From the NCBI RefSeq assembly GCF_042453785.1, contig NC_091666.1, positions 28,168,501 through 28,232,500 on the forward strand: a DNA stretch of 64,000 bases. The letters are read 5' to 3'. Under the pieces are notes generated by a model. It was not told where the DNA came from. It was given only the letters and a program-made list of their open reading frames with translations, and did not search any database. The position numbers were made by a program, and so were the translations under genes. The first letter of the stretch is position 1; the number at the start of each line of letters is the position of its first letter. The DNA is from Malus domestica (taxonomy: Eukaryota; Streptophyta; Magnoliopsida; Rosales; Rosaceae). Of this stretch, positions 1 to 64,000 are shown piece by piece.

Positions 1-1760
1 TTTCGTGTACAGCACTCAGTCTTTCATTGGATACGAGCCTACTAGCATGCGCGCGCGCAATTCGGGATAGCTACGGCTTTGGTAAGTTCTTTGGCGCATT
101 TTATCAAACTTTTTTGTAGGCAGTAGAAGTTTTATTTTATTCTTGGTTCGTCGTCGAAGTTGAAACTTTTCGGCTTGATTGATTTGACTGTATGAAAGTG
201 AAAGCTCTGTAATTAAGATATTATTTTTGAAGGAATATGGTGTTTTAATATAGAATTGGTGGAGTTAATTTGGTTGTTAATTGTCTGGTTTTGTGTTTTT
301 AGATACAACGCATATAAACTGAAGAGATTGGGTCATAATTAATGTAGACAAGGTTGTGACTGTTTCTGTATTTCCAACTTCGGATATGCAGTAATATGCA
401 TAGTCGTTGCCCACAGATTACCGTGATTACAATATTAGAAATCTGCACGTTGCCCGCGGATTACCATGATTACTTTATTAGGCACGATGCCTTATTTGGC
501 CACTGTGGAAGAGGCAGTTGCCTACTCTGCACGGTGCTACTAAATGTATTGGATTGACCGTTAAAAACGTGAGTTTTTAGTTTCATTTTTGAAGATCTTA
601 GTACCTATCTTTGCAGTCATGTATATAAATTGGTTTACACTTTACAATACTGAATTTTAATTCAGCTCGAACATTTTATGGAACTCTAGTTGGTTTTGGT
701 GTTACCAATCATCTAAGTTCAGACGAGGCTTTGTATGGCTATAATTTTTATGCCGGAACAAGTGGAGCTTGTTCATTGTGATTATAAGGCATGTGAAGGA
801 TGAGAAACATTTCTTTCATATGAAGATACTCGCCACGTATTCGTTTATATATATGTGTGAGAGAGCGCTTCTTCACACGAAATCATCATTCTATTCTTCT
901 TATGTGCAAATGTGTTGCGCTGATAAAAGATGAATACTTGGGGAGATGATGATTGTAACATTGAGTAGAATATCTAATTTTCGCTTCAGCATATAGATGA
1001 ACTTAGGATCTCACTGTTCCAGAACTTGCTGTTTCTCTGATTTGCATATTGATTTGTGACAGAATCTTATGGCTTGCGTTTTCTCTCGTGAGCAGGTTGT
1101 GTATACTGATACTTAAGAGGATTTTGTTTTTATTCTATCATTAAACAGGATATTCTCGTTGGGTTGCTGCAATTTAGGACATACATCCAAAACCAGACCA
1201 AGTGGAGCTTGTGCGGCAAATGAAGGATGGGAAACATTTCTTTCATATGAAGAAACTCGCCAGGTATTCCTTCCATATATTTGATAGAGTGCTTCTTCAC
1301 ACGAAATGATCATTCTGTTCTTGTCATGCGAAATATGCGTGTCTCGGATTTGCTTAGTAATTAATTTGTGCACAAGTTCTTATGGCTTGAGTTTTTCCAG
1401 GTGAGCAGGTTGTGTAACATGATTTTGTTATTATTCTTTTCGTAAACAGGATTTTCTCGTTGGGTTGCTACGATTAAGAAAGTGAGGCCAGAATACTACT
1501 TGTCCCAGATGAATGATTAGTGCTCTGGTGTTCGTGAGCTCCATGTTTATGGGACTGCTGTTCCAGTGCATGGGTGAATTCTGACAAGCTGCAACACCAG
1601 GTAATGTAGCTTGTACATCAACTGTTTTATGTTACCGTTAGTGTTGAGATTAATTTATTGGGTAATAATGTACTCTGATTGATTCAAACAGGATTATGGT
1701 ACCCTGGAGGAGGCCGAGCGGATTGCTAGCGGGGAGCATCGATAGAAAAAGATTGCCTGA
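1..1760 (+). pseudogene. ELP3: ELP3 (Elongator radical-SAM acetyltransferase) pseudogene, copy 1
   Basis: ELP3 is the catalytic subunit of the Elongator complex, which modifies wobble uridines of tRNA. Scrambled exon pieces are readable by eye: the end of exon 1 (YSTQSF.GYEPTS) at 1-70, KLKRLGH..VDK near 318-352, an LP.DYRDY..RNLH piece at 414-450 followed by a second overlapping DY-H-D piece to about 575, VEL..DYKA.EG and ETFLSYEDTR at 755-836, a repeat of that exon at 1150-1262, the DFLVGLLRLRK exon at 1451-1600, and DYGTLEEAERIA.GEHR at 1692-1745. Several exons occur twice in partial form, so internal duplication preceded decay. No reading frame survives. The 5' part lies left of the window. 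Copies 2-4 at 33.1, 50.5 and 63.3 kb have the same orientation. Confidence 0.85.
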
Positions 1761-1863
1761 GCTTGAAGGGAAACAATCCAAAAAAAGTACAACAAATGAC
1801 TGAGACTTTATTGTTAGCACATTGAATTGGACGACGTTCAAAGAAGACAAATTTTCAACAGCA

Positions 1864-2095
1864 AACTTGAACCAGAAGAACCTCTTAACGAATCTATGTA
1901 GCTATTTTTCTTATTACTTTTTTATTCTCTGTTCTTGATGTTGATTTCCATCTTGCTCTTCCGGTTCGGACTGTGAACAACAAAACTGAATCAAAAGAAC
2001 CACTTGAGGAAATCTACCAAGCTATTTTTCTTGTATTACATTTTGATTCTTCAATCTTGATGCTGATCTTGTTCTTCCTCTTCAGACTGTAATCC
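1864..2095. repeat. Two-copy tandem repeat over the 3' end of the 2051-2770 gene
   Basis: Two diverged copies of about 113 bp, roughly 1864-1976 and 1977-2090, share the order CAACA...AGAAC.ACTT, AGCTATTTTTCTT, TTCTTGATG and TTC.GACTG. The inner copy contains the last codons and stop of the minus-strand gene, so the repeat duplicates the coding tail together with the start of the 3' UTR. Confidence 0.7.
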
Positions 2096-2770
2096 TCGAA
2101 AGCTATAATTATTGGCTACCAATTGAAAAGTTTCAGTTAGAAACTCTTTCGTTGCAGACGAATAAGCTCTGACAACTTTGCTGACAAAAATTGTCATCTG
2201 TCTCATGAAATTAACCCCCTCAAACAAGTATGGACACAAGAAATTTGCAGCCTCGCCTATGAAGATAATGCACTGGACCCCCTTCGAAAAATAGCCAACT
2301 AAGTCAATGAAAGCTTTCAGGTCTTGGGCTGCTTTGCTTCCAAACACGAGCTTCGCAGATTTGATTACATATCGAATTACTTTCTTGATGTCACCCACCG
2401 AATTCTTGAAGAAGTCCGCAGTTTTCCACCACTCAGAGGACCAATATTTTCCGGTGATGGGTTTTCCGGCCATACACTTTGTAACGGTTGCAAACTCTGC
2501 GCTCAATAGTGTATCGACTTCTGATCGGGTTGCCCCACATTGGTCATTGTCAAAAACCTTGATGAGTTCTTGAAAACATTGCAGGTCTGACCTCTCTTCA
2601 TCCCCTCGAAGCTTTCCAGCAACTGATTGTTTAACAAACTCGAACTCAAACTCAAACTCAGACATCAGTAGAATATCAACTTCTGACTTCATGGATGGAT
2701 TCTGCTTTGTTCCATTAATCTCGAACGCCATCTTGGTCAGTTCTTGTTCGTCTACTCGGTCTCCTGACAT
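2051..2770 (-). CDS. Unrecognised 239-residue protein
   Basis: A single uninterrupted reading frame on the minus strand, 239 residues, starting MSGDRVDEQELTKMAFEI. I do not recognise a family. Visible traits: an acidic Glu/Phe run (EFEFEFEF, near residue 40) made by a 6-bp codon repeat; an internal duplication in which SEVDILLMSEF..VKQSVAGK (residues about 28-52) resembles SEVDTLLSAEF..VTKCMAGK (about 84-103); a hydrophobic stretch around residues 155-180 (LVGYFSKGVQCIIFIGEAAN) that could be membrane-associated; and a strongly acidic, Gln-rich C-terminus (SEEEEQDQHQD). A CT-rich leader and a TATA-like box lie upstream, which supports expression. Codon use looks like an ordinary plant gene. 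It could be a lineage-specific gene. Function unknown. Confidence 0.6.
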   Translation of the reverse strand: MSGDRVDEQELTKMAFEINGTKQNPSMKSEVDILLMSEFEFEFEFVKQSVAGKLRGDEERSDLQCFQELIKVFDNDQCGATRSEVDTLLSAEFATVTKCMAGKPITGKYWSSEWWKTADFFKNSVGDIKKVIRYVIKSAKLVFGSKAAQDLKAFIDLVGYFSKGVQCIIFIGEAANFLCPYLFEGVNFMRQMTIFVSKVVRAYSSATKEFLTETFQLVANNYSFRGLQSEEEEQDQHQD

Positions 2771-2853
2771 TGTTGTTCTTTCTTTCGACGAATGATCTTT
2801 CTGGCGAAAGAATCAGCGTGAGTGTGACGGAGAGAGGGTCTCTGTAAAAAGAA

Positions 2854-2856
<3 letters not shown>

Positions 2857-2896
<40 letters not shown>

Positions 2897-2956
2897 AACG
2901 ATTTTTGATTTTGGTGCGGTGCGTAGGTGTGAATTTTGCGAAGAAGTTCAATATAT
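2857..2956 (-). promoter_or_regulatory. Probable core promoter and CT-repeat leader of the 2051-2770 gene
   Basis: On the minus strand a TATATA-type box (2951-2956) lies about 180 bp upstream of the ATG. It is followed by a (CT)n tract of about 34 bp (2857-2890 as GA on the plus strand) between the likely start site and the ATG. CT-rich leaders are common in plant promoters. The TATA box coincides with the proposed 5' end of the Helitron-like element, so the promoter may be partly transposon-derived. Confidence 0.45.
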
Positions 2957-4164
2957 ACTAAAACTGTTTATCAACTGAAACTGTTTATAAACACAGTATA
3001 GTTCCGATTTTACCCTTGCTTGGTTTGTGTTATGAATTCTGATATTTTGAGTATAATTTTGGTTTTTGGAATTTCGAATTTGTACCCTGACCTTGCTCTA
3101 ATTAATTTTAATTTCGTCTGTTATTGTTGGGTTTGAGTAAATTTCGAACCTTTTGTTTTCGTTCTTAAAATTTTTGAGTTCTATCTATTAAATATTTGTT
3201 AAAAGACCCGAATTTTCTATTCGAACAATTTGTAAAGCCTATGAAAACTGAACAAAAGGTCATATGATCCGTGATTTCTTCCTTCCTATAGGTGTAGAAG
3301 CTATGTTCTCCCGTTTTTTTGCCCAATTTCAAAGGCTCTGAATTGCTTAATTTTCTTTAAATATATTTTCAACTTCAAATATATTTTTTATTTATTTTTT
3401 CGGTTTTCTGATTTCTGGTTGTGTTTTAGGGCATAATAGTGGGAGTTTGAATAATGGAGCTGCAGCCATGCAATGGAGTATAGCAGGAGGCAGAGGACCT
3501 TTCACTCCATCTCAATGGATGGAGCTAGAACACTAGGTCTTGATCTACAAATACATCCCAATGTGCCTATTTCGTCCACACTTCATCCCAATCAAGAAGG
3601 CCCTTAATTCTACAGGATTTTTTTATATTTTCGAACGGAATTCTCAGGCGCAATTCATATAATTTCTTCATTTTACTAAAAATAAAAAGATTTCCGCACA
3701 CTTCACTTTTTTTTTCTTATGCACGTTTTTGCTTGTTTTGTTGTTTGATTTTTGCTTGATTTTATTTAATTCAAAAGCTAGAAATAAATCTAAATTTTTC
3801 ATGCCTTCATTCTAAGTATTTTTCGATTTTCGTGGGGTTGTGTATGTGCAATGAGATGGGGTTCTATCCATTTGGGATTCTCCAATCACTGTGAATTACA
3901 AGGATTTCATAGATAATGTACATATTAGGGATACACTTGAGCCTAGATAAGCATGAAAAGCATACGGTTTTGCTTCACCCATCTAATCATAGAATTGGGT
4001 ACCATCAATTCAAACCCGCATACGGTTTTCCTTTTTTGTAAATAGGGTTGTAAGATTTCCACATGTATGTAAATAGTATTGCCTATCATATATACATTTA
4101 TAACTTTCTATATGTTTTATCCGGTTTTAAAACCCGCAGCATCGCGTAGGGACACTTTCGCTAG
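2948..4164 (+). mobile_element. Helitron-like non-autonomous element (putative)
   Basis: Proposed from its ends. The 3' end is CTAG (4161-4164) followed by T, matching the CTRR|T rule. About 10 bp before it lies a GC-rich imperfect hairpin (CCCGC..GTAGGG, 4133-4151) in otherwise AT-rich sequence. The 5' end is TC followed by AATATATACTAAAACTG, which resembles plant Helitron starts, but the preceding base is T rather than the expected A. The interior is AT-rich and holds a captured GRF QLQ-domain scrap (3430-3612). No Rep/helicase coding is present. The ends are imperfect, so the call is tentative. Confidence 0.45.
3430..3612 (+). pseudogene. Growth-regulating factor (GRF) QLQ-domain fragment
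   Basis: GRF transcription factors carry an N-terminal QLQ domain that binds GIF co-activators. Translation of 3448-3530 reads NGAAAMQWS and GGRGPFTPSQWMELEH, a diagnostic QLQ start. The expected Gln after LEH is a stop (TAG). VLIYKYI follows in the same frame, then NVPISSTL in a shifted frame and PIKKA. It is a single broken exon with no WRC domain nearby. Its position inside the proposed Helitron suggests capture, though an old processed or segmental fragment is possible. Confidence 0.75.
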
Positions 4165-4167
4165 TAA

Positions 4168-5165
4168 GGCTTAAATGTCAAAATGGTCCCTGTGTGATAG
4201 GATCAGACATGATAAAAAGGAAAATTGCAAGAAAGTAAATGCAGAAATGGAAAAGAAATTAAAGTAAATTCATATCTTCATTCATAGTACTCATTACACT
4301 AGAAAAAAGAGTTTAAATACATCCAAAGATAAGTAGGGTTCGAGCTATAGACGGGCCTAATGGTATTACATATGTAATGGGTCTAATGGTATTACATATG
4401 TAATGGGCCTAATGGTATTACATATCTAATGGGCCTAATGGATAGTAATAACATTAGGTGGTCCAACTAGTCAAAACCGAAGCCCAATAGCTTAGAGTTG
4501 CATCATTGTGTTATAATTATATGGCCAATTTAATATTTGGCTAATTTAGTCCCCGTGTCTGTCTATGTTAGCCAATTAAGGACATTTCATTCAATCTCTT
4601 TTAAAAAATTCATAAGAAAAATTATATGAGATATAATTACCCTAACCTTTTACATAAAAATAACACATATAAGAAATAAAACTTCCAATCTGAAAAATGT
4701 TTAAGGTTGCGACGTAGAAAAGAGAGGAGGTAATGTTAGGGAGGAGGTCGGGAAGTTGGAAGGAGAATAACTTCTTTTTTCTTTTTTTTTTAATTTTATT
4801 TCATTTTTAAATATTTTAAATCAAATAAATAATTTCATAAATAAGTTTATAATAATTTATAATAAAAATGGAGCTTTAACGAAAAGCTCCCAGAACTGTT
4901 CACTTTAACGAAAAACCACATTTTTACTCTAAAATTCAATTTTGGTACTATTCACTTACAACATTTTTTTGTCGTTTTCGTTAAAACTTAAAGTTTTCAA
5001 GCTCTTTTTATTAATTTTCCTTAATAAAAAATTACAAAAATTAGATGAAAATGTTCTTAATTGGCTAACGGAGGTAAACACAAGGACCAAATTGGCCAAA
5101 TTGAAAATACAGAGACTAAATTGATCTAATGACTAAAACACATGGACTATTTTAACATTTAAGCC
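4168..5165. mobile_element. TIR element with GGCTTAAATG ends
   Basis: The left end GGCTTAAATGTCAAAATGGTCC is matched in inverted orientation by the right end (5138-5165, GGACTATTTTAACATTTAAGCC as written). Inverted similarity continues inside, pairing the left arm around 4525-4600 (TTAGCCAATTAAGGACATTT) with the right arm around 5045-5100. About 330 bp in the left arm (roughly 4197-4525) has no partner and looks like a later insertion. No clear target duplication. The right end abuts the truncated 3' end of TELO2 copy A. No transposase. Confidence 0.65.
4337..4441. repeat. Short tandem repeat, about 27 bp unit
   Basis: Three to four copies of a unit containing TGGTATTACATATGTAATGGGCCTAA lie within the extra segment of the left arm of the 4168-5165 element. 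Each unit contains the palindrome ATTACATATGTAAT. Confidence 0.75.
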
Positions 5166-5491
5166 AAGAAATAATATATTTTAACATTTACGCATATAGA
5201 TGAGTTTCCCCAGGACAAGAAAATCTCTACCCAGCAAGTCAACACCCTGCCTTCTCTTCTCAAAACCTTGCCTGGCAGGCAGCATAAATGCTGCTGCATA
5301 CACCGGAAACTTATTATGGGGCCATTCTATTTGGGCTTCTTGTTTATTTTCTGATCTTAGGCTCCACTCGCGTGTCTTTACTCTCTTAATCTACCCAGAT
5401 TTTGAAGTTCCCTCCCATAATGATCGGTCCAATTCAATAAAGATCTTGATTTTGAAATCTCTTTCCAGGGACCAGCTCCAGCAGGACCTAA

Positions 5492-6218
5492 GGCCATCTC
5501 TGGCCCTACAAGATTCTCCAAGATATTAATATTTTAATGAACAGTACAGGGCCATATTTGCCTCCGTCTCCAACCGAGGGCCAGAGGGTCAAAGGGCTCG
5601 TTTTAGCCCTGTCACGAAAAGCCGTCTCAAACCGAGGGCCATAGGGCCAAACATAATTTATTATTTAAAAACTACAATTTAATGTTGTATAAATGGCTTA
5701 GGAAGTTATACGAAAAAAATAGAATTGAAAAAAAATATGAAACAAATTTTGTGAAATAGAAGTTATAGGAAAACAAATATGAAACAAAATTTGATTCATA
5801 TGAAAAGGAAAAAAAAAGGGAAAAAAAGAAGTTTAAATTCATTAAAAAAAAAAAGAAGTTTAAATTCATTAAAAAAAAAAAAAAGAGGCCTAATAATCCA
5901 ACGGCTACTAGCCGTTATATTAAAAAACATTTCAAACTATTAGTGTCGGTTATAACCGACACTAATAGTAGAACTATTAAAAAAAAAAGAATATCTTTAA
6001 TGTTGTCGGTTATAATCGACAGCAATAGGAAATCATTAAAAAAAAAATAGCCAGCCCGGGGCTGGCTGGCTGGCCGAAAGCAGCCAGCCCTCCAGCCCTC
6101 TCCGATCCCGTGGGGCCCTCCCAGATTCCAGATTCCTCTGGCCTAGCCCTCGGTTGGAGACGATTTTAGGGCTATTTTCGGCCCTCTGGCCCTCTGGACC
6201 CTTCGGTTGGAGATGGCC
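5492..6218. mobile_element. MITE, PIF/Harbinger-like, 727 bp, TSD TAA
   Basis: Inverted ends GGCCATCTC...GAGATGGCC are flanked by an exact 3-bp duplication TAA (5489-5491 and 6219-6221). TWA-type 3-bp targets are the PIF/Harbinger signature. It sits inside a TELO2 exon: WFLPSDL is on one side and GPAGAGPW on the other, and removing the element plus one TSD restores the reading. It contains short palindromes with GTCGGTTATAACCGAC (near 5944). Related copies lie at 33828 and 62721. Confidence 0.85.
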
Positions 6219-6675
6219 TAAGTCGCTAGGCAGGAACCAAGCTTTGGTCTCTGACGTGGTTGATACGAGCGGCTTAGCCTGTGTAGGCCTTATAATTTTG
6301 GAATGAGCAAGCTCCTGAGCAGCCTCAGTCATGACATCAAGTATCAATATGCATTGACTGATATCCACTTTAGGTGAATAAAGTAGTTTGTTTAATGTCT
6401 CAACAGATTCCAATGGGCATGTGACAAGCAAAGCAACCAATGCTTTTTGTCTCGTCTTCAGCTGATCTTCCTCACCTTCTACAGCCAAGCCAGAACAACG
6501 AAGCTGGACAAGTGTTCTCACAAAATCACTGGCTACGTGCTTGAGCTCATCAGGTGATGCTCGGACAAGTTTTTCAGCAACACCAAGAGCATTCTCCACC
6601 TGCAATATGAAAATAAAATTAATGATCCAGGAGCCAAGGATAATATTCATCCCGCTTGTGTAATTTACTACCAAT

Positions 6676-7380
6676 GTTCTAAAAATGGGCCTAGACGACG
6701 CTAGACGGTGAAGGCCCGCTGCGGGGCAAATCATTTCGAAAAGTCAGTCTGGAGCTAGGCAGTCCTAAACGACTCCTAGGTGGCAGGCTAGGCGGTCCTA
6801 AGAGGTCTTTTTATTTTTATTTTTTATAATTAATTGCGTGCTTTCTTTTTTTGGTTTCATGGCGGTATATTTATAGAAATGGTGTACCTAATTTGCAAAT
6901 GATGGATTTACTACAAGTTCATTCAATAGTAAAACGAATTGGAGCACCTTTGAGGAGATACATACAAAGAAAAGAAATAAATTAGATACAACAAGGTTAA
7001 ATAATTTAGTCTATTTCCAATCCAATGCAAGGATCATGAACAAGAAGAATTTAGTCTATCATCCAAGAATACTCCTTATTATGATTATATGCTTACTGTT
7101 TTTTAAATATTGAACTTTTTGGATGTATATACTTTGTGTATTCTTCTACTTCTATTTTTGCATTTTATCATTCTTTTATTATCCATACAAGTATAGTTTT
7201 TTTTTTAAGTGTAAATAAGCACTTATTTACAAGTTATATAATAAATTTATATAAATCCGCCTAGGCCGCCTGGGCGCCCACCTAGACCCCGCCTAGCCGC
7301 CTAATCACTAGGCCCCGCCTAGCCGCCTAGGCACTAGGCCCCTACTCTCCTCCCGACTAGCGCCTAACGTTTTTTAGAAC
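6676..7380. mobile_element. Non-autonomous TIR-type repeat rich in CGCCTAGGC motifs
   Basis: It lies in the TELO2 intron and has inverted ends GTTCTAAAAA (6676-6685) and TTTTTAGAAC (about 7371-7380). Next to each end are GC-rich stretches with repeated GCCTAGGC and CGCCTAG motifs, around an AT-rich middle of about 500 bp. No clean target duplication was seen. The right end recurs at 26462-26530 in TELO2 copy B, so insertion predates that duplication. Shorter related pieces lie at 45714-45830 and 58018-58140. Confidence 0.55.
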
Positions 7381-7840
7381 TTATGATTATTGTAAGAACA
7401 TTTGACAAAATTTTAAACCAATGAACATGGTTTACTTACCCTATCAGCATCATCAGAATTCCGAAGTGCAGCAACTACGTCGACCAATTGTGAAATTACA
7501 CAAGCGGGATGAATATTATCCTTGGCTGCTGAAAATTACACAAATCATATGGCTGTAAAGATGACTCACTTGAAACATCAGACTCATTTCATTAGCATCG
7601 TCATTTTCATCGTCGTCCGAGACCGACTCGTAGTTTAGTGCAACTGGATCAACCAACTTAGATTCATATGATTTCCAATTTCTACTCGTACCATCACTAG
7701 ATTTATGGGGTTAAGCCCTTTTTCAGCACTGAGGTAGATGTTTCAGGATTGTCGATACCCTGTTGTATGCAATTTGACATGTCATCAAAATAAAGACCTT
7801 ACGAGAGCATGACTCTATGGTGTTTCCAACAAGTCCAGTT

Positions 7841-7962
7841 GATAATGTTCTCACTAGATTAATAACGTGCGCATTCTAGAATTTATCGTCGGCCAACATG
7901 GTCGGTCGAGTATAAATGTTTAGAAGACCCTAAATTATATGTGCCTAGAGCTAGATAGACCC
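7841..7962. repeat. Partial copy of the 21.8-23.1 kb tandem unit fused to TELO2
   Basis: The sequence from CGCATTCTAGAATTTATCG to TAGATAGACCCC matches the first part of the units at 21841, 22292 and 22664. Together with the TELO2 piece just before it, the block 7670-7962 is nearly the same as 21670-21945, so the TELO2/tandem-unit junction itself has been duplicated. Confidence 0.75.
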
Positions 7963-10333
7963 CTAATTTATAACCTTTTGATCTTGCTTCATCTGCAGCT
8001 AAACCAAAATCTGGACAGTCCCAAATATAATTCTGTCAAAAACCAGATAGCAACACCATGTAAAAGCCATATTGGGTGTCTACACCCACACTTATCAATT
8101 TACACAAATTTGAAATTTGAATCACTTGGACTTCAAAAATATTTGCACAGAAATTCAAAAGAAGATGAACAGTACTGGGCAATTGAGACTCACCTATAAC
8201 TGCTACCGAGCTATGCTGCACGGAATAGTGATGCACCGTGAAGAGAACTCGGCGCTGTTGACAAAGTCCCAGAATAACCTTGAAATTTATAGGGGTCAAA
8301 TTTTATAGCCGAAGGAGCAATCATTTACTGAATTATAAAGAAAAACCCTAAATAAACAATCAATCAAACAGAACCAAATCATATTTACCAGCTTCAAAAT
8401 TTTGAAAATTTTCGTACTAAACCCAATTATAAAGGGAATGAGTGTACTGTGTACCTAATGAAGTATTACACCACTGTTGATGGCAGACTGGGTAGTGCAT
8501 GCAGCATCAGTATGCACTCCATAATTGTCTCTCTGTTTTTTCTATATGACAAATGATTTGGGAATTAATAGGGGTGCAAAATGGATAGAACCAAGAATTG
8601 AAATCAAGAGAAAACACACATCCAATTTGATAACAGTCAAACTGCTAGTGTGGTGCAAAATGAGCAATTTTAAACTCGTAAAATAATTTGTACCCCTCTT
8701 CCCCCATTTTCTGTGCAATTCACCACCTAAACAATGCAATAAAAAACCAAATGGAGGGATTTTACACATACATATATCATTCTGTCTCTCAAATTTACAC
8801 CAATGATGCATGCATGAACCTCAATTAATCCCGTATTGCGAGTGAAATTTCCATTTTTAACCACTAAATCAGAACAACCACTGCCGGGGAAGCAAACATG
8901 AGCTACTTTCATAAAAAATTAAAATTAAAGACATAAACTTCACACAGCTAGAACCTGACAACCAGCCTATAAATTAAAACAAAAACCAGGCTCAAACATA
9001 TGTATTTCCATAGATGCATGTATAAAGCTGTACATACACACCTGTATAATTGTGTAACCACAGAGGATTTGGGAAAGCTTTCAACATACCTGTGTATCGC
9101 AGTAGCAAGTTGAATTGCTAGCTTTCATCCCTTTTTCGGGCCGGGTTTTGCAGCATCTACATTCACCTATAGCGTTTAAAATTTTCAGTCGGAGAGCAAG
9201 AAGAAACGTAATAAAATGCTCCAAAGGGTAAACCCCAGCAAGCAATAGAGTATATATTGAATGCCATATGGCAATTAAGAGTCAAAGGTACCTTAAAAAT
9301 AACATCTCTAAAATCAATTTACCAAACCCCTAAATCTAACAATTTTAACAAATACTATAGCATCAATTGATTTAACCCTATACACACTTAATTTCTAGCC
9401 TATCATCTACGAACAGAATAAGTACAATCTTCCTAGCCTCTGTCATTAGCAAATAGCAGCAGGGCAAGTTACAATTGATCAATAATATTTCAGATATACA
9501 AAGTTTTAAATATGGTTCTAGTCAAATGTAGAAAACTAACATCTCTCCTTTTCTCAGCTAATCCATTTTTGCATTTCCAACCAATAATCGAGAAAGTGAG
9601 GGGAGGGCGCTACAAAGAACGCATAAGAAAAAAAGAAAGAAATTACATTTGTGATCAACCATCAAAGTAACAAACCGCAGTGAAAAATCAAATATTTGGC
9701 TTCGCATAGAGAATTAATTTTGTTTAATGGAATAATACAAAATCCCATCCAAACATTTCACACAACCAGGGCCATCTATTCCAATTTCCAAGCTTCATTC
9801 ACAGAAAAAGAATCGGGGCCAATATCGATAATGCCATGAAAATTAAGACGATTTCATATTTGATTTAGTGAAATTTCACACAACCTAGAAAATATCAGCA
9901 CAATTTCAGGCCAAAAATAAAATGCAACAAATAAATAGGCCGTGCAAACCTAACCGCATTGCACAAAAGATTCGGAAATGATTTTTACCTTTTCAATCAA
10001 TTGATGCAGGCATGGGCTTCGGTTATGGTTCAGTCTCTGCAGGCATGGCCTTCGGTTATGGTTGTCTGGTATATTGGTTATACACAATGATCAATCACAC
10101 ACAAAGTTATGATAACACTTGAAAGAATAAGGCAAATCAAGAAGGATATTTCACTCAAATTAGATCATACACACACTGTATCGTCCTCTAAATCCTAAGA
10201 GAAAAAGTGTGAACACCACAACCTCAGGTTCAAAAATATTGTGACTGATCTATAAAATATAGCATATCATTTCATTAGACCTAGCCTAAATTCAGGTGCT
10301 TAAGCACATTAAGATATAATTTCTACCTAAAAG
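7963..10333. other. 2.4 kb without a recognisable gene
   Basis: AT-rich sequence. On the minus strand two stretches look faintly exon-like: 8306-8195, ending at a GTGAGT donor after ...SSVAVIG, and 9170-9090, reading ECRCCKTRPEKGMKASN and CYCDTQ before a GTATGT donor. I recognise neither. A 30-bp direct repeat (GCAGGCATGG.CTTCGGTTATGGTT) lies at about 10007-10067. The segment ends at the LTR element target site. Confidence 0.4.
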
Positions 10334-10338
10334 GAGAC

Positions 10339-11328
10339 TGTAGACATCGAAATTTCGGTAAATAAATGTTGACCGATAAATCAAAGTGTCAACGCTCATG
10401 TATTACATAAATTTTACACGTAGCGTGTGACTCAACGAAAATTGAAATGAGTTAGAAAAGTCATCAAATAGGACACGTGTCAACACCTGGCAGAAACGAC
10501 TTATTTCATCTGGAATATTATATTCAAAATTAGGCCTTGGAAAATTCTATAAATACAAGCCCATTTCATTCATTTAAGAGAAATTCATATTACACCTTGA
10601 AGCTCTGAAGCTCTGAAACCCCGAAGCTCTCAAGCATCTAGGTTCCCGAAGAATCAAGAAAGCCTTCTTCGTTCTTCGTTCATCGTTCTTCCAAGATCAA
10701 GCCTCGACGGCCCTTGAAGAAAGTGTTCTTCGTTCTTCGTTCATCGTTCTTCCAAGATCAAGCCCCGACGGCCCTTGAAGAAAGCACCATCGTTCATCAT
10801 CCGTTCATCCAAGATCAAGCCCCAACGGCCCTTTGGATCAACAACGTCGACAAATCCACACATCCAACCGTTCTTCAAGATCAAGCCCAAAAGCCCTTGA
10901 AGATCCGTTCATCATTGTTCTTCAAGATCAAGCCCAAAAGCCCTTGGAGATCCGTTCATCACTATTCTTCAAAGATCAAGCCCAAAAGCCCCTTTGAAGA
11001 TCCGCTCAAATCCACCTTCAAGATCAAGTCCACGGCCCTTGGAGATCCGTTCATCACTATTCTTCAAAGATCAAGCCCAAAAGCCCCTTTGAAGATCCGC
11101 TCAAATCCACCTTCAAGATCAAGTCCACGGCCCTTGAAGAACGTTCATCCTTAGATCAAGCCCAACGGCCCTTTGGATCAATCACACGTCCACAAATACA
11201 CACCTTACGGAGATCGAATCAGAGGATCAAAATAGAGAGAGATTGTAACCCAAAATCATCAAATACATAATATTTGTTTGTGCACGTCATTCTTGTCTCT
11301 TTCGTTTCAGGAATTTTCCGTGTTCACA
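10339..11328 (+). repeat. 5' LTR of the Ty3 element
   Basis: Begins TGTAGACATCGAAATTTCGG and ends CCGTGTTCACA. It contains about ten imperfect modules of 40-50 bp built on TTCAAGATCAAGCCC.A.GGCCCTTG.A.ATCCGTTCATC (roughly 10690-11180). A 5-bp target repeat lies outside. Confidence 0.92.
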
Positions 11329-11407
11329 AATTGGCACGCCCGGTGGGACAATCTCTGCCTCTCATCTCTTTTTCCGTTCAAGAAATTCAAGCGCACTTCC
11401 AAAATTA

Positions 11408-13357
11408 ATGGCATCAATGAAGGCTCAAACTGTTCCCGCAACCGGCGCAAAGAACAAAAGCGTCCTCGTCGCAACTGGTGTCACTTTGGGCATCACGACT
11501 CGAAGCATGGCAAGAGCTACTTCTGCCGCCTCTTTCACCTCTGCATCAACTCTGCCAAGGGAACAAAAACACCCAAGGCACGAGCCTTTGATCACCTTAG
11601 CCTCACTAAGGGCACCAAGGGGGGAAAGCCCAAGGAAATACTCCGAATCCATGCTCTCCGATGCCGATTCAAGCGACAGTTTAGCCATGCAAGTCATGAC
11701 CATTGGAGCAACTTCAATCGATGAGCAGCTGGCTCAAATGAATGAAGCAATCGCAAGGCTAACCCGAACTGTGGAAGAAAAAGACTTGCAGATTGCAGCA
11801 CTAGTCAACCGACTGGAGGTGCAGGACGGCGATAAACCCGACCCAGAGGATGATCCACTAAAGGGAGGAGCTGGTGGAGACGAAGAACCCCCGGTGAAGA
11901 AAATCGATGGGAAGCCGGAGCCAGACCAAGCAGCGGCACTCATGGGATCTCTTTCTATCCAGCAGCTGCAGGAGATGATCACCAACACCATCAAGGCACA
12001 GTACGAAGGGAGCTCACACACCTCCTTGTTCTACTCGAAGCCCTATTCCAAGAAGATTGATGCCCTAAGGATGCCAAAGGGTTATCAACCACCAAAGTTC
12101 ATGCAGTTTGATGGAAAAGGAAACCCAAAGCAGCACGTTGCCCACTTCGTTGAAACTTGCAACAACGCAGGAACCGAAGGGGATTACCTCGCCAAACAGT
12201 TTGTGCGCTCGCTGAAAGGAAACGCCTTTGAGTGGTACACAGACCTAGAGCCCGAGTCCATCAACAGCTGGGAGCAATTAGAGCGGGAATTCCTCAACCG
12301 CTTCTATAGCACCCGCCGCACTGTGAGCATGCTAGAGCTGACGAGCACGAAGCAGTGGAAGGACGAACCAGTCATTGACTACATCAACAGATGGCGCACT
12401 CTAAGCCTCGACTGTAAAGACAGGCTCTCGGAAACCTCTTCAATCGAGATGTGCATCCAAGGCATGCAATGGGGTTTGCAATACATCATTCAAGGCATTA
12501 AACCACGGACTTTCGAGGAATTGGCCACTCGCGCCCATGACATGGAGTTGAGCTTCGCCCATCATGGGAAGAAGGAACCGATCGCCGACTACAAGAACGA
12601 CAAAGTTCTTGGGACAAAGGGGGAAAAGGCTGCATGGAAACCCACCAAAGAAGCGATGACGGTCAACACAGCTCCCGTCAAAATATCCACACGAGGCAAG
12701 GCGATTCAAACCGAAGCTTTTCGTGATCAAGAGATGCGTAGACGCACTTTGAAGGAGCTTGAGGAGAAGACTTATCCATTCCCCGACTCTGATGTGGTTG
12801 CCATGCTAGATGACCTGTTGGACAAGAAGGTGATCAGTTTGCCTGAGTGCAGACGGCCGGAAGAGATGAATCGTACCGATAGTCCAAGATACTGTAAATT
12901 CCACCGCTTCATCAGTCATCCGACAGAAAAATGTTTCGTGCTGAAAGATCTCATCATGAAGCTGGCTCAGAAAGGAATCATCGAGCTAGATCTTGACGAA
13001 GTGGCGAAATCAAACTATACCACCTTCACTTCTGGCTATTCCGACTCAAAGTTTTCACCTCAACCGCTGGGGGCATCCTCAAAGACAAGCAAAGTTGAAG
13101 GATGGACTCAAGTCACTCCTAAGAAATTGCACAAGAAGCATACGTCTCATCCACATGTCGGCCAATCGGAAAGGGGGCAAGGTAGCTCTTGTCAACCTTC
13201 AAAGCAACATGAACGTGTTGAAGATGATGAAATTTCGACACATAGATCGTCCATCCCCATCACGATGCGCGATTTCTTTCCTGAAGACTTCTTCAATCAC
13301 TCAGTCAAAGCTCCTTGCTATGAAGATTGCGAGGAACGACTCTCCCGGATCGCTTGA
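11408..13357 (+). CDS. gag: gag polyprotein of the Ty3 element
   Basis: One open frame of 649 residues directly after the 5' LTR and primer-site region. The N-terminus is Ala/Ser/Thr-rich, followed by a coiled-coil stretch (residues about 102-138, DEQLAQMNEAIARLTRTVEE). The capsid-type retrotransposon gag domain spans about 225-380 (FMQFDGKGNPKQHV, FEWYTDLEPESI.SW..LEREFLNRF). A CKFHRFISHPTEKC zinc-knuckle-like motif lies near 495. Gag forms the particle that packages element RNA. The frame looks whole and no pol follows it. Confidence 0.88.
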   Translation: MASMKAQTVPATGAKNKSVLVATGVTLGITTRSMARATSAASFTSASTLPREQKHPRHEPLITLASLRAPRGESPRKYSESMLSDADSSDSLAMQVMTIGATSIDEQLAQMNEAIARLTRTVEEKDLQIAALVNRLEVQDGDKPDPEDDPLKGGAGGDEEPPVKKIDGKPEPDQAAALMGSLSIQQLQEMITNTIKAQYEGSSHTSLFYSKPYSKKIDALRMPKGYQPPKFMQFDGKGNPKQHVAHFVETCNNAGTEGDYLAKQFVRSLKGNAFEWYTDLEPESINSWEQLEREFLNRFYSTRRTVSMLELTSTKQWKDEPVIDYINRWRTLSLDCKDRLSETSSIEMCIQGMQWGLQYIIQGIKPRTFEELATRAHDMELSFAHHGKKEPIADYKNDKVLGTKGEKAAWKPTKEAMTVNTAPVKISTRGKAIQTEAFRDQEMRRRTLKELEEKTYPFPDSDVVAMLDDLLDKKVISLPECRRPEEMNRTDSPRYCKFHRFISHPTEKCFVLKDLIMKLAQKGIIELDLDEVAKSNYTTFTSGYSDSKFSPQPLGASSKTSKVEGWTQVTPKKLHKKHTSHPHVGQSERGQGSSCQPSKQHERVEDDEISTHRSSIPITMRDFFPEDFFNHSVKAPCYEDCEERLSRIA

Positions 13358-13365
13358 CGAACCAA

Positions 13366-13905
13366 CAGTGCTCCTTGTTCGCATGAGCCTAAACTGCACG
13401 AACCAAAGCTCCTTGTCCGCACGAGCCTAAACTGTAGGACACAAAGCTCCTTGTCCGCACGAGCCTAAACTGTAGGACACAATGCTCCTTGTTCGCACGA
13501 GCCTAAACTGCATGAACCAAAGCTCCTTGTTCGCACGAGCCTAAACTGCACGAACCAACGCTCCTGGTCTGCACGAGCATAAAAGGCAACACCAACGCTC
13601 CTGGTCTGCACGAGCATAAAAGGCAACACCAAAGCTCCTTGTCTGTAAGAGCCTAAACTGCAAGACACAAGGCTCATCGCCTACACGAGCCTAAACTGCA
13701 TGGCACAACGCTCCTGATCCGCACGAGCATAAAAGGCGACACCAACGCTCCTGGTCTGCACGAGCATAAAAGGCAACATCAACACTCCTGGTTTGCACGA
13801 GTTTAAAAGGCGACACAACATGCTCCTTGCCTGCACGAGTTGAAACTGCAAACGACACCAAATTCTCCTTGCCTGCACGAGTTAAAACTGCAAACGACAC
13901 AAAAA
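13366..13905 (+). repeat. 37-38 bp minisatellite, about 14 copies, inside the Ty3 element
   Basis: Units read roughly GCTCCTTGTCCGCACGAGCC followed by TAAACTG and a variable ACACAA or ACCAA spacer. About fourteen copies run from 13366 to 13905. Two subtypes alternate: CCTAAACTG and CATAAAAGG. The spacing is too short and the units too divergent for a CRISPR array. Confidence 0.85.
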
Positions 13906-14152
13906 GAAAATACCAAAAAATATGTATGTATTTGAACTACGTTTTGACTTGATCTCTTTCTTTGGAAAGGGTACGTAGGCAACTCAAGCATTCAATTTTT
14001 CGAGTTCAGTCACATCAAAAAAAAAAAGAGAATAAATGTTTTATTAAAAAAGGTCAATTTTATTACAAATTTATTTTGTTAAGAAAATTTGCAATTTTCT
14101 TTGTACAAAATTAAATTACAATTTCTTCAAAAAAAAAAAAGGAAATATATAT

Positions 14153-14315
14153 ATGTCTGTCTCGGCCCAGCAGCAGAAGGACATGCAGACGAACAACAGG
14201 TTCGTCATCGAGCACATGCCCAGGAGCCCAGAATGTCTGTCTCGGCCCAGCAGCAGAAGGACATGCAGACGAACAACAGGTTCGTCATCGAGCACAGGCC
14301 CAGGAGCCCAGAACC
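14153..14315 (+). repeat. Two-copy direct repeat of about 81 bp
   Basis: Two almost identical copies, 14153-14233 and 14234-14314, starting TGTCTGTCTCGGCCCAGCAG. It lies between the minisatellite and the host-derived segment of the Ty3 element. No gene recognised. Confidence 0.85.
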
Positions 14316-14659
14316 GGTTGATGCCATTAGATGCAGCCCAGACCCTTCAAAACTATAGACCAAATCTGGGCCCGGCTCTCAAAGCCCATCTTCACTCGTC
14401 TCTCCCTCAACACCCAATCGGATCTTCCTCCCCTCTATTGAAGAAGTAGCAGCCATGCCGTCGCAGGAGTACATGGAGCTCGATCGACTTGAACGAGTGC
14501 AAAATGTACAAGACCGAGTCGGTCGGCGAGCCCACTGGTGAAGCCGCTGTCGATTTAGACTGATGACAAAAGGTACCAACCCAATCTTGACCTTCAAGCA
14601 CCTCCAGATCTACACACCCTCTCATCTGCTCTCTCTCTCCCTCAGTTGGAGGCCATGGC

Positions 14660-15700
14660 GTCTCGTAGATCCCCGGTAGTCCTGGCGATCTTCCTACTTC
14701 TTGGCGATCTTCCTACTTCTCGTCCATGGCGGCCCTAACCCGCCTATCAAAACCCTCATTCTCCTCCGATCTCGGCGACTCGGGTTTCGATTCCGGTTCA
14801 TTTGGTGGATTTGGATCGACGAGAAGGACCGTACTGGCTCTGAAATCGGATCCACTGAAGCCCCGACTGGACCATATCCGGAAGCAGGCGGACGATCATC
14901 GGACCCTAGCCCTAGCGTACGCGAACTGTGCGCGGAAGCTGAAGCTCGAGAAATCGAAGCTGGTTCGGGTCTTCGCCGATCTCTCACGGAACTACTCGGA
15001 TCTCATGAACAAGCCCGCCTATCGCGCTCTGTTCGAATCCGACGCTCTCAACATCGACGAATCGGTGTTGCGGCAGTTCGAGAAGGAAGTAAAGGAGCGA
15101 ATCAAAGTAACTAGACAAATAATTGCTGAAGCGAAAGAGTCTTTCGATAACCAGCTCAAGATTCAGAAGCTGAAGGACACCATTTTCCAAGTGAATGAGC
15201 AGCTGACGAAGGCTAAGAAGCAAGGGGCTTTCTCGAGCTTGATTGCTGCGAAATCAATCCCCGAGAGCTTGCATTGTGTGGCAATGCGGCTAATGGAGGA
15301 GCGAATTACGCATCCGGATAAGTACACTAATGAAGGGAAGCCGATCCCACCGGAAATTGAGGATCCCAATCTATATCATTGTGCTATATTTTCGGATAAT
15401 GTGATTACAGCATCAGTGGTGGTGAATTCGGCCGTGAAGAACGCCAAGAAGCCATACATGTGTCCCATGTCGTGACTGATAAGATGAACCTCGGAGCAAT
15501 GCAGGTTATGTTTAAGAGCAAGGACTATAATGGGTCACATGTTGAAGTGAAGGCTGTGGAGGATTACAAGTTTTTGAATTCTTCATATGTGCCGGTGCTA
15601 AAGCAATTAGAGAATGCAAAGTTGCAATCGTTTTACTTTGAAAATAAGCTCGAGAATGCAACCAAAGACGCAACAAACATGAAGTGCAGGAACCCCATCT
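14660..15700 (+). pseudogene. GAUT8/QUASIMODO1-like galacturonosyltransferase fragment inside the Ty3 element
   Basis: GAUT8 is a Golgi type II GT8 enzyme needed for homogalacturonan (pectin) synthesis. The translation covers the N-terminal stem and the start of the catalytic part: FGGFGSTRRTVLALKSDPLK, RKQADDHRTLALAYA, LSRNYSDLMNKP, EKEVKERIKVTRQ, KQGAFSSLIAAKSIP, LYHCAIFSDNV..ASVVVNSAVKNA, then VVTDKMNLGAMQVMFK and FLNSSYVPVLKQLE up to NATKDATNMK. The GT8 DDD motif and the C-terminal half are absent. No intron is visible over about 975 nt of coding match, which suits RNA-mediated capture, but GAUT8 intron positions were not checked. As part of the element it is not an intact gene. Confidence 0.85.
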
Positions 15701-17205
15701 TCTACGTCGGCGAGAATCGGATCTTCTGTTGCAGCCTGGATCTATCCAATTTCTTCGGGCGCGAGTCTCTGTTTCGGAAATTGGAAACCGACCCGTATAT
15801 CCTTAGGAAGCAAAGATCAGTAAGCAAGAAATCGGTCGGTTCGTCTTCGAATTTCTCACGGCGAAGCTCCTACAGGCCCAAGAAGCCCAATTGGCGTTTT
15901 CTCCTTCATCGTGCCTTCAACTTGCAACTCACCATATGCCACGGGCCAGCCCAGTGCCGTCAACAATTACCACCCTCATGGTCATCACACTTATCATCAT
16001 CATCATCAATACACGGCGCCACATGATCATGTAGAACATCATCGTAGCAGAGTCCACTCAGAAGAAGATGACGGTAGCGATGACGGCCAGTGTTACTTCT
16101 CCGATGTCTTTGCAGCCGCAGCAGCGGAGCAGCAAGCAGCACAGGAGGAAGGTGTTTCTTTGAACTGCCTTGAGCCTCGCTCTTCGCCGTGCATTATTTC
16201 GGTTCCAAACCTTCGTCCCCGTCAAACGCCGTCACTTCTGAAGATTCTGACGGTGATGGTGCCACCAAAGGCTCTGTCTCCTTCACTGCAGCTGCAACTT
16301 CACTTGACGATTTAAAATGCGACTTTGGGAGTTGGATACTGTCTTCCTCTGCCATGGCTGCTCCTTCTGCTCACCCTCCCCCTGCAAATCAAATTTCAAT
16401 AAAAAAATAAAAATAAAAAATAAAAAAATGATGCTGCATGTCGGTCCAGTAGTGCAGCGGACGGCGAGAGTGCAACGGAGCGTAGCAAGGCAGCCTCCTT
16501 TGCAGTAGACAGCCACAACCTCACTGGTGCATGCTCCATCTCTGTCGTCTTCATCCTTGCCTCGCAGCTGCCACCAACTTCAAAGACCGCTGTCAAACGA
16601 CTAGCCGGCCGAGAAGCTCTTCATTAAACTGCACCTCCCCCGTCAACACCTCCCCCGATCGCAGCAGCAACCATCCTCGCCGTCTCTGCCGCAACGGCCT
16701 CAGCCTTCGCCTTCCTCCTGCGTGCTCCACGAATCCATGGCCACCCAGTTATCGTCGTCTTCCTCATCGGCTGCGCTGCTGATCCTGGACACCAACCTCT
16801 GCGCCAGAACTGTCATCAAGGGCACCGACGACGCCATGGCTGCTCCTTCTGCACTCTTGCTCCGCTCCCTGCAGATTCATCTACCCATCGTCCAAATTTA
16901 TACAGAAAAAAAATAATAATAAAATATAATTAAAAAAAAAAAAAAAAAGGTGGTGGTGCATCTGGCACCACGTGAAAAAGAGGAATGGTGGATCAAAGAT
17001 GGGGTACAGCCCCATGGCAGATCAAAAGTTTCTGGTGGTGCATGGGCACCATGTGCAGAAAGAAAAAAAAATTGTAAAAAAATAAAAATAAAAATAAAAA
17101 AATAATTAAAAAAAAAAAAAAAAAAAAACAAATGCATAGAGAGAAATAGAAGGTCCATTTTATTTATTTTTTCTGGAAATTTTACAAATTTACAAGAGGG
17201 GATAT
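15701..17205 (+). other. Chimeric, unrecognised part of the Ty3 element
   Basis: Sequence downstream of the GAUT8-like piece has higher GC to about 16900. It encodes short coding-like stretches, such as a His-rich HHTYHHHHQY with DGSDDGQCYFSDVFAAAAAE (15970-16140) and a Ser-rich SKPSSPSNAVTSEDSDGDG (16200-16260). They look like host-derived coding sequence of another origin, but I cannot name it. From 16900 to 17140 the sequence is A-rich with two long A runs. No gene claimed. Confidence 0.4.
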
Positions 17206-17823
17206 TCAAGGACGATCAAGTGGCGCCTCACAACTCGGCAGAGCTCCAGGAAGAGAAGGCGTCGGAGGTTGGCTGTTTGAAGCCTCAGCAGTCGGTACAG
17301 CCCCAGAAGACGAAGGTAAATGCTGCTGAAACAAACCCACAAACCTCCGATGATCAAGTAAAATCTGACCATCAGATTCCTGCATCTGGTCAATTTTCCT
17401 TTTCATGTTTGTGGCATAGTTGTGTGCAAGCTTGTGCAACTGTTTATTCTCATGCTTGAGCCCTCTGATCTCCTGTTTGAGACTCATCACTTCAGCCGCC
17501 AACGATTCAACTTGACGAGTTCGAGCAAATAGGCGTTGGGCCATGTTGGACACAGAACCCGCACACTGCACACTAAGGGCCAGAGATTCCTTAACAGCCA
17601 ACTCATCAGACCGTTTGGAAAGCAGTCTACTATCTTTGGGAGTGACAAGGTTCCGGGCCACCACCGCAGCGGTCATATCATTCTTCATCACCGAATCCCC
17701 AACGGTAAGAGGACCAGTAGGGGATACGAATGAGGGGCGCCATATGTTGTCGGGGGAAGGCGGGACTGCCTCTTCACCAAGGTTCAAATCAAAACGACGG
17801 TCGGAGGGTCCAGACATTTTCAA
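17206..17823 (-). CDS. Antisense additional ORF of the Ty3 element, coiled-coil protein
   Basis: An open frame of 205 residues opposite to gag, between the host-derived segment and the 3' LTR. It starts MKMSGPSDRRFDLNLGEEA. A long heptad-like coiled coil occupies about residues 95-150 (RQVESLAAEVMSLKQEIRG, KHENKQLHKLAHNYATNMKR), followed by a Pro/Ser-rich tail. Additional ORFs in antisense orientation at this place are known from Tat-group elements such as Grande and Retand. Their role is unknown. The frame is open over its full length, unlike nearby sequence. Confidence 0.7.
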   Translation of the reverse strand: MKMSGPSDRRFDLNLGEEAVPPSPDNIWRPSFVSPTGPLTVGDSVMKNDMTAAVVARNLVTPKDSRLLSKRSDELAVKESLALSVQCAGSVSNMAQRLFARTRQVESLAAEVMSLKQEIRGLKHENKQLHKLAHNYATNMKRKIDQMQESDGQILLDHRRFVGLFQQHLPSSSGAVPTAEASNSQPPTPSLPGALPSCEAPLDRP

Positions 17824-17999
17824 AGGTGTTGAAGAAAGAAGAGGTCGGACATATCAAGATCTTAGAAGTGCAAGAAGGGAGTTTCTGCAAGCGAAAATTC
17901 AAGTGTGCTTTGAAACGAACTGCGTGGCTCTATAAAAATCAGGACTCGACGGGATTTCAGAGATCGAAGAGGCGAGCTCAGAATTCGAAGAGGCCATTC

Positions 18000-18960
18000 A
18001 AAAATTGAAGAGGCAAGCTCAGAAATCGGAGAAGCATCTTGCTTTTCCAGACGCGTCGGCACCCGTCACACGTAAACTCAGCTTTGCGGAAATCACGGGT
18101 AATTCGTCGAAGCGCCAATCCCAGATATCGAAGAGGCGCCAGTCTTTTTCAGCCGCGTCATCACCTGTCATATGCACACTCAACTTTGCGCAAATCACGG
18201 ACAATTTGTCGAAGATTTTCGGTGAAGGAGAAAGCACGTGAAGTTTACTGTTCAATCACGCGTTAGTTGCCGACACGAGTGAAAGAATAGTACCTCTACA
18301 GGTATTAAGGGACCTCCTATAACTGTCCACCTTCACCTTCCATAGCAAGGCAGACACACAGAGTCTTTCTTCATCTCCAAAGATGCTTTCCCAACGAAGC
18401 CTCTCGAGTCATTCAGTGTTCCTTATTCCTTGGGGTACCTCTGCAAGCCAATGACTCCAAAGCAAAAGTATCTCATATCACCAGGGTAGAAAGCAAGAGT
18501 ATCTCATATCATGCGTTCTCCCTGTCCTTTCCTTTGTCCTTGTTCTTACCTACAAAGACAAGGATAAAGAAAACAATATGCCGGAACTTCCACTCAAACT
18601 CGGGTAAGGAACCGACTGCTTGGAACCCTTCCCTGATTGCCTACCTAGCACTGCTCTCGAGTACTCGCCTTCCATTGTTGCTGTACTTTCAAAGAAGCTG
18701 CCACATCTGCCTGAAGAACAGATAAGGCAAGTGAAAATGATACCTTGCAGCATGTGGAGACAAGGTGCAGAAGGAACAAGCAGAGAAGAATGCGGTCTGC
18801 ACGGTCAACTCAGCAGAAGGAGTCCGAACTGAGGAACTCGAGAAGCTGCCATATCTACCTGAAGAAACAAGCAGAGAAGAATGCAGCATGCACAGTCAAC
18901 TCAGCAGAAAGAGTCCGAGATGAAGAACTCGAGAAGATGTCGCATCTGCCTGAGGACAGT
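18000..18960 (+). repeat. Internal duplications in the 3' part of the Ty3 element
   Basis: Two kinds are visible. At 18020-18215 a unit of about 95 bp (TCGAAGAGGC...CGTCACACGTAAACTCA then TTTGCG.AAATCACGG) is present twice. At 18690-18950 a unit of about 100 bp (GCCACATCTGCCTGAAGAA...AGCAGAGAAGAATGC, then GTCAACTCAGCAGAA) is present two to three times. Further modules resembling the LTR repeats (TCAAGCCTCGACGGCCCTTG) occur at 19195-19540, so LTR-type modules also lie outside the LTR. Confidence 0.7.
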
Positions 18961-19619
18961 GAACTTGTTTTGACCCTCAAATTCTTGGGTCGACTTACTA
19001 GGCGTTGTGGGCTGCACGTGCCGATTCACCACCCTTGAATCGAATCCTTAAAGATCAAGTCACCAACTGGAAGAAGAGTTCATCAATCTTGAAGATCATA
19101 CCGTTGACCAAACTGCTCAGGTGTGAATTAGAAAGATTGAACAAAGAAATAGGTTGTCACCTTTACCTCGTGCCTGCTTGTCATGTGTTCGAGTCAACCT
19201 TCAAGAATCAAGCCTCAACGGCCCTTGAAGAAGCTTTCAGCCAAATTCGAAATCAAGCCTCGACGGCCCTGGAAGAAATCACAAGTCTGATTCAAGATCA
19301 AGTGTCTACCACCCTTGAATCCAAACCTAGTTCAAGAATAAGCTGTGGAAAATCAACAATTGGAGGAATCCAGAAAATCCTCCAACCCAGTTCAAGATCA
19401 AAGCTGTGGAAAGTCAACAAGCGCAACAAAATACGTGCCGATTCATCCACTACCAAAGCCAAAAATCATCTACCACATGAAGCTCCTTGTGGTCTAATTT
19501 CAACCTTCAAGATCAAGCCTCGACGGCCCTTGGATCGACATCTACAGTAAGGGACTTCAAAACACATCTCCTACACGTGACAAGCACATGTATACGACGT
19601 GCCTTGAAGTGGGGGCATT

Positions 19620-20657
19620 TGTAGACATCGAAATTTCGGTAAATAAATGTTGACCGATAAATCAAAGTGTCAACGCTCATGTATTACATAAATTTTACAC
19701 GTAGCGTGTGACTCAACGAAAATTGAAATGAGTTAGAAAAGTCATCAAATAGGACACGTGTCAACACCTGGCAGAAACGACTTATTTCATCTGGAATATT
19801 ATATTCAAAATTAGGCCTTGGAAAATTCTATAAATACAAGCCCATTTCATTCATTTAAGAGAAATTCATATTACACCTTGAAGCTCTGAAGCTCTGAAAC
19901 CCCGAAGCTCTCAAGCATCTAGGTTCCCGAAGAATCAAGAAAGCCTTCTTCGTTCTTCGTTCATCGTTCTTCCAAGATCAAGCCCCAACGGCCCTTTGGA
20001 TCAACAATCATCCACCAATTCAAGATCAAGCCCCGACGGCCCTTGAAGAAAGTGTTCTTCGTTCTTCGTTCATCGTTCTTCCAAGATCAAGCCCCGACGG
20101 CCCTTGAAGAAAGCACCATCGTTCATCATCCGTTCATCCAAGATCAAGCCCCAACGGCCCTTTGGATCAACAACGTCGACAAATCCACACATCCAACCGT
20201 TCTTCAAGATCAAGCCCAAAAGCCCTTGAAGATCCGTTCATCATTGTTCTTCAAGATCAAGCCCAAAAGCCCTTGGAGATCCGTTCATCACTATTCTTCA
20301 AAGATCAAGCCCAAAAGCCCCTTTGAAGATCCGCTCAAATCCACCTTCAAGATCAAGTCCACGGCCCTTGGAGATCCGTTCATCACTATTCTTCAAAGAT
20401 CAAGCCCAAAAGCCCCTTTGAAGATCCGCTCAAATCCACCTTCAAGATCAAGTCCACGGCCCTTGAAGAACGTTCATCCTTAGATCAAGCCCAACGGCCC
20501 TTTGGATCAATCACACGTCCACAAATACACACCTTACGGAGATCGAATCAGAGGATCAAAATAGAGAGAGATTGTAACCCAAAATCATCAAATACATAAT
20601 ATTTTTTTGTGCACGTTGTTCTTGTCTCTTTCGTTTCAGGAATTTTCCGTGTTCACA
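19620..20657 (+). repeat. 3' LTR of the Ty3 element
   Basis: Starts TGTAGACATCG right after the purine tract and ends GTGTTCACA, followed by the GAGAC target repeat. It is 48 bp longer than the 5' LTR because of one extra CAAGATCAAGCC-type module near 19975-20040. Otherwise only a handful of base differences were noticed. Confidence 0.92.
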
Positions 20658-21199
20658 GAGACACCACAACAGCAGGAACAAGGCTTTATAACTTTTTCTT
20701 TTCTGGCAAGTAAATTAAACTGCCCCAAGCTAATACAATAGAAGCTTACTTTTCAACGGGAAGCTAGCTGTACTGTGATCTTCCATGAACCTACTAAAAT
20801 GGAAACAAATTTCTACCCAAATTGTAAGAAACAACAACAACAAATTTCTACCCAAAATATAAAAAAAAAAAAAAAAAACCCTAGCAAATTCATGTTATCT
20901 TCATTATAAAGATGCTTTTGGAGAAGATAAACTACATGCATCCACACATCTGTAAACACACACACCCACTTACTGTTTGAACATCTGCTTCTCTTCCCAA
21001 TTTGCCAGATGTTCCAAGTTCACCTAATGAAAGATAAAACAATTACCATTAGAACTATCTTATCAACGACTGCAATTCCGAAACGGATCAACACAGGCTT
21101 CGAAACACATACAAATCAAAAGGTAAACTCTACAACCTTAGAAACTTTATTAATAAGATAGTTCAACACAGGCTTCGAAACACATACAAATCAAAAGGT
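20658..21199. other. Gene-free flank with a 47-bp direct repeat
   Basis: AT-rich flank of the LTR element. A 47-bp direct repeat (AACACAGGCTTCGAAACACA...) occurs at about 21090-21136 and 21165-21211. No coding sequence recognised. Confidence 0.6.
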
Positions 21200-21300
21200 A
21201 AACTCTACAACGCTTGCGGGAGGAGATGACGACGGAGGCGCCTTCAAGAGCCGATGCCTTGAGTGGAAGCCGTCACAATTGCTACCTTGTCGTCAAAGGG
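21200..21300 (-). pseudogene. Short-chain dehydrogenase/reductase fragment (SDRA/IBR1-like N-terminus)
   Basis: The minus strand reads FDDKVAIVTASTQGIG, the glycine-rich NAD(P)-binding start of SDR enzymes, followed directly by LEGASV and VISSRKR in another frame. In the peroxisomal SDRA/IBR1 family these parts are separated by about nine residues (FGI.ER.G), so a small deletion joined them. The upstream frame to 21624 is long but shows no recognisable signal. It is a small remnant. Confidence 0.65.
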
Positions 21301-21654
21301 TAATAGGCAAACAATAAAATACAAATTCAACCAATCGGGAAAAAGAAAACAGAAAAGGAAAACCTTACACCCGATGCTATAATCTGGAGGTGGAGCATGG
21401 AGCTGCAAGCTGAGAAAGGGTAGACTGAGAATGGCGAGAGAGAATCGGCGAGGGATTTGAGGGAAATTACAGAGTGAGAAAAGGGAGGGATGGGGGATTC
21501 GATGGATGGTTACACAGAGAGACTCGGGAGAGAAAAAGAGGGAATGAAAAGGGGATGGAAACGGACGGAAAAGGCGATGGCAATTTTGTAAATAACTCAA
21601 AATCCATCCCAAGTCACTGTTCATATGAATAGTGCAATTTCCCCTCCTACTTTA

Positions 21655-21850
21655 GACTAAAGTAATGATTTCCAATTTCTACTCGTACCAGCACTGAGGT
21701 AGATGTTTCAGGATTGTCGATACCCTGTTGTATGCAATTTGACATGTCATCAAAATAAAGAACTTACGATTACGAGAGCATGACTCTATGGTGTTTCCAA
21801 CAAGTCCAGTTGATAATGTTCTCACATGATTAACAACGTGCGCATTCTAG
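21655..21850 (-). pseudogene. TELO2: TELO2 fragment, copy C
   Basis: It nearly matches 7670-7845 and the corresponding part of 26840-26950, including TTTCCAATTTCTACTCGTAC and GATGTTTCAGGATTGTCGAT. Only this exon piece is present. It runs directly into the first unit of the tandem array, as it does at 7841. Confidence 0.8.
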
Positions 21851-23101
21851 AATTTATCGTCGGCCAACATGGTCGGTCGAGTATAAATGTTTAGAAGACC
21901 CTAAATTATATGTGCCTAGAGCTAGATAGACCCCTATTCGAAATGGACACAAGTACAAATGTTTGAGGGCGTAGGGTGAGAGAATGACTTACATAATTTA
22001 GGGACACTGTTACGTTTCATGCCAATAATACAACATCGATATGTGTAAGTTTTTCTCTACAAAACAATGTATCACTGCAATAAAATGTCACAATAATAAT
22101 ATACTTGTGTCATGTAAATTACTTTCGTGTATCATCAAGAGTACACTAAACGGTGACACTACCAATTATTATTTTAAAGACACAGTAGAGTAGGATTAGG
22201 ACAAAAACTCAGTAATTGCTTAGTGTTGTCGTTAAATCTTGACCGTTCGATCGATCTAAGGGCTGTAATCAAAATCCGTGAGATAGACGGACGCATTCTA
22301 GAATTTATCGTCGGTCGAGTATAAATGTTTAGAATACCCTAAATTATATGTGCCTAGAGCTAGATAGACCCTTATTCGGAATGGACACAAGTACAAATGT
22401 TTGAGGGCGTAGGGTGAGAGATTGACTTACACAAAACAATGTATCACTGCAATAAAACGTCACAATAATAATATACTTGTATCATGTAAATTACTTTCGT
22501 GTATCATCAAGAGTACACTAAACGGTGACACTACCAATTATTATTTTAAAGACACAGTAGAGTAGGATTAGGACAAAAACTCAGTAATTGCTTAGTGTTG
22601 TCGTTAAATCTTGACCGTTCGATCGATCTAAGGGCTGTAATCAAAATCTGTGAGATAGACGGACGCATTCTAGAATTTATCGTCGGTCGAGTATAAATGT
22701 TTAGAATACCCTAAATTATATGTGCCTAGAGCTAGATAGACCCTTATTCGGAATGGACACAAGTACAAATGTTTGAGGGCGTAGGGTGAGAGATTGACTT
22801 ACATAATTTAGGGACACTATTAAGTTTCATGCCAATAATACAACATCGATATGTGTAAGTTTTTCTCTACAAAACAATGTATCACTGCAATAAAACGTCA
22901 TAATAATAATATACTTGTATCATGTAAATTACTTTCGTGTATCATCAAGAGTACACTAAACGGTGACACTACCATTTATTATTTTAAAGACACAGTAGAG
23001 TAGGATTAGGACAAAAACTCAGTAATTGTTTAGTGTTGTCGTTAAATCTTGACCGTTCGATCGATCTAAGGGCTGTAATCAAAATCCGTGAGATAGACGG
23101 A
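21841..23101. repeat. Three-copy tandem array (451, 372 and 438 bp) upstream of the 23293 gene
   Basis: Units start at 21841, 22292 and 22664 with CGCATTCTAGAATTTATCG and end with GTGAGATAGACGGA. The middle unit lacks about 66 bp (the AATTTAGGGACACT...TATGTGTAAG segment). Copies 2 and 3 are more alike than either is to copy 1. The array ends at 23101, 44 bp before the TATA box of the next gene, so the repeated unit is its upstream region. Confidence 0.9.
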
Positions 23102-23144
23102 CGCAATCTCCTACCAGGACTATGAGTACTTGGCTTCGACATCC

Positions 23145-23152
23145 TATATATA
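23145..23152 (+). promoter_or_regulatory. TATA box of the 23293 gene
   Basis: TATATATA, 148 bp upstream of the chosen ATG. It rules out the upstream ATG at 23122, which would lie before transcription starts. Confidence 0.6.
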
Positions 23153-23292
23153 CAACGAGACACGCCATTTACATGCATACATACGTCATCGACGTTCAAG
23201 TTTCAAACCCTAACGTTGGCTCTTTCCGTCTTTTCTCGTCGCCTGTTTTTGTTCCTTCCAGAAAGTGGAATCTGAAGAATCCGACGGTAACG

Positions 23293-23895
23293 ATGTCGAT
23301 GATAGATAACGTGTTAAGGATGATAGATAACTTCGAGGACTGGTTTATAACCAAACGCCAAGAGCTTCAGAAATCTGCGAGAGTCGCTATGGAAGCTTTG
23401 CTCTGGGAACCCAGAAGTTTCCGGAACGTTTTGAATTTGGCAATCAAATTGACCAAGGCAATCGTATTGGTGCCCCTTTGTGTGCTGGCCTTGTATACTG
23501 TGCTCCTGATTAGGGTGGGAATCGCTTGTTTGATCTGCGTCCCAATACTTTTCATTATTTTCATCGTCCTTGTCGGTGTCCGTAAGTTACTGACCATAGA
23601 CTTCGACTTGCAAATTATGTAACCATGATTTCTAGTTGTTTGTTCGTTGCTCACCAACTGTCTGTTTAAATGACTGAATGAGTTTTTTTGTTTCGTTTCT
23701 TTTCTTGCAGGTTACGGTCGGGCACACTATCTGTTCTTCACAAGACGAAACCGCGCGGGGATGTCGTATGCCGACTTCATTGACAAGTTCGGCGCGTGGT
23801 TGACAAACAATCCTATTCCACCTTTCGAATCATTTGGTGAATCCGGTCGACATTGGGCACAGTACATGTGGGGCTTCAAATTGGAAGAAGATTGA
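23293..23895 (+). CDS. Small two-exon membrane protein, unrecognised
   Basis: Exon 1 is 23293-23581 and exon 2 is 23711-23895. The donor (C|GTAAGT) and acceptor (TTTCTTGCAG) are canonical and join in frame to give 157 residues. The start MSMIDNVLRMIDNFEDWF is chosen because a TATA box lies upstream. An in-frame ATG at 23173 would add 40 residues if transcription starts early enough. Two hydrophobic segments, about residues 48-68 (LTKAIVLVPLCVLALYTVLL) and 70-92 (VGIACLICVPILFIIFIVLV), suggest a hairpin membrane anchor. The C-terminal part is soluble with aromatic residues (AHYLFFTRR, HWAQYMWGFKLEED). I do not recognise the family. The frame is intact. Confidence 0.7.
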
Positions 23896-26461
23896 GGAAG
23901 ATTTCAGAGTTACCATGGAATGTATGTAGAGATTATTAGATTGGATGACCATAAAATTAAAATTGCTGCTTCTGTTTATTTTTCTCTCTCTGTTAATTTA
24001 ATTTTTCTTTCTAAATAACTACGCCATTTATCGGAGGGCGTATTGAACGACATAGCATCCGTAAGAACGACTTGTGACATTACGATACAAAAAAAGAAAG
24101 AAAAAAAAAGCAGTTTGTGACAAAATAGCTAGGATTATGGTTAAAGTATAGCATCTATATCTATATGTTATTCTTCATCACTTGGAAGCAACTATTTTCA
24201 ATTAATTACAGGAGCACGACAGTGACTGAAACTTTAACATAGATAATCAAACTATTAGAGTCTAAGAAAATTTATTTGGCAAGGAATTAGGATTGTGTGG
24301 GTTAAAAGAGAGGCAATACCCTCACTTTTTGTTAGAAACAGACTCTATGTATGTTGTTCATCTCCTATCAACTCTTCTGTGAAATTCCCCTTGTTTCTCA
24401 AAGTTGTTTAGGGCAAATTGGTTATGATATAGTGCTCGCTTAAGATTGCATTTTTTTGCATAAATGTAAGGAGTGGAATTGTTTGGCCAATGATTTTGCT
24501 AATTATGGTTAGTCAATTTGGCTAAACTGTCTTAGGAAACGATTTTCACTCTTTTTCATTCTTTTGCGCTTTTTTATTTATTTTTCTAGCGGTTTGATTG
24601 AATAAAGTAAAAAAAAAGTCATAAACAAAGAGATAGGCAAGGAAAAGAAAGGGGAGTGTCAAAATCATTTTTCGACTGGTAAATTCAACACATTTTCAAC
24701 TAATACTCCTTTTATAAAAAATAAAAAATAAAAAATTTCATTTTTTTTGTCAGAATATTTTTTTATTATTTATTTTTATAGTCAAAATTTAATATTTCAC
24801 GTCTTCATGGACTCTCATTTTTCTTAATTATTTAACTCACTAATGATATTGCTCTATTAAAAAAATGTTAGTTTTTTTGTTGCAATTAATATTTCTTATT
24901 TGAACGGACAAAGATGGCCTTCAATTTTAAGGAGGACTTGACTTGCATGGAACAAATGCACCGTCACATGGTGCCATGTGCCAATAAAATAATACAATGA
25001 CATATGTTAGTTTTTTTCACATATCCTTGTGTTTATTGACACAGGACGCCACAGTGGCACTGAAGCCATGCAATACAAGTTGTTCTCACTTAATTAGCAT
25101 TTACAATTGAACCTCTATCAATTTAGCTAATATTAAATAATCGATAAGATAATTCCAATTTAATTTTAAGGTTAGGGGTGATTTTCTTTCCGATCGGATC
25201 TGAAACAAATAACCCAATGCCAATCCGAAAAAGTTTTGGAACAAATATTAGTTCCAAATTAGGAATATTGTATTTTCGGAATTTATCGAAATTTCGGAAT
25301 TGATTTTATCTCAAAATTTTTGGAATATAATTCGAATTTCCTACATTTTGTAAGAGTTTGAAATTTTTTAAAATTTTATGTATCTGCTGTTCAATATTTT
25401 TTATGATTTCTTTTTTGGTTAAATATAAATATAAATAGGTCAATCATGTATTGTGATACTTAAATGCATTTAAAATAAACAAAAATTGCAGAATTTACCA
25501 CTACAGCTGGCACCCACTTCAACTAGCACCATCTTTCTCGTATTTTTTATATTTTGGAATAGGTTAATACGGATCAAACACTGCAACGCGGTGTCTGTTT
25601 CCTAATTATGTTTTTTATATTTGGATTCAGACGTTGTGTTGCAGTGTCCGTTTCACAGTTTTGTTTTTTTCCATCAATCACATGCCTCATACGTGCCCGT
25701 TTTTACTTTAGATTCAGACACTGTAATGCAATGTCTATTTCCAGGTATTGTTTTTATTTGTTTATTCAGACACTACGTTGAAGTGTTCATTTCCTGGTTC
25801 TATTTTTTTTCATCACTCACATGCCTTCTATGCTTAACACCTCACGTGACTTCTGATTTCTACATTTGGATTTAGACACTGCAATGCAATGTCTATTTCC
25901 TGTTCTGTTTTTTACATTTGGATTCAGACACTGCAACGCAATGTCCGTTTCCTGTTCTCTTTTTTTACATTTGGATTCAGACACTGCACCGTAGTGTCCG
26001 TTTCCTAGTTTTCAATTGTTGATCATAGAAGTTTGTGTTTTCTCATTTGAATTGCTCACCACAATGTCCCTTTTTTTATTTCGCATTGTAGACATGTAAA
26101 TGGTGGTGGGAAAAACGCGAACGTATAAGGAAACAATTTCGTGAAATGGGAGAAATAAAATCCAAACAATTTCAATTGCTTAATTGGCAATCGAAATTGT
26201 CAAGCTCCAAGAAATTGCGAAACTGTTTCCTCTCTGGTACATCAACTCGACTACAAAAAAATAGCTTTTAATCCTACTCAAGTTTCATCATTGGTATCTA
26301 AATGTTTTCCTGATTTAATGAATTCTTTCTTCAAACCTTGACTTTTTAATATCATCACTCCATTGTGCTTTACAGATGTAAAGGCCTTAAGAAGTTACAG
26401 AATTTCACAACCTTTCACAAATGAGAAAGCACCTGTCTTTGATCTCCACAAATGAGAAAGC
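23896..26461. other. Gene-free AT-rich region with one minisatellite
   Basis: No coding sequence recognised. Low-complexity A/T runs lie at 24610-24890. The only structured part is the repeat at 25555-26030, listed separately. Confidence 0.6.
25555..26030. repeat. Minisatellite with GATTCAGACACTGCAACGCA core
   Basis: Six to seven imperfect units of about 55-120 bp share TTTGGATTCAGACACTGCAA..CAATGTC..TTTCCTG.T. Position and spacing vary, so this is an old array. Confidence 0.75.
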
Positions 26462-27488
26462 CCCCGCCTAGCCGTCTAGGCACTAGGTCCCTACTCGCCG
26501 CCTGACTAGTGCCTAACATTTTTTAGAACCTATAATTATTGTAAGAACATTTGACAAAATTTTAAAACCAATGAACATATATGGTTTACTTACCCCATCA
26601 GCATCATCAGAATTCCGAAGTGCAGCAACTACGTCGACCAATTGTGAAAATTACACAAGCGGGATGAATATTATCCTTGGCTCCTGAAAATTACACAAAT
26701 CATATGGCCGTAAAGATGACTCACTTGAAACATCAGACTCTCATTTCATTAGCATCGTCATTTTCATTGTCGTCCAAGACCGACTCGTAGTTTAGTGCAA
26801 CTGGATCAACCAACTTAGATTCATATGATTTCCAATTTCTACTCGTACCATTACTTGCTAACCATCACTAGATTTATGGGGTTAAGCCCTTTTTCAGCAC
26901 TGAGGTAGATGTTTCAGGATTGTCGATACCCTGTTGTATGCAATTTGAGGTGCCCGGAGTTCTTTTTTCAAGGGTATGACAACCCAAACTCCCAGTCGAT
27001 AGTGTCCCCAGTGCAGCTATCATCAAGGTATAGAGGATTGTTGGGGTCTATCACCTTGGAGAACACAAGCAATACTGATGGCCATTTTCCGAATTAAATG
27101 ATTAGGGCTTTCTAGCTTACCTACCAGCAAAGACAAGATATAACAGGATGATAATGACCACTGGCGTTGGAGGAGAGAATACTGATAGAGACACGGAGAA
27201 GTATTTACAGTTCACTCCTTTGAGAATTGAGTGCATCACATCCTTGGTCTCGTTTAATTCTTTTTTAGACATGTTTTCCATGGAAAGGCCTATAGTTGCA
27301 GATGCATCTAATATTGCAAGATTAAGGGACAAAAAATTCCAAGAGAAGTATAATAAAACGAACTTCTCTCGACTGCAATGGGATTTTCTATAGGAAAGTT
27401 TCAGGCATTTCATATTAATGTTAGGCTTGTAGCTTCTACAGGGTTTCCCATTGTAAAGTCCTGACATGAAAAATCATCAGGATTCATC

Positions 27489-27536
27489 GCAGACCCTGCG
27501 TAAAACGGGAGCCTTGTGCACTGGGTACGACCTTTC
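27489..27536 (+). mobile_element. SINE 3'-end fragment
   Basis: AGACCCTGCGTAAAACGGGA...GTACGACCTTT matches the 3' end of the SINE at 53056-53216 almost exactly. It lies between two TELO2 exons of copy B. Confidence 0.75.
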
Positions 27537-28711
27537 TATTCATCGCAGACTATACCAGATGCTGGATAAAGACATGAAGGATACAAATTTTCTGTTCCAT
27601 AGGGGCCAGTTGCCCAAACTCTTTCTTAGACCAAACTGCTACCAGATGCTGCGATGTATCTAAGAAATTTCGGGTATTGTGACCTTAGCGAGTGAACTAC
27701 TATCAGGTGGGCGTTCAAGAATAGTAAACTGAAGGATCCATCGCAGGCAACAAACACGAAATACTTTCCAGAGTAAAAATTTGTCAGAAAACATTGACCT
27801 AATAAAGAGGAAAGCTGAAATTAAACACTTGTATAACACAAAACAATACTGCAAAATGAAACAGTAGTAAAACAATGCATTCTTCCTTGTAACTAATTAA
27901 AGAAAATCAAGATTTCCATAACTGAGCTTCAACCAAGTGAGTTTCATTTGCTCCGAAACCTTACTGACATGAATTTTGTCTACTTCCTATCTGATGATGT
28001 ATAATCAAAAGACGGGACAGTAATCATATGCTTGAATCCAATATTTCAGAAATTACTACCCAAAAAAATGTCAAGGTTGATGGCCAAAAAAAAAAAAAAA
28101 AAACCAAGTATCTATAAAAAATGTAGGCTACTCTATAGATCAACCCTGGAGAGAGGGGGGAGGAGGAAAGAGTTCTTTTCTTTTTTTTTGCATAAATTAT
28201 CAATGTATATTTCAGAATTATGACGACTCTGGGGAAACAAGCTAGCAAGATCTGCGCGCAGGGACAGAACATTCATACGTAAAGGCATGCGAAAAAAGGT
28301 GTCGATATACAAAAACAATGGCATACCAAAACCACCGAAAGAGATGCCAAAGTACCCTCAAGCCAATCTCCAGGAAAATCAACCATCAGTTATGATCTTA
28401 AGATTTCATAAACTCCATCTGATTCAACGCCATTCTCTACCGGCCTGGAGCGTAGGTAATTTGACACATAGTTTTCTTCCCAAAACTCAAAATTTCAAAA
28501 TTTACAGCCAAATAAAAGCCGACATATTTCAAGGGAATTCTACACACATAAATTTTTAAAAACACAATGGCAAGGTAACTAGAGCTAAAAAAAAATACCA
28601 ATTAACGGAAACCGAGCAGATGACGAAAATGCGGCTCCTCCATAGAATGCGTGCCACCACTCTCTCCTCTCATCTGCCGAAGGAGCCTCGGAACTAAGTA
28701 GCTGCACACAC

Positions 28712-29335
28712 TGTTGTGCGGAATCGTCAAATATGAAACCAATAAGCTAATACAGTAAAATATGACAAGACAAATAATCCAAAGAACACAAGGATTTATA
28801 CTGGTTCGGCGTAAGCCTACGTCCAGTTCCGAGATGGCGAGGAAATTCCACTAATATCAAAAGGAGATTACAAATAGAGTTTTAACTCTCAAACCCAAAT
28901 CCCACATACACCCAATAGCTCTCACTAAAACAAAGAACAAATGGAGAAAATGGAAACATATACCAAATTCCTTCTCTCCCAAAAGCCACAACATGTAGCA
29001 CAAATATCTTTGATTGAGTGATCACTAACAAAGGGGGAAGGCAGCAACTCTATTTAAAATGGGAGAGCCGAATGCTCTCTCCTCTGCTCACTGATTAGAG
29101 CTGTCAACAAACAACTCCCTTTTTTCTCCTCTACTGCCGCTCCCACTTCACCAAAGCATAACCAAAAACATATAATAAACAAAAGGAACAAAACCATAAT
29201 TGCCACATATTCTTTGCCTTTGTAAAAGCCACAAATCAAGGGCTAGACATCATAATGATGTCCCCCTTTTCCTTATTCTATTTTATTAGCCGAAAGGTAT
29301 TTTGGCTTGTTGTCCACTTGGTCACAAATCCAACA
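28712..29335 (-). repeat. 3' LTR (minus orientation) of the copia element
   Basis: On the plus strand it begins TGTTGTGCGGAATCG and ends CACAAATCCAACA. It differs from its partner at a few positions only. Confidence 0.92.
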
Positions 29336-30172
29336 ATCTCCACCTTGACCAAGCTGTACCAAAGCCAACGAAAGTGAACATTTCTCTACCGTCTTCTCCA
29401 AATTTGCAAACCATAAGTGCCTTGATTAAAAAACAAAAGTGATTCAAACGAAGAACTGAAATTCTTCAATATCACCGACAAAAGATCAAGCACACCATAC
29501 CAAAGTTGGACACACAACGAACTCCACCTGCTCACAAACACCATGGTCTTAAACTGCACCAATAGACTCATTCACATAGCATGGCACATTCTCCAAGTCA
29601 AAACTGATTACAAATTTGGCAACAAGGTCTCACATACCACATACAAAAATATGCCCTTCGCTCAAGTTTACCATCATCACATGAGCACCAACAGGACAAC
29701 CAAATTTTAAATTCAAATAATCAGCAGGAGATCCAAAACCATACCTCAACTGGAGTCTTCAAGAAAACTAATTGCAGATGATGGAGACCAACAGACCAAA
29801 TAGCAGTGGCAAACAAATCCAACCAAATGTCCATAGACCAAAGTTAGAAAGCATATGACTTGCCTTCTACAAGAGGGTTCCACACAAATGTTCCGCATTA
29901 GGTGTCTCACTATCAAAACCTTGCAGAACTCAACAAATTGGTCCTCACTGAATACAATTTTACCAAAAGGCAAAACCATACCAATATCCAAAACAAACAA
30001 AAAACAATGAAGAGGCAACTGACAAAACACAAGCACAACATAACAAAAGAATCCTTACAAACTCTTAAATCTCCATATGTAGCGAAGAGATTCAAGAGTA
30101 CCCACAACACCAGATTCCTTTTTTTTTTTTTTTTTTTTTTTAATATTTCAGATCTGGTGTAGCCAACTGTCA

Positions 30173-31003
30173 TCATAGAACAAAGTCGAAGTCGTCATCG
30201 ACGACATTCGCACTCGCACCAGCATTATCTTTCAGTTTTGGGCAATCAACTTTCCAATGCCCTTCCTTGCGACAATAGTTGCATGTGTTGTTTCTGGTCT
30301 TAGACTTCGATCTCAAATTTCCTTTATTACTACCTGAACCATATTCCTTATCTCTGCCTCTTGCTATCAAAGCCTCAGAATGAGAATCATTCAAATTTCC
30401 AAATACTTTGTTCTTTAACTCTCTTGAATTCAAAGCGGCTTTTACATTCTCCATACAAATAGAATCTCTCCCATATAACAAAGTTTCAACAAAATTCGCA
30501 TACGAAGGAGGTAAAGAACACAACAAAATCAAAGATTGATCCTCATCATCAATTTTATTATCCATACTTTTCAAATCCATAATAACCTTATTAAACTCAT
30601 CAAGATGGTTTTGAATAGGTGTACCTTCAGTCATACGGAGAGTGTACAAACGTTGCTTCAAATACAAACGATTGGTGAGGGATTTGGTCATGTATATACT
30701 CTCCAACTTAAGCCACAAACCAGCTGCAGTAGTTTCATTTTCCATCTCACGAAGAACTTCATCAGATAGTGATAACATAATTGCACTATGTGCTCGATTC
30801 AAAGCGTCTTCTTTTTCTTCAGCAGACCAATCTTGTGGCAAGGCTTCCACACCCTGTAGCGCCTTAAGCAACCCTTGTTGAACTAGCACAGCTCGCATCT
30901 TAACCCGCCACAGGCTAAAATCATTCCTCCCATTGAATTTTTCAATATCATATTTCACCGACATATTCGAAGGTTTCATAGACATATTAGTACAAAGCCC
31001 CAA
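30173..31003 (-). CDS. gag: gag of the copia element
   Basis: An open frame of 276 residues. The N-terminal part has FNGRNDFSLWRVKMRAVL and LWLKLESIYMTKSLTNRLYL, the Ty1-copia gag (UBN2-type) fold. A single CCHC zinc knuckle, CNYCRKEGHWKVDC, lies near residues 242-255, followed by an acidic tail DDDFDFVL. It forms the particle and binds element RNA. The frame looks whole and stops before any protease. Confidence 0.9.
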   Translation of the reverse strand: MGLCTNMSMKPSNMSVKYDIEKFNGRNDFSLWRVKMRAVLVQQGLLKALQGVEALPQDWSAEEKEDALNRAHSAIMLSLSDEVLREMENETTAAGLWLKLESIYMTKSLTNRLYLKQRLYTLRMTEGTPIQNHLDEFNKVIMDLKSMDNKIDDEDQSLILLCSLPPSYANFVETLLYGRDSICMENVKAALNSRELKNKVFGNLNDSHSEALIARGRDKEYGSGSNKGNLRSKSKTRNNTCNYCRKEGHWKVDCPKLKDNAGASANVVDDDFDFVL

Positions 31004-31030
31004 GTCGAAACTCAGAGCTCTGATACCACT

Positions 31031-31654
31031 TGTTGTGCGGAAGCGTCAAATATGAAACCAATAAGCTAATACAGTAAAATATGACAAGACAAATAATCCA
31101 AAGAACACAAGGATTTATACTGGTTCGGCGTAAGCCTACGTCCAGTTCCGAGACGGCGAGGAAATTCCACTAATATCAAAAGGAGATTACAAATAGAGTT
31201 TTAACTCTCAAACCCAAATCCCACATACACCCAATAGCTCTCACTAAAACAAAGAACAAATGGAGAAAATGGAAACATATACCAAATTCCTTCTCTCCCA
31301 AAAGCCACAACATGTAGCACAAATATCTTTGATTGAGTGATCACTAACAAAGGGGGAAGGCAGCAACTCTATTTAAAATGGAAGAGCCGAATGCTCTCTC
31401 CTCTGCTCACTGATTAGAGCTGTCAACAAACAACTCCCTTTTTTCTCCTCTACTGCCGCTCCCACTTCACCAAAGCATAACCAAAAACATATAATAAACA
31501 AAAGGAACAAAACCATAATCGCCACATATTCTTTGCCTTTGTAAAAGCCACAAATCAAGGGCTAGACATCGTAATGATGTCCTCCTTTTCCTTATTCTAT
31601 TTTATTAGCCGAAAGGTATTTTGGCTTGTTGTCCACTTGGTCACAAATCCAACA
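31031..31654 (-). repeat. 5' LTR (minus orientation) of the copia element
   Basis: 624 bp, the same length as its partner. It starts TGTTGTGCGGAAGCG on the plus strand. The TELO2 intron resumes directly after the CACAC repeat. Confidence 0.92.
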
Positions 31655-32295
31655 CACACAGCACAACAACAGAAGCTCAGAACTCAAGAAAAATCGCAGC
31701 AACAAATAAATTTCGATAAAATTCACAAATTTGCCAAATTTATTAGCTCACCTGCTCTCTGTATTGCTCGTCAATAGCACTTGAAGTTCCAAATTTCACA
31801 TCATTCACCTTCCAAAAAATCATTCTTTCACTTACAATCAAACGACACAAAAAGTGAAAAAAGTTCAATCTTTTGGTTTTGGAAATTTCTCGGAAACCAA
31901 ACAGGCGTTTCAGGAACTCGGGTAGAAGTTGGAAAGTTACCTGAGAGAAGAGAGGCGTCGAGAGGGAAGAGAAGAACAAGCGCGCAGATGACTTGGTATA
32001 CGTGCTTCGCCTTCTTCACGGCTGCGATCTCTTCTCTTCCACTTCGCTTCATGTTTTGGAGCCTTCTCCTCCACGTTTGTTTGTTTCTCTCTGCATCAAT
32101 CTGAAGCTTCTTGCAGCCGATTTTTTGTTCACCGATACGTAGTGAGTCTATTTTTTCGGCGGAAAAATAATCAGTTTCGGGAAGAGACCGTTTCGAGACT
32201 TCACGGCTGCGTTTGATTTCCAAAAATACACAAATTTTTTAGTTTTTATTATGTTAATTTTAATTTAAACTTTTTTTCCTATACCATTTGCAATT

Positions 32296-32762
32296 GAGTA
32301 AATTGTACAAATGGTCCCTCAACTTTAATCAAATTGGAGCAATGGTCCCTCAACTAAAAATCCATTACCATTGGTCCCTCAACTTATCAAAATGTGTAGC
32401 TATAGTCCTTTTCATCAATTTTGTCAAAATTTTGTCAAAATAAGCTATGTTGGAATGACCATTTATATAATTAGGGTCCCTCAACTCATCAAAGTGTATA
32501 ATTATGGTTCTTTTCGTCAACTATGTCAAAAAATTTGTCAAAACGAGTTATATTGTAAGGACCATTGCTACAATTGGATTAAAGTTAAAGGACCATTTCT
32601 CCACTTGAATTAAAGTTCAGGGACCAATGGTAATGGATTTTTAGTTAAGGGACCATAGCTGCACGTTTTGATAAGTTGAGGGACTAAAGGTAATGGATTT
32701 TTAGTTGAGGGACCATTGCTCCAATTGAGTTAAAGTTAAGGGACCATAGCTACAATTTACTC
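32296..32762. mobile_element. Mutator-like MITE, 467 bp, TSD TTTGCAATT
   Basis: Inverted ends of about 70 bp start GAGTAAATTGTA and contain ATGGTCCCTCAACTTT. They are flanked by an exact 9-bp repeat TTTGCAATT (32287-32295 and 32763-32771). The interior is built from repeated GGTCCCTCAACT motifs in both directions. The terminal GAGTAAAYTGT is shared with the palindromic elements at 42094 and 56016. Confidence 0.9.
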
Positions 32763-33075
32763 TTTGCAATTTAATGGGGAAAGTTTGCGAAAATAATTTT
32801 TATCGTCTTTTGTTCTGTATTTATCTTTTTTATTTAAGTCTTTAGATTTATTTTTTATTTATGTCGTTTAATAGTTTAAAAATTAAAATAAATATTATAA
32901 AAAACAAATTTTTGCAAACCTTCTCTGTAATAATTTATAATTTAAGCCAAATCAAGCATAAAAAATATATTTATTATCAAATATCCTTTCCTTTTTAATG
33001 TCATACCCAAAAGTTAAAAATAAAAATAGTTTTATTTTTTCTAGTAATTTTTGGAGAATAATTTTGTTTAGCTAA

Positions 33076-34994
<1,919 letters not shown>

Positions 34995-37086
34995 TAGGGC
35001 TGGAAAAAAATCCCAAAAATCCCAAAAATCCCAAACCAAACCGAAAAAATCCCGATCCCAAACCAAAAAAATCCCAAACCAAAAATCCCGAACCAAACCG
35101 ATATTTTCGGTACGGGATTCGGTTTTGAATCTCAAATTTTCGGTATTCCCATACCGAACCGAAAATAAATATTATATAATATATATATATTTTTTTTCTT
35201 TTAATTATAAGAGAATTATTTCAACCGTTCATTGTTTTAGATTTAATCTTTGCCGTTCATATGTTTTTAGGTCAGAAACCATTTCACAACCATTTCACAA
35301 ACTTCACTTTCGTTCTAGCCGACCCTAATCTCTTCTCTCGTCTCTGATCTCTCCCTCATCTAGCCGACGAGCCCTCATCTCATCTCTCTCTCTCTGTGAC
35401 GAATTCCGGCCAGCCACCGGCCCACCACCACACTTGACGAATTGCAGAGTTCACTACTTCACTTCTTCCTCGTCCTTTCCTTCCACAACCCACGGTCCAC
35501 CTCAGGCATCCTCTTCCTTCTTCTTCTTCCTCCACCTCAGGTAAAAAAGTTCGTAACTTCCGTGTTTCTTACTTGTAAATTTAAGACTGTTTGGATGTAT
35601 ATGTTGTTCTGTTTGAATTAATGTTTGGGATTTAAGACTGCTTGGTTGAACTTTGAACTCGCTGCTTGCATGCCCTTCGTTTCACGGCGGTCGCGGCGCC
35701 CTACCCTCGGCCGGTGGGCATCCCTCCGATCTCACCTTCCTTGCCGGCGGTGGTTGCTGCTGAAAACGACGACCGCCTGTGTTTCCCCTTCTGGGTTTTT
35801 CGTCATTTTTCAGAACACTTCGTTTTTTATTAAGCTGTAGGAAATGGTTACGTTTAAGCAGTTTCAAGATGGTAACTTTTTATCACAATGCTCTCCATTT
35901 TCTGTGCAAGGTTTATGATTTTTCTTGCTTTTGATTTGATGGGTTTGAATATTTGTGGTTGAATTTTATTGAGTAGTATCTGTTTTTTAGTTATTTTCTT
36001 GTTATATTTGTATTGATCGTGTTGTTTTCGATCGATTTATACTATCAGAAGGACTTCAAATTTTGTTGCTTTTATCGTTCCCATGGATTTTTTTCGAGTA
36101 TTAATGAAGGAATGTTTACAGGTATAAAAATCCCCTTGTACCGCTTCGGTAGCAATTCGATATTGGATGATGGTTGTGCTGGACGCATTTCGTGCGTGCT
36201 AGAAGGAGAAGAAGAAGAGAGTGTATTAGATTCTATTGTTCTTGCTCAGGTATGGAGCATTGTGAATTATAATGTTGCTACTTGTAGATTTCTGTCATTG
36301 ATTTATATGAATTTTCTCGATTTGCAGTGGGAAGATCGAATGTGGAAATATGGGTTTTTAATCATACTGCAAATACAATTCCATCTTGCTTCTCTTTTGT
36401 AATGCTATCTCTGTATTGCACATTCTTTTTGTGCAGGAAGTGATGCAATTCTTTTAGGTGCAGAGACCCTGCGCGGTTTGTACCCTAATTATTAAAACTT
36501 TGGATTGTAACTTAATTATTAAAACTTTGGATTGTAACTAATTTTTTTGCTTTTGGTTTGTAACTTAATTATTAAAACTTTGGATTGTAACTTAATTATT
36601 AAAACTTTGGATTGTAACTAATTTTTTTGCTTTTGGTTTGTAACTTAATTATTAAAACTTTAGATTGTAACTAATTTTTTTGCTTTTGGGTTTGTTACTT
36701 TATTTATTTTAAAACCTTGGCTACCATACAAGTGGAAAATGCAGCTGAACTGCTCTTATAAACATTGCAGGTTTGCCCAATATTTTTTTTATTTGGTTGA
36801 ATAAAAGTTAAGCCCATATGTGGGGGCTGTTACATTCAGTGGGCAGGCCCAATATTAGGTTTTTGTCCAATTGGACCAATATTAGCTTTTTTTTGTCCAA
36901 AAGCCCAAAATTATTTTTGGGATTCCCGATTTGTCCCGAAATCCCGAAACTATTTCGGGATTCCCGAAAATTGGGATTCCCGAAAATTTGGTTTGGGATC
37001 GGTATTGAAATTGGGATTCCCGAAAATTTCGGTATGGGAATCGGGACAAGGGTTTTGGTATGGGATCCCATACCGAACCACCCCTA
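34995..37086. mobile_element. Non-autonomous hAT element, 2.1 kb, TSD GTTTGTAT
   Basis: Ends TAGGGCTGG...CCACCCCTA are flanked by an exact 8-bp repeat GTTTGTAT (34987-34994 and 37087-37094), the hAT signature. Subterminal regions are packed with AAATCCC and GGGATTCCCG motifs (35005-35165 and 36910-37080), as expected for transposase-binding repeats. The middle has a GC-rich stretch at 35320-35760 and a coding-like piece near 36180-36250, but no transposase domain was recognised. It sits in an intron of ELP3 copy 2. Confidence 0.85.
36480..36690. repeat. Tandem repeat in the hAT element
   Basis: CTTAATTATTAAAACTTTGG and ATTGTAACTAATTTTTTTGC are repeated in a unit of about 90 bp, two to three copies. 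Confidence 0.8.
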
Positions 37087-38123
37087 GTTTGTATGGCTGA
37101 ACATAAATAAAAAATATGGGCAATAATGTGATTCCACACAAACCAAATCTCACCTTTTTTTTTTTTTTTTTGTTTCCTTAAACTTCAACTACATGTGATT
37201 ATAACATGTCTCTAATATTTGAAAAAAAAGAAGTCACTCTCCCTTCTGTCCCCGCTCCTATGTTTTTTCTCACTTTCTCTCTTCTTTTATTTTAAGAACA
37301 AAAATAAAAAACGTTCACACACACTTTATATGTGGGCGTCCACTAGTACTATTATTAAGCAAAGAGCTTTGTCAACTTTCTTAAAATGACAACCATGTTC
37401 TTAATTTTCCTATGTTAACCTTACTTTTAGTACACAATATTTATAAATATAAGGACAAAGTAATAATTATGTAATATATTAAAATAATAAAAGATATGTC
37501 CACGTTAGAAGAATCTGTCCCATTATTGTCCCATTTTTCAAAAATAATTTTTTTTTTTTAAATCTAATCATATTATTTAATAAATAAAAAATGAAATTGT
37601 TCACTCAGAGTGATCTGCTGGTTTATATTTAACAAGGAGACCATCCAGGCATCAATGATTAACTGGTACGCATGATTGGTGTGTTCCCAGACCACCTATG
37701 TGATTGAAGACTTATTTAAAAGAGTGGTCAAGAAAAGGTAGAGATGTTGAGCTACTTGGAGTCTAAAGTTTGGCAAGAAATAAGCCATAGCACTTTGGTA
37801 GATTGATATAGAATTTATTCTGAACTATAAATATATCATGCATGGTGGAACTGTTGCGGGAGTATTAATGAAAATGAATAATTACGATCATTCGTTGGAG
37901 TCTTCAATTAATAAAATATGAGATTTATAAAACATAAAAGTAAAAAGTAGTTGCGAGTTCATTCTCGGAGTACCAAAATCTATGTTTAGCCTAAAGTCAC
38001 TAAATAAGGGAGCGAAGCCCCTCAGATAATGTCTGATAAAATGGTCATATTTGATTTCAAATTCGTGGACTGAAAAATGATTATTAAAAAAAGAAATTGA
38101 GTTATCTGTTAATTGGGTTAACA
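37087..38123. other. Gene-free region holding a tiny NLR remnant
   Basis: AT-rich. A poly-T run lies near 37155. The only recognisable sequence is the NB-ARC scrap at 37692-37784, listed separately. Confidence 0.55.
37692..37784 (+). pseudogene. NB-ARC remnant of a third NLR
   Basis: TGTGATTGAAGACTTATTTAA (VIEDLF), GAGATGTTG..CTACTTGGAG and GTTTGGCAAGAAATAAG match parts of the NLR genes at 47080-47270 and 59400-59590 in the same order. Intervening pieces are lost, including the kinase-2 segment. Only about 90 bp remain. Confidence 0.7.
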
Positions 38124-38131
38124 TAATAAAA

Positions 38132-41100
38132 GGGTTGTGATTTTCACACACCCTTAATTACCTTTCCCACACCCCTTCTTATTTTTTAATACTTAATTGA
38201 TATCTTACTATTTACTCTTCCATATATACCTTTTTACTTTTTTACTTTTAAAAGTTGTTTTTTATTTTTTGATTGTGTTGTAGATTGGAGTAGCAGCCCG
38301 ATTCTTCCCACTCCCCTGCTTTTTCCCTTGCTTTCTCCCGCTTCTTCCCCAAAACCCAGACACCTCCTGCTTTTTCCCCAAACCCAGACACCTCTCGCAG
38401 CCCGATTCCCTTGCCGTCGCAAATATTTCCACTGCTTCTTCGAAGCCTCCCACTCCCTCCGCCGAGCCCAACGAGACCTATTCTGAAATTTCCACTGCTT
38501 CTTCTCTTTCCGTTCCCCTGTCCTCTTTATTACTTCTTGTGAAAAACCACAATGGATGACCTAATAATAACAGATGAAGAACTCCAGATGAACATTGAGT
38601 TGCAGAAGATATTGGATATGGCATGCAAGGAGGATGGCATGGAAGAAATTTCAGAATGCATTCCTCCTCTTAACACTTTTGATGGTAATTTTCTAAAGTA
38701 TTTTCTCAAATTATTAAGATTGATTTTGGAATTTAGGGTTTTTGTTCTCTTCTTGCCTCAATTTGTTTTTTAGGTTTAGTTTTTTCTTTCCCTAATTTGT
38801 GGTTCAAATGATAATTGAATGAATGAATACTGGTGGTTTAAGATAAATGTATCATGTAACAATGAAGTAACTGAATCCAGGGGAAGAAATAAGAAAATCA
38901 CGAAACTAAGTTTGTAAATGTTTTTGACATCAGAATTTTTTTTACAAGAATAACGAAAAATTAGGCAATGCTCAGAGACTAAGGAGCAAAAGATTAAAAA
39001 CTACCATGCTTACGTGAATGCACCGAGCAATGCTCTATAACATATTTTTCTCTCATGTACACGGCAATGCTCTATAATAGAGAATATTGATTTGTGTTGG
39101 TTTTGGGGAAATTAATTTTCTATTGGAATCTATTGGTCCCCAATACACTTTAACTTAATGGTAAATTGGTATTAGGTTTAATTGTTGTGGTTTTACCTAG
39201 GCTCCATGTTTTGGTGTAAACTTGATATAATGCATACAATGCTTTGGTATAAATTTGATACTTAAATGTCTAGTCCATTGATAAAAAGTATATATTCTAC
39301 ATATATAAATGTGTTGGTTTGTGATATATAGGAAGTCAACCAACGATTGATGAGCCTGATAAAATGCTCTCTTTGTTGGCGAAATGTTTTGAAAGTCGAG
39401 AAGACCTCATCGGGAAAGTTCGTAAGATAGCATTAATGCAAGGGTTTGCAACCGTTATTAGAAGATCTAAGACAAATACATATGTTGCTATTGGTTGTGA
39501 TAGAGGTGGGGATTATCGAGCCTCTAAAACTTCACTAGATGAAAGAAAAAAAAACTCAGGATCTCGCCTCATAAATTGTCCATTTGAAGTCAAGGGGCGT
39601 AAAAAGAAATGTGAAGAATTTTGGAAGCTAGAGATAAAAAGTTTATTGCATAACCATGAACTTTCAAATGACATGTGTGGACATCCTTCTTGTCGTCAAT
39701 TTTCACAAGAGGAAATCTTACGAATTAAAGAAATGAGTAAGGCTGGTATACCACCACGCCAAATTCTATCTTCGCTTCGGCAAGGCAATCCTCATCTTCA
39801 AGTAGTTTCTCGAAACATCTATAATCTAAGAGCTAAGATTGTGAAGGAGAGTCTAGCTGGGCGTCCAGTTATTCAAGCATTATTAGAAGAACTTGGTGAA
39901 GGTGGTTTCACTTATAACATTGAGTATGATCATGAAGGCCACTTGACTCATTTGATCTTTGCTCAACCCTTGTCTATAGAGTTGACCAAGAGCTACCCAT
40001 ATGTTTTTGTGATGGATTGCACATATAAGACCAACAAGTATAAGATGCCATTATTGGATATCATAGGAGTTACAAGTTTCAACACATCCTTTTATTCTTG
40101 TTTTGTTTTCATGCAAAATGAGAAAGAAGAGGATTATGTGTGGGCTCTAAAAATGTTTAGTAAGATTTTGGGAGTTGATAATCATCCTATGGTGATTATA
40201 ACGGATAGGGAGTTGGCATTAATGAATGCTATACGCATTGTCTTTCCGAGTACTTCCAATCTTTTGTGCGTGTGGCATATTGAGAAAAATATACTTGCAA
40301 ATTGTAAAGCTCATTTTGAGGAAGAAGTTGATTGGATTGATTTCATTTCTACTTGGACAATTTTAATCCAATCTCCTAATGAAACATCATTCAATGAAGC
40401 TTGGAGTCGTTTTGAAGTTAAGTACGAGGAGAAGAAATTTGTTTTGAAATATATTCTTGGTACTTGGCTTCCATACAAAGAAAAGTTTGTAAGTGCATGG
40501 TCAGAGAAAGTTACCCACTTTGGTAACCGTGTTACTTCAAGAGCCGAAGGTGCACATGCAACGCTAAAAAAATATCTTCAAGTTTCAACTGGAGGTCTTC
40601 GCGAGGTAAAAGAAAAAATATGCCTTGCTATTGAAAATCAATTTCAAGAAATCAAAACTCAACTTTCAAGTGAAAAAGTTAGAGTTTCACACAAGTTTCG
40701 ACTTCCCTTCTTCAAAGAGGTTGTTACTCATGTATCTAGATTTGCATTGAATGAGTTATATAATCAATATGAAGCATCAAGTTCTTCTGATCTTCCATCT
40801 CAATGTAAGGGTCATTTTCTCAAGACAATGGGTCTTCCTTGTGCTCACATGATTAGAGAGATGAATATTGAAGTCTTGCAACTAAATGACATACATCCAT
40901 AATGACATACATCCATAATGGAGGATTGATAGAAGATTGTTTGTCAATGATCGTCATGTAAGCTTGGACAATGAATAAGATCAAATAAGCGGCCTTCTAT
41001 TAGAGTTTAAAGATAAGTATGAAAAGTTGCCTCTTACTCAAAAAGAGGATACCAAAAGGCAACTTTGTGAATTTATTGATACTTCTCTTCCATTAACTCT

Positions 41101-41990
41101 TGAGCCTAATGTTAAACCTCACAAAGGTCGTCCAATGAGTTCTAAAAATAGAAAAGAATCAAGCTCTACAAAGCGTGGTCCTTCAAAGTTTGAAATAGTG
41201 GAGAAGGCTCAAAAACGTGCTCGACGGGTATGTCATTTTTTTTATTTATCTTTTAATATTGTCTACTATGGTCATGATTATTTATATATACGTATAACTT
41301 AATGTTCATTGTTTATAGGTGTGATGAGCATAATGATTTGCCAAAGAAACTTTTTGTTAATAATAGCTTAGATGTGTAAAGAACACATTAAGGTACATAT
41401 ATTTTTGTTGATTTTTCCCCATAAAAATACTAATTAAGTTTGTAATTTTCTTTCCTTTTGTTGACATGTTTTTATTTTCTTGTAGGTTGGAGTGCATGGG
41501 TTTCATATCTTTTTGGTAATATTGACATCTCCTTTTGAACACAAGATTAAAGGCCAAACATAGTGTAGGTAGAATGTGAAAGCTTGTAATGATATCTGAT
41601 GTATTTTTTGGGGCATGAGGCTACTATTATGGGGATTAAAGTGTATGTGGATTGCTTACTAGTATTTTGTACAATTCATGTAACTTATGCATATATGCTA
41701 TATCATTAGGTAATCGTTTTATTTTTATTTATATAATAGGTGTTTTATACTTGTTTTGGGATCTCTCAGATTAGGCAGTAGAGCTTGAGTTACAAAAGGA
41801 ATATATGGTTGAGTGTTAGAAAAAGAAAAAAACAAGTTTAAAATAAAATAACAAAAGTATTTTAAAATTTCAATGGTCAAAAAGTAAAAAGGGTATATAT
41901 AGAAGAGTAAATAGTAAGATATCAATTAAGTATTAAAAAATAAGAAGGGATGTGGGAAAGGTAATTAAGGGTGTGTGAAAATCACAACCC
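38132..41990 (+). mobile_element. Mutator-like transposon (MULE) with FAR1-type transposase, 3.9 kb
   Basis: Inverted repeats of about 110 bp (38132-38242 and 41880-41990) begin GGGTTGTGATTTTCACACAC and differ at only a few positions. An 8-bp direct repeat TAATAAAA flanks the element (38124-38131 and 41991-41998). MULEs usually leave 9 bp, so the TSD is one base short or imperfect. The transposase gene lies in the middle. A full-length element with its own transposase and near-matching ends suggests recent activity. Confidence 0.9.
38552..40902 (+). CDS. FAR1/FRS-like MULE transposase
   Basis: Exon 1 38552-38684 and exon 2 39332-40902 join in frame across a GT-AG intron, giving 567 residues. 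Exon 1 encodes an acidic MDDLIITDEELQMN leader. Then come a FAR1-type zinc-binding region (C..DRGGDYRASK, RLINCPFEVKG, HNHEL) and the MULE DDE domain, with acidic residues visible in VFVMDCTYKTN (about residue 273), VIITDREL (about 334) and SRAEGAH (about 449). A SWIM-type CKGHFLKTMGLPCAHM lies near 535. The frame ends at a stop after LNDIHP, next to a 16-bp tandem duplication (AATGACATACATCCAT). Sequence related to the C-terminus continues in another frame to about 41229, ending in a basic stretch. So the protein is probably truncated just after the SWIM motif. Confidence 0.85.
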
Positions 41991-42093
41991 TAATAAAATA
42001 AGGAGAGAACATTACATTCATACATTATTGAGTTAGTAGCTCACCCATGACAAGTGTTGAATTAGAGAATTGAAAAGTAGTTTATTTTTTTTC

Positions 42094-43000
42094 GAGTAAA
42101 CTGTCGGTTTACCCCCTGAACTTTCACCTCACTTTCGATTTCCCCCCTGAACTTTTCCATTGGAAAATTAAGGACTCAAACTAATTTTTTTAGCCAATTT
42201 GCCCCCTACCGTTAGTTTTTCATATATTCCATCCATATTTCCGTTAAGTGAGACCATGTGCACAACATGTGAGGGTAGTTAAGTTATTTCACTCTTAAAA
42301 ATGATTAAAAAACTAAAAATAATAAAAAAAGCAAAACTTTCCCTCTATTTTTTCCCGCTAATTCCTATCCTCGATTTTATTTTTCCCTCTCATTCCTATG
42401 CATGAGAAATGACATATGGTGTTATTGTCTACCATTTTTATTTTCTCTAACAAATTAATAATTTGACAAATGATAATGGTGCTATTGTCTCCAAAACAGT
42501 GCATTAATATAAGAAACCCTAGTCTTTTTTATGGACATGTTTCTTATATTAATGCACTGCTTTGGAGACAATAACACCATAAGCATTTGTCAAATTATTA
42601 ATTTGTTAGAGAAAATAAAAATGGTAGTACATGCTTCAAAAAAAAGATTAACTTAGCTACTTATGAAGACAATAACACCATATGTTATTTCTCATGCATA
42701 GGAGGAATGAGAGGGAAAATTAAAATTGAGGATAGGAATTAGCGGGAAAAAATAGAGGGAAAATTATTATTATTTATTTTCAGTTTTTAATCATTTTTAA
42801 ATTGAAATGACTTAACTATCCTCACATGTTATGCACATGGTCTCACTTAACGGAAATATGGATGGAATATATGAAAAACTAACGGTAGGGGGCAAATTGG
42901 CTAAAAAAATTAGTTTGAGTCCTTAATTTTCCAATAGAAAAGTTCAGGGGGGAAATCGAAAGTGAGCTGAAAGTTCAGGGGGTAAACCGACAGTTTACCC
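42094..43000. mobile_element. Palindromic Mutator-like MITE, copy 1, 907 bp
   Basis: The whole element is one long inverted repeat. The left arm starts GAGTAAACTGTCGGTTTACC and the right arm ends with its near-perfect inverse. Symmetry holds to a centre near 42530 (AAGAAACCCTAG|TCTTTTTTATGGACATG|TTTCTT). The right arm has about 55 extra bases near 42625-42680. An exact 9-bp repeat TTTTTTTTC flanks it (42085-42093, 43001-43009). A transcript would fold into a hairpin of about 400 bp. No coding sequence. Confidence 0.92.
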
Positions 43001-43010
43001 TTTTTTTTCA

Positions 43011-43514
43011 ATAGGTGGTGGCGAGAAAAATACAACCTACTCGGTTTCAGAAGACGATTTACAAATTGCCACGAATATCGAAGAATTGGTCTTTGTCCAA
43101 AAGTTTTGGTTTTTGTCCAAAAGTATTGGTCTTTGTCTCATGCCGTAATTATTTTCCAATTTTCATAGATTATATTCTTCGTCTCCATCTTCATCTCCGT
43201 CTCATATTTCATATTTAATTTCCATAGATTATAATCTTCGTCTCCGTCTCATATTTCATATATTCATCGAGCTCATCAACAAGGAGTCCAATCATTGCAA
43301 CTCTTTTGTGAGCTTCCGTATGCCCCTGAGTATGTTATTATGCACTCTTACTACCATAGATATCCTTCTAGAATATATTTGGAATAAAGTATTACGTGCT
43401 TATGAGCTTTATCTCATCATTTGTTTTACTTTTTTCTCTTATTATATATGTCACTCAGATTTAGAGCATTCAGCCTTGAACACAAGATTTTGAATTCGAT
43501 TTCTTCTTCATCAA
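43011..43514 (+). repeat. Arm 1 of the NLR segmental duplication, distal 5' part
   Basis: GGTTTCAG..GA..TTTACAAATTGCCACG, CTTTGTCCAAAAGT and GTGAGCTTCCGTA.GCCCC match 56990-57850 in order. Arm 2 has an extra 80-bp minisatellite. Homology resumes at 45552 after the LTR insertion. Confidence 0.8.
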
Positions 43515-45551
43515 TGTTGCTTGTATAATAGAAAGGGGTAAGCTATTGATTTGTACCATTAAATTGAATTTGCTTTATGATCTTCCGTCGACCTTTGGAC
43601 TTTGTTGCAGGTATAAAAGTTGATCCTTACCTTGAGCTCTATCTTCTTGTAAATTTTGGTAGAATTTGGAGTTAGTCTGAAAATTGAGAAACCACCATGT
43701 GTGGCGGCGCGAGTGAAAGTCAAAATTTATGGATTTTGGACAGCGAGACGTTCTCGATGTCCTGAGCCCTTATCCAAAATCCATTCATTACGATGGTTCG
43801 ATTATTCAATTTTTGGAATAATTGACCGCCGTATGATTTTTGTAATTGATGACAATCTAATTGTTGGATTGTCGTACAATTTTTTGAGCATCCTAGTTAT
43901 TAGTTGTTTGATCTTTGAGAACTTATGGATTGGAAATCCGATGTGCTAATCTCCCGAATTAAATAACCTACGTTGTTGACCTTAGAGGACCTACTTATCG
44001 ACGGTTGACTTTTTAGTCAATGTGCCCTATTCTAGAGTGTCGTTGTTATAGAATGTTATTGAGGCTTGATGGAGCTTAGTTGTCTCATTTCAATGGTGTG
44101 TGGTTCTCGGTTGACATGCATCTCGATTTACGTTCAAGTGGCACTTGGTCTCGTTTTATGTGTCGGTCTTATTAAGTTTCTTAAGTGGGGTTTGTGTATT
44201 GTATTAGGTTCCTTGGAGCGGAGTCGGTGAATCCGAAAGTGCAAATAACCCAGGTGAGTGACTTTAATATTATATGATATGGTTATTACCCATGAGAATT
44301 TCCTTGTTATGTACTTTGTGGATATAACATGAATTTACAAATGATTTTATGGAAATGTGTGCCACTATGCTATGTTTACTTGATGATGCTATTGGAAAAT
44401 ATATATATGTTATGCCTGAAAAGATTGTGGTACATGAGGGCTAGTAGAAGACCGTTAACCCAATACATGGGGTAATGTGGATAAAATCAGAATCTGCACC
44501 ATGTAGAAGTGGTACATGGATGGTCGTGCTTGGTTAATCCGCAATGGGGGACCATACTACTTTGGGATCGTGCTTGGTTAATCCAGGATGAGCGATCCTT
44601 ATTATTTAGGTATATCCATACATATTCAGGGGTGATCATGCTTGGTTAATCCGCAATGGGTGATCACTCTCTATTAGTATCAGTAGGAGTGACTCTGCTT
44701 GCTTGGTTAATCCGTTATGGGAGGGGGGGACCACATCCTAATTGGTTACCTATTGTAGGCCTCGGCCAAACTGTGTCTCTCTATAGCCCTAGACTATTTA
44801 TTACATATATGAAAGATGAGATTGAAGGCATGTGTGGCTCAATCTAGAAAGTGAATTGAATCAAATAGTTTACATGATGGTGTTGCCTTAAAGAGAATGA
44901 TTTCGGATGTAACTCATTCCTACTCATAACGAAGAGTTGTAATGATGAAATAGATACCAATCTCATTCCTACACGTGATTGTATTATTGATGTTGTGCCA
45001 TTCATACACAACTTCGGGTTGTGTGATGACTAAGAATGTTGTTAGAAGACGTGTGGTGAGATTCAAATTGATTAACCATTCCTATACGTATAATGAGGTG
45101 TATGGTGGTTAAATTATGAAATATGTGGCAATTGGACCCTTGTGATTATTCGGAAAATGAGAAAGGCTAGTGGTGAGTTACAATTCGAAGAGAATGACAG
45201 AATGATATTGACGGTGATTAAATTGACCCAGTATTCAGAGAAAAGTCATGTGAGGACATAACACTACTTCGTAGCTTATCCGGGTTTTGATTTGCCTGGT
45301 GCACCATTCCCAAGGCGTAGGGTTATTTTGCAAAGCAATGGGTAGAGGTTAGAGAAGAAGGTTGCAGGTTATGCAGCTGTGTGGGCATCGCATTAGAGAA
45401 TAGGATTGCCACCCTTTGTTGTAAGCTATTTCCGCTAAGCTCTGATGTATATTATATGTATGAGTCTCAGTGACTCTTATGTATTTTATATTGTACTACT
45501 ATTGTTCTACCGTCGCGTGTCGATTCCGAACATGTCGATCGGGGCATGACA
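43515..45551 (-). mobile_element. Probable solo Ty3-type LTR, about 2.0 kb
   Basis: This segment is missing from the duplicated arm at 57870, so it is an insertion. On the minus strand it begins TGTCATGCCCCGATCGACAT, a typical Ty3 LTR start, and ends ...AAGCAACA, giving TG...CA ends. No target repeat could be fixed. Inside, GTGCTTGGTTAATCC.CAATGG is repeated about five times (44530-44730). No internal coding region, so a solo LTR or other remnant. Confidence 0.55.
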
Positions 45552-46395
45552 CTATTACATATATTGAACATATAAAATGCAAAATGAAAATTTTCTATTT
45601 TCTGTAAAGCCTATAACAATTTATTGAAAAAAATGAAAGTATTCAACAAGTCTATTACAATATCTTGAAAAAATAAAATGCAAAGTAAAAGTTATCTATT
45701 TTTTGTATAGGCGGGTCTAGGCGGGCGCCTTAGTAGGTCTAGGCGTCATTTATTAATTTTCAAATTCCTAGGCATTAATCGGGGCGGTGGCCAACCGCCG
45801 GGCGCTGTTGGGATTTTTAGAGCAGTGGTTAACATGTTGACCCAAAACCTGTTATTTCTTTGTCGTTCAATGTCTGATTAACGGGTCGTGAAAAAAAAAT
45901 TGTCTGGTATTTGTGTAGAGTTCAATCTACTATACCCAAAACATTCCGTTCTTTCGACGTGTGTACTTTCATTTAACAACAATTTTGTGGTACTTGTCAA
46001 CTGCCACCTACAAAGAATTGAAACTTTTGGTTATCCTTAACACTGACAAAAATCCATGACAATTGGTGGAAGAATTAGATCGAATGAGTTCGAAATTTTC
46101 AATCATAGATTTTTGTTCTTGCACCAAATTCTTTAATTCTGTGTTCTTGCAAAAAAGACTCGAGAAGTAGTTTTCGGACTTTTGAAGTTTGGCCCTTTGT
46201 TAAACTGAATGAAAGTTAAGAACAGAAATTTAAATTTCTTAAGTACCTTATTTAGATCTTGGTTTCGTTTTGAAAACTAAGCACATAGTTTGTTAAATAC
46301 AAAAATTTATCCACTACATTCTTTTTTTCTTTTTCTGTTGTTTTGAAACTTGTCTTTTCTGCAGACAGATTGCATACCAAGTATCGAAAGCCAAA
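45552..46395 (+). promoter_or_regulatory. Upstream region of NLR 1, conserved in NLR 2
   Basis: It matches 57868-58720 almost base for base. It includes part of the CGCCTAGGC-type repeat ending GGGATTTTTAGAGCA, and a W-box-like TTGACC at 45837-45842 (58148-58153 in arm 2). W-boxes bind WRKY factors and are common upstream of defence genes; no function is shown here. TCTTTTCTGCAG just before the ATG could be a 5' UTR intron acceptor. Confidence 0.5.
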
Positions 46396-49323
46396 ATGGA
46401 GTCAGCTGCATCACTATTGATTGGGAAAATTGCGTTCATTCTTGAGAACGAAGCATCTTCCATAGCGGCAGTCCGTGATGAAGTTGATGAGCTTAAGCTG
46501 GAGCTCATAAGCATGAAATCTTTCTTAATAGATGCTGAAGGCAAGGAACCACAAACAGAAGGAGAGAAAACGTGGGTTACAAGCGTCAGAGATTTGACCT
46601 GCGATGCTGAAAATGTCATTGATGAGTTCATGTATCACATATATGACAAGAAGAGTGCGACTCCATTTGCAAAATTGCTCCACAGAACCATTTACTTTCC
46701 AAAGAATCTTTGGCATCAGCATCGAATAGCCAAAAAATTACAGAAAATCACAAAAAAGATCAAAGCCATTCCAGAGAGGAATGAGAGATATGGTGTCTCT
46801 ACAATAGAAGGAACAACTTCGGATAGTGTTCCCAGATGGGTGAAGAACAAAGCCGAGTCTTCTCTTTATATTATGGAAGACGAACTAATCGGGATTGAAG
46901 ACAAGAAGCAAAGGTTAATGGGGTTATTGATGAATGGAGAGGAAAATGAAATGGTTGTGTCTATAGTCGGGATGGGAGGATCAGGCAAGACAACTCTTGT
47001 TGCCAATACCTTCAACAACGAAAATGTAAAGCGGCATTTTGACTGTTATGCATGGATCACTGTTTCTCAAACTTTTGTGATCGAAGACTTATTAAAAAAT
47101 CTGATCAAGCAATTCCACCAAGGAAGAAAGGAAGAGATGACTGCACAATTGGATTCCATGAGTTACAAAGAATTGTTAGAGATGTTGTCGACATACTTGA
47201 AGTCTAAAAGGTACCTAGTTGTATTGGATGATGTGTGGGACATTAAACTTTGGCAAGAAATAAGGATACCACTTCTTAATAGACATCATGGAAGTCGAAT
47301 CATGCTTACAACTAGAAAGAAAGACATAGCATTCTATTCTTTTGAAGTTGAAAGTCGTCCTATTGAAATTGAACCCTTGGGAAACAATGAAGCTTGGGAG
47401 CTCTTTAGCAAGAAAGCATTCTCAACTTACGATAATAAATCTTGTCCACCAGAGCTTGAATCCTTAGCATGGAAACTTGTGGATAAGTGTGAAGGCCTAC
47501 CTCTGGCAGTGGTAACTTTAGGTGGTCTAATGTCTTCCAAGAGGTCATCATCGGAATGGAGAAGCGTATATAACAGCTTAAATTGGCACTTGACTAACCA
47601 TCCTATGCTGGAACCAATGAGCAGCATCTTGTTGCTTAGTTTCAACAATTTGCCCAACCGGTTGAAGCCATGTTTCTTATATTGTGCCCTTTTCCCAGAA
47701 GATTATCTCATCAAAAGAAAAAGGTTGATCAGGTTGTGGATAGCTGAAGGGTTTGTTGAACCAATTGATGGGGTCACACCAGAAGAAGTTGCAGAGGGTT
47801 ATCTTGTGGAACTGATTGTTCGTAGCATTCTACAAGTTGAAAAGCATGAAACTGTAGGACTAAGAGCATGTAAGATGCATGATCTTGTGCGTGAGCTTGC
47901 TTTGTCGATATCAAAGAAGGAAAATTTCGGTGCTACGTGTGTTGGCAGAGAAATAATAGATAAAGCTGAAATCCGCCGATTGTCAATTCAAACAACTGAA
48001 AGAGAAATTAATTCTTGCACAGGTATGTCAGAGCTTCGCTCATTTCTTGTCTTTGGCGTGTTAGAGAAATTGCCTTCTGGATTCAAGTTGTTGAGAGTTC
48101 TAGATGTGCAGGATGCTCCAATTGATAGATTTCCAGATGAACTAGTGTACTTGTTCAACTTAAGATATTTAAATTTGAAGAAAACTTTGATTGAGGAGCT
48201 TCCAGAATCCATCGGACGGCTTCACAATCTTCAAACGTTGAACATTTGTGACAGTAAGATAAAGGCACTTCCAAAAGCAATCTCCAAGTTAGTAAACCTA
48301 CGCCATCTAATCATGTATTGTTACATTGGTGATTTGGCAGTCTTTAGACATGTCAGTGGGACTAAAACAGCATCGGATCTAAGTAAATTACAGAAACTGC
48401 AAGTTTTGGATTCTGTTGAATCAGAAGGAAAGATTATTAAAGGCATCAGGAATATGACCCAACTTACAAGCCTCGGTATTACAAATGTGAAAGCAAGTGA
48501 CGAGATGGACCTCTGTGACTCCCTTCAAAAGTTAGAGCTCCTTCACACTTTGCTTTTAGTGGCAAGTGATGAAGATGAGCTTCTTCGAGTTAATGCATTA
48601 CGTTCGCCTCCTCTAGACCTTCAAAACATTTTATTGGCCGGAAAACTAGAAAGGTTACCTCTTTGGTTAGGTTCACTCAATAACCTGACACGTATGTATC
48701 TACGTTGGTCTAGACTGGAAGAAGATGTGCTACCTCACATTCAAGCATTGCCGAATCTTGAAACGCTTGGGCTATTTAATGCATATGTTGGCAAAAAATT
48801 GTGTTTCTCCAGAGGCTTCATAAAGCTTAAGGATTTGGTGTTGAGCAGCTTCCCGGTATTGAATAGTATAGCTATAGAGAAAGGGGCGATGCCAAATCTC
48901 CAGCTCTTATCCATTGCGTACTGCCTAGAGTTAAAGGCATTGCCGCAGGGCATTGAGTTCCTTGCTAACGTAGAACGCTTGACGCTGTCTTCTGTTCCAA
49001 TGCAACTTATAGAGTCAGTAAGAGGAGGCATGGATCATCCAAAGGTGCAACATATTCCTGAAATCCACCTGCATTATGAGAGAGAAAATATATGGTACCA
49101 TAAAAGCTTTTCTGGTATTCACTCTGGCAAAAGGTATGCACACTTTTATCCTTGCATAAAAAATTTGTTACTGGTAGACTTACCACATTTTTTGTATCAC
49201 ATTTGTACCACATTTTTTTATAGAGGTAGAGCTCATCGACACATGTGGATCTCATTTCTATTAGAGAGGTGGTACAAATGTGGTAAAAGTAATATTTTTG
49301 TAAAAAAATATTCCACAACTTAA
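46396..49323 (+). CDS. CC-NB-LRR disease resistance protein (RPM1-like), NLR 1
   Basis: Intracellular immune receptor; 975 residues, open throughout. The N-terminal coiled-coil (Rx-N) domain spans about 1-150 with an EDVID-type variant DAENVIDEF (about 75). NB-ARC motifs: P-loop GMGGSGKTT (about 192), RNBS-A FDCYAWITVSQ, kinase-2 YLVVLDDVWD (about 272), RNBS-B SRIMLTTR, GLPL CEGLPLAV (about 364), RNBS-D CFLYCALFPEDY (about 425), and MHD in CKMHDLVREL (about 492). LRRs follow from about 545 to 880 (LRVLDVQDAPIDRFPDELVY, LRYLNLKKTLIEELPESIG). The last about 60 codons run into a small inverted-repeat element, so the natural C-terminus may be set by splicing at AAAAG|GTATGC (49134), perhaps to CTGCAG (49630). 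The ATG matches NLR 2. Confidence 0.93.
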   Translation: MESAASLLIGKIAFILENEASSIAAVRDEVDELKLELISMKSFLIDAEGKEPQTEGEKTWVTSVRDLTCDAENVIDEFMYHIYDKKSATPFAKLLHRTIYFPKNLWHQHRIAKKLQKITKKIKAIPERNERYGVSTIEGTTSDSVPRWVKNKAESSLYIMEDELIGIEDKKQRLMGLLMNGEENEMVVSIVGMGGSGKTTLVANTFNNENVKRHFDCYAWITVSQTFVIEDLLKNLIKQFHQGRKEEMTAQLDSMSYKELLEMLSTYLKSKRYLVVLDDVWDIKLWQEIRIPLLNRHHGSRIMLTTRKKDIAFYSFEVESRPIEIEPLGNNEAWELFSKKAFSTYDNKSCPPELESLAWKLVDKCEGLPLAVVTLGGLMSSKRSSSEWRSVYNSLNWHLTNHPMLEPMSSILLLSFNNLPNRLKPCFLYCALFPEDYLIKRKRLIRLWIAEGFVEPIDGVTPEEVAEGYLVELIVRSILQVEKHETVGLRACKMHDLVRELALSISKKENFGATCVGREIIDKAEIRRLSIQTTEREINSCTGMSELRSFLVFGVLEKLPSGFKLLRVLDVQDAPIDRFPDELVYLFNLRYLNLKKTLIEELPESIGRLHNLQTLNICDSKIKALPKAISKLVNLRHLIMYCYIGDLAVFRHVSGTKTASDLSKLQKLQVLDSVESEGKIIKGIRNMTQLTSLGITNVKASDEMDLCDSLQKLELLHTLLLVASDEDELLRVNALRSPPLDLQNILLAGKLERLPLWLGSLNNLTRMYLRWSRLEEDVLPHIQALPNLETLGLFNAYVGKKLCFSRGFIKLKDLVLSSFPVLNSIAIEKGAMPNLQLLSIAYCLELKALPQGIEFLANVERLTLSSVPMQLIESVRGGMDHPKVQHIPEIHLHYERENIWYHKSFSGIHSGKRYAHFYPCIKNLLLVDLPHFLYHICTTFFYRGRAHRHMWISFLLERWYKCGKSNIFVKKYSTT
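49157..49316. mobile_element. Small inverted-repeat element at the end of NLR 1
   Basis: TACCACATTT...TTTGTACCAC on the left pairs with GTGGTACAAATGTGGTA on the right. Weaker pairing extends outward. The same element lies at the same place after NLR 2 (about 61480-61650), so it predates the duplication. It supplies the last codons of the NLR 1 open frame. Confidence 0.6.
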
Positions 49324-49809
49324 TTATTTGAACTATTACGTTAGAAAGTTAAAAGGTTGGTGATTTTTATACTCCTATTTTTTTTTTCCTTATGCGCTCC
49401 TCTTGTTTTGATTCGTTAGTGTTTTGATTTATTAGGCTATGAAAAAGAGGAAGTAGTGCATCGGAGTGTAAAAATCATTTTCCCTCACAGTTTGCCTGTC
49501 CAATCTTATATAGAAGTCCGGCAAAGACAAAATATGCATGCATTGAGATTTTATTTAGTAACTGTGTTTCTTTTGTCTTTTAATGTCCTTTTTGTAGAAT
49601 CAAGCCTCATAAGCACTTGTGAGACTGCAGTGAGTTCTCCTTTGTGCCAGTTGATTTTACGGTGAATCTCGACTTTCGTTATAGTAACAGAGCTGACTAT
49701 ATACGTGTTGAGTGATTCGCCAAGGAAGAATTCGTCTATTGTTTGTGTGTTGTGTGAAGTTGCAAACATTGATCGATCTTGGTTTCTTATTTGCCCTTTG
49801 TGAAATTGA

Positions 49810-50028
49810 ATAATGCCCAAGATTCTATTTATGTAACTGAAACTTATATTATTAATTGCTTGCGTGTGTTTTGATGTAATAATATTGGTTTGGAACTGAA
49901 TCTGTCATTGATGAGAATAATACCCAAGATTCTGTTTGTGTAACAGGAACTTATATTATTGTTTGCTTGCATGTATTTTGATATAATAATATTGGTTTGG
50001 AACTGAATATGTCAGTGATGAGACCAAT
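49810..50028. repeat. 109-bp tandem duplication 3' of NLR 1
   Basis: Two copies of AATA.TGCCCAAGATTCT...GGTTTGGAACTGAATCTGTC...GATGAGA. The same duplication is at 62150-62365 behind NLR 2, so it is older than the segmental duplication. Confidence 0.85.
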
Positions 50029-50450
50029 TCTAACTAAATCCATGATTATGACCTATTTTTCATTTTCAATATTTTTTATTTTTTATCAAGTTTTCAAATA
50101 TATATTGTTTTAGAGAGGTAAATTTTATGGTGGATGTTTTAGCTCACTATGACTCACTTGAAAAATTATTAGACGGTACGGTATTACTATTTAGGTCGGT
50201 GATACTTCTATTCAAATTTTAACATGTGTGCAGTTTCTTACGGCAGCTTTTTAATTTACAATTAATTTTTATTTTTTAGTTTAAACAAAATGAAAAGAAC
50301 TAAAAATAAAAAGCGTTTTGACGTAGATGCCTAACTTTTAAAATTAGAAAAATTAACGAAAATAATTTGAAAAATCTAAGTTTTAAAGATAAGAACAAAA
50401 TAAATAGTACCAGATTGATTTTTTAGTATAAAAATATAATTTTCTTTAAA

Positions 50451-52740
<2,290 letters not shown>

Positions 52741-53055
52741 TTTATATGTGAGAGAGTGCTTCGTCACACGAAATGATCATTCTATTCTTGTCATGTGCAG
52801 AAGTGTTGAGCTGATAGAAGATAAACACTTAAAAAGATTATGATTGTAATATTGAGTAGAATATCTAATTTAATTTCGCTTCAGCATATATAGATGAACT
52901 GAGGATCTCACTTTTCCAGAACTTCTTGTTTCTCTGATTTGTGTAGTAATTTGTGCACAGAATCTTAAGGCTTGGGTTTTACTGATCAAATTGTTATAAA
53001 AAAATCATAAAACTACATCACAATAATCATATGAATATTTTCATCTAATACACAT
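52741..53055. other. ELP3 intron remnant and junction
   Basis: 52800-52985 repeats almost exactly at 63259-63420, where the next ELP3 exon follows. At about 52986 ELP3 homology stops. No gene is present. Confidence 0.7.
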
Positions 53056-53216
53056 TTGGTGCCATGGCAAGTGCCTTCGCCCATGAGCGGTAGGTCTCGG
53101 GTTCGAGACTTGGGAGCAGCCTCTCCATAAATGGGGGTAAGGCTAGCCGACATTCACCTCTCCCAGACCCTGCGTAAAGCGGGAGCCTTGTGCACTGGGT
53201 ACGACCTTTTTTTTTT
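53056..53216 (+). mobile_element. tRNA-derived SINE, about 160 bp
   Basis: A box-B-like GGTTCGAGACT lies at about 53099-53109 and the A-box region at about 53065-53085 (TGGCAAGTGCC). The 3' end is GTACGACC plus a T run. The short flanking repeat ACACAT (53050-53055 and 53217-53222) marks the insertion. It resembles plant Au-type SINEs with T tails. A 3' fragment of the same family is at 27489. Confidence 0.8.
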
Positions 53217-53354
53217 ACACATAAGACAAAAATCATAAAATTTATTTGAAATTCAATATTGTAATGAGGTGATGATGGAAAGATAGAGGTGGAATAATTG
53301 TGGTGGGGTTCCGGGGTAAGGTTTGTATTGGATGGGTGGATTTGGGGCTTTGTG

Positions 53355-53517
53355 CTAATTAAAAGAGGGAATTGCATGAGAAGTAGTTGGGCCTCGGGTT
53401 TGTAGACGAAAAAGAGTTTTAATTTTTTGAATGACCTGGCTCAAAACGGCACCGTCTAGGCCAGGACATTAAAAACAATATTAAAAGAGGGAATTGCATG
53501 AGAAGTAGCTGGGTGCT
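53355..53517. repeat. Direct repeat of about 36 bp, copies 120 bp apart
   Basis: TTAAAAGAGGGAATTGCATG and AGAAGTAG.TGGG occur at 53359-53392 and 53480-53513. Confidence 0.75.
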
Positions 53518-53678
53518 GCGTTGCAAATTCCAAAACCAGTACGGGACCAGGCAGTCTGGTGGTCCTCAATGATCTTCACAGATGCTTCTCCGATCTTCCG
53601 GAGGGTCCAGGGACCACCCAGGTCCTGTAATGGATCCTCCCCTGCCCCCACACACTACCTTTCACCTGATTCCCACAC

Positions 53679-53887
53679 GGAGGCAGATTCCCTGCCCTCC
53701 CACTTTCCGTACTCTCCCGTGCCCTTCTGTTTGTATGGTCACGGTTAAGTCACGTCAACATTTTATATTACTATTCTTTTTTGTCTTATTATCTCTATAA
53801 AAAAATAATATAAAATGTTGACGTGGCTTAACCGTGACCACATAAAACGGGAGGGCACGGGAAGTGGGAGGGAGAGAATCTGCCTCC
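53679..53887. mobile_element. Mutator-like MITE, 209 bp
   Basis: Inverted repeats of about 95 bp start GGAGGCAGATTC and contain CACGGTTAAG.CACGTCAAC and ATTTTATATTA around a short T/A-rich loop. The flanking 9-bp repeat is TTCCCACAC / TTTCCACAC (one mismatch; 53670-53678, 53888-53896). It lies just upstream of the HemW pseudogene. A right-arm fragment lies at 54767-54868. Confidence 0.87.
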
Positions 53888-53899
53888 TTTCCACACACC

Positions 53900-54640
53900 G
53901 CGCCAACTGTTCGACAATATGCCTCAACCAAACCCCCCGCCATTATTCTCCCGCCTCCCACTTCCGCCTACATTCACCTCCCTTTCTGCCGGAAGCGCTG
54001 TCACTACTGCGACTTCACAATCGTCGCCCTCGGCGCTGCTTCCGCCCAAACTGAAGACGACCCGCGAATGACAAACTACGTCCAGTTACTTTGCCGGGAA
54101 ATCAACTCCACGAAAGACGAAAACAAGACCGACCAGCCTCTGGAGAAGGTGTTTTTTTGCAGCGGCACGCCATCTCTTGTGCCGCCAAAGCTCGTGAATT
54201 CCGTTTTGGAGACGTTGAGGTTGAAATTCGGGTTGAGTTCCCTCCAAGTCGAACAAGGCACGAAATCTACGGTTTTAGTTTTGGAATGAATTTGGTCCTG
54301 AAGTTGGAGTTTTTTGTTTGCAGGTATACACCAGGGGAGTTCCCGTTGCCTTCAGAAACGCGGTCTGCTGAGTTCTATAAGATGGCGTCTAGGACGCTTT
54401 CGGATATCACTGCAAACACAATCTAACTTATTGGAAGAACAAGCCTTTCTATGCTCTCGGCCTTGGCTCCGCTAGCTATGTCGATGGCGTGAGGTTTTCG
54501 AGACCAAAGAGGATGAAAGAGTACACAGGTTATGTGGAGAATACGGAGAATGATTTGGTGGAGTGCGGTGAGAGTCCCCGTACGCTGCAGGACATGGCCA
54601 CGGACGTTGTTATGATCTCTCTTTGCATGAAGAGAAAACA
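53900..54640 (+). pseudogene. HemW-like radical SAM protein pseudogene
   Basis: HemW-type proteins (related to oxygen-independent coproporphyrinogen oxidase HemN) bind haem and a 4Fe-4S cluster; plant forms are organellar. 53960-54238 encodes AYIHLPFCRKRCHYCDF with the CX3CX2C cluster motif, then FFCSGTPSLVPPKLV (one of the usual glycines is Cys) and LRLKFGLSS. It jumps directly to LQVEQGTK, losing roughly 150 internal residues. After an apparent intron ending TTTGCAG (54323) come YTPGEFPLPSETRSAEFYKM and, after another deletion, NKPFYALGLGSASYVDG, MKEYTGYVENTEND and DMATDVVMISL in different frames. Confidence 0.82.
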
Positions 54641-54766
54641 TTACATTTATGTACAATTACTGCTTCGCTGAATTAATATTTAATAAATTCGTCTTTGGCT
54701 CTTTTCATCGACTTTCATCCCTTGCTTTCACATTCTTTTATTTTATCTTTTTTTTGCTATAAAAAG

Positions 54767-54868
54767 TTAATATAAGATGTTGACGTGACTTAACCGTGAC
54801 CGTTTAAATAGGAGGGGAGGGAAGGGGGGGAAGGGGAGGGGAAAAAAAGGGAAGAGAATCCTACTCTC
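54767..54868. mobile_element. MITE right-arm fragment with a G-rich tract
   Basis: TTAATATAAGATGTTGACGT and GACTTAACCGTGACCGTTTA match the right arm of 53679-53887. They are followed by a run of G tracts (54811-54841) with several GGG or longer blocks. A complete left arm is not present. Confidence 0.65.
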
Positions 54869-56015
54869 TCACAATGAGCTACCAATAATATGGTTCAAAT
54901 TCGTCTTTGACCAGAATAGAATTTAAGACATCTCACTTATAAATGAAGAAAAATACCACTAGGCTGTATTAACAAGTATTTATTATAATTAGTATTATAA
55001 ATAATAAATAAAACAAAAAATAATAAAAACTGAAACAAAAAAAAGAAGAAAAAACCGTACCGTTCAAACTTCAAAGTCAGGGGGAGGGTAAGAGGGAGAC
55101 CTCCCTTTCTCTGCCGCATATCTCCTGGTTTTATTTTTATTTTTTTTTGGTAAAAAAACCTTCCTGATCTTTTTCCTCTCTAGAAACTCATGTGTTATTA
55201 CCATTTATTGGATGATATGCCGCTTGTTCAGATTGTTCTCATGCTTGACCAATGAGGGAAAAAATCGTTTTCCACAATCTAATTTAGCACTCAAAATACC
55301 AAGAATGAAGAATTAGGGTTTTGGGTTTAGTTTTGTTTACCGAACAAAATAATTCAAAAGATCGAGCGATTGCTCGATACGCTTTGTGTGCTTCTTAATT
55401 TTGTATAAATCGAATCAAATCAACATGCAGTAAAGACGGATTTTCTCTCCTCCTCCTTACGTTCGTGACCAGTTGATTTTTTTTCCTTTTGATTTCTATT
55501 GGATTAATTGATTCTTATTCATTTAATATAATTTTTTATTTATTACTTATAATTCACATCATCATCCATGTCACTTAAGGTTTAAACTTTTCAACAATAG
55601 TCTTAATCAAGACCATTGAATGTTATAAAGTCTAATGGCTAAAAAAGAGTGTAACAATATTTGTCTCTTGATCATATTATATATGTACTTTTAGATATGA
55701 ATATAAATTATTCTCTACTAATTTTTCAATACGGTATGATAATATCGTCAGTAATATTATCGAATACCAACATATACCTAAAATTTCAGTTTGCTACAAT
55801 ACCGTGTCATTATCGATCGGCATAAAATCGATATGGTACGGTTGTCAATCGGTGGCACGATAAGTGTTGAATCAGAAACTAAAAAAGTAATTGAATTTTA
55901 CTGGAAGTGTATATAAACTTTTGTAATGTGAATTAAAATTACAGTGTGCTTGAGTGATTTTTCAAAACCTTGTGTTTGTTATTTGAAATAAGAGTTTTCT
56001 ATTATATTTTTAATT
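54869..56015. other. Gene-free AT-rich stretch
   Basis: No coding sequence or clear element recognised. Repeated TATCGAT and ATACCG-type motifs lie at 55730-55865 but do not form a clean repeat. Confidence 0.55.
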
Positions 56016-56922
56016 GAGTAAACTGTCGGTTTACCCCCTGAACTTTCACCTCACTTTCGATTTCCCCCCTGAACTTTTCCATTGGAAAATTAAGGACTCA
56101 AACTAATTTTTTTAGCCAATTTGCCCCCTACCGTTAGTTTTTCATATATTCCATCCATATTTCCGTTAAGTGAGACCATGTGCACAACATGTGAGGGTAG
56201 TTAAGTTATTTCACTCTTAAAAATGATTAAAAAACTAAAAATAATAAAAAAAGCAAAACTTTCCCTCTATTTTTTCCCGCTAATTCCTATCCTCGATTTT
56301 ATTTTTCCCTCTCATTCCTATGCATGAGAAATGACATATGGTGTTATTGTCTACCATTTTTATTTTCTCTAACAAATTAATAATTTGACAAATGCTAATG
56401 GTGCTATTGTCTCCAAAGCAGTGCATTAATATAAGAAACCCTAGTCTTTTTTATGGACATGTTTCTTATATTAATGCACTGCTTTGGAGACAATAACACC
56501 ATAAGCATTTGTCAAATTATTAATTTGTTAGAGAAAATAAAAATGGTAGTACATGCTTCAAAAAAAAGATTAACTTAGCTACTTATGAAGACAATAACAC
56601 CATATGTTATTTCTCATGCATAGGAATGAGAGGGAAAATTAAAATTGAGGATAGGAATTAGCGGGAAAAAATAGAGGGAAAATTATTATTATTATTTATT
56701 TTCAGTTTTTAATCATTTTTAAATTGAAATGACTTAACTATCCTCACATGTTATGCACATGGTCTCACTTAACGGAAATATGGATGGAATATATGAAAAA
56801 CTAACGGTAAGGGGCAAATTGGCTAAAAAAATTAGTTTGAGTCCTTAATTTTCCAATAGAAAAGTTCAGGGGGGAAATCGAAAGTGAGGTGAAAGTTCAG
56901 GGGGTAAACCGACAGTTTACCC
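56016..56922. mobile_element. Palindromic Mutator-like MITE, copy 2, 907 bp
   Basis: It is nearly the same sequence and the same length as copy 1. Its flanking repeat is different: ATTTTTAATT, 10 bp, exact (56006-56015, 56923-56932). Differences from copy 1 are a few substitutions and small indels (loss of GGA near 56620 and one extra ATT unit near 56690). Confidence 0.92.
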
Positions 56923-56989
56923 ATTTTTAATTTTATTCGTGCACCAATTATTTTTCTACCGAACCCAAATTCGAAGCGCAACTTTAATT

Positions 56990-58720
56990 GACCTCACCAC
57001 GCAATTATTGTCGGCGAGCAAAATACATCCTACGGTTTCAGTTCCACGGTTTACAAATTGCCACGTACATCACATTATCATCTTTGTCCAAAGGTTTTTG
57101 TCTTCGGCTGAAATTATTGGTCTTTGTCAGAAAGTATTCGTAAGAACCAAAAAGTACTGGTCTTTGTTTCATGACTTCCATCGTAACTTCCAATTGTTTC
57201 TAATTCTAAAGTGAATTTCTCTAATTTTACTTTTCTCCGTCATATCGAATAAGAATAGATAAGAGGCTCGTGGAATTGACGTGAGGGGTTAAGAATGGCT
57301 ACATTCATGAGCAAGCTCCAATCCCTTCGTCGAATAGATAAGAGGTTCGTGGAAGTGACGTGAGGGGTTAGGAATGGCTATATTCCATGAGTGAGCTCCA
57401 ATACCTTCGTCGAATAGATAAGAGGCTCCTGGAAGTGACGTGAGGGATTAGGAATGGCTATATTCTATGAGTGAGCTCCAATACCTTCGTCGAATAGATA
57501 AGAGGCTCGTGGAAGTGACATGAGGGGTTAGGAATGGCTATATTCTATGAGTGAGCTCCAATCCCTTCATCTCATATTTGATATTTTTATTTTCATTGAC
57601 AAAGGAGCCCAACAATAATGACGTCAGAGCAACTGAAGCATATCATTGCAACTCTTTTGTGAGCTTCCGTAGGCCCCAAGGTACGTTATTCTGCATTCTT
57701 ACTACCATATCTAATATCATTCGAGAAATTTTCTTGAAGAAAGTATAAGGGCTTATGAGCTACTCTGACTTTTGTTTCACTTTTTTTTCTTATTATATAT
57801 GTAATTCATATTCTGAGCATTCATCATTAAACACAAGACTTCAAATTCGATTTCTTCCTCAACAATTACATATATTGAAAAAATAAAATACAAAATGAAG
57901 GTTTTTTATTTTTTGTAAAGCCTATAACAATTTATTGAAAAAAAATAAAAGTATTCAACAAGTTTATTACAATATCTTTAAAAAATAAAATGCAAAGTGA
58001 CAATTATCTATTTTCTGTGTAGACGGGTCTAGGCGGGAGCTTAAATAGGTCTAGGTATCATTTCTTAATTTTCAAATTCCTAGGTATTAATTGGGACGGT
58101 GGCCAACTGCTTAGCGCCGCTGGGATTTTTAGAACAATGGTTAATGTGTTGACCCAAGACCTGTTATTTTCTTGTCGTTCAGTGTCTGATTAACGGGTCG
58201 TGCAAAAAATTGTGTGGTATTTCTGTAGAGTCCAATCTACTATACCCAAAACATTCCGTTCTTTTCGACGTGTGTACTTTCATTTAACAACAATTTTGTG
58301 GTACTTGCCAACTGCCACCTACAAAGAATTGAAACTTTTGGTTATCCTTTAACACTGACTAAAATCCATGACATTTGGTGGAAGAATTAGATTGAATGAG
58401 TTCGAAATTTTCAATCATAGATTTTTGTTCTGGAACCAAATTCTTTAATTCTGTGTTCTTGCAAAAAAGACTCGAGAAGTAGTTTTCGGACTTTTGAAGT
58501 TTGGCCCTTTGTTAAACTGAATGAAAGTTAAGAAGAGAAATTTAAATTTCTTTCGTAACTTATTTAGATCTTGATTTCTTTTGGTTTGTGGTTTCGATTT
58601 GAAAACTAAGCACTTTGTTAAATACAAAAATTTATCCACTGCATTCTTTTTTTCTTTTTCTGTTGTTTTGAAACTTGTCTTTTCTGCTAACAGATTGCAT
58701 ACCAAGTATCGAAAGCCAAA
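56990..58720 (+). repeat. Arm 2 of the NLR segmental duplication, 5' part
   Basis: Homologous to 43011-43514 plus 45552-46395, without the 2-kb LTR insertion. It carries its own minisatellite (57245-57570). The last 850 bp are nearly identical to the upstream region of NLR 1. Confidence 0.85.
57245..57570. repeat. 80-bp minisatellite, four copies
   Basis: Unit CGAATAGATAAGAGGCTCGT...GGAATGGCTATATTCTATGA...CCAATACCTTCGT, starting near 57245, 57332, 57411 and 57491. Arm 1 has no corresponding array, so it arose after the duplication or was lost there. Confidence 0.9.
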
Positions 58721-61351
58721 ATGGAGTCAGCTGCATCACTATTGATTGGGAAAATTGCGGCCATTCTTGAGAACGAAACATCTTCCATAGCGGCAGTCCG
58801 TGATGAAGTTGATGAGCTTAAGCTGGAGCTCATAAGCATGAAATCTTTCTTAACAGATGCTGAAGGCAAGGAACCACAAACAGAAGGAGAGAAAACGTGG
58901 GTTACAAACGTCAGAGATTTGACCTGCGATGCGGAAAATGTCATTGATGAGTTCCTGTATCACATATATGACAAGCAAAGTGCGACTCCATTTGCAAAAT
59001 TGCTCCACAGAACCATTTACTTTCCAAAGAATCTTTTGCATCGGCATCGAATAGCCAAAAAATTACAGAAAATCACAAAAAAGATCAAAGCCATTCCAGA
59101 GAGGAATGAGAGATATGGTGTCTCTACAATAGAAGGACCAAGTTCGGATAGTGTTCCCAGATGGGTGAAGAACAAAGCCGAGTCTTCTCTTTATATTATG
59201 GAAGACGAACTAATCGGGATTGAAGACAAGAAGAAAACGTTAATGGGATTGTTGATGAATGGAGAGGAAAATAAAATGGTTGTGTCTGTGGTCGGGATGG
59301 GAGGATCAGGCAAGGCAACTCTTGTTGCCAATACCTTCAACAACGAAAACGTAAAGCGACATTTTGATTGTTATGCATGGATCACTGTTTCTCAAACTTA
59401 TGTGATTGAAGACTTATTCAAACAAAGGATCAAGAAGTTCCACGAAGGAAGAAAGGAAGCGGTGCCTGAACATTTGAATTCCATGAGTTATGAAGAATTG
59501 TTAGAGATGTTGTCGACATACTTGGAAGTCTAAAAGGTACCTCGTTGTATTGGATGATGTGTGGGATATTAAACTTTGGCAAGAAATAAGGATACCACTT
59601 CTTAATAGACATCATGGAAGTCGAATCATGCTTACAACACGAAAGAAAGACATAGCATTCTATTCTTTTGATGTTGAAAGTCGTCCTTTTGAAATTGAAC
59701 CTTTGGAAAACAATGAAGCTTGGGAGCTCTTTAGCAAGAAAGCATTCTCAAGTTATGATAACAAATCTTGTCCACCAGAGCTTGAATCATTAGCATGGAA
59801 ACTTGTGGAAAAGTGTGAAGGCCTACCTCTGGCAGTGGTAACTTTAGGTGGTCTAATGTCTTCCAAGAGGTCATCATCGGAATGGAGAAGCGTATATAAC
59901 AGCTTAAATTGGCACTTGACTAACAATCCTATGTTAGAACCAATGAGCAGCATCTTGTTGCTTAGTTTCAACAATTTGCCCAACCGGTTGAAGCCCTGTT
60001 TCCTATATTGTGCCTTTTTCCCAGAAGATTATCTCATCAAAAGAAAAAGGCTGATCAGGTTGTGGATAGCTGAAGGGTTTGTTGAACCAATTGATGGGGT
60101 CACACCAGAAGAAGTTGCAGAGGGCTATCTTTTGGAACTTATTGTTCGTAGCATGCTACAAGTTGAAAAGAAAGATGCTGGACGACTAATAGCATGTAAG
60201 ATGCATGATCTTGTGCGTGAGCTTGCTTTGTCGACATCAAAAAAGGAAAAGTTTGGTGCTACGTATGTTGGCAGAGAAATAGTAGATAAAGCTGAAATCC
60301 GCGATTGTCAATTCAAACAACTGAAAGAGAAATAAATTCTTGCACAGGTATGTCAGAGCTTAGCTCCTTTCTTGTCTTTGGCGCGTTAAAGAAATTGCCT
60401 TCTGGATTCAAGTTGTTGAGAGTTCTAGATGTGCAGGATGCTCCAATTGATAGATTTCCAGATGAACTAGTGTACTTGTCCAACTTAAGATATTTAAATT
60501 TGAAGAGAACTTTAATTGACGAGCTTCCAGAATCCATCGGACGGCTTCGCAACCTTCAAACCTTGAACATCTGTCACAGTAAGATAAAGGCACTTCCAAA
60601 AGCGATCTCCAAGTTAGTAAACCTACGCCATCTAATCATGTATTGTTACACTGGTGATTGGGCGGCCTTTAGATCTCTCAATGGGACAAAAACAGCATCT
60701 GATCTAAGTAAATTACAGAAACTGCAAGTTTTGTCAGCAGTTGAATCAGAAGGAAAGATTATTAAAGGCATCAGGAATATGACCCAACTTACAAGCCTCG
60801 GTATTACAAATGTGAAAGCAAGTGACGAGATGGACCTCTGTGACTCCCTTCAAAAGTTAGAGCTCCTTCACGATTTGTCTTTAATGGCAAGTGATGAAGA
60901 GGAGTTTCTTTGAGTTAATGCACTACGTTCGCCTCCTCCAGACCTTCAAAAGGTTATTTTGGCCGGAAAACTAGAAAAGGTACCTCTTTGGTTAGGTTCA
61001 CTCCATAACCTGACATGTATGTATCTAATGTGGTCTAGACTTGAAGAAGATGTGCTACCTCACATTCAAGCATTGCCGAATCTTGAAATGCTTTCTCTAA
61101 TTAATGCATATGTTGGCGAAAAATTGTGTTTCTCCAGAGGCTTCATAAAGCTTAAGCATTTGCTGTTGTGCAGCTTCCCGGTATTGAATAGTATAGCAAT
61201 AGAGAAAGGGGCGATGCCAAATCTCCAGCTCTTACGCATTGGGAACTGCCTGGAGTTAAAGGCATTGCCGCAGGGCATTGAGTTCCTTGCTAACGTAGAA
61301 CGCTTGATTCTGTATTATGTTCCAATGCAACTTATAGAGTCCGTAAGATGA
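58721..61351 (+). pseudogene. CC-NB-LRR pseudogene, NLR 2
   Basis: A close paralogue of NLR 1. Coding runs 58721-59533 (CC domain and the start of NB-ARC), 59550-60335, 60305-60913 and 60959-61351 in changing frames. Breaks relative to NLR 1: one extra G at about 59525 (TACTTGGAAGTC versus TACTTGAAGTC), one missing C at about 60303, a TGA for CGA at 60911, and a TGA for GGA at about 61350, just after LIESVR. The P-loop also reads GSGKAT instead of GSGKTT, removing a residue that contacts the nucleotide phosphate and magnesium. With four disabling changes it is a pseudogene, though a CC-only or CC-NB fragment of 270 residues could still be made. Confidence 0.92.
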
Positions 61352-61479
61352 GGCATGGATCGTCCAAAGGTACAACATATTCCTGAAATCCACCTGTATT
61401 ATGGGAGAGAAAATATGAAGTGTCATAAAAGTTTTTCCGGTATTCACTCTTGTAGAAGGTACGCACACTTTTATCCTTA

Positions 61480-61650
61480 CATAAAAATTTGATTAATGCT
61501 AGACTTACCACATTTTTTGTATCACATTTGTACCACCTTTTTTTATAGAGGTAGAGCCCATTGACATATGTGGGTCTTATTTTTATTAGAGATGTGGTAT
61601 AAATGTGCTATGAAAATATGGTAAAAGTAACATTTTTGTAAAAAAAAAAA
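61480..61650. mobile_element. Small inverted-repeat element 3' of NLR 2
   Basis: Counterpart of 49157-49316 (TACCACATTT...ATATGGTAAAAGT), with the right arm slightly expanded. Confidence 0.55.
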
Positions 61651-62149
61651 TTCCACAACGTAATCATTTGAACTATTACGTTAGAAAGTTAAAAGGTTGG
61701 TGATTTTCACAGTCCTATTTTTTTTTTCTTATACGCTCCTCTTGTTTTTGTTCGTTAGTGTTTTGATTTATTCAATTGTTAGGCTACGAAAAAGAGGAAA
61801 TAGTGCATCGGAGTGTAAAAATCATTTTCCCTTACAATTTGCTTGTCCAATCTTATATAGAAGTCTGACAAAGACATAAAATATGCATGCATTGAGATTT
61901 TATTCAGTAACTGTGTTTCTTTTGTTTTGTAACATTAGAATCAAGCCTCAGAAGCACTTGTGAGACTGCATTGAGTTCTCCTTTGTCCCAGTTGATTTTA
62001 CGGTGAATCTTGACTTTCGTTATAGTAACAGAGCTGACTATATACGTGTTGAGTCATTTATCATGCAAGGAAGAATCCGTCCATTGTGTGTTGTGTGAAG
62101 TTGCAAACATTGATCGATCTTGGTTTCTTATTTGCCCTTTGTGAAATGG

Positions 62150-62368
62150 AATAATGCCCAAGATTTTATTTGTGTAACTGAAACTTATATTATTGATTGC
62201 TTGCGTGTGTTTTGATGTAATACTATTGGTTTGGAACTGAATTTGTCACTGATGAGAATAATGCTTAAGATTCAGTTTGTGTAACAAGAACTTATATTAT
62301 TGTTTGATTGCGTGTCTTTTGATGTAATAATATTGGTTTGGAACTGAATCTGTCACTGATGAGACCAA
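62150..62368. repeat. 109-bp tandem duplication 3' of NLR 2
   Basis: Counterpart of 49810-50028. Both copies are present. Confidence 0.85.
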
Positions 62369-62720
62369 TTCTAACTAAACCAATGATTATGACCCATTTT
62401 TCATTTTCAATATTTATTGCTTTTTATCAAGTTTTCAAATATATATTGTTTTAGGTAGGCAAATTTTGTGGCGGATCTTTTAGCTTACTATGGTTTTACC
62501 TGAGAAATTATTAAATGGTACGATATTACCACGTCGGCCGGTAATACTTTTATTCAAATTTTAACATGTGTGCAGTTTTTTACATGCTTATAGCTGGATT
62601 AAAAAGCTTTTTTAATTTAAAACTATTTTTTTTTTCAGTTTAAACAAAATTAAAAGAACTAAAAATAGGAGGCGTTTTGACATAGATGCCTAGGGTTTAG
62701 CTTTTAAATTTTTGAGATAA

Positions 62721-63258
62721 GGCATTCTCCAATCAAAGGGTTCATAGGGCCGAAAATAGCCCGAAAACCGCCTTCAACTGAGGACTAGGTCAAAGGGCTC
62801 ATGGGCCCCACTGAACAAAAAAGGGCCAAAAGGCCAACTGATTGGCTCAACCCAGCTAGCCAACCCCAGGCCAGGCCAGAAATTTGAATACAACAGCTAG
62901 CTGACGTCAGTTAGCCGTTATATTTTTAAAAAATATTTAACTATAGGCCTAAAAAGGTGATTAGTTCAATGTTGGGCGTTGGGATGTTCATTTTATAAGC
63001 ATGTTTGGTTGCTCAAATCTCTCCCACGGACGATGTGGGACAAATATAATGGATAGTTTTTAAATTTAAGTTGTTATAGTTTTTAAATTTAAATAATAAA
63101 TTATATTTGATCATATGGTACTCGAATGGAGATGATTTTTTGTCACATGACCATGTTTAATCCTATGATCCTCTGACCCTCGGTTGAAGATGGTAAAAAA
63201 TATAGTCCTGCACTATTCATTAAAGTATTAATTTCTTGGACGGCCAGACCTTCGATTT
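62721..63258. mobile_element. Degenerate MITE of the 5492/33828 family, inverted
   Basis: It starts GGCATTCTCCAATCAAAGGG after TAA and contains CCGAAAATAGCC. Near its other end CTATTCATTAAAGTATTAA and CTTGGACGGCCAGA match the 5' end of the family in reverse. It lies where arm 2 would otherwise continue into the 5' part of ELP3. Confidence 0.65.
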
Positions 63259-63609
63259 GAGCTGATGGAAGATAAACACTTAAAAAGATTATGATTGTAA
63301 TATTGAGTAGAATATCTAATTTAATTTCGCTTCAGCATATATAGATGAATTGAGGATCTCACTTTTCCAGAACTTCTTGTTTCTCTGATTTGCGTAGTAA
63401 TTTGTGCATGGGTTTTACCGATCGAGCAGGTTGTCTATACTGACACTTACCAAGATTTGTTTTTGTTCTTTTTGTAAACAGGATATTCTAGTTGGGTTAC
63501 TGTGATTAAGAAAGTGTGGCCGGAACACTACTTTTCCCGAACTCATGGGAAAGTGTTCTATTGTTCGTGAACTCCATGTTTATGGGACTGCTGTTCCAGT
63601 TCATGGGTG
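63259..63609 (+). pseudogene. ELP3: ELP3 pseudogene, copy 4 (3' exon only)
   Basis: 63259-63481 is the ELP3 intron also seen at 52800-52985. The exon at 63482-63609 reads DILVGLL[14 protein letters not shown], a frame change, then [15 protein letters not shown], which is part of the acetyltransferase domain. Homology ends within the exon at CATGGGTG. All 5' exons are missing. Confidence 0.85.
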
Positions 63610-63734
63610 GTGGTATCCACACTTCCCTTTTATCTTTTTCTCTCCTCTTAATTTCTGTTCATCAGTTCAAATGTATAGAAAAAGATTAAATAATAGAAAT
63701 TAACAGGGAGTATAGGAGGTAAAAAAGAGTGTGT

Positions 63735-64000
63735 CAATTATTAAGAAAACTGTTTCATTGAAAAAATAATTAGAGTACATCATTGGTTTATATAGAGCTA
63801 TACATATGCCAACTAAGTAGCTATACATTTGCCAACTAAGCACAACAATCCTACCTATCCTACAACTAATTACAATAGAAAAATCAAGATAAACTATCCT
63901 TAATATGCCCCCTCAAACTGAACGTAGGCAACCGAAGTGATAGTTTGTCTCGAAGAAGTAAAAACCGAGAAGTGGACAGAGATTTGGTACAAATATCCGC
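63735..64000 (-). mobile_element. Ty1-copia element, 3' end, running off the window
   Basis: On the minus strand the end of pol is readable (ADICTKSL..SRF then RDKLS), followed by a purine tract TTGAGGGGGCAT (about 63906-63917) and a short LTR of about 175 bp reaching about 63735 (plus-strand end TGTCAATTATTAAG). Only the 3' end is in view, so wholeness cannot be judged. Confidence 0.7.

Follow-up and report, generated by a model that had tools for sequence, protein, structure and literature searches.

A GAUT8/QUA1-like coding fragment lies between the LTRs of a young, apparently gag-only retrotransposon in Malus domestica

The stretch of DNA analyzed here, referred to as the window, spans 64,000 nt, and positions 10339–20657 of it form a plant LTR retrotransposon. 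The features by which such an element is recognized, namely near-identical paired direct LTRs with TG...CA ends and a target-site duplication of 4–6 bp (here 5 bp, GAGAC, identical at 10334–10338 and 20658–20662), are all present. The 5' LTR (990 bp, 10339–11328) and the 3' LTR (1038 bp, 19620–20657) lie on the plus strand, and the LTR sequence begins TGTAGACATC and terminates CGTGTTCACA. Alignment of the pair gave 986 matches over 990 aligned bases, with two of the four mismatches adjacent to each other, plus a single 48-bp gap within a tandem-repeat stretch. This degree of identity fits the description of the element as young in the first-pass annotation. A candidate primer-binding site beginning with TGG (11332–11349, plus strand) is located 3 bases past the 5' LTR, and a polypurine-tract-like sequence (19607–19619, plus strand) directly precedes the 3' LTR.

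The plus-strand gag ORF (11408–13357, with its first ATG at 11408 and its stop at 13357) encodes a capsid domain matching Retrotrans_gag (PF03732, E = 4.8e-14) and, at 12893, a CX2HX4HX4C motif. A match to Ty3_capsid fell under the cut-off, and the element is probably of the Ty3 type, an assignment based on the gag family PF03732, in place of the order of reverse transcriptase before integrase and the reverse transcriptase phylogeny by which the superfamily is defined. Its gag motif presumably resembles that of the Tat lineage. Members of that lineage are described as carrying an additional RNase H domain (PMC6317226).

For the remainder of the element, ORFs that overlap 11000–19500 and measure 80 aa or more from stop to stop were collected. 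Of the 34 obtained, 26 were run against Pfam, six with E values up to 1 and 20 (two sets of 10) with E values up to 0.1; the other eight are six ORFs in an LTR or overlapping gag, and two interior minus-strand ORFs (13691–13936 and 16898–17215). No Pfam match to a protease, reverse transcriptase, RNase H or integrase was found in these 26 of the 34 ORFs, and every match besides gag was below the curated cut-off. TR-GAG elements are defined by a gag domain unaccompanied by reverse transcriptase, RNase H and integrase domains, and the 26 scanned ORFs show this combination. The element had been called gag-only; this holds for the lack of a pol domain in the ORFs scanned, but an antisense ORF of 203 residues, counted from its first ATG, is also present (17206–17817, minus strand).

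The antisense ORF gave weak Pfam matches to coiled-coil-type families, all below cut-off, and Transposase_28, the Retand domain, was absent among its 12 Pfam families with E values up to 1. A search of NCBIfam with three proteins returned nothing approaching the cut-offs. The only match among solved structures, to SEC31 (E about 0.3), was put down to chance. In non-plant collections, no relative of the GAUT8-like peptide described below, the antisense ORF or a stretch of gag was confirmed in viral contigs, and none of the GAUT8-like peptide was confirmed in bacterial or archaeal genome contigs. An antisense ORF between the position of pol and the 3' LTR is also found in Grande, RIRE2 and Retand (PMC7264820), from which the present element differs in having an antisense ORF without Transposase_28 and in lacking pol.

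Further features were observed elsewhere in the window. A second apparent gag-only LTR element occupies 28712–31654 on the minus strand, with 624-bp LTRs (6 mismatches), the target-site duplication CACAC and a 1,695-bp interior; TGGTATCAGAGC adjoins one of its LTRs, and it encodes a Copia-type gag (PF14223, E = 1.4e-37) and a zinc knuckle. Placing it in the TGTT/AACA families of Rosaceae, described as having the atypical ends TG-TT or AA-CA (PMC5659011), was rejected because its ends are ordinary TG...CA. Two 924-bp copies at 42083–43006 and 56005–56928 are 98.5% alike and, from an inverted match of 85%, each nearly palindromic, so that this sequence is possibly a fold-back element. A tandem duplication (45551–50333 and 57862–62692, 91% identical) carries NBS-LRR-like coding sequence in each copy, the first as one open ORF (46297–49323) with Rx_N, NB-ARC (E = 1.8e-66) and LRR domains, and the second split over several frames. 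The window also contains a MULE transposase ORF (39325–40902, PF10551, E = 8.8e-28), a minus-strand ORF with a Telomere_reg-2 domain (6036–6743, PF10193, E = 1.6e-16), and a repeat of 6004–6219 at 34334–34549 with 88% identity.

Between gag and the antisense ORF, the element has a composite organization. Gag is followed by a tandem-repeat spacer of ~38-bp units (13358–13904, plus strand), and by an AT-rich linker (13939–14150) with a G+C content of about 0.33 and AATAAA on both strands (14031–14075). A block then extends from about 14150 to 16900, beginning with two plus-strand copies of an 80-bp unit (14153–14313, 98% matches), and is closed by an A-rich linker (17059–17170) with AATAAA in the sense direction at 17081–17098 and in the antisense direction at 17159–17168. 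In 300-base windows the G+C content of the block is 0.43–0.60, against 0.33–0.34 in the flanking linkers; that of gag is much the same as that of the block (0.46–0.53), so composition alone has no power to mark the block as foreign. Additional sense AATAAA motifs occur inside the block, at 16398–16424 and 16918. Since AATAAA is commoner across the window than expected (180 versus 120), its presence on both strands of the linkers is suggestive only.

The downstream part of the block (15697–16948, plus strand) contains A-rich tracts at 16391–16428 and 16894–16948, and the ORFs scanned there stayed below the Pfam cut-offs. Codon-position periodicity was observed in 15589–15888, which partly covers the GAUT8-like segment, and was absent from the next window; another piece of coding sequence may therefore be fused there. 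Two stretches have related ends (16351–16389 and 16833–16876) that are followed by A-rich tracts and contain a common 20-mer, at 16351 and 16833, and their alignment score of 49 exceeds the maximum of 40 seen in 200 two-base-block shuffles. Common starts among the modules of the block were sought in three comparisons, none of which rose above shuffled sequence (the score was reached by 172, 75 and 92 of 300 shuffles).

Upstream of this sequence, at 14822–15696, the block has a region whose translated similarity marks it as a portion of a GAUT8/QUA1-type galacturonosyltransferase, with GAUT8 a nearer match than GAUT9. The element was searched by tblastn with query sequences for Arabidopsis GAUT8 and GAUT9 that were written out rather than drawn from a database. 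GAUT8 gave two adjoining matches (E = 6e-135), the first aligning residues 12–276 with 14675–15457 (347 bits, 70% identity across 265 columns, the clean part beginning at 14822) and the second aligning residues 278–357 with 15457–15696 (142 bits, 86%), while the best score in 100 mononucleotide shuffles of 14150–16960 was 24.6 bits. The first coding part (14822–15457, plus strand, frame 2) has 174 of 212 residues identical to the GAUT8 query, and the second (15457–15696, plus strand, frame 1), past a frameshift, is 86% identical over 80 residues and ends at residue 357 of that query. Over the same stretches, identity is 82% and 86% to the GAUT8 query versus 59% and 68% to the GAUT9 query, the only paralogue compared.

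Support independent of these query sequences came from Pfam and from codon-position G+C. With the two parts joined as one query (XX at the break), Glyco_transf_8 was matched with E = 1.9e-4 by the whole and with E = 9.9e-5 (22.5 bits) by the C-terminal part, both under the curated cut-off of 24.3 bits; a score below cut-off may be expected here because only positions 1–80 of the 253 in the profile are covered. Glyco_transf_8 was absent from the unjoined ORFs of the segment at E values up to 1. Codon-position G+C is strongly periodic across the segment, and its phase shifts at the frameshift.

The segment runs for ~292 codons without an intron and in the same sense as gag. Its homology changes frame near 15457 and breaks off mid-gene at 15696, leaving no complete GT8 domain in a single frame. 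Other sequence follows directly, with no poly(A) tail belonging to the segment, and no second copy of it occurs among the window self-matches of at least 80 bases. Further upstream (14655–14821, plus strand), a possible 5' end of the donor shows only loose similarity to GAUT8. It comprises an ATG at 14655, a hydrophobic stretch that begins there, and a tandem duplication of 19 bp; the hydrophobic stretch may represent the membrane anchor of the donor, disturbed by the duplication.

These results bear out the central proposal of the first-pass annotation, that a GAUT8-type fragment lies inside a young gag-only LTR element: it is enclosed by LTRs with 4 mismatches in 990 bases, together with an open gag and no pol domain in 26 of the 34 ORFs. 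GAUT8/QUA1-like coding sequence in the sense of gag is upheld by the 347- and 142-bit matches to the GAUT8 query against a shuffle maximum of 24.6, with Glyco_transf_8 below cut-off, and the absence of a visible intron likewise holds within the element over ~292 codons. The interval given for it, 14660–15700, is nearly right at its end, the homology stopping at 15696; at its start, the homology is confident only from 14822 and loose back to 14675.

Host gene capture by plant LTR elements had been described as rare, a view contradicted by a survey that puts genes captured by LTR elements at 672 for rice and 1,343 for sorghum (PMC3726574; these are the figures of the abstract, and the results section gives 1,343 for rice). 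Such capture is already known in other plants, and the present locus looks like a new case of it. A limited literature search found no report of a captured galacturonosyltransferase gene. Like the genes of that survey, some of which have small RNAs, the segment is non-TE coding sequence between LTRs, but the survey was genome-wide and dealt with annotated genes, while here there is one broken fragment. The best-known case of host gene capture by an LTR element is maize Bs1. With Bs1, the present element shares host coding sequence between its LTRs (14822–15696). Bs1 is an LTR element with pieces of host genes, and transduced pieces are stated in general to be usually in the gag-pol sense (PMC7264820, PMC13317346). 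It differs in that it reportedly contains segments of three host genes, along with a chimeric gene for which both transcription and translation are described, whereas here one gene was identified and its frame is broken. The TR-GAG elements, one of which transposed in Arabidopsis (PMC6022998, PMC8704663), similarly have LTRs and a gag ORF with no pol domain found; the present element is set apart from them by what its pol region contains, namely coding sequence from a host gene and an ORF in antisense.

Capture of the GAUT8 piece by the element is the simplest inference and our best reading, within which copying from mRNA by template switching is favored but unproven. Taken as a whole, we put at roughly 60% the probability that this is a non-autonomous gag-only LTR retrotransposon, mobile in trans, in which the place of pol is held by a composite block including a host GAUT8/QUA1 part (about residues 65–357) captured via template switching. 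In this pathway, reverse transcriptase in the gag particle would switch templates between the RNA of the element and a host transcript packaged alongside it, acquiring the GAUT8 segment, which later copies of the element would carry along. The element would move as a unit, with pol proteins supplied in trans by an autonomous relative, and the segment would be cargo that, being frameshifted and truncated, should make no enzyme. The gag-sense orientation and the intron-free ~292 codons fit the demands of a common RNA template. A review covers abnormal template switching among RNAs packaged together as well as host-gene transduction, including that of Bs1 (PMC13317346), and a gag-only Copia element transposes in Arabidopsis ddm1 (PMC8704663). 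Weighing against this reading are the missing poly(A) tail of the segment, its mid-gene break, a G+C content that fails to distinguish the block from gag, the Pfam match below cut-off and short exact matches, described below, that could equally fit joining of DNA.

We consider the odds about even that the GAUT8 piece is an old, fixed component of the whole retrotransposon family, of which this is an ordinary copy. This proposal concerns the age of the capture and is compatible with the other readings. The segment has acquired a frameshift and a duplication at its 5' end, yet only 4 mismatches separate the LTRs over 990 bases, which suggests that capture may predate the present insertion; the failure to find a second copy among the self-matches of the window argues against it.

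Rather unlikely, in our assessment, is capture at the DNA level, by which a genomic GAUT8 piece would have become part of the element, or of its extrachromosomal cDNA, through recombination or the repair of a break and without an mRNA step. The block is pieced together, with its 80-bp duplication, its 19-bp duplication and a break inside coding sequence, as such joining might produce. Three exact matches of 9, 9 and 12 bases connect the 3' junction region (15694–15726) with the upstream block (14385–14530), a count made without a chance control. The absence of introns would be uninformative, and so without weight against this route, if the donor has none in codons ~65–357, for instance if its first exon spans them. 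The passages of the GAUT literature consulted give no GAUT8 intron positions; a donor without introns there, together with the exact matches, would fit DNA-level joining. Against it, the gag-sense orientation would be expected only half the time, and no intron was recognized from the sequence of the segment itself. Moreover, the mostly intronless GATL genes have been contrasted with the GAUTs in a passage that gives no positions (PMC7016653), suggesting that GAUT genes do have introns.

It is improbable that a chimeric GAUT8 retrocopy was nested into an already integrated element. The A-rich tract at 16391–16428, downstream of the GAUT8 segment, could be read as its tail, but it is the 3' half that is missing from the GAUT8 part, whereas an ordinary retrocopy is truncated at its 5' end, and comparisons of 14000–14700 with downstream intervals argue against a flanking duplication. 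With 16395–16470 or 17115–17170 there is no exact repeat of 9–14 bases (A-rich words excluded); with 16930–16990 there is one A-rich 9-mer only; and with 15690–15905 there are five repeats of 9–12 bases, none placed like a target duplication plus tail.

We give very little credence to a regulatory element, in which putative small RNAs from its transcripts would silence the host GAUT8 gene. The nearby antisense ORF is in keeping with it, since the antisense gene of Grande has its own promoter and dsRNA has been suggested for such elements (PMC7264820), and unique small RNAs map to 85 rice and 812 sorghum LTR-captured genes (PMC3726574). However, AATAAA on the antisense strand at 17159–17168 sits between the antisense ORF and the GAUT8 fragment, and antisense transcripts may therefore end before reaching the fragment, insofar as so common a motif can indicate. 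Equally remote is a multi-gene patchwork, in which several host transcripts would have contributed to 14153–16948. This gap, with gag in sense on one side and the antisense ORF converging on it from the other, and with a two-way AT-rich polyadenylation linker closing each of the two, would be a standing capture site whose dsRNA would act on GAUT8.

The locus has the appearance of a recently inserted retrotransposon copy that lacks pol and contains part of a cell-wall gene. Should the donor have introns in the stretch that was captured, RNA-level capture by an element dependent on borrowed enzymes would be documented at this one locus; otherwise, it would serve mainly as a warning to annotators against calling a GAUT8 gene at 14822–15696.
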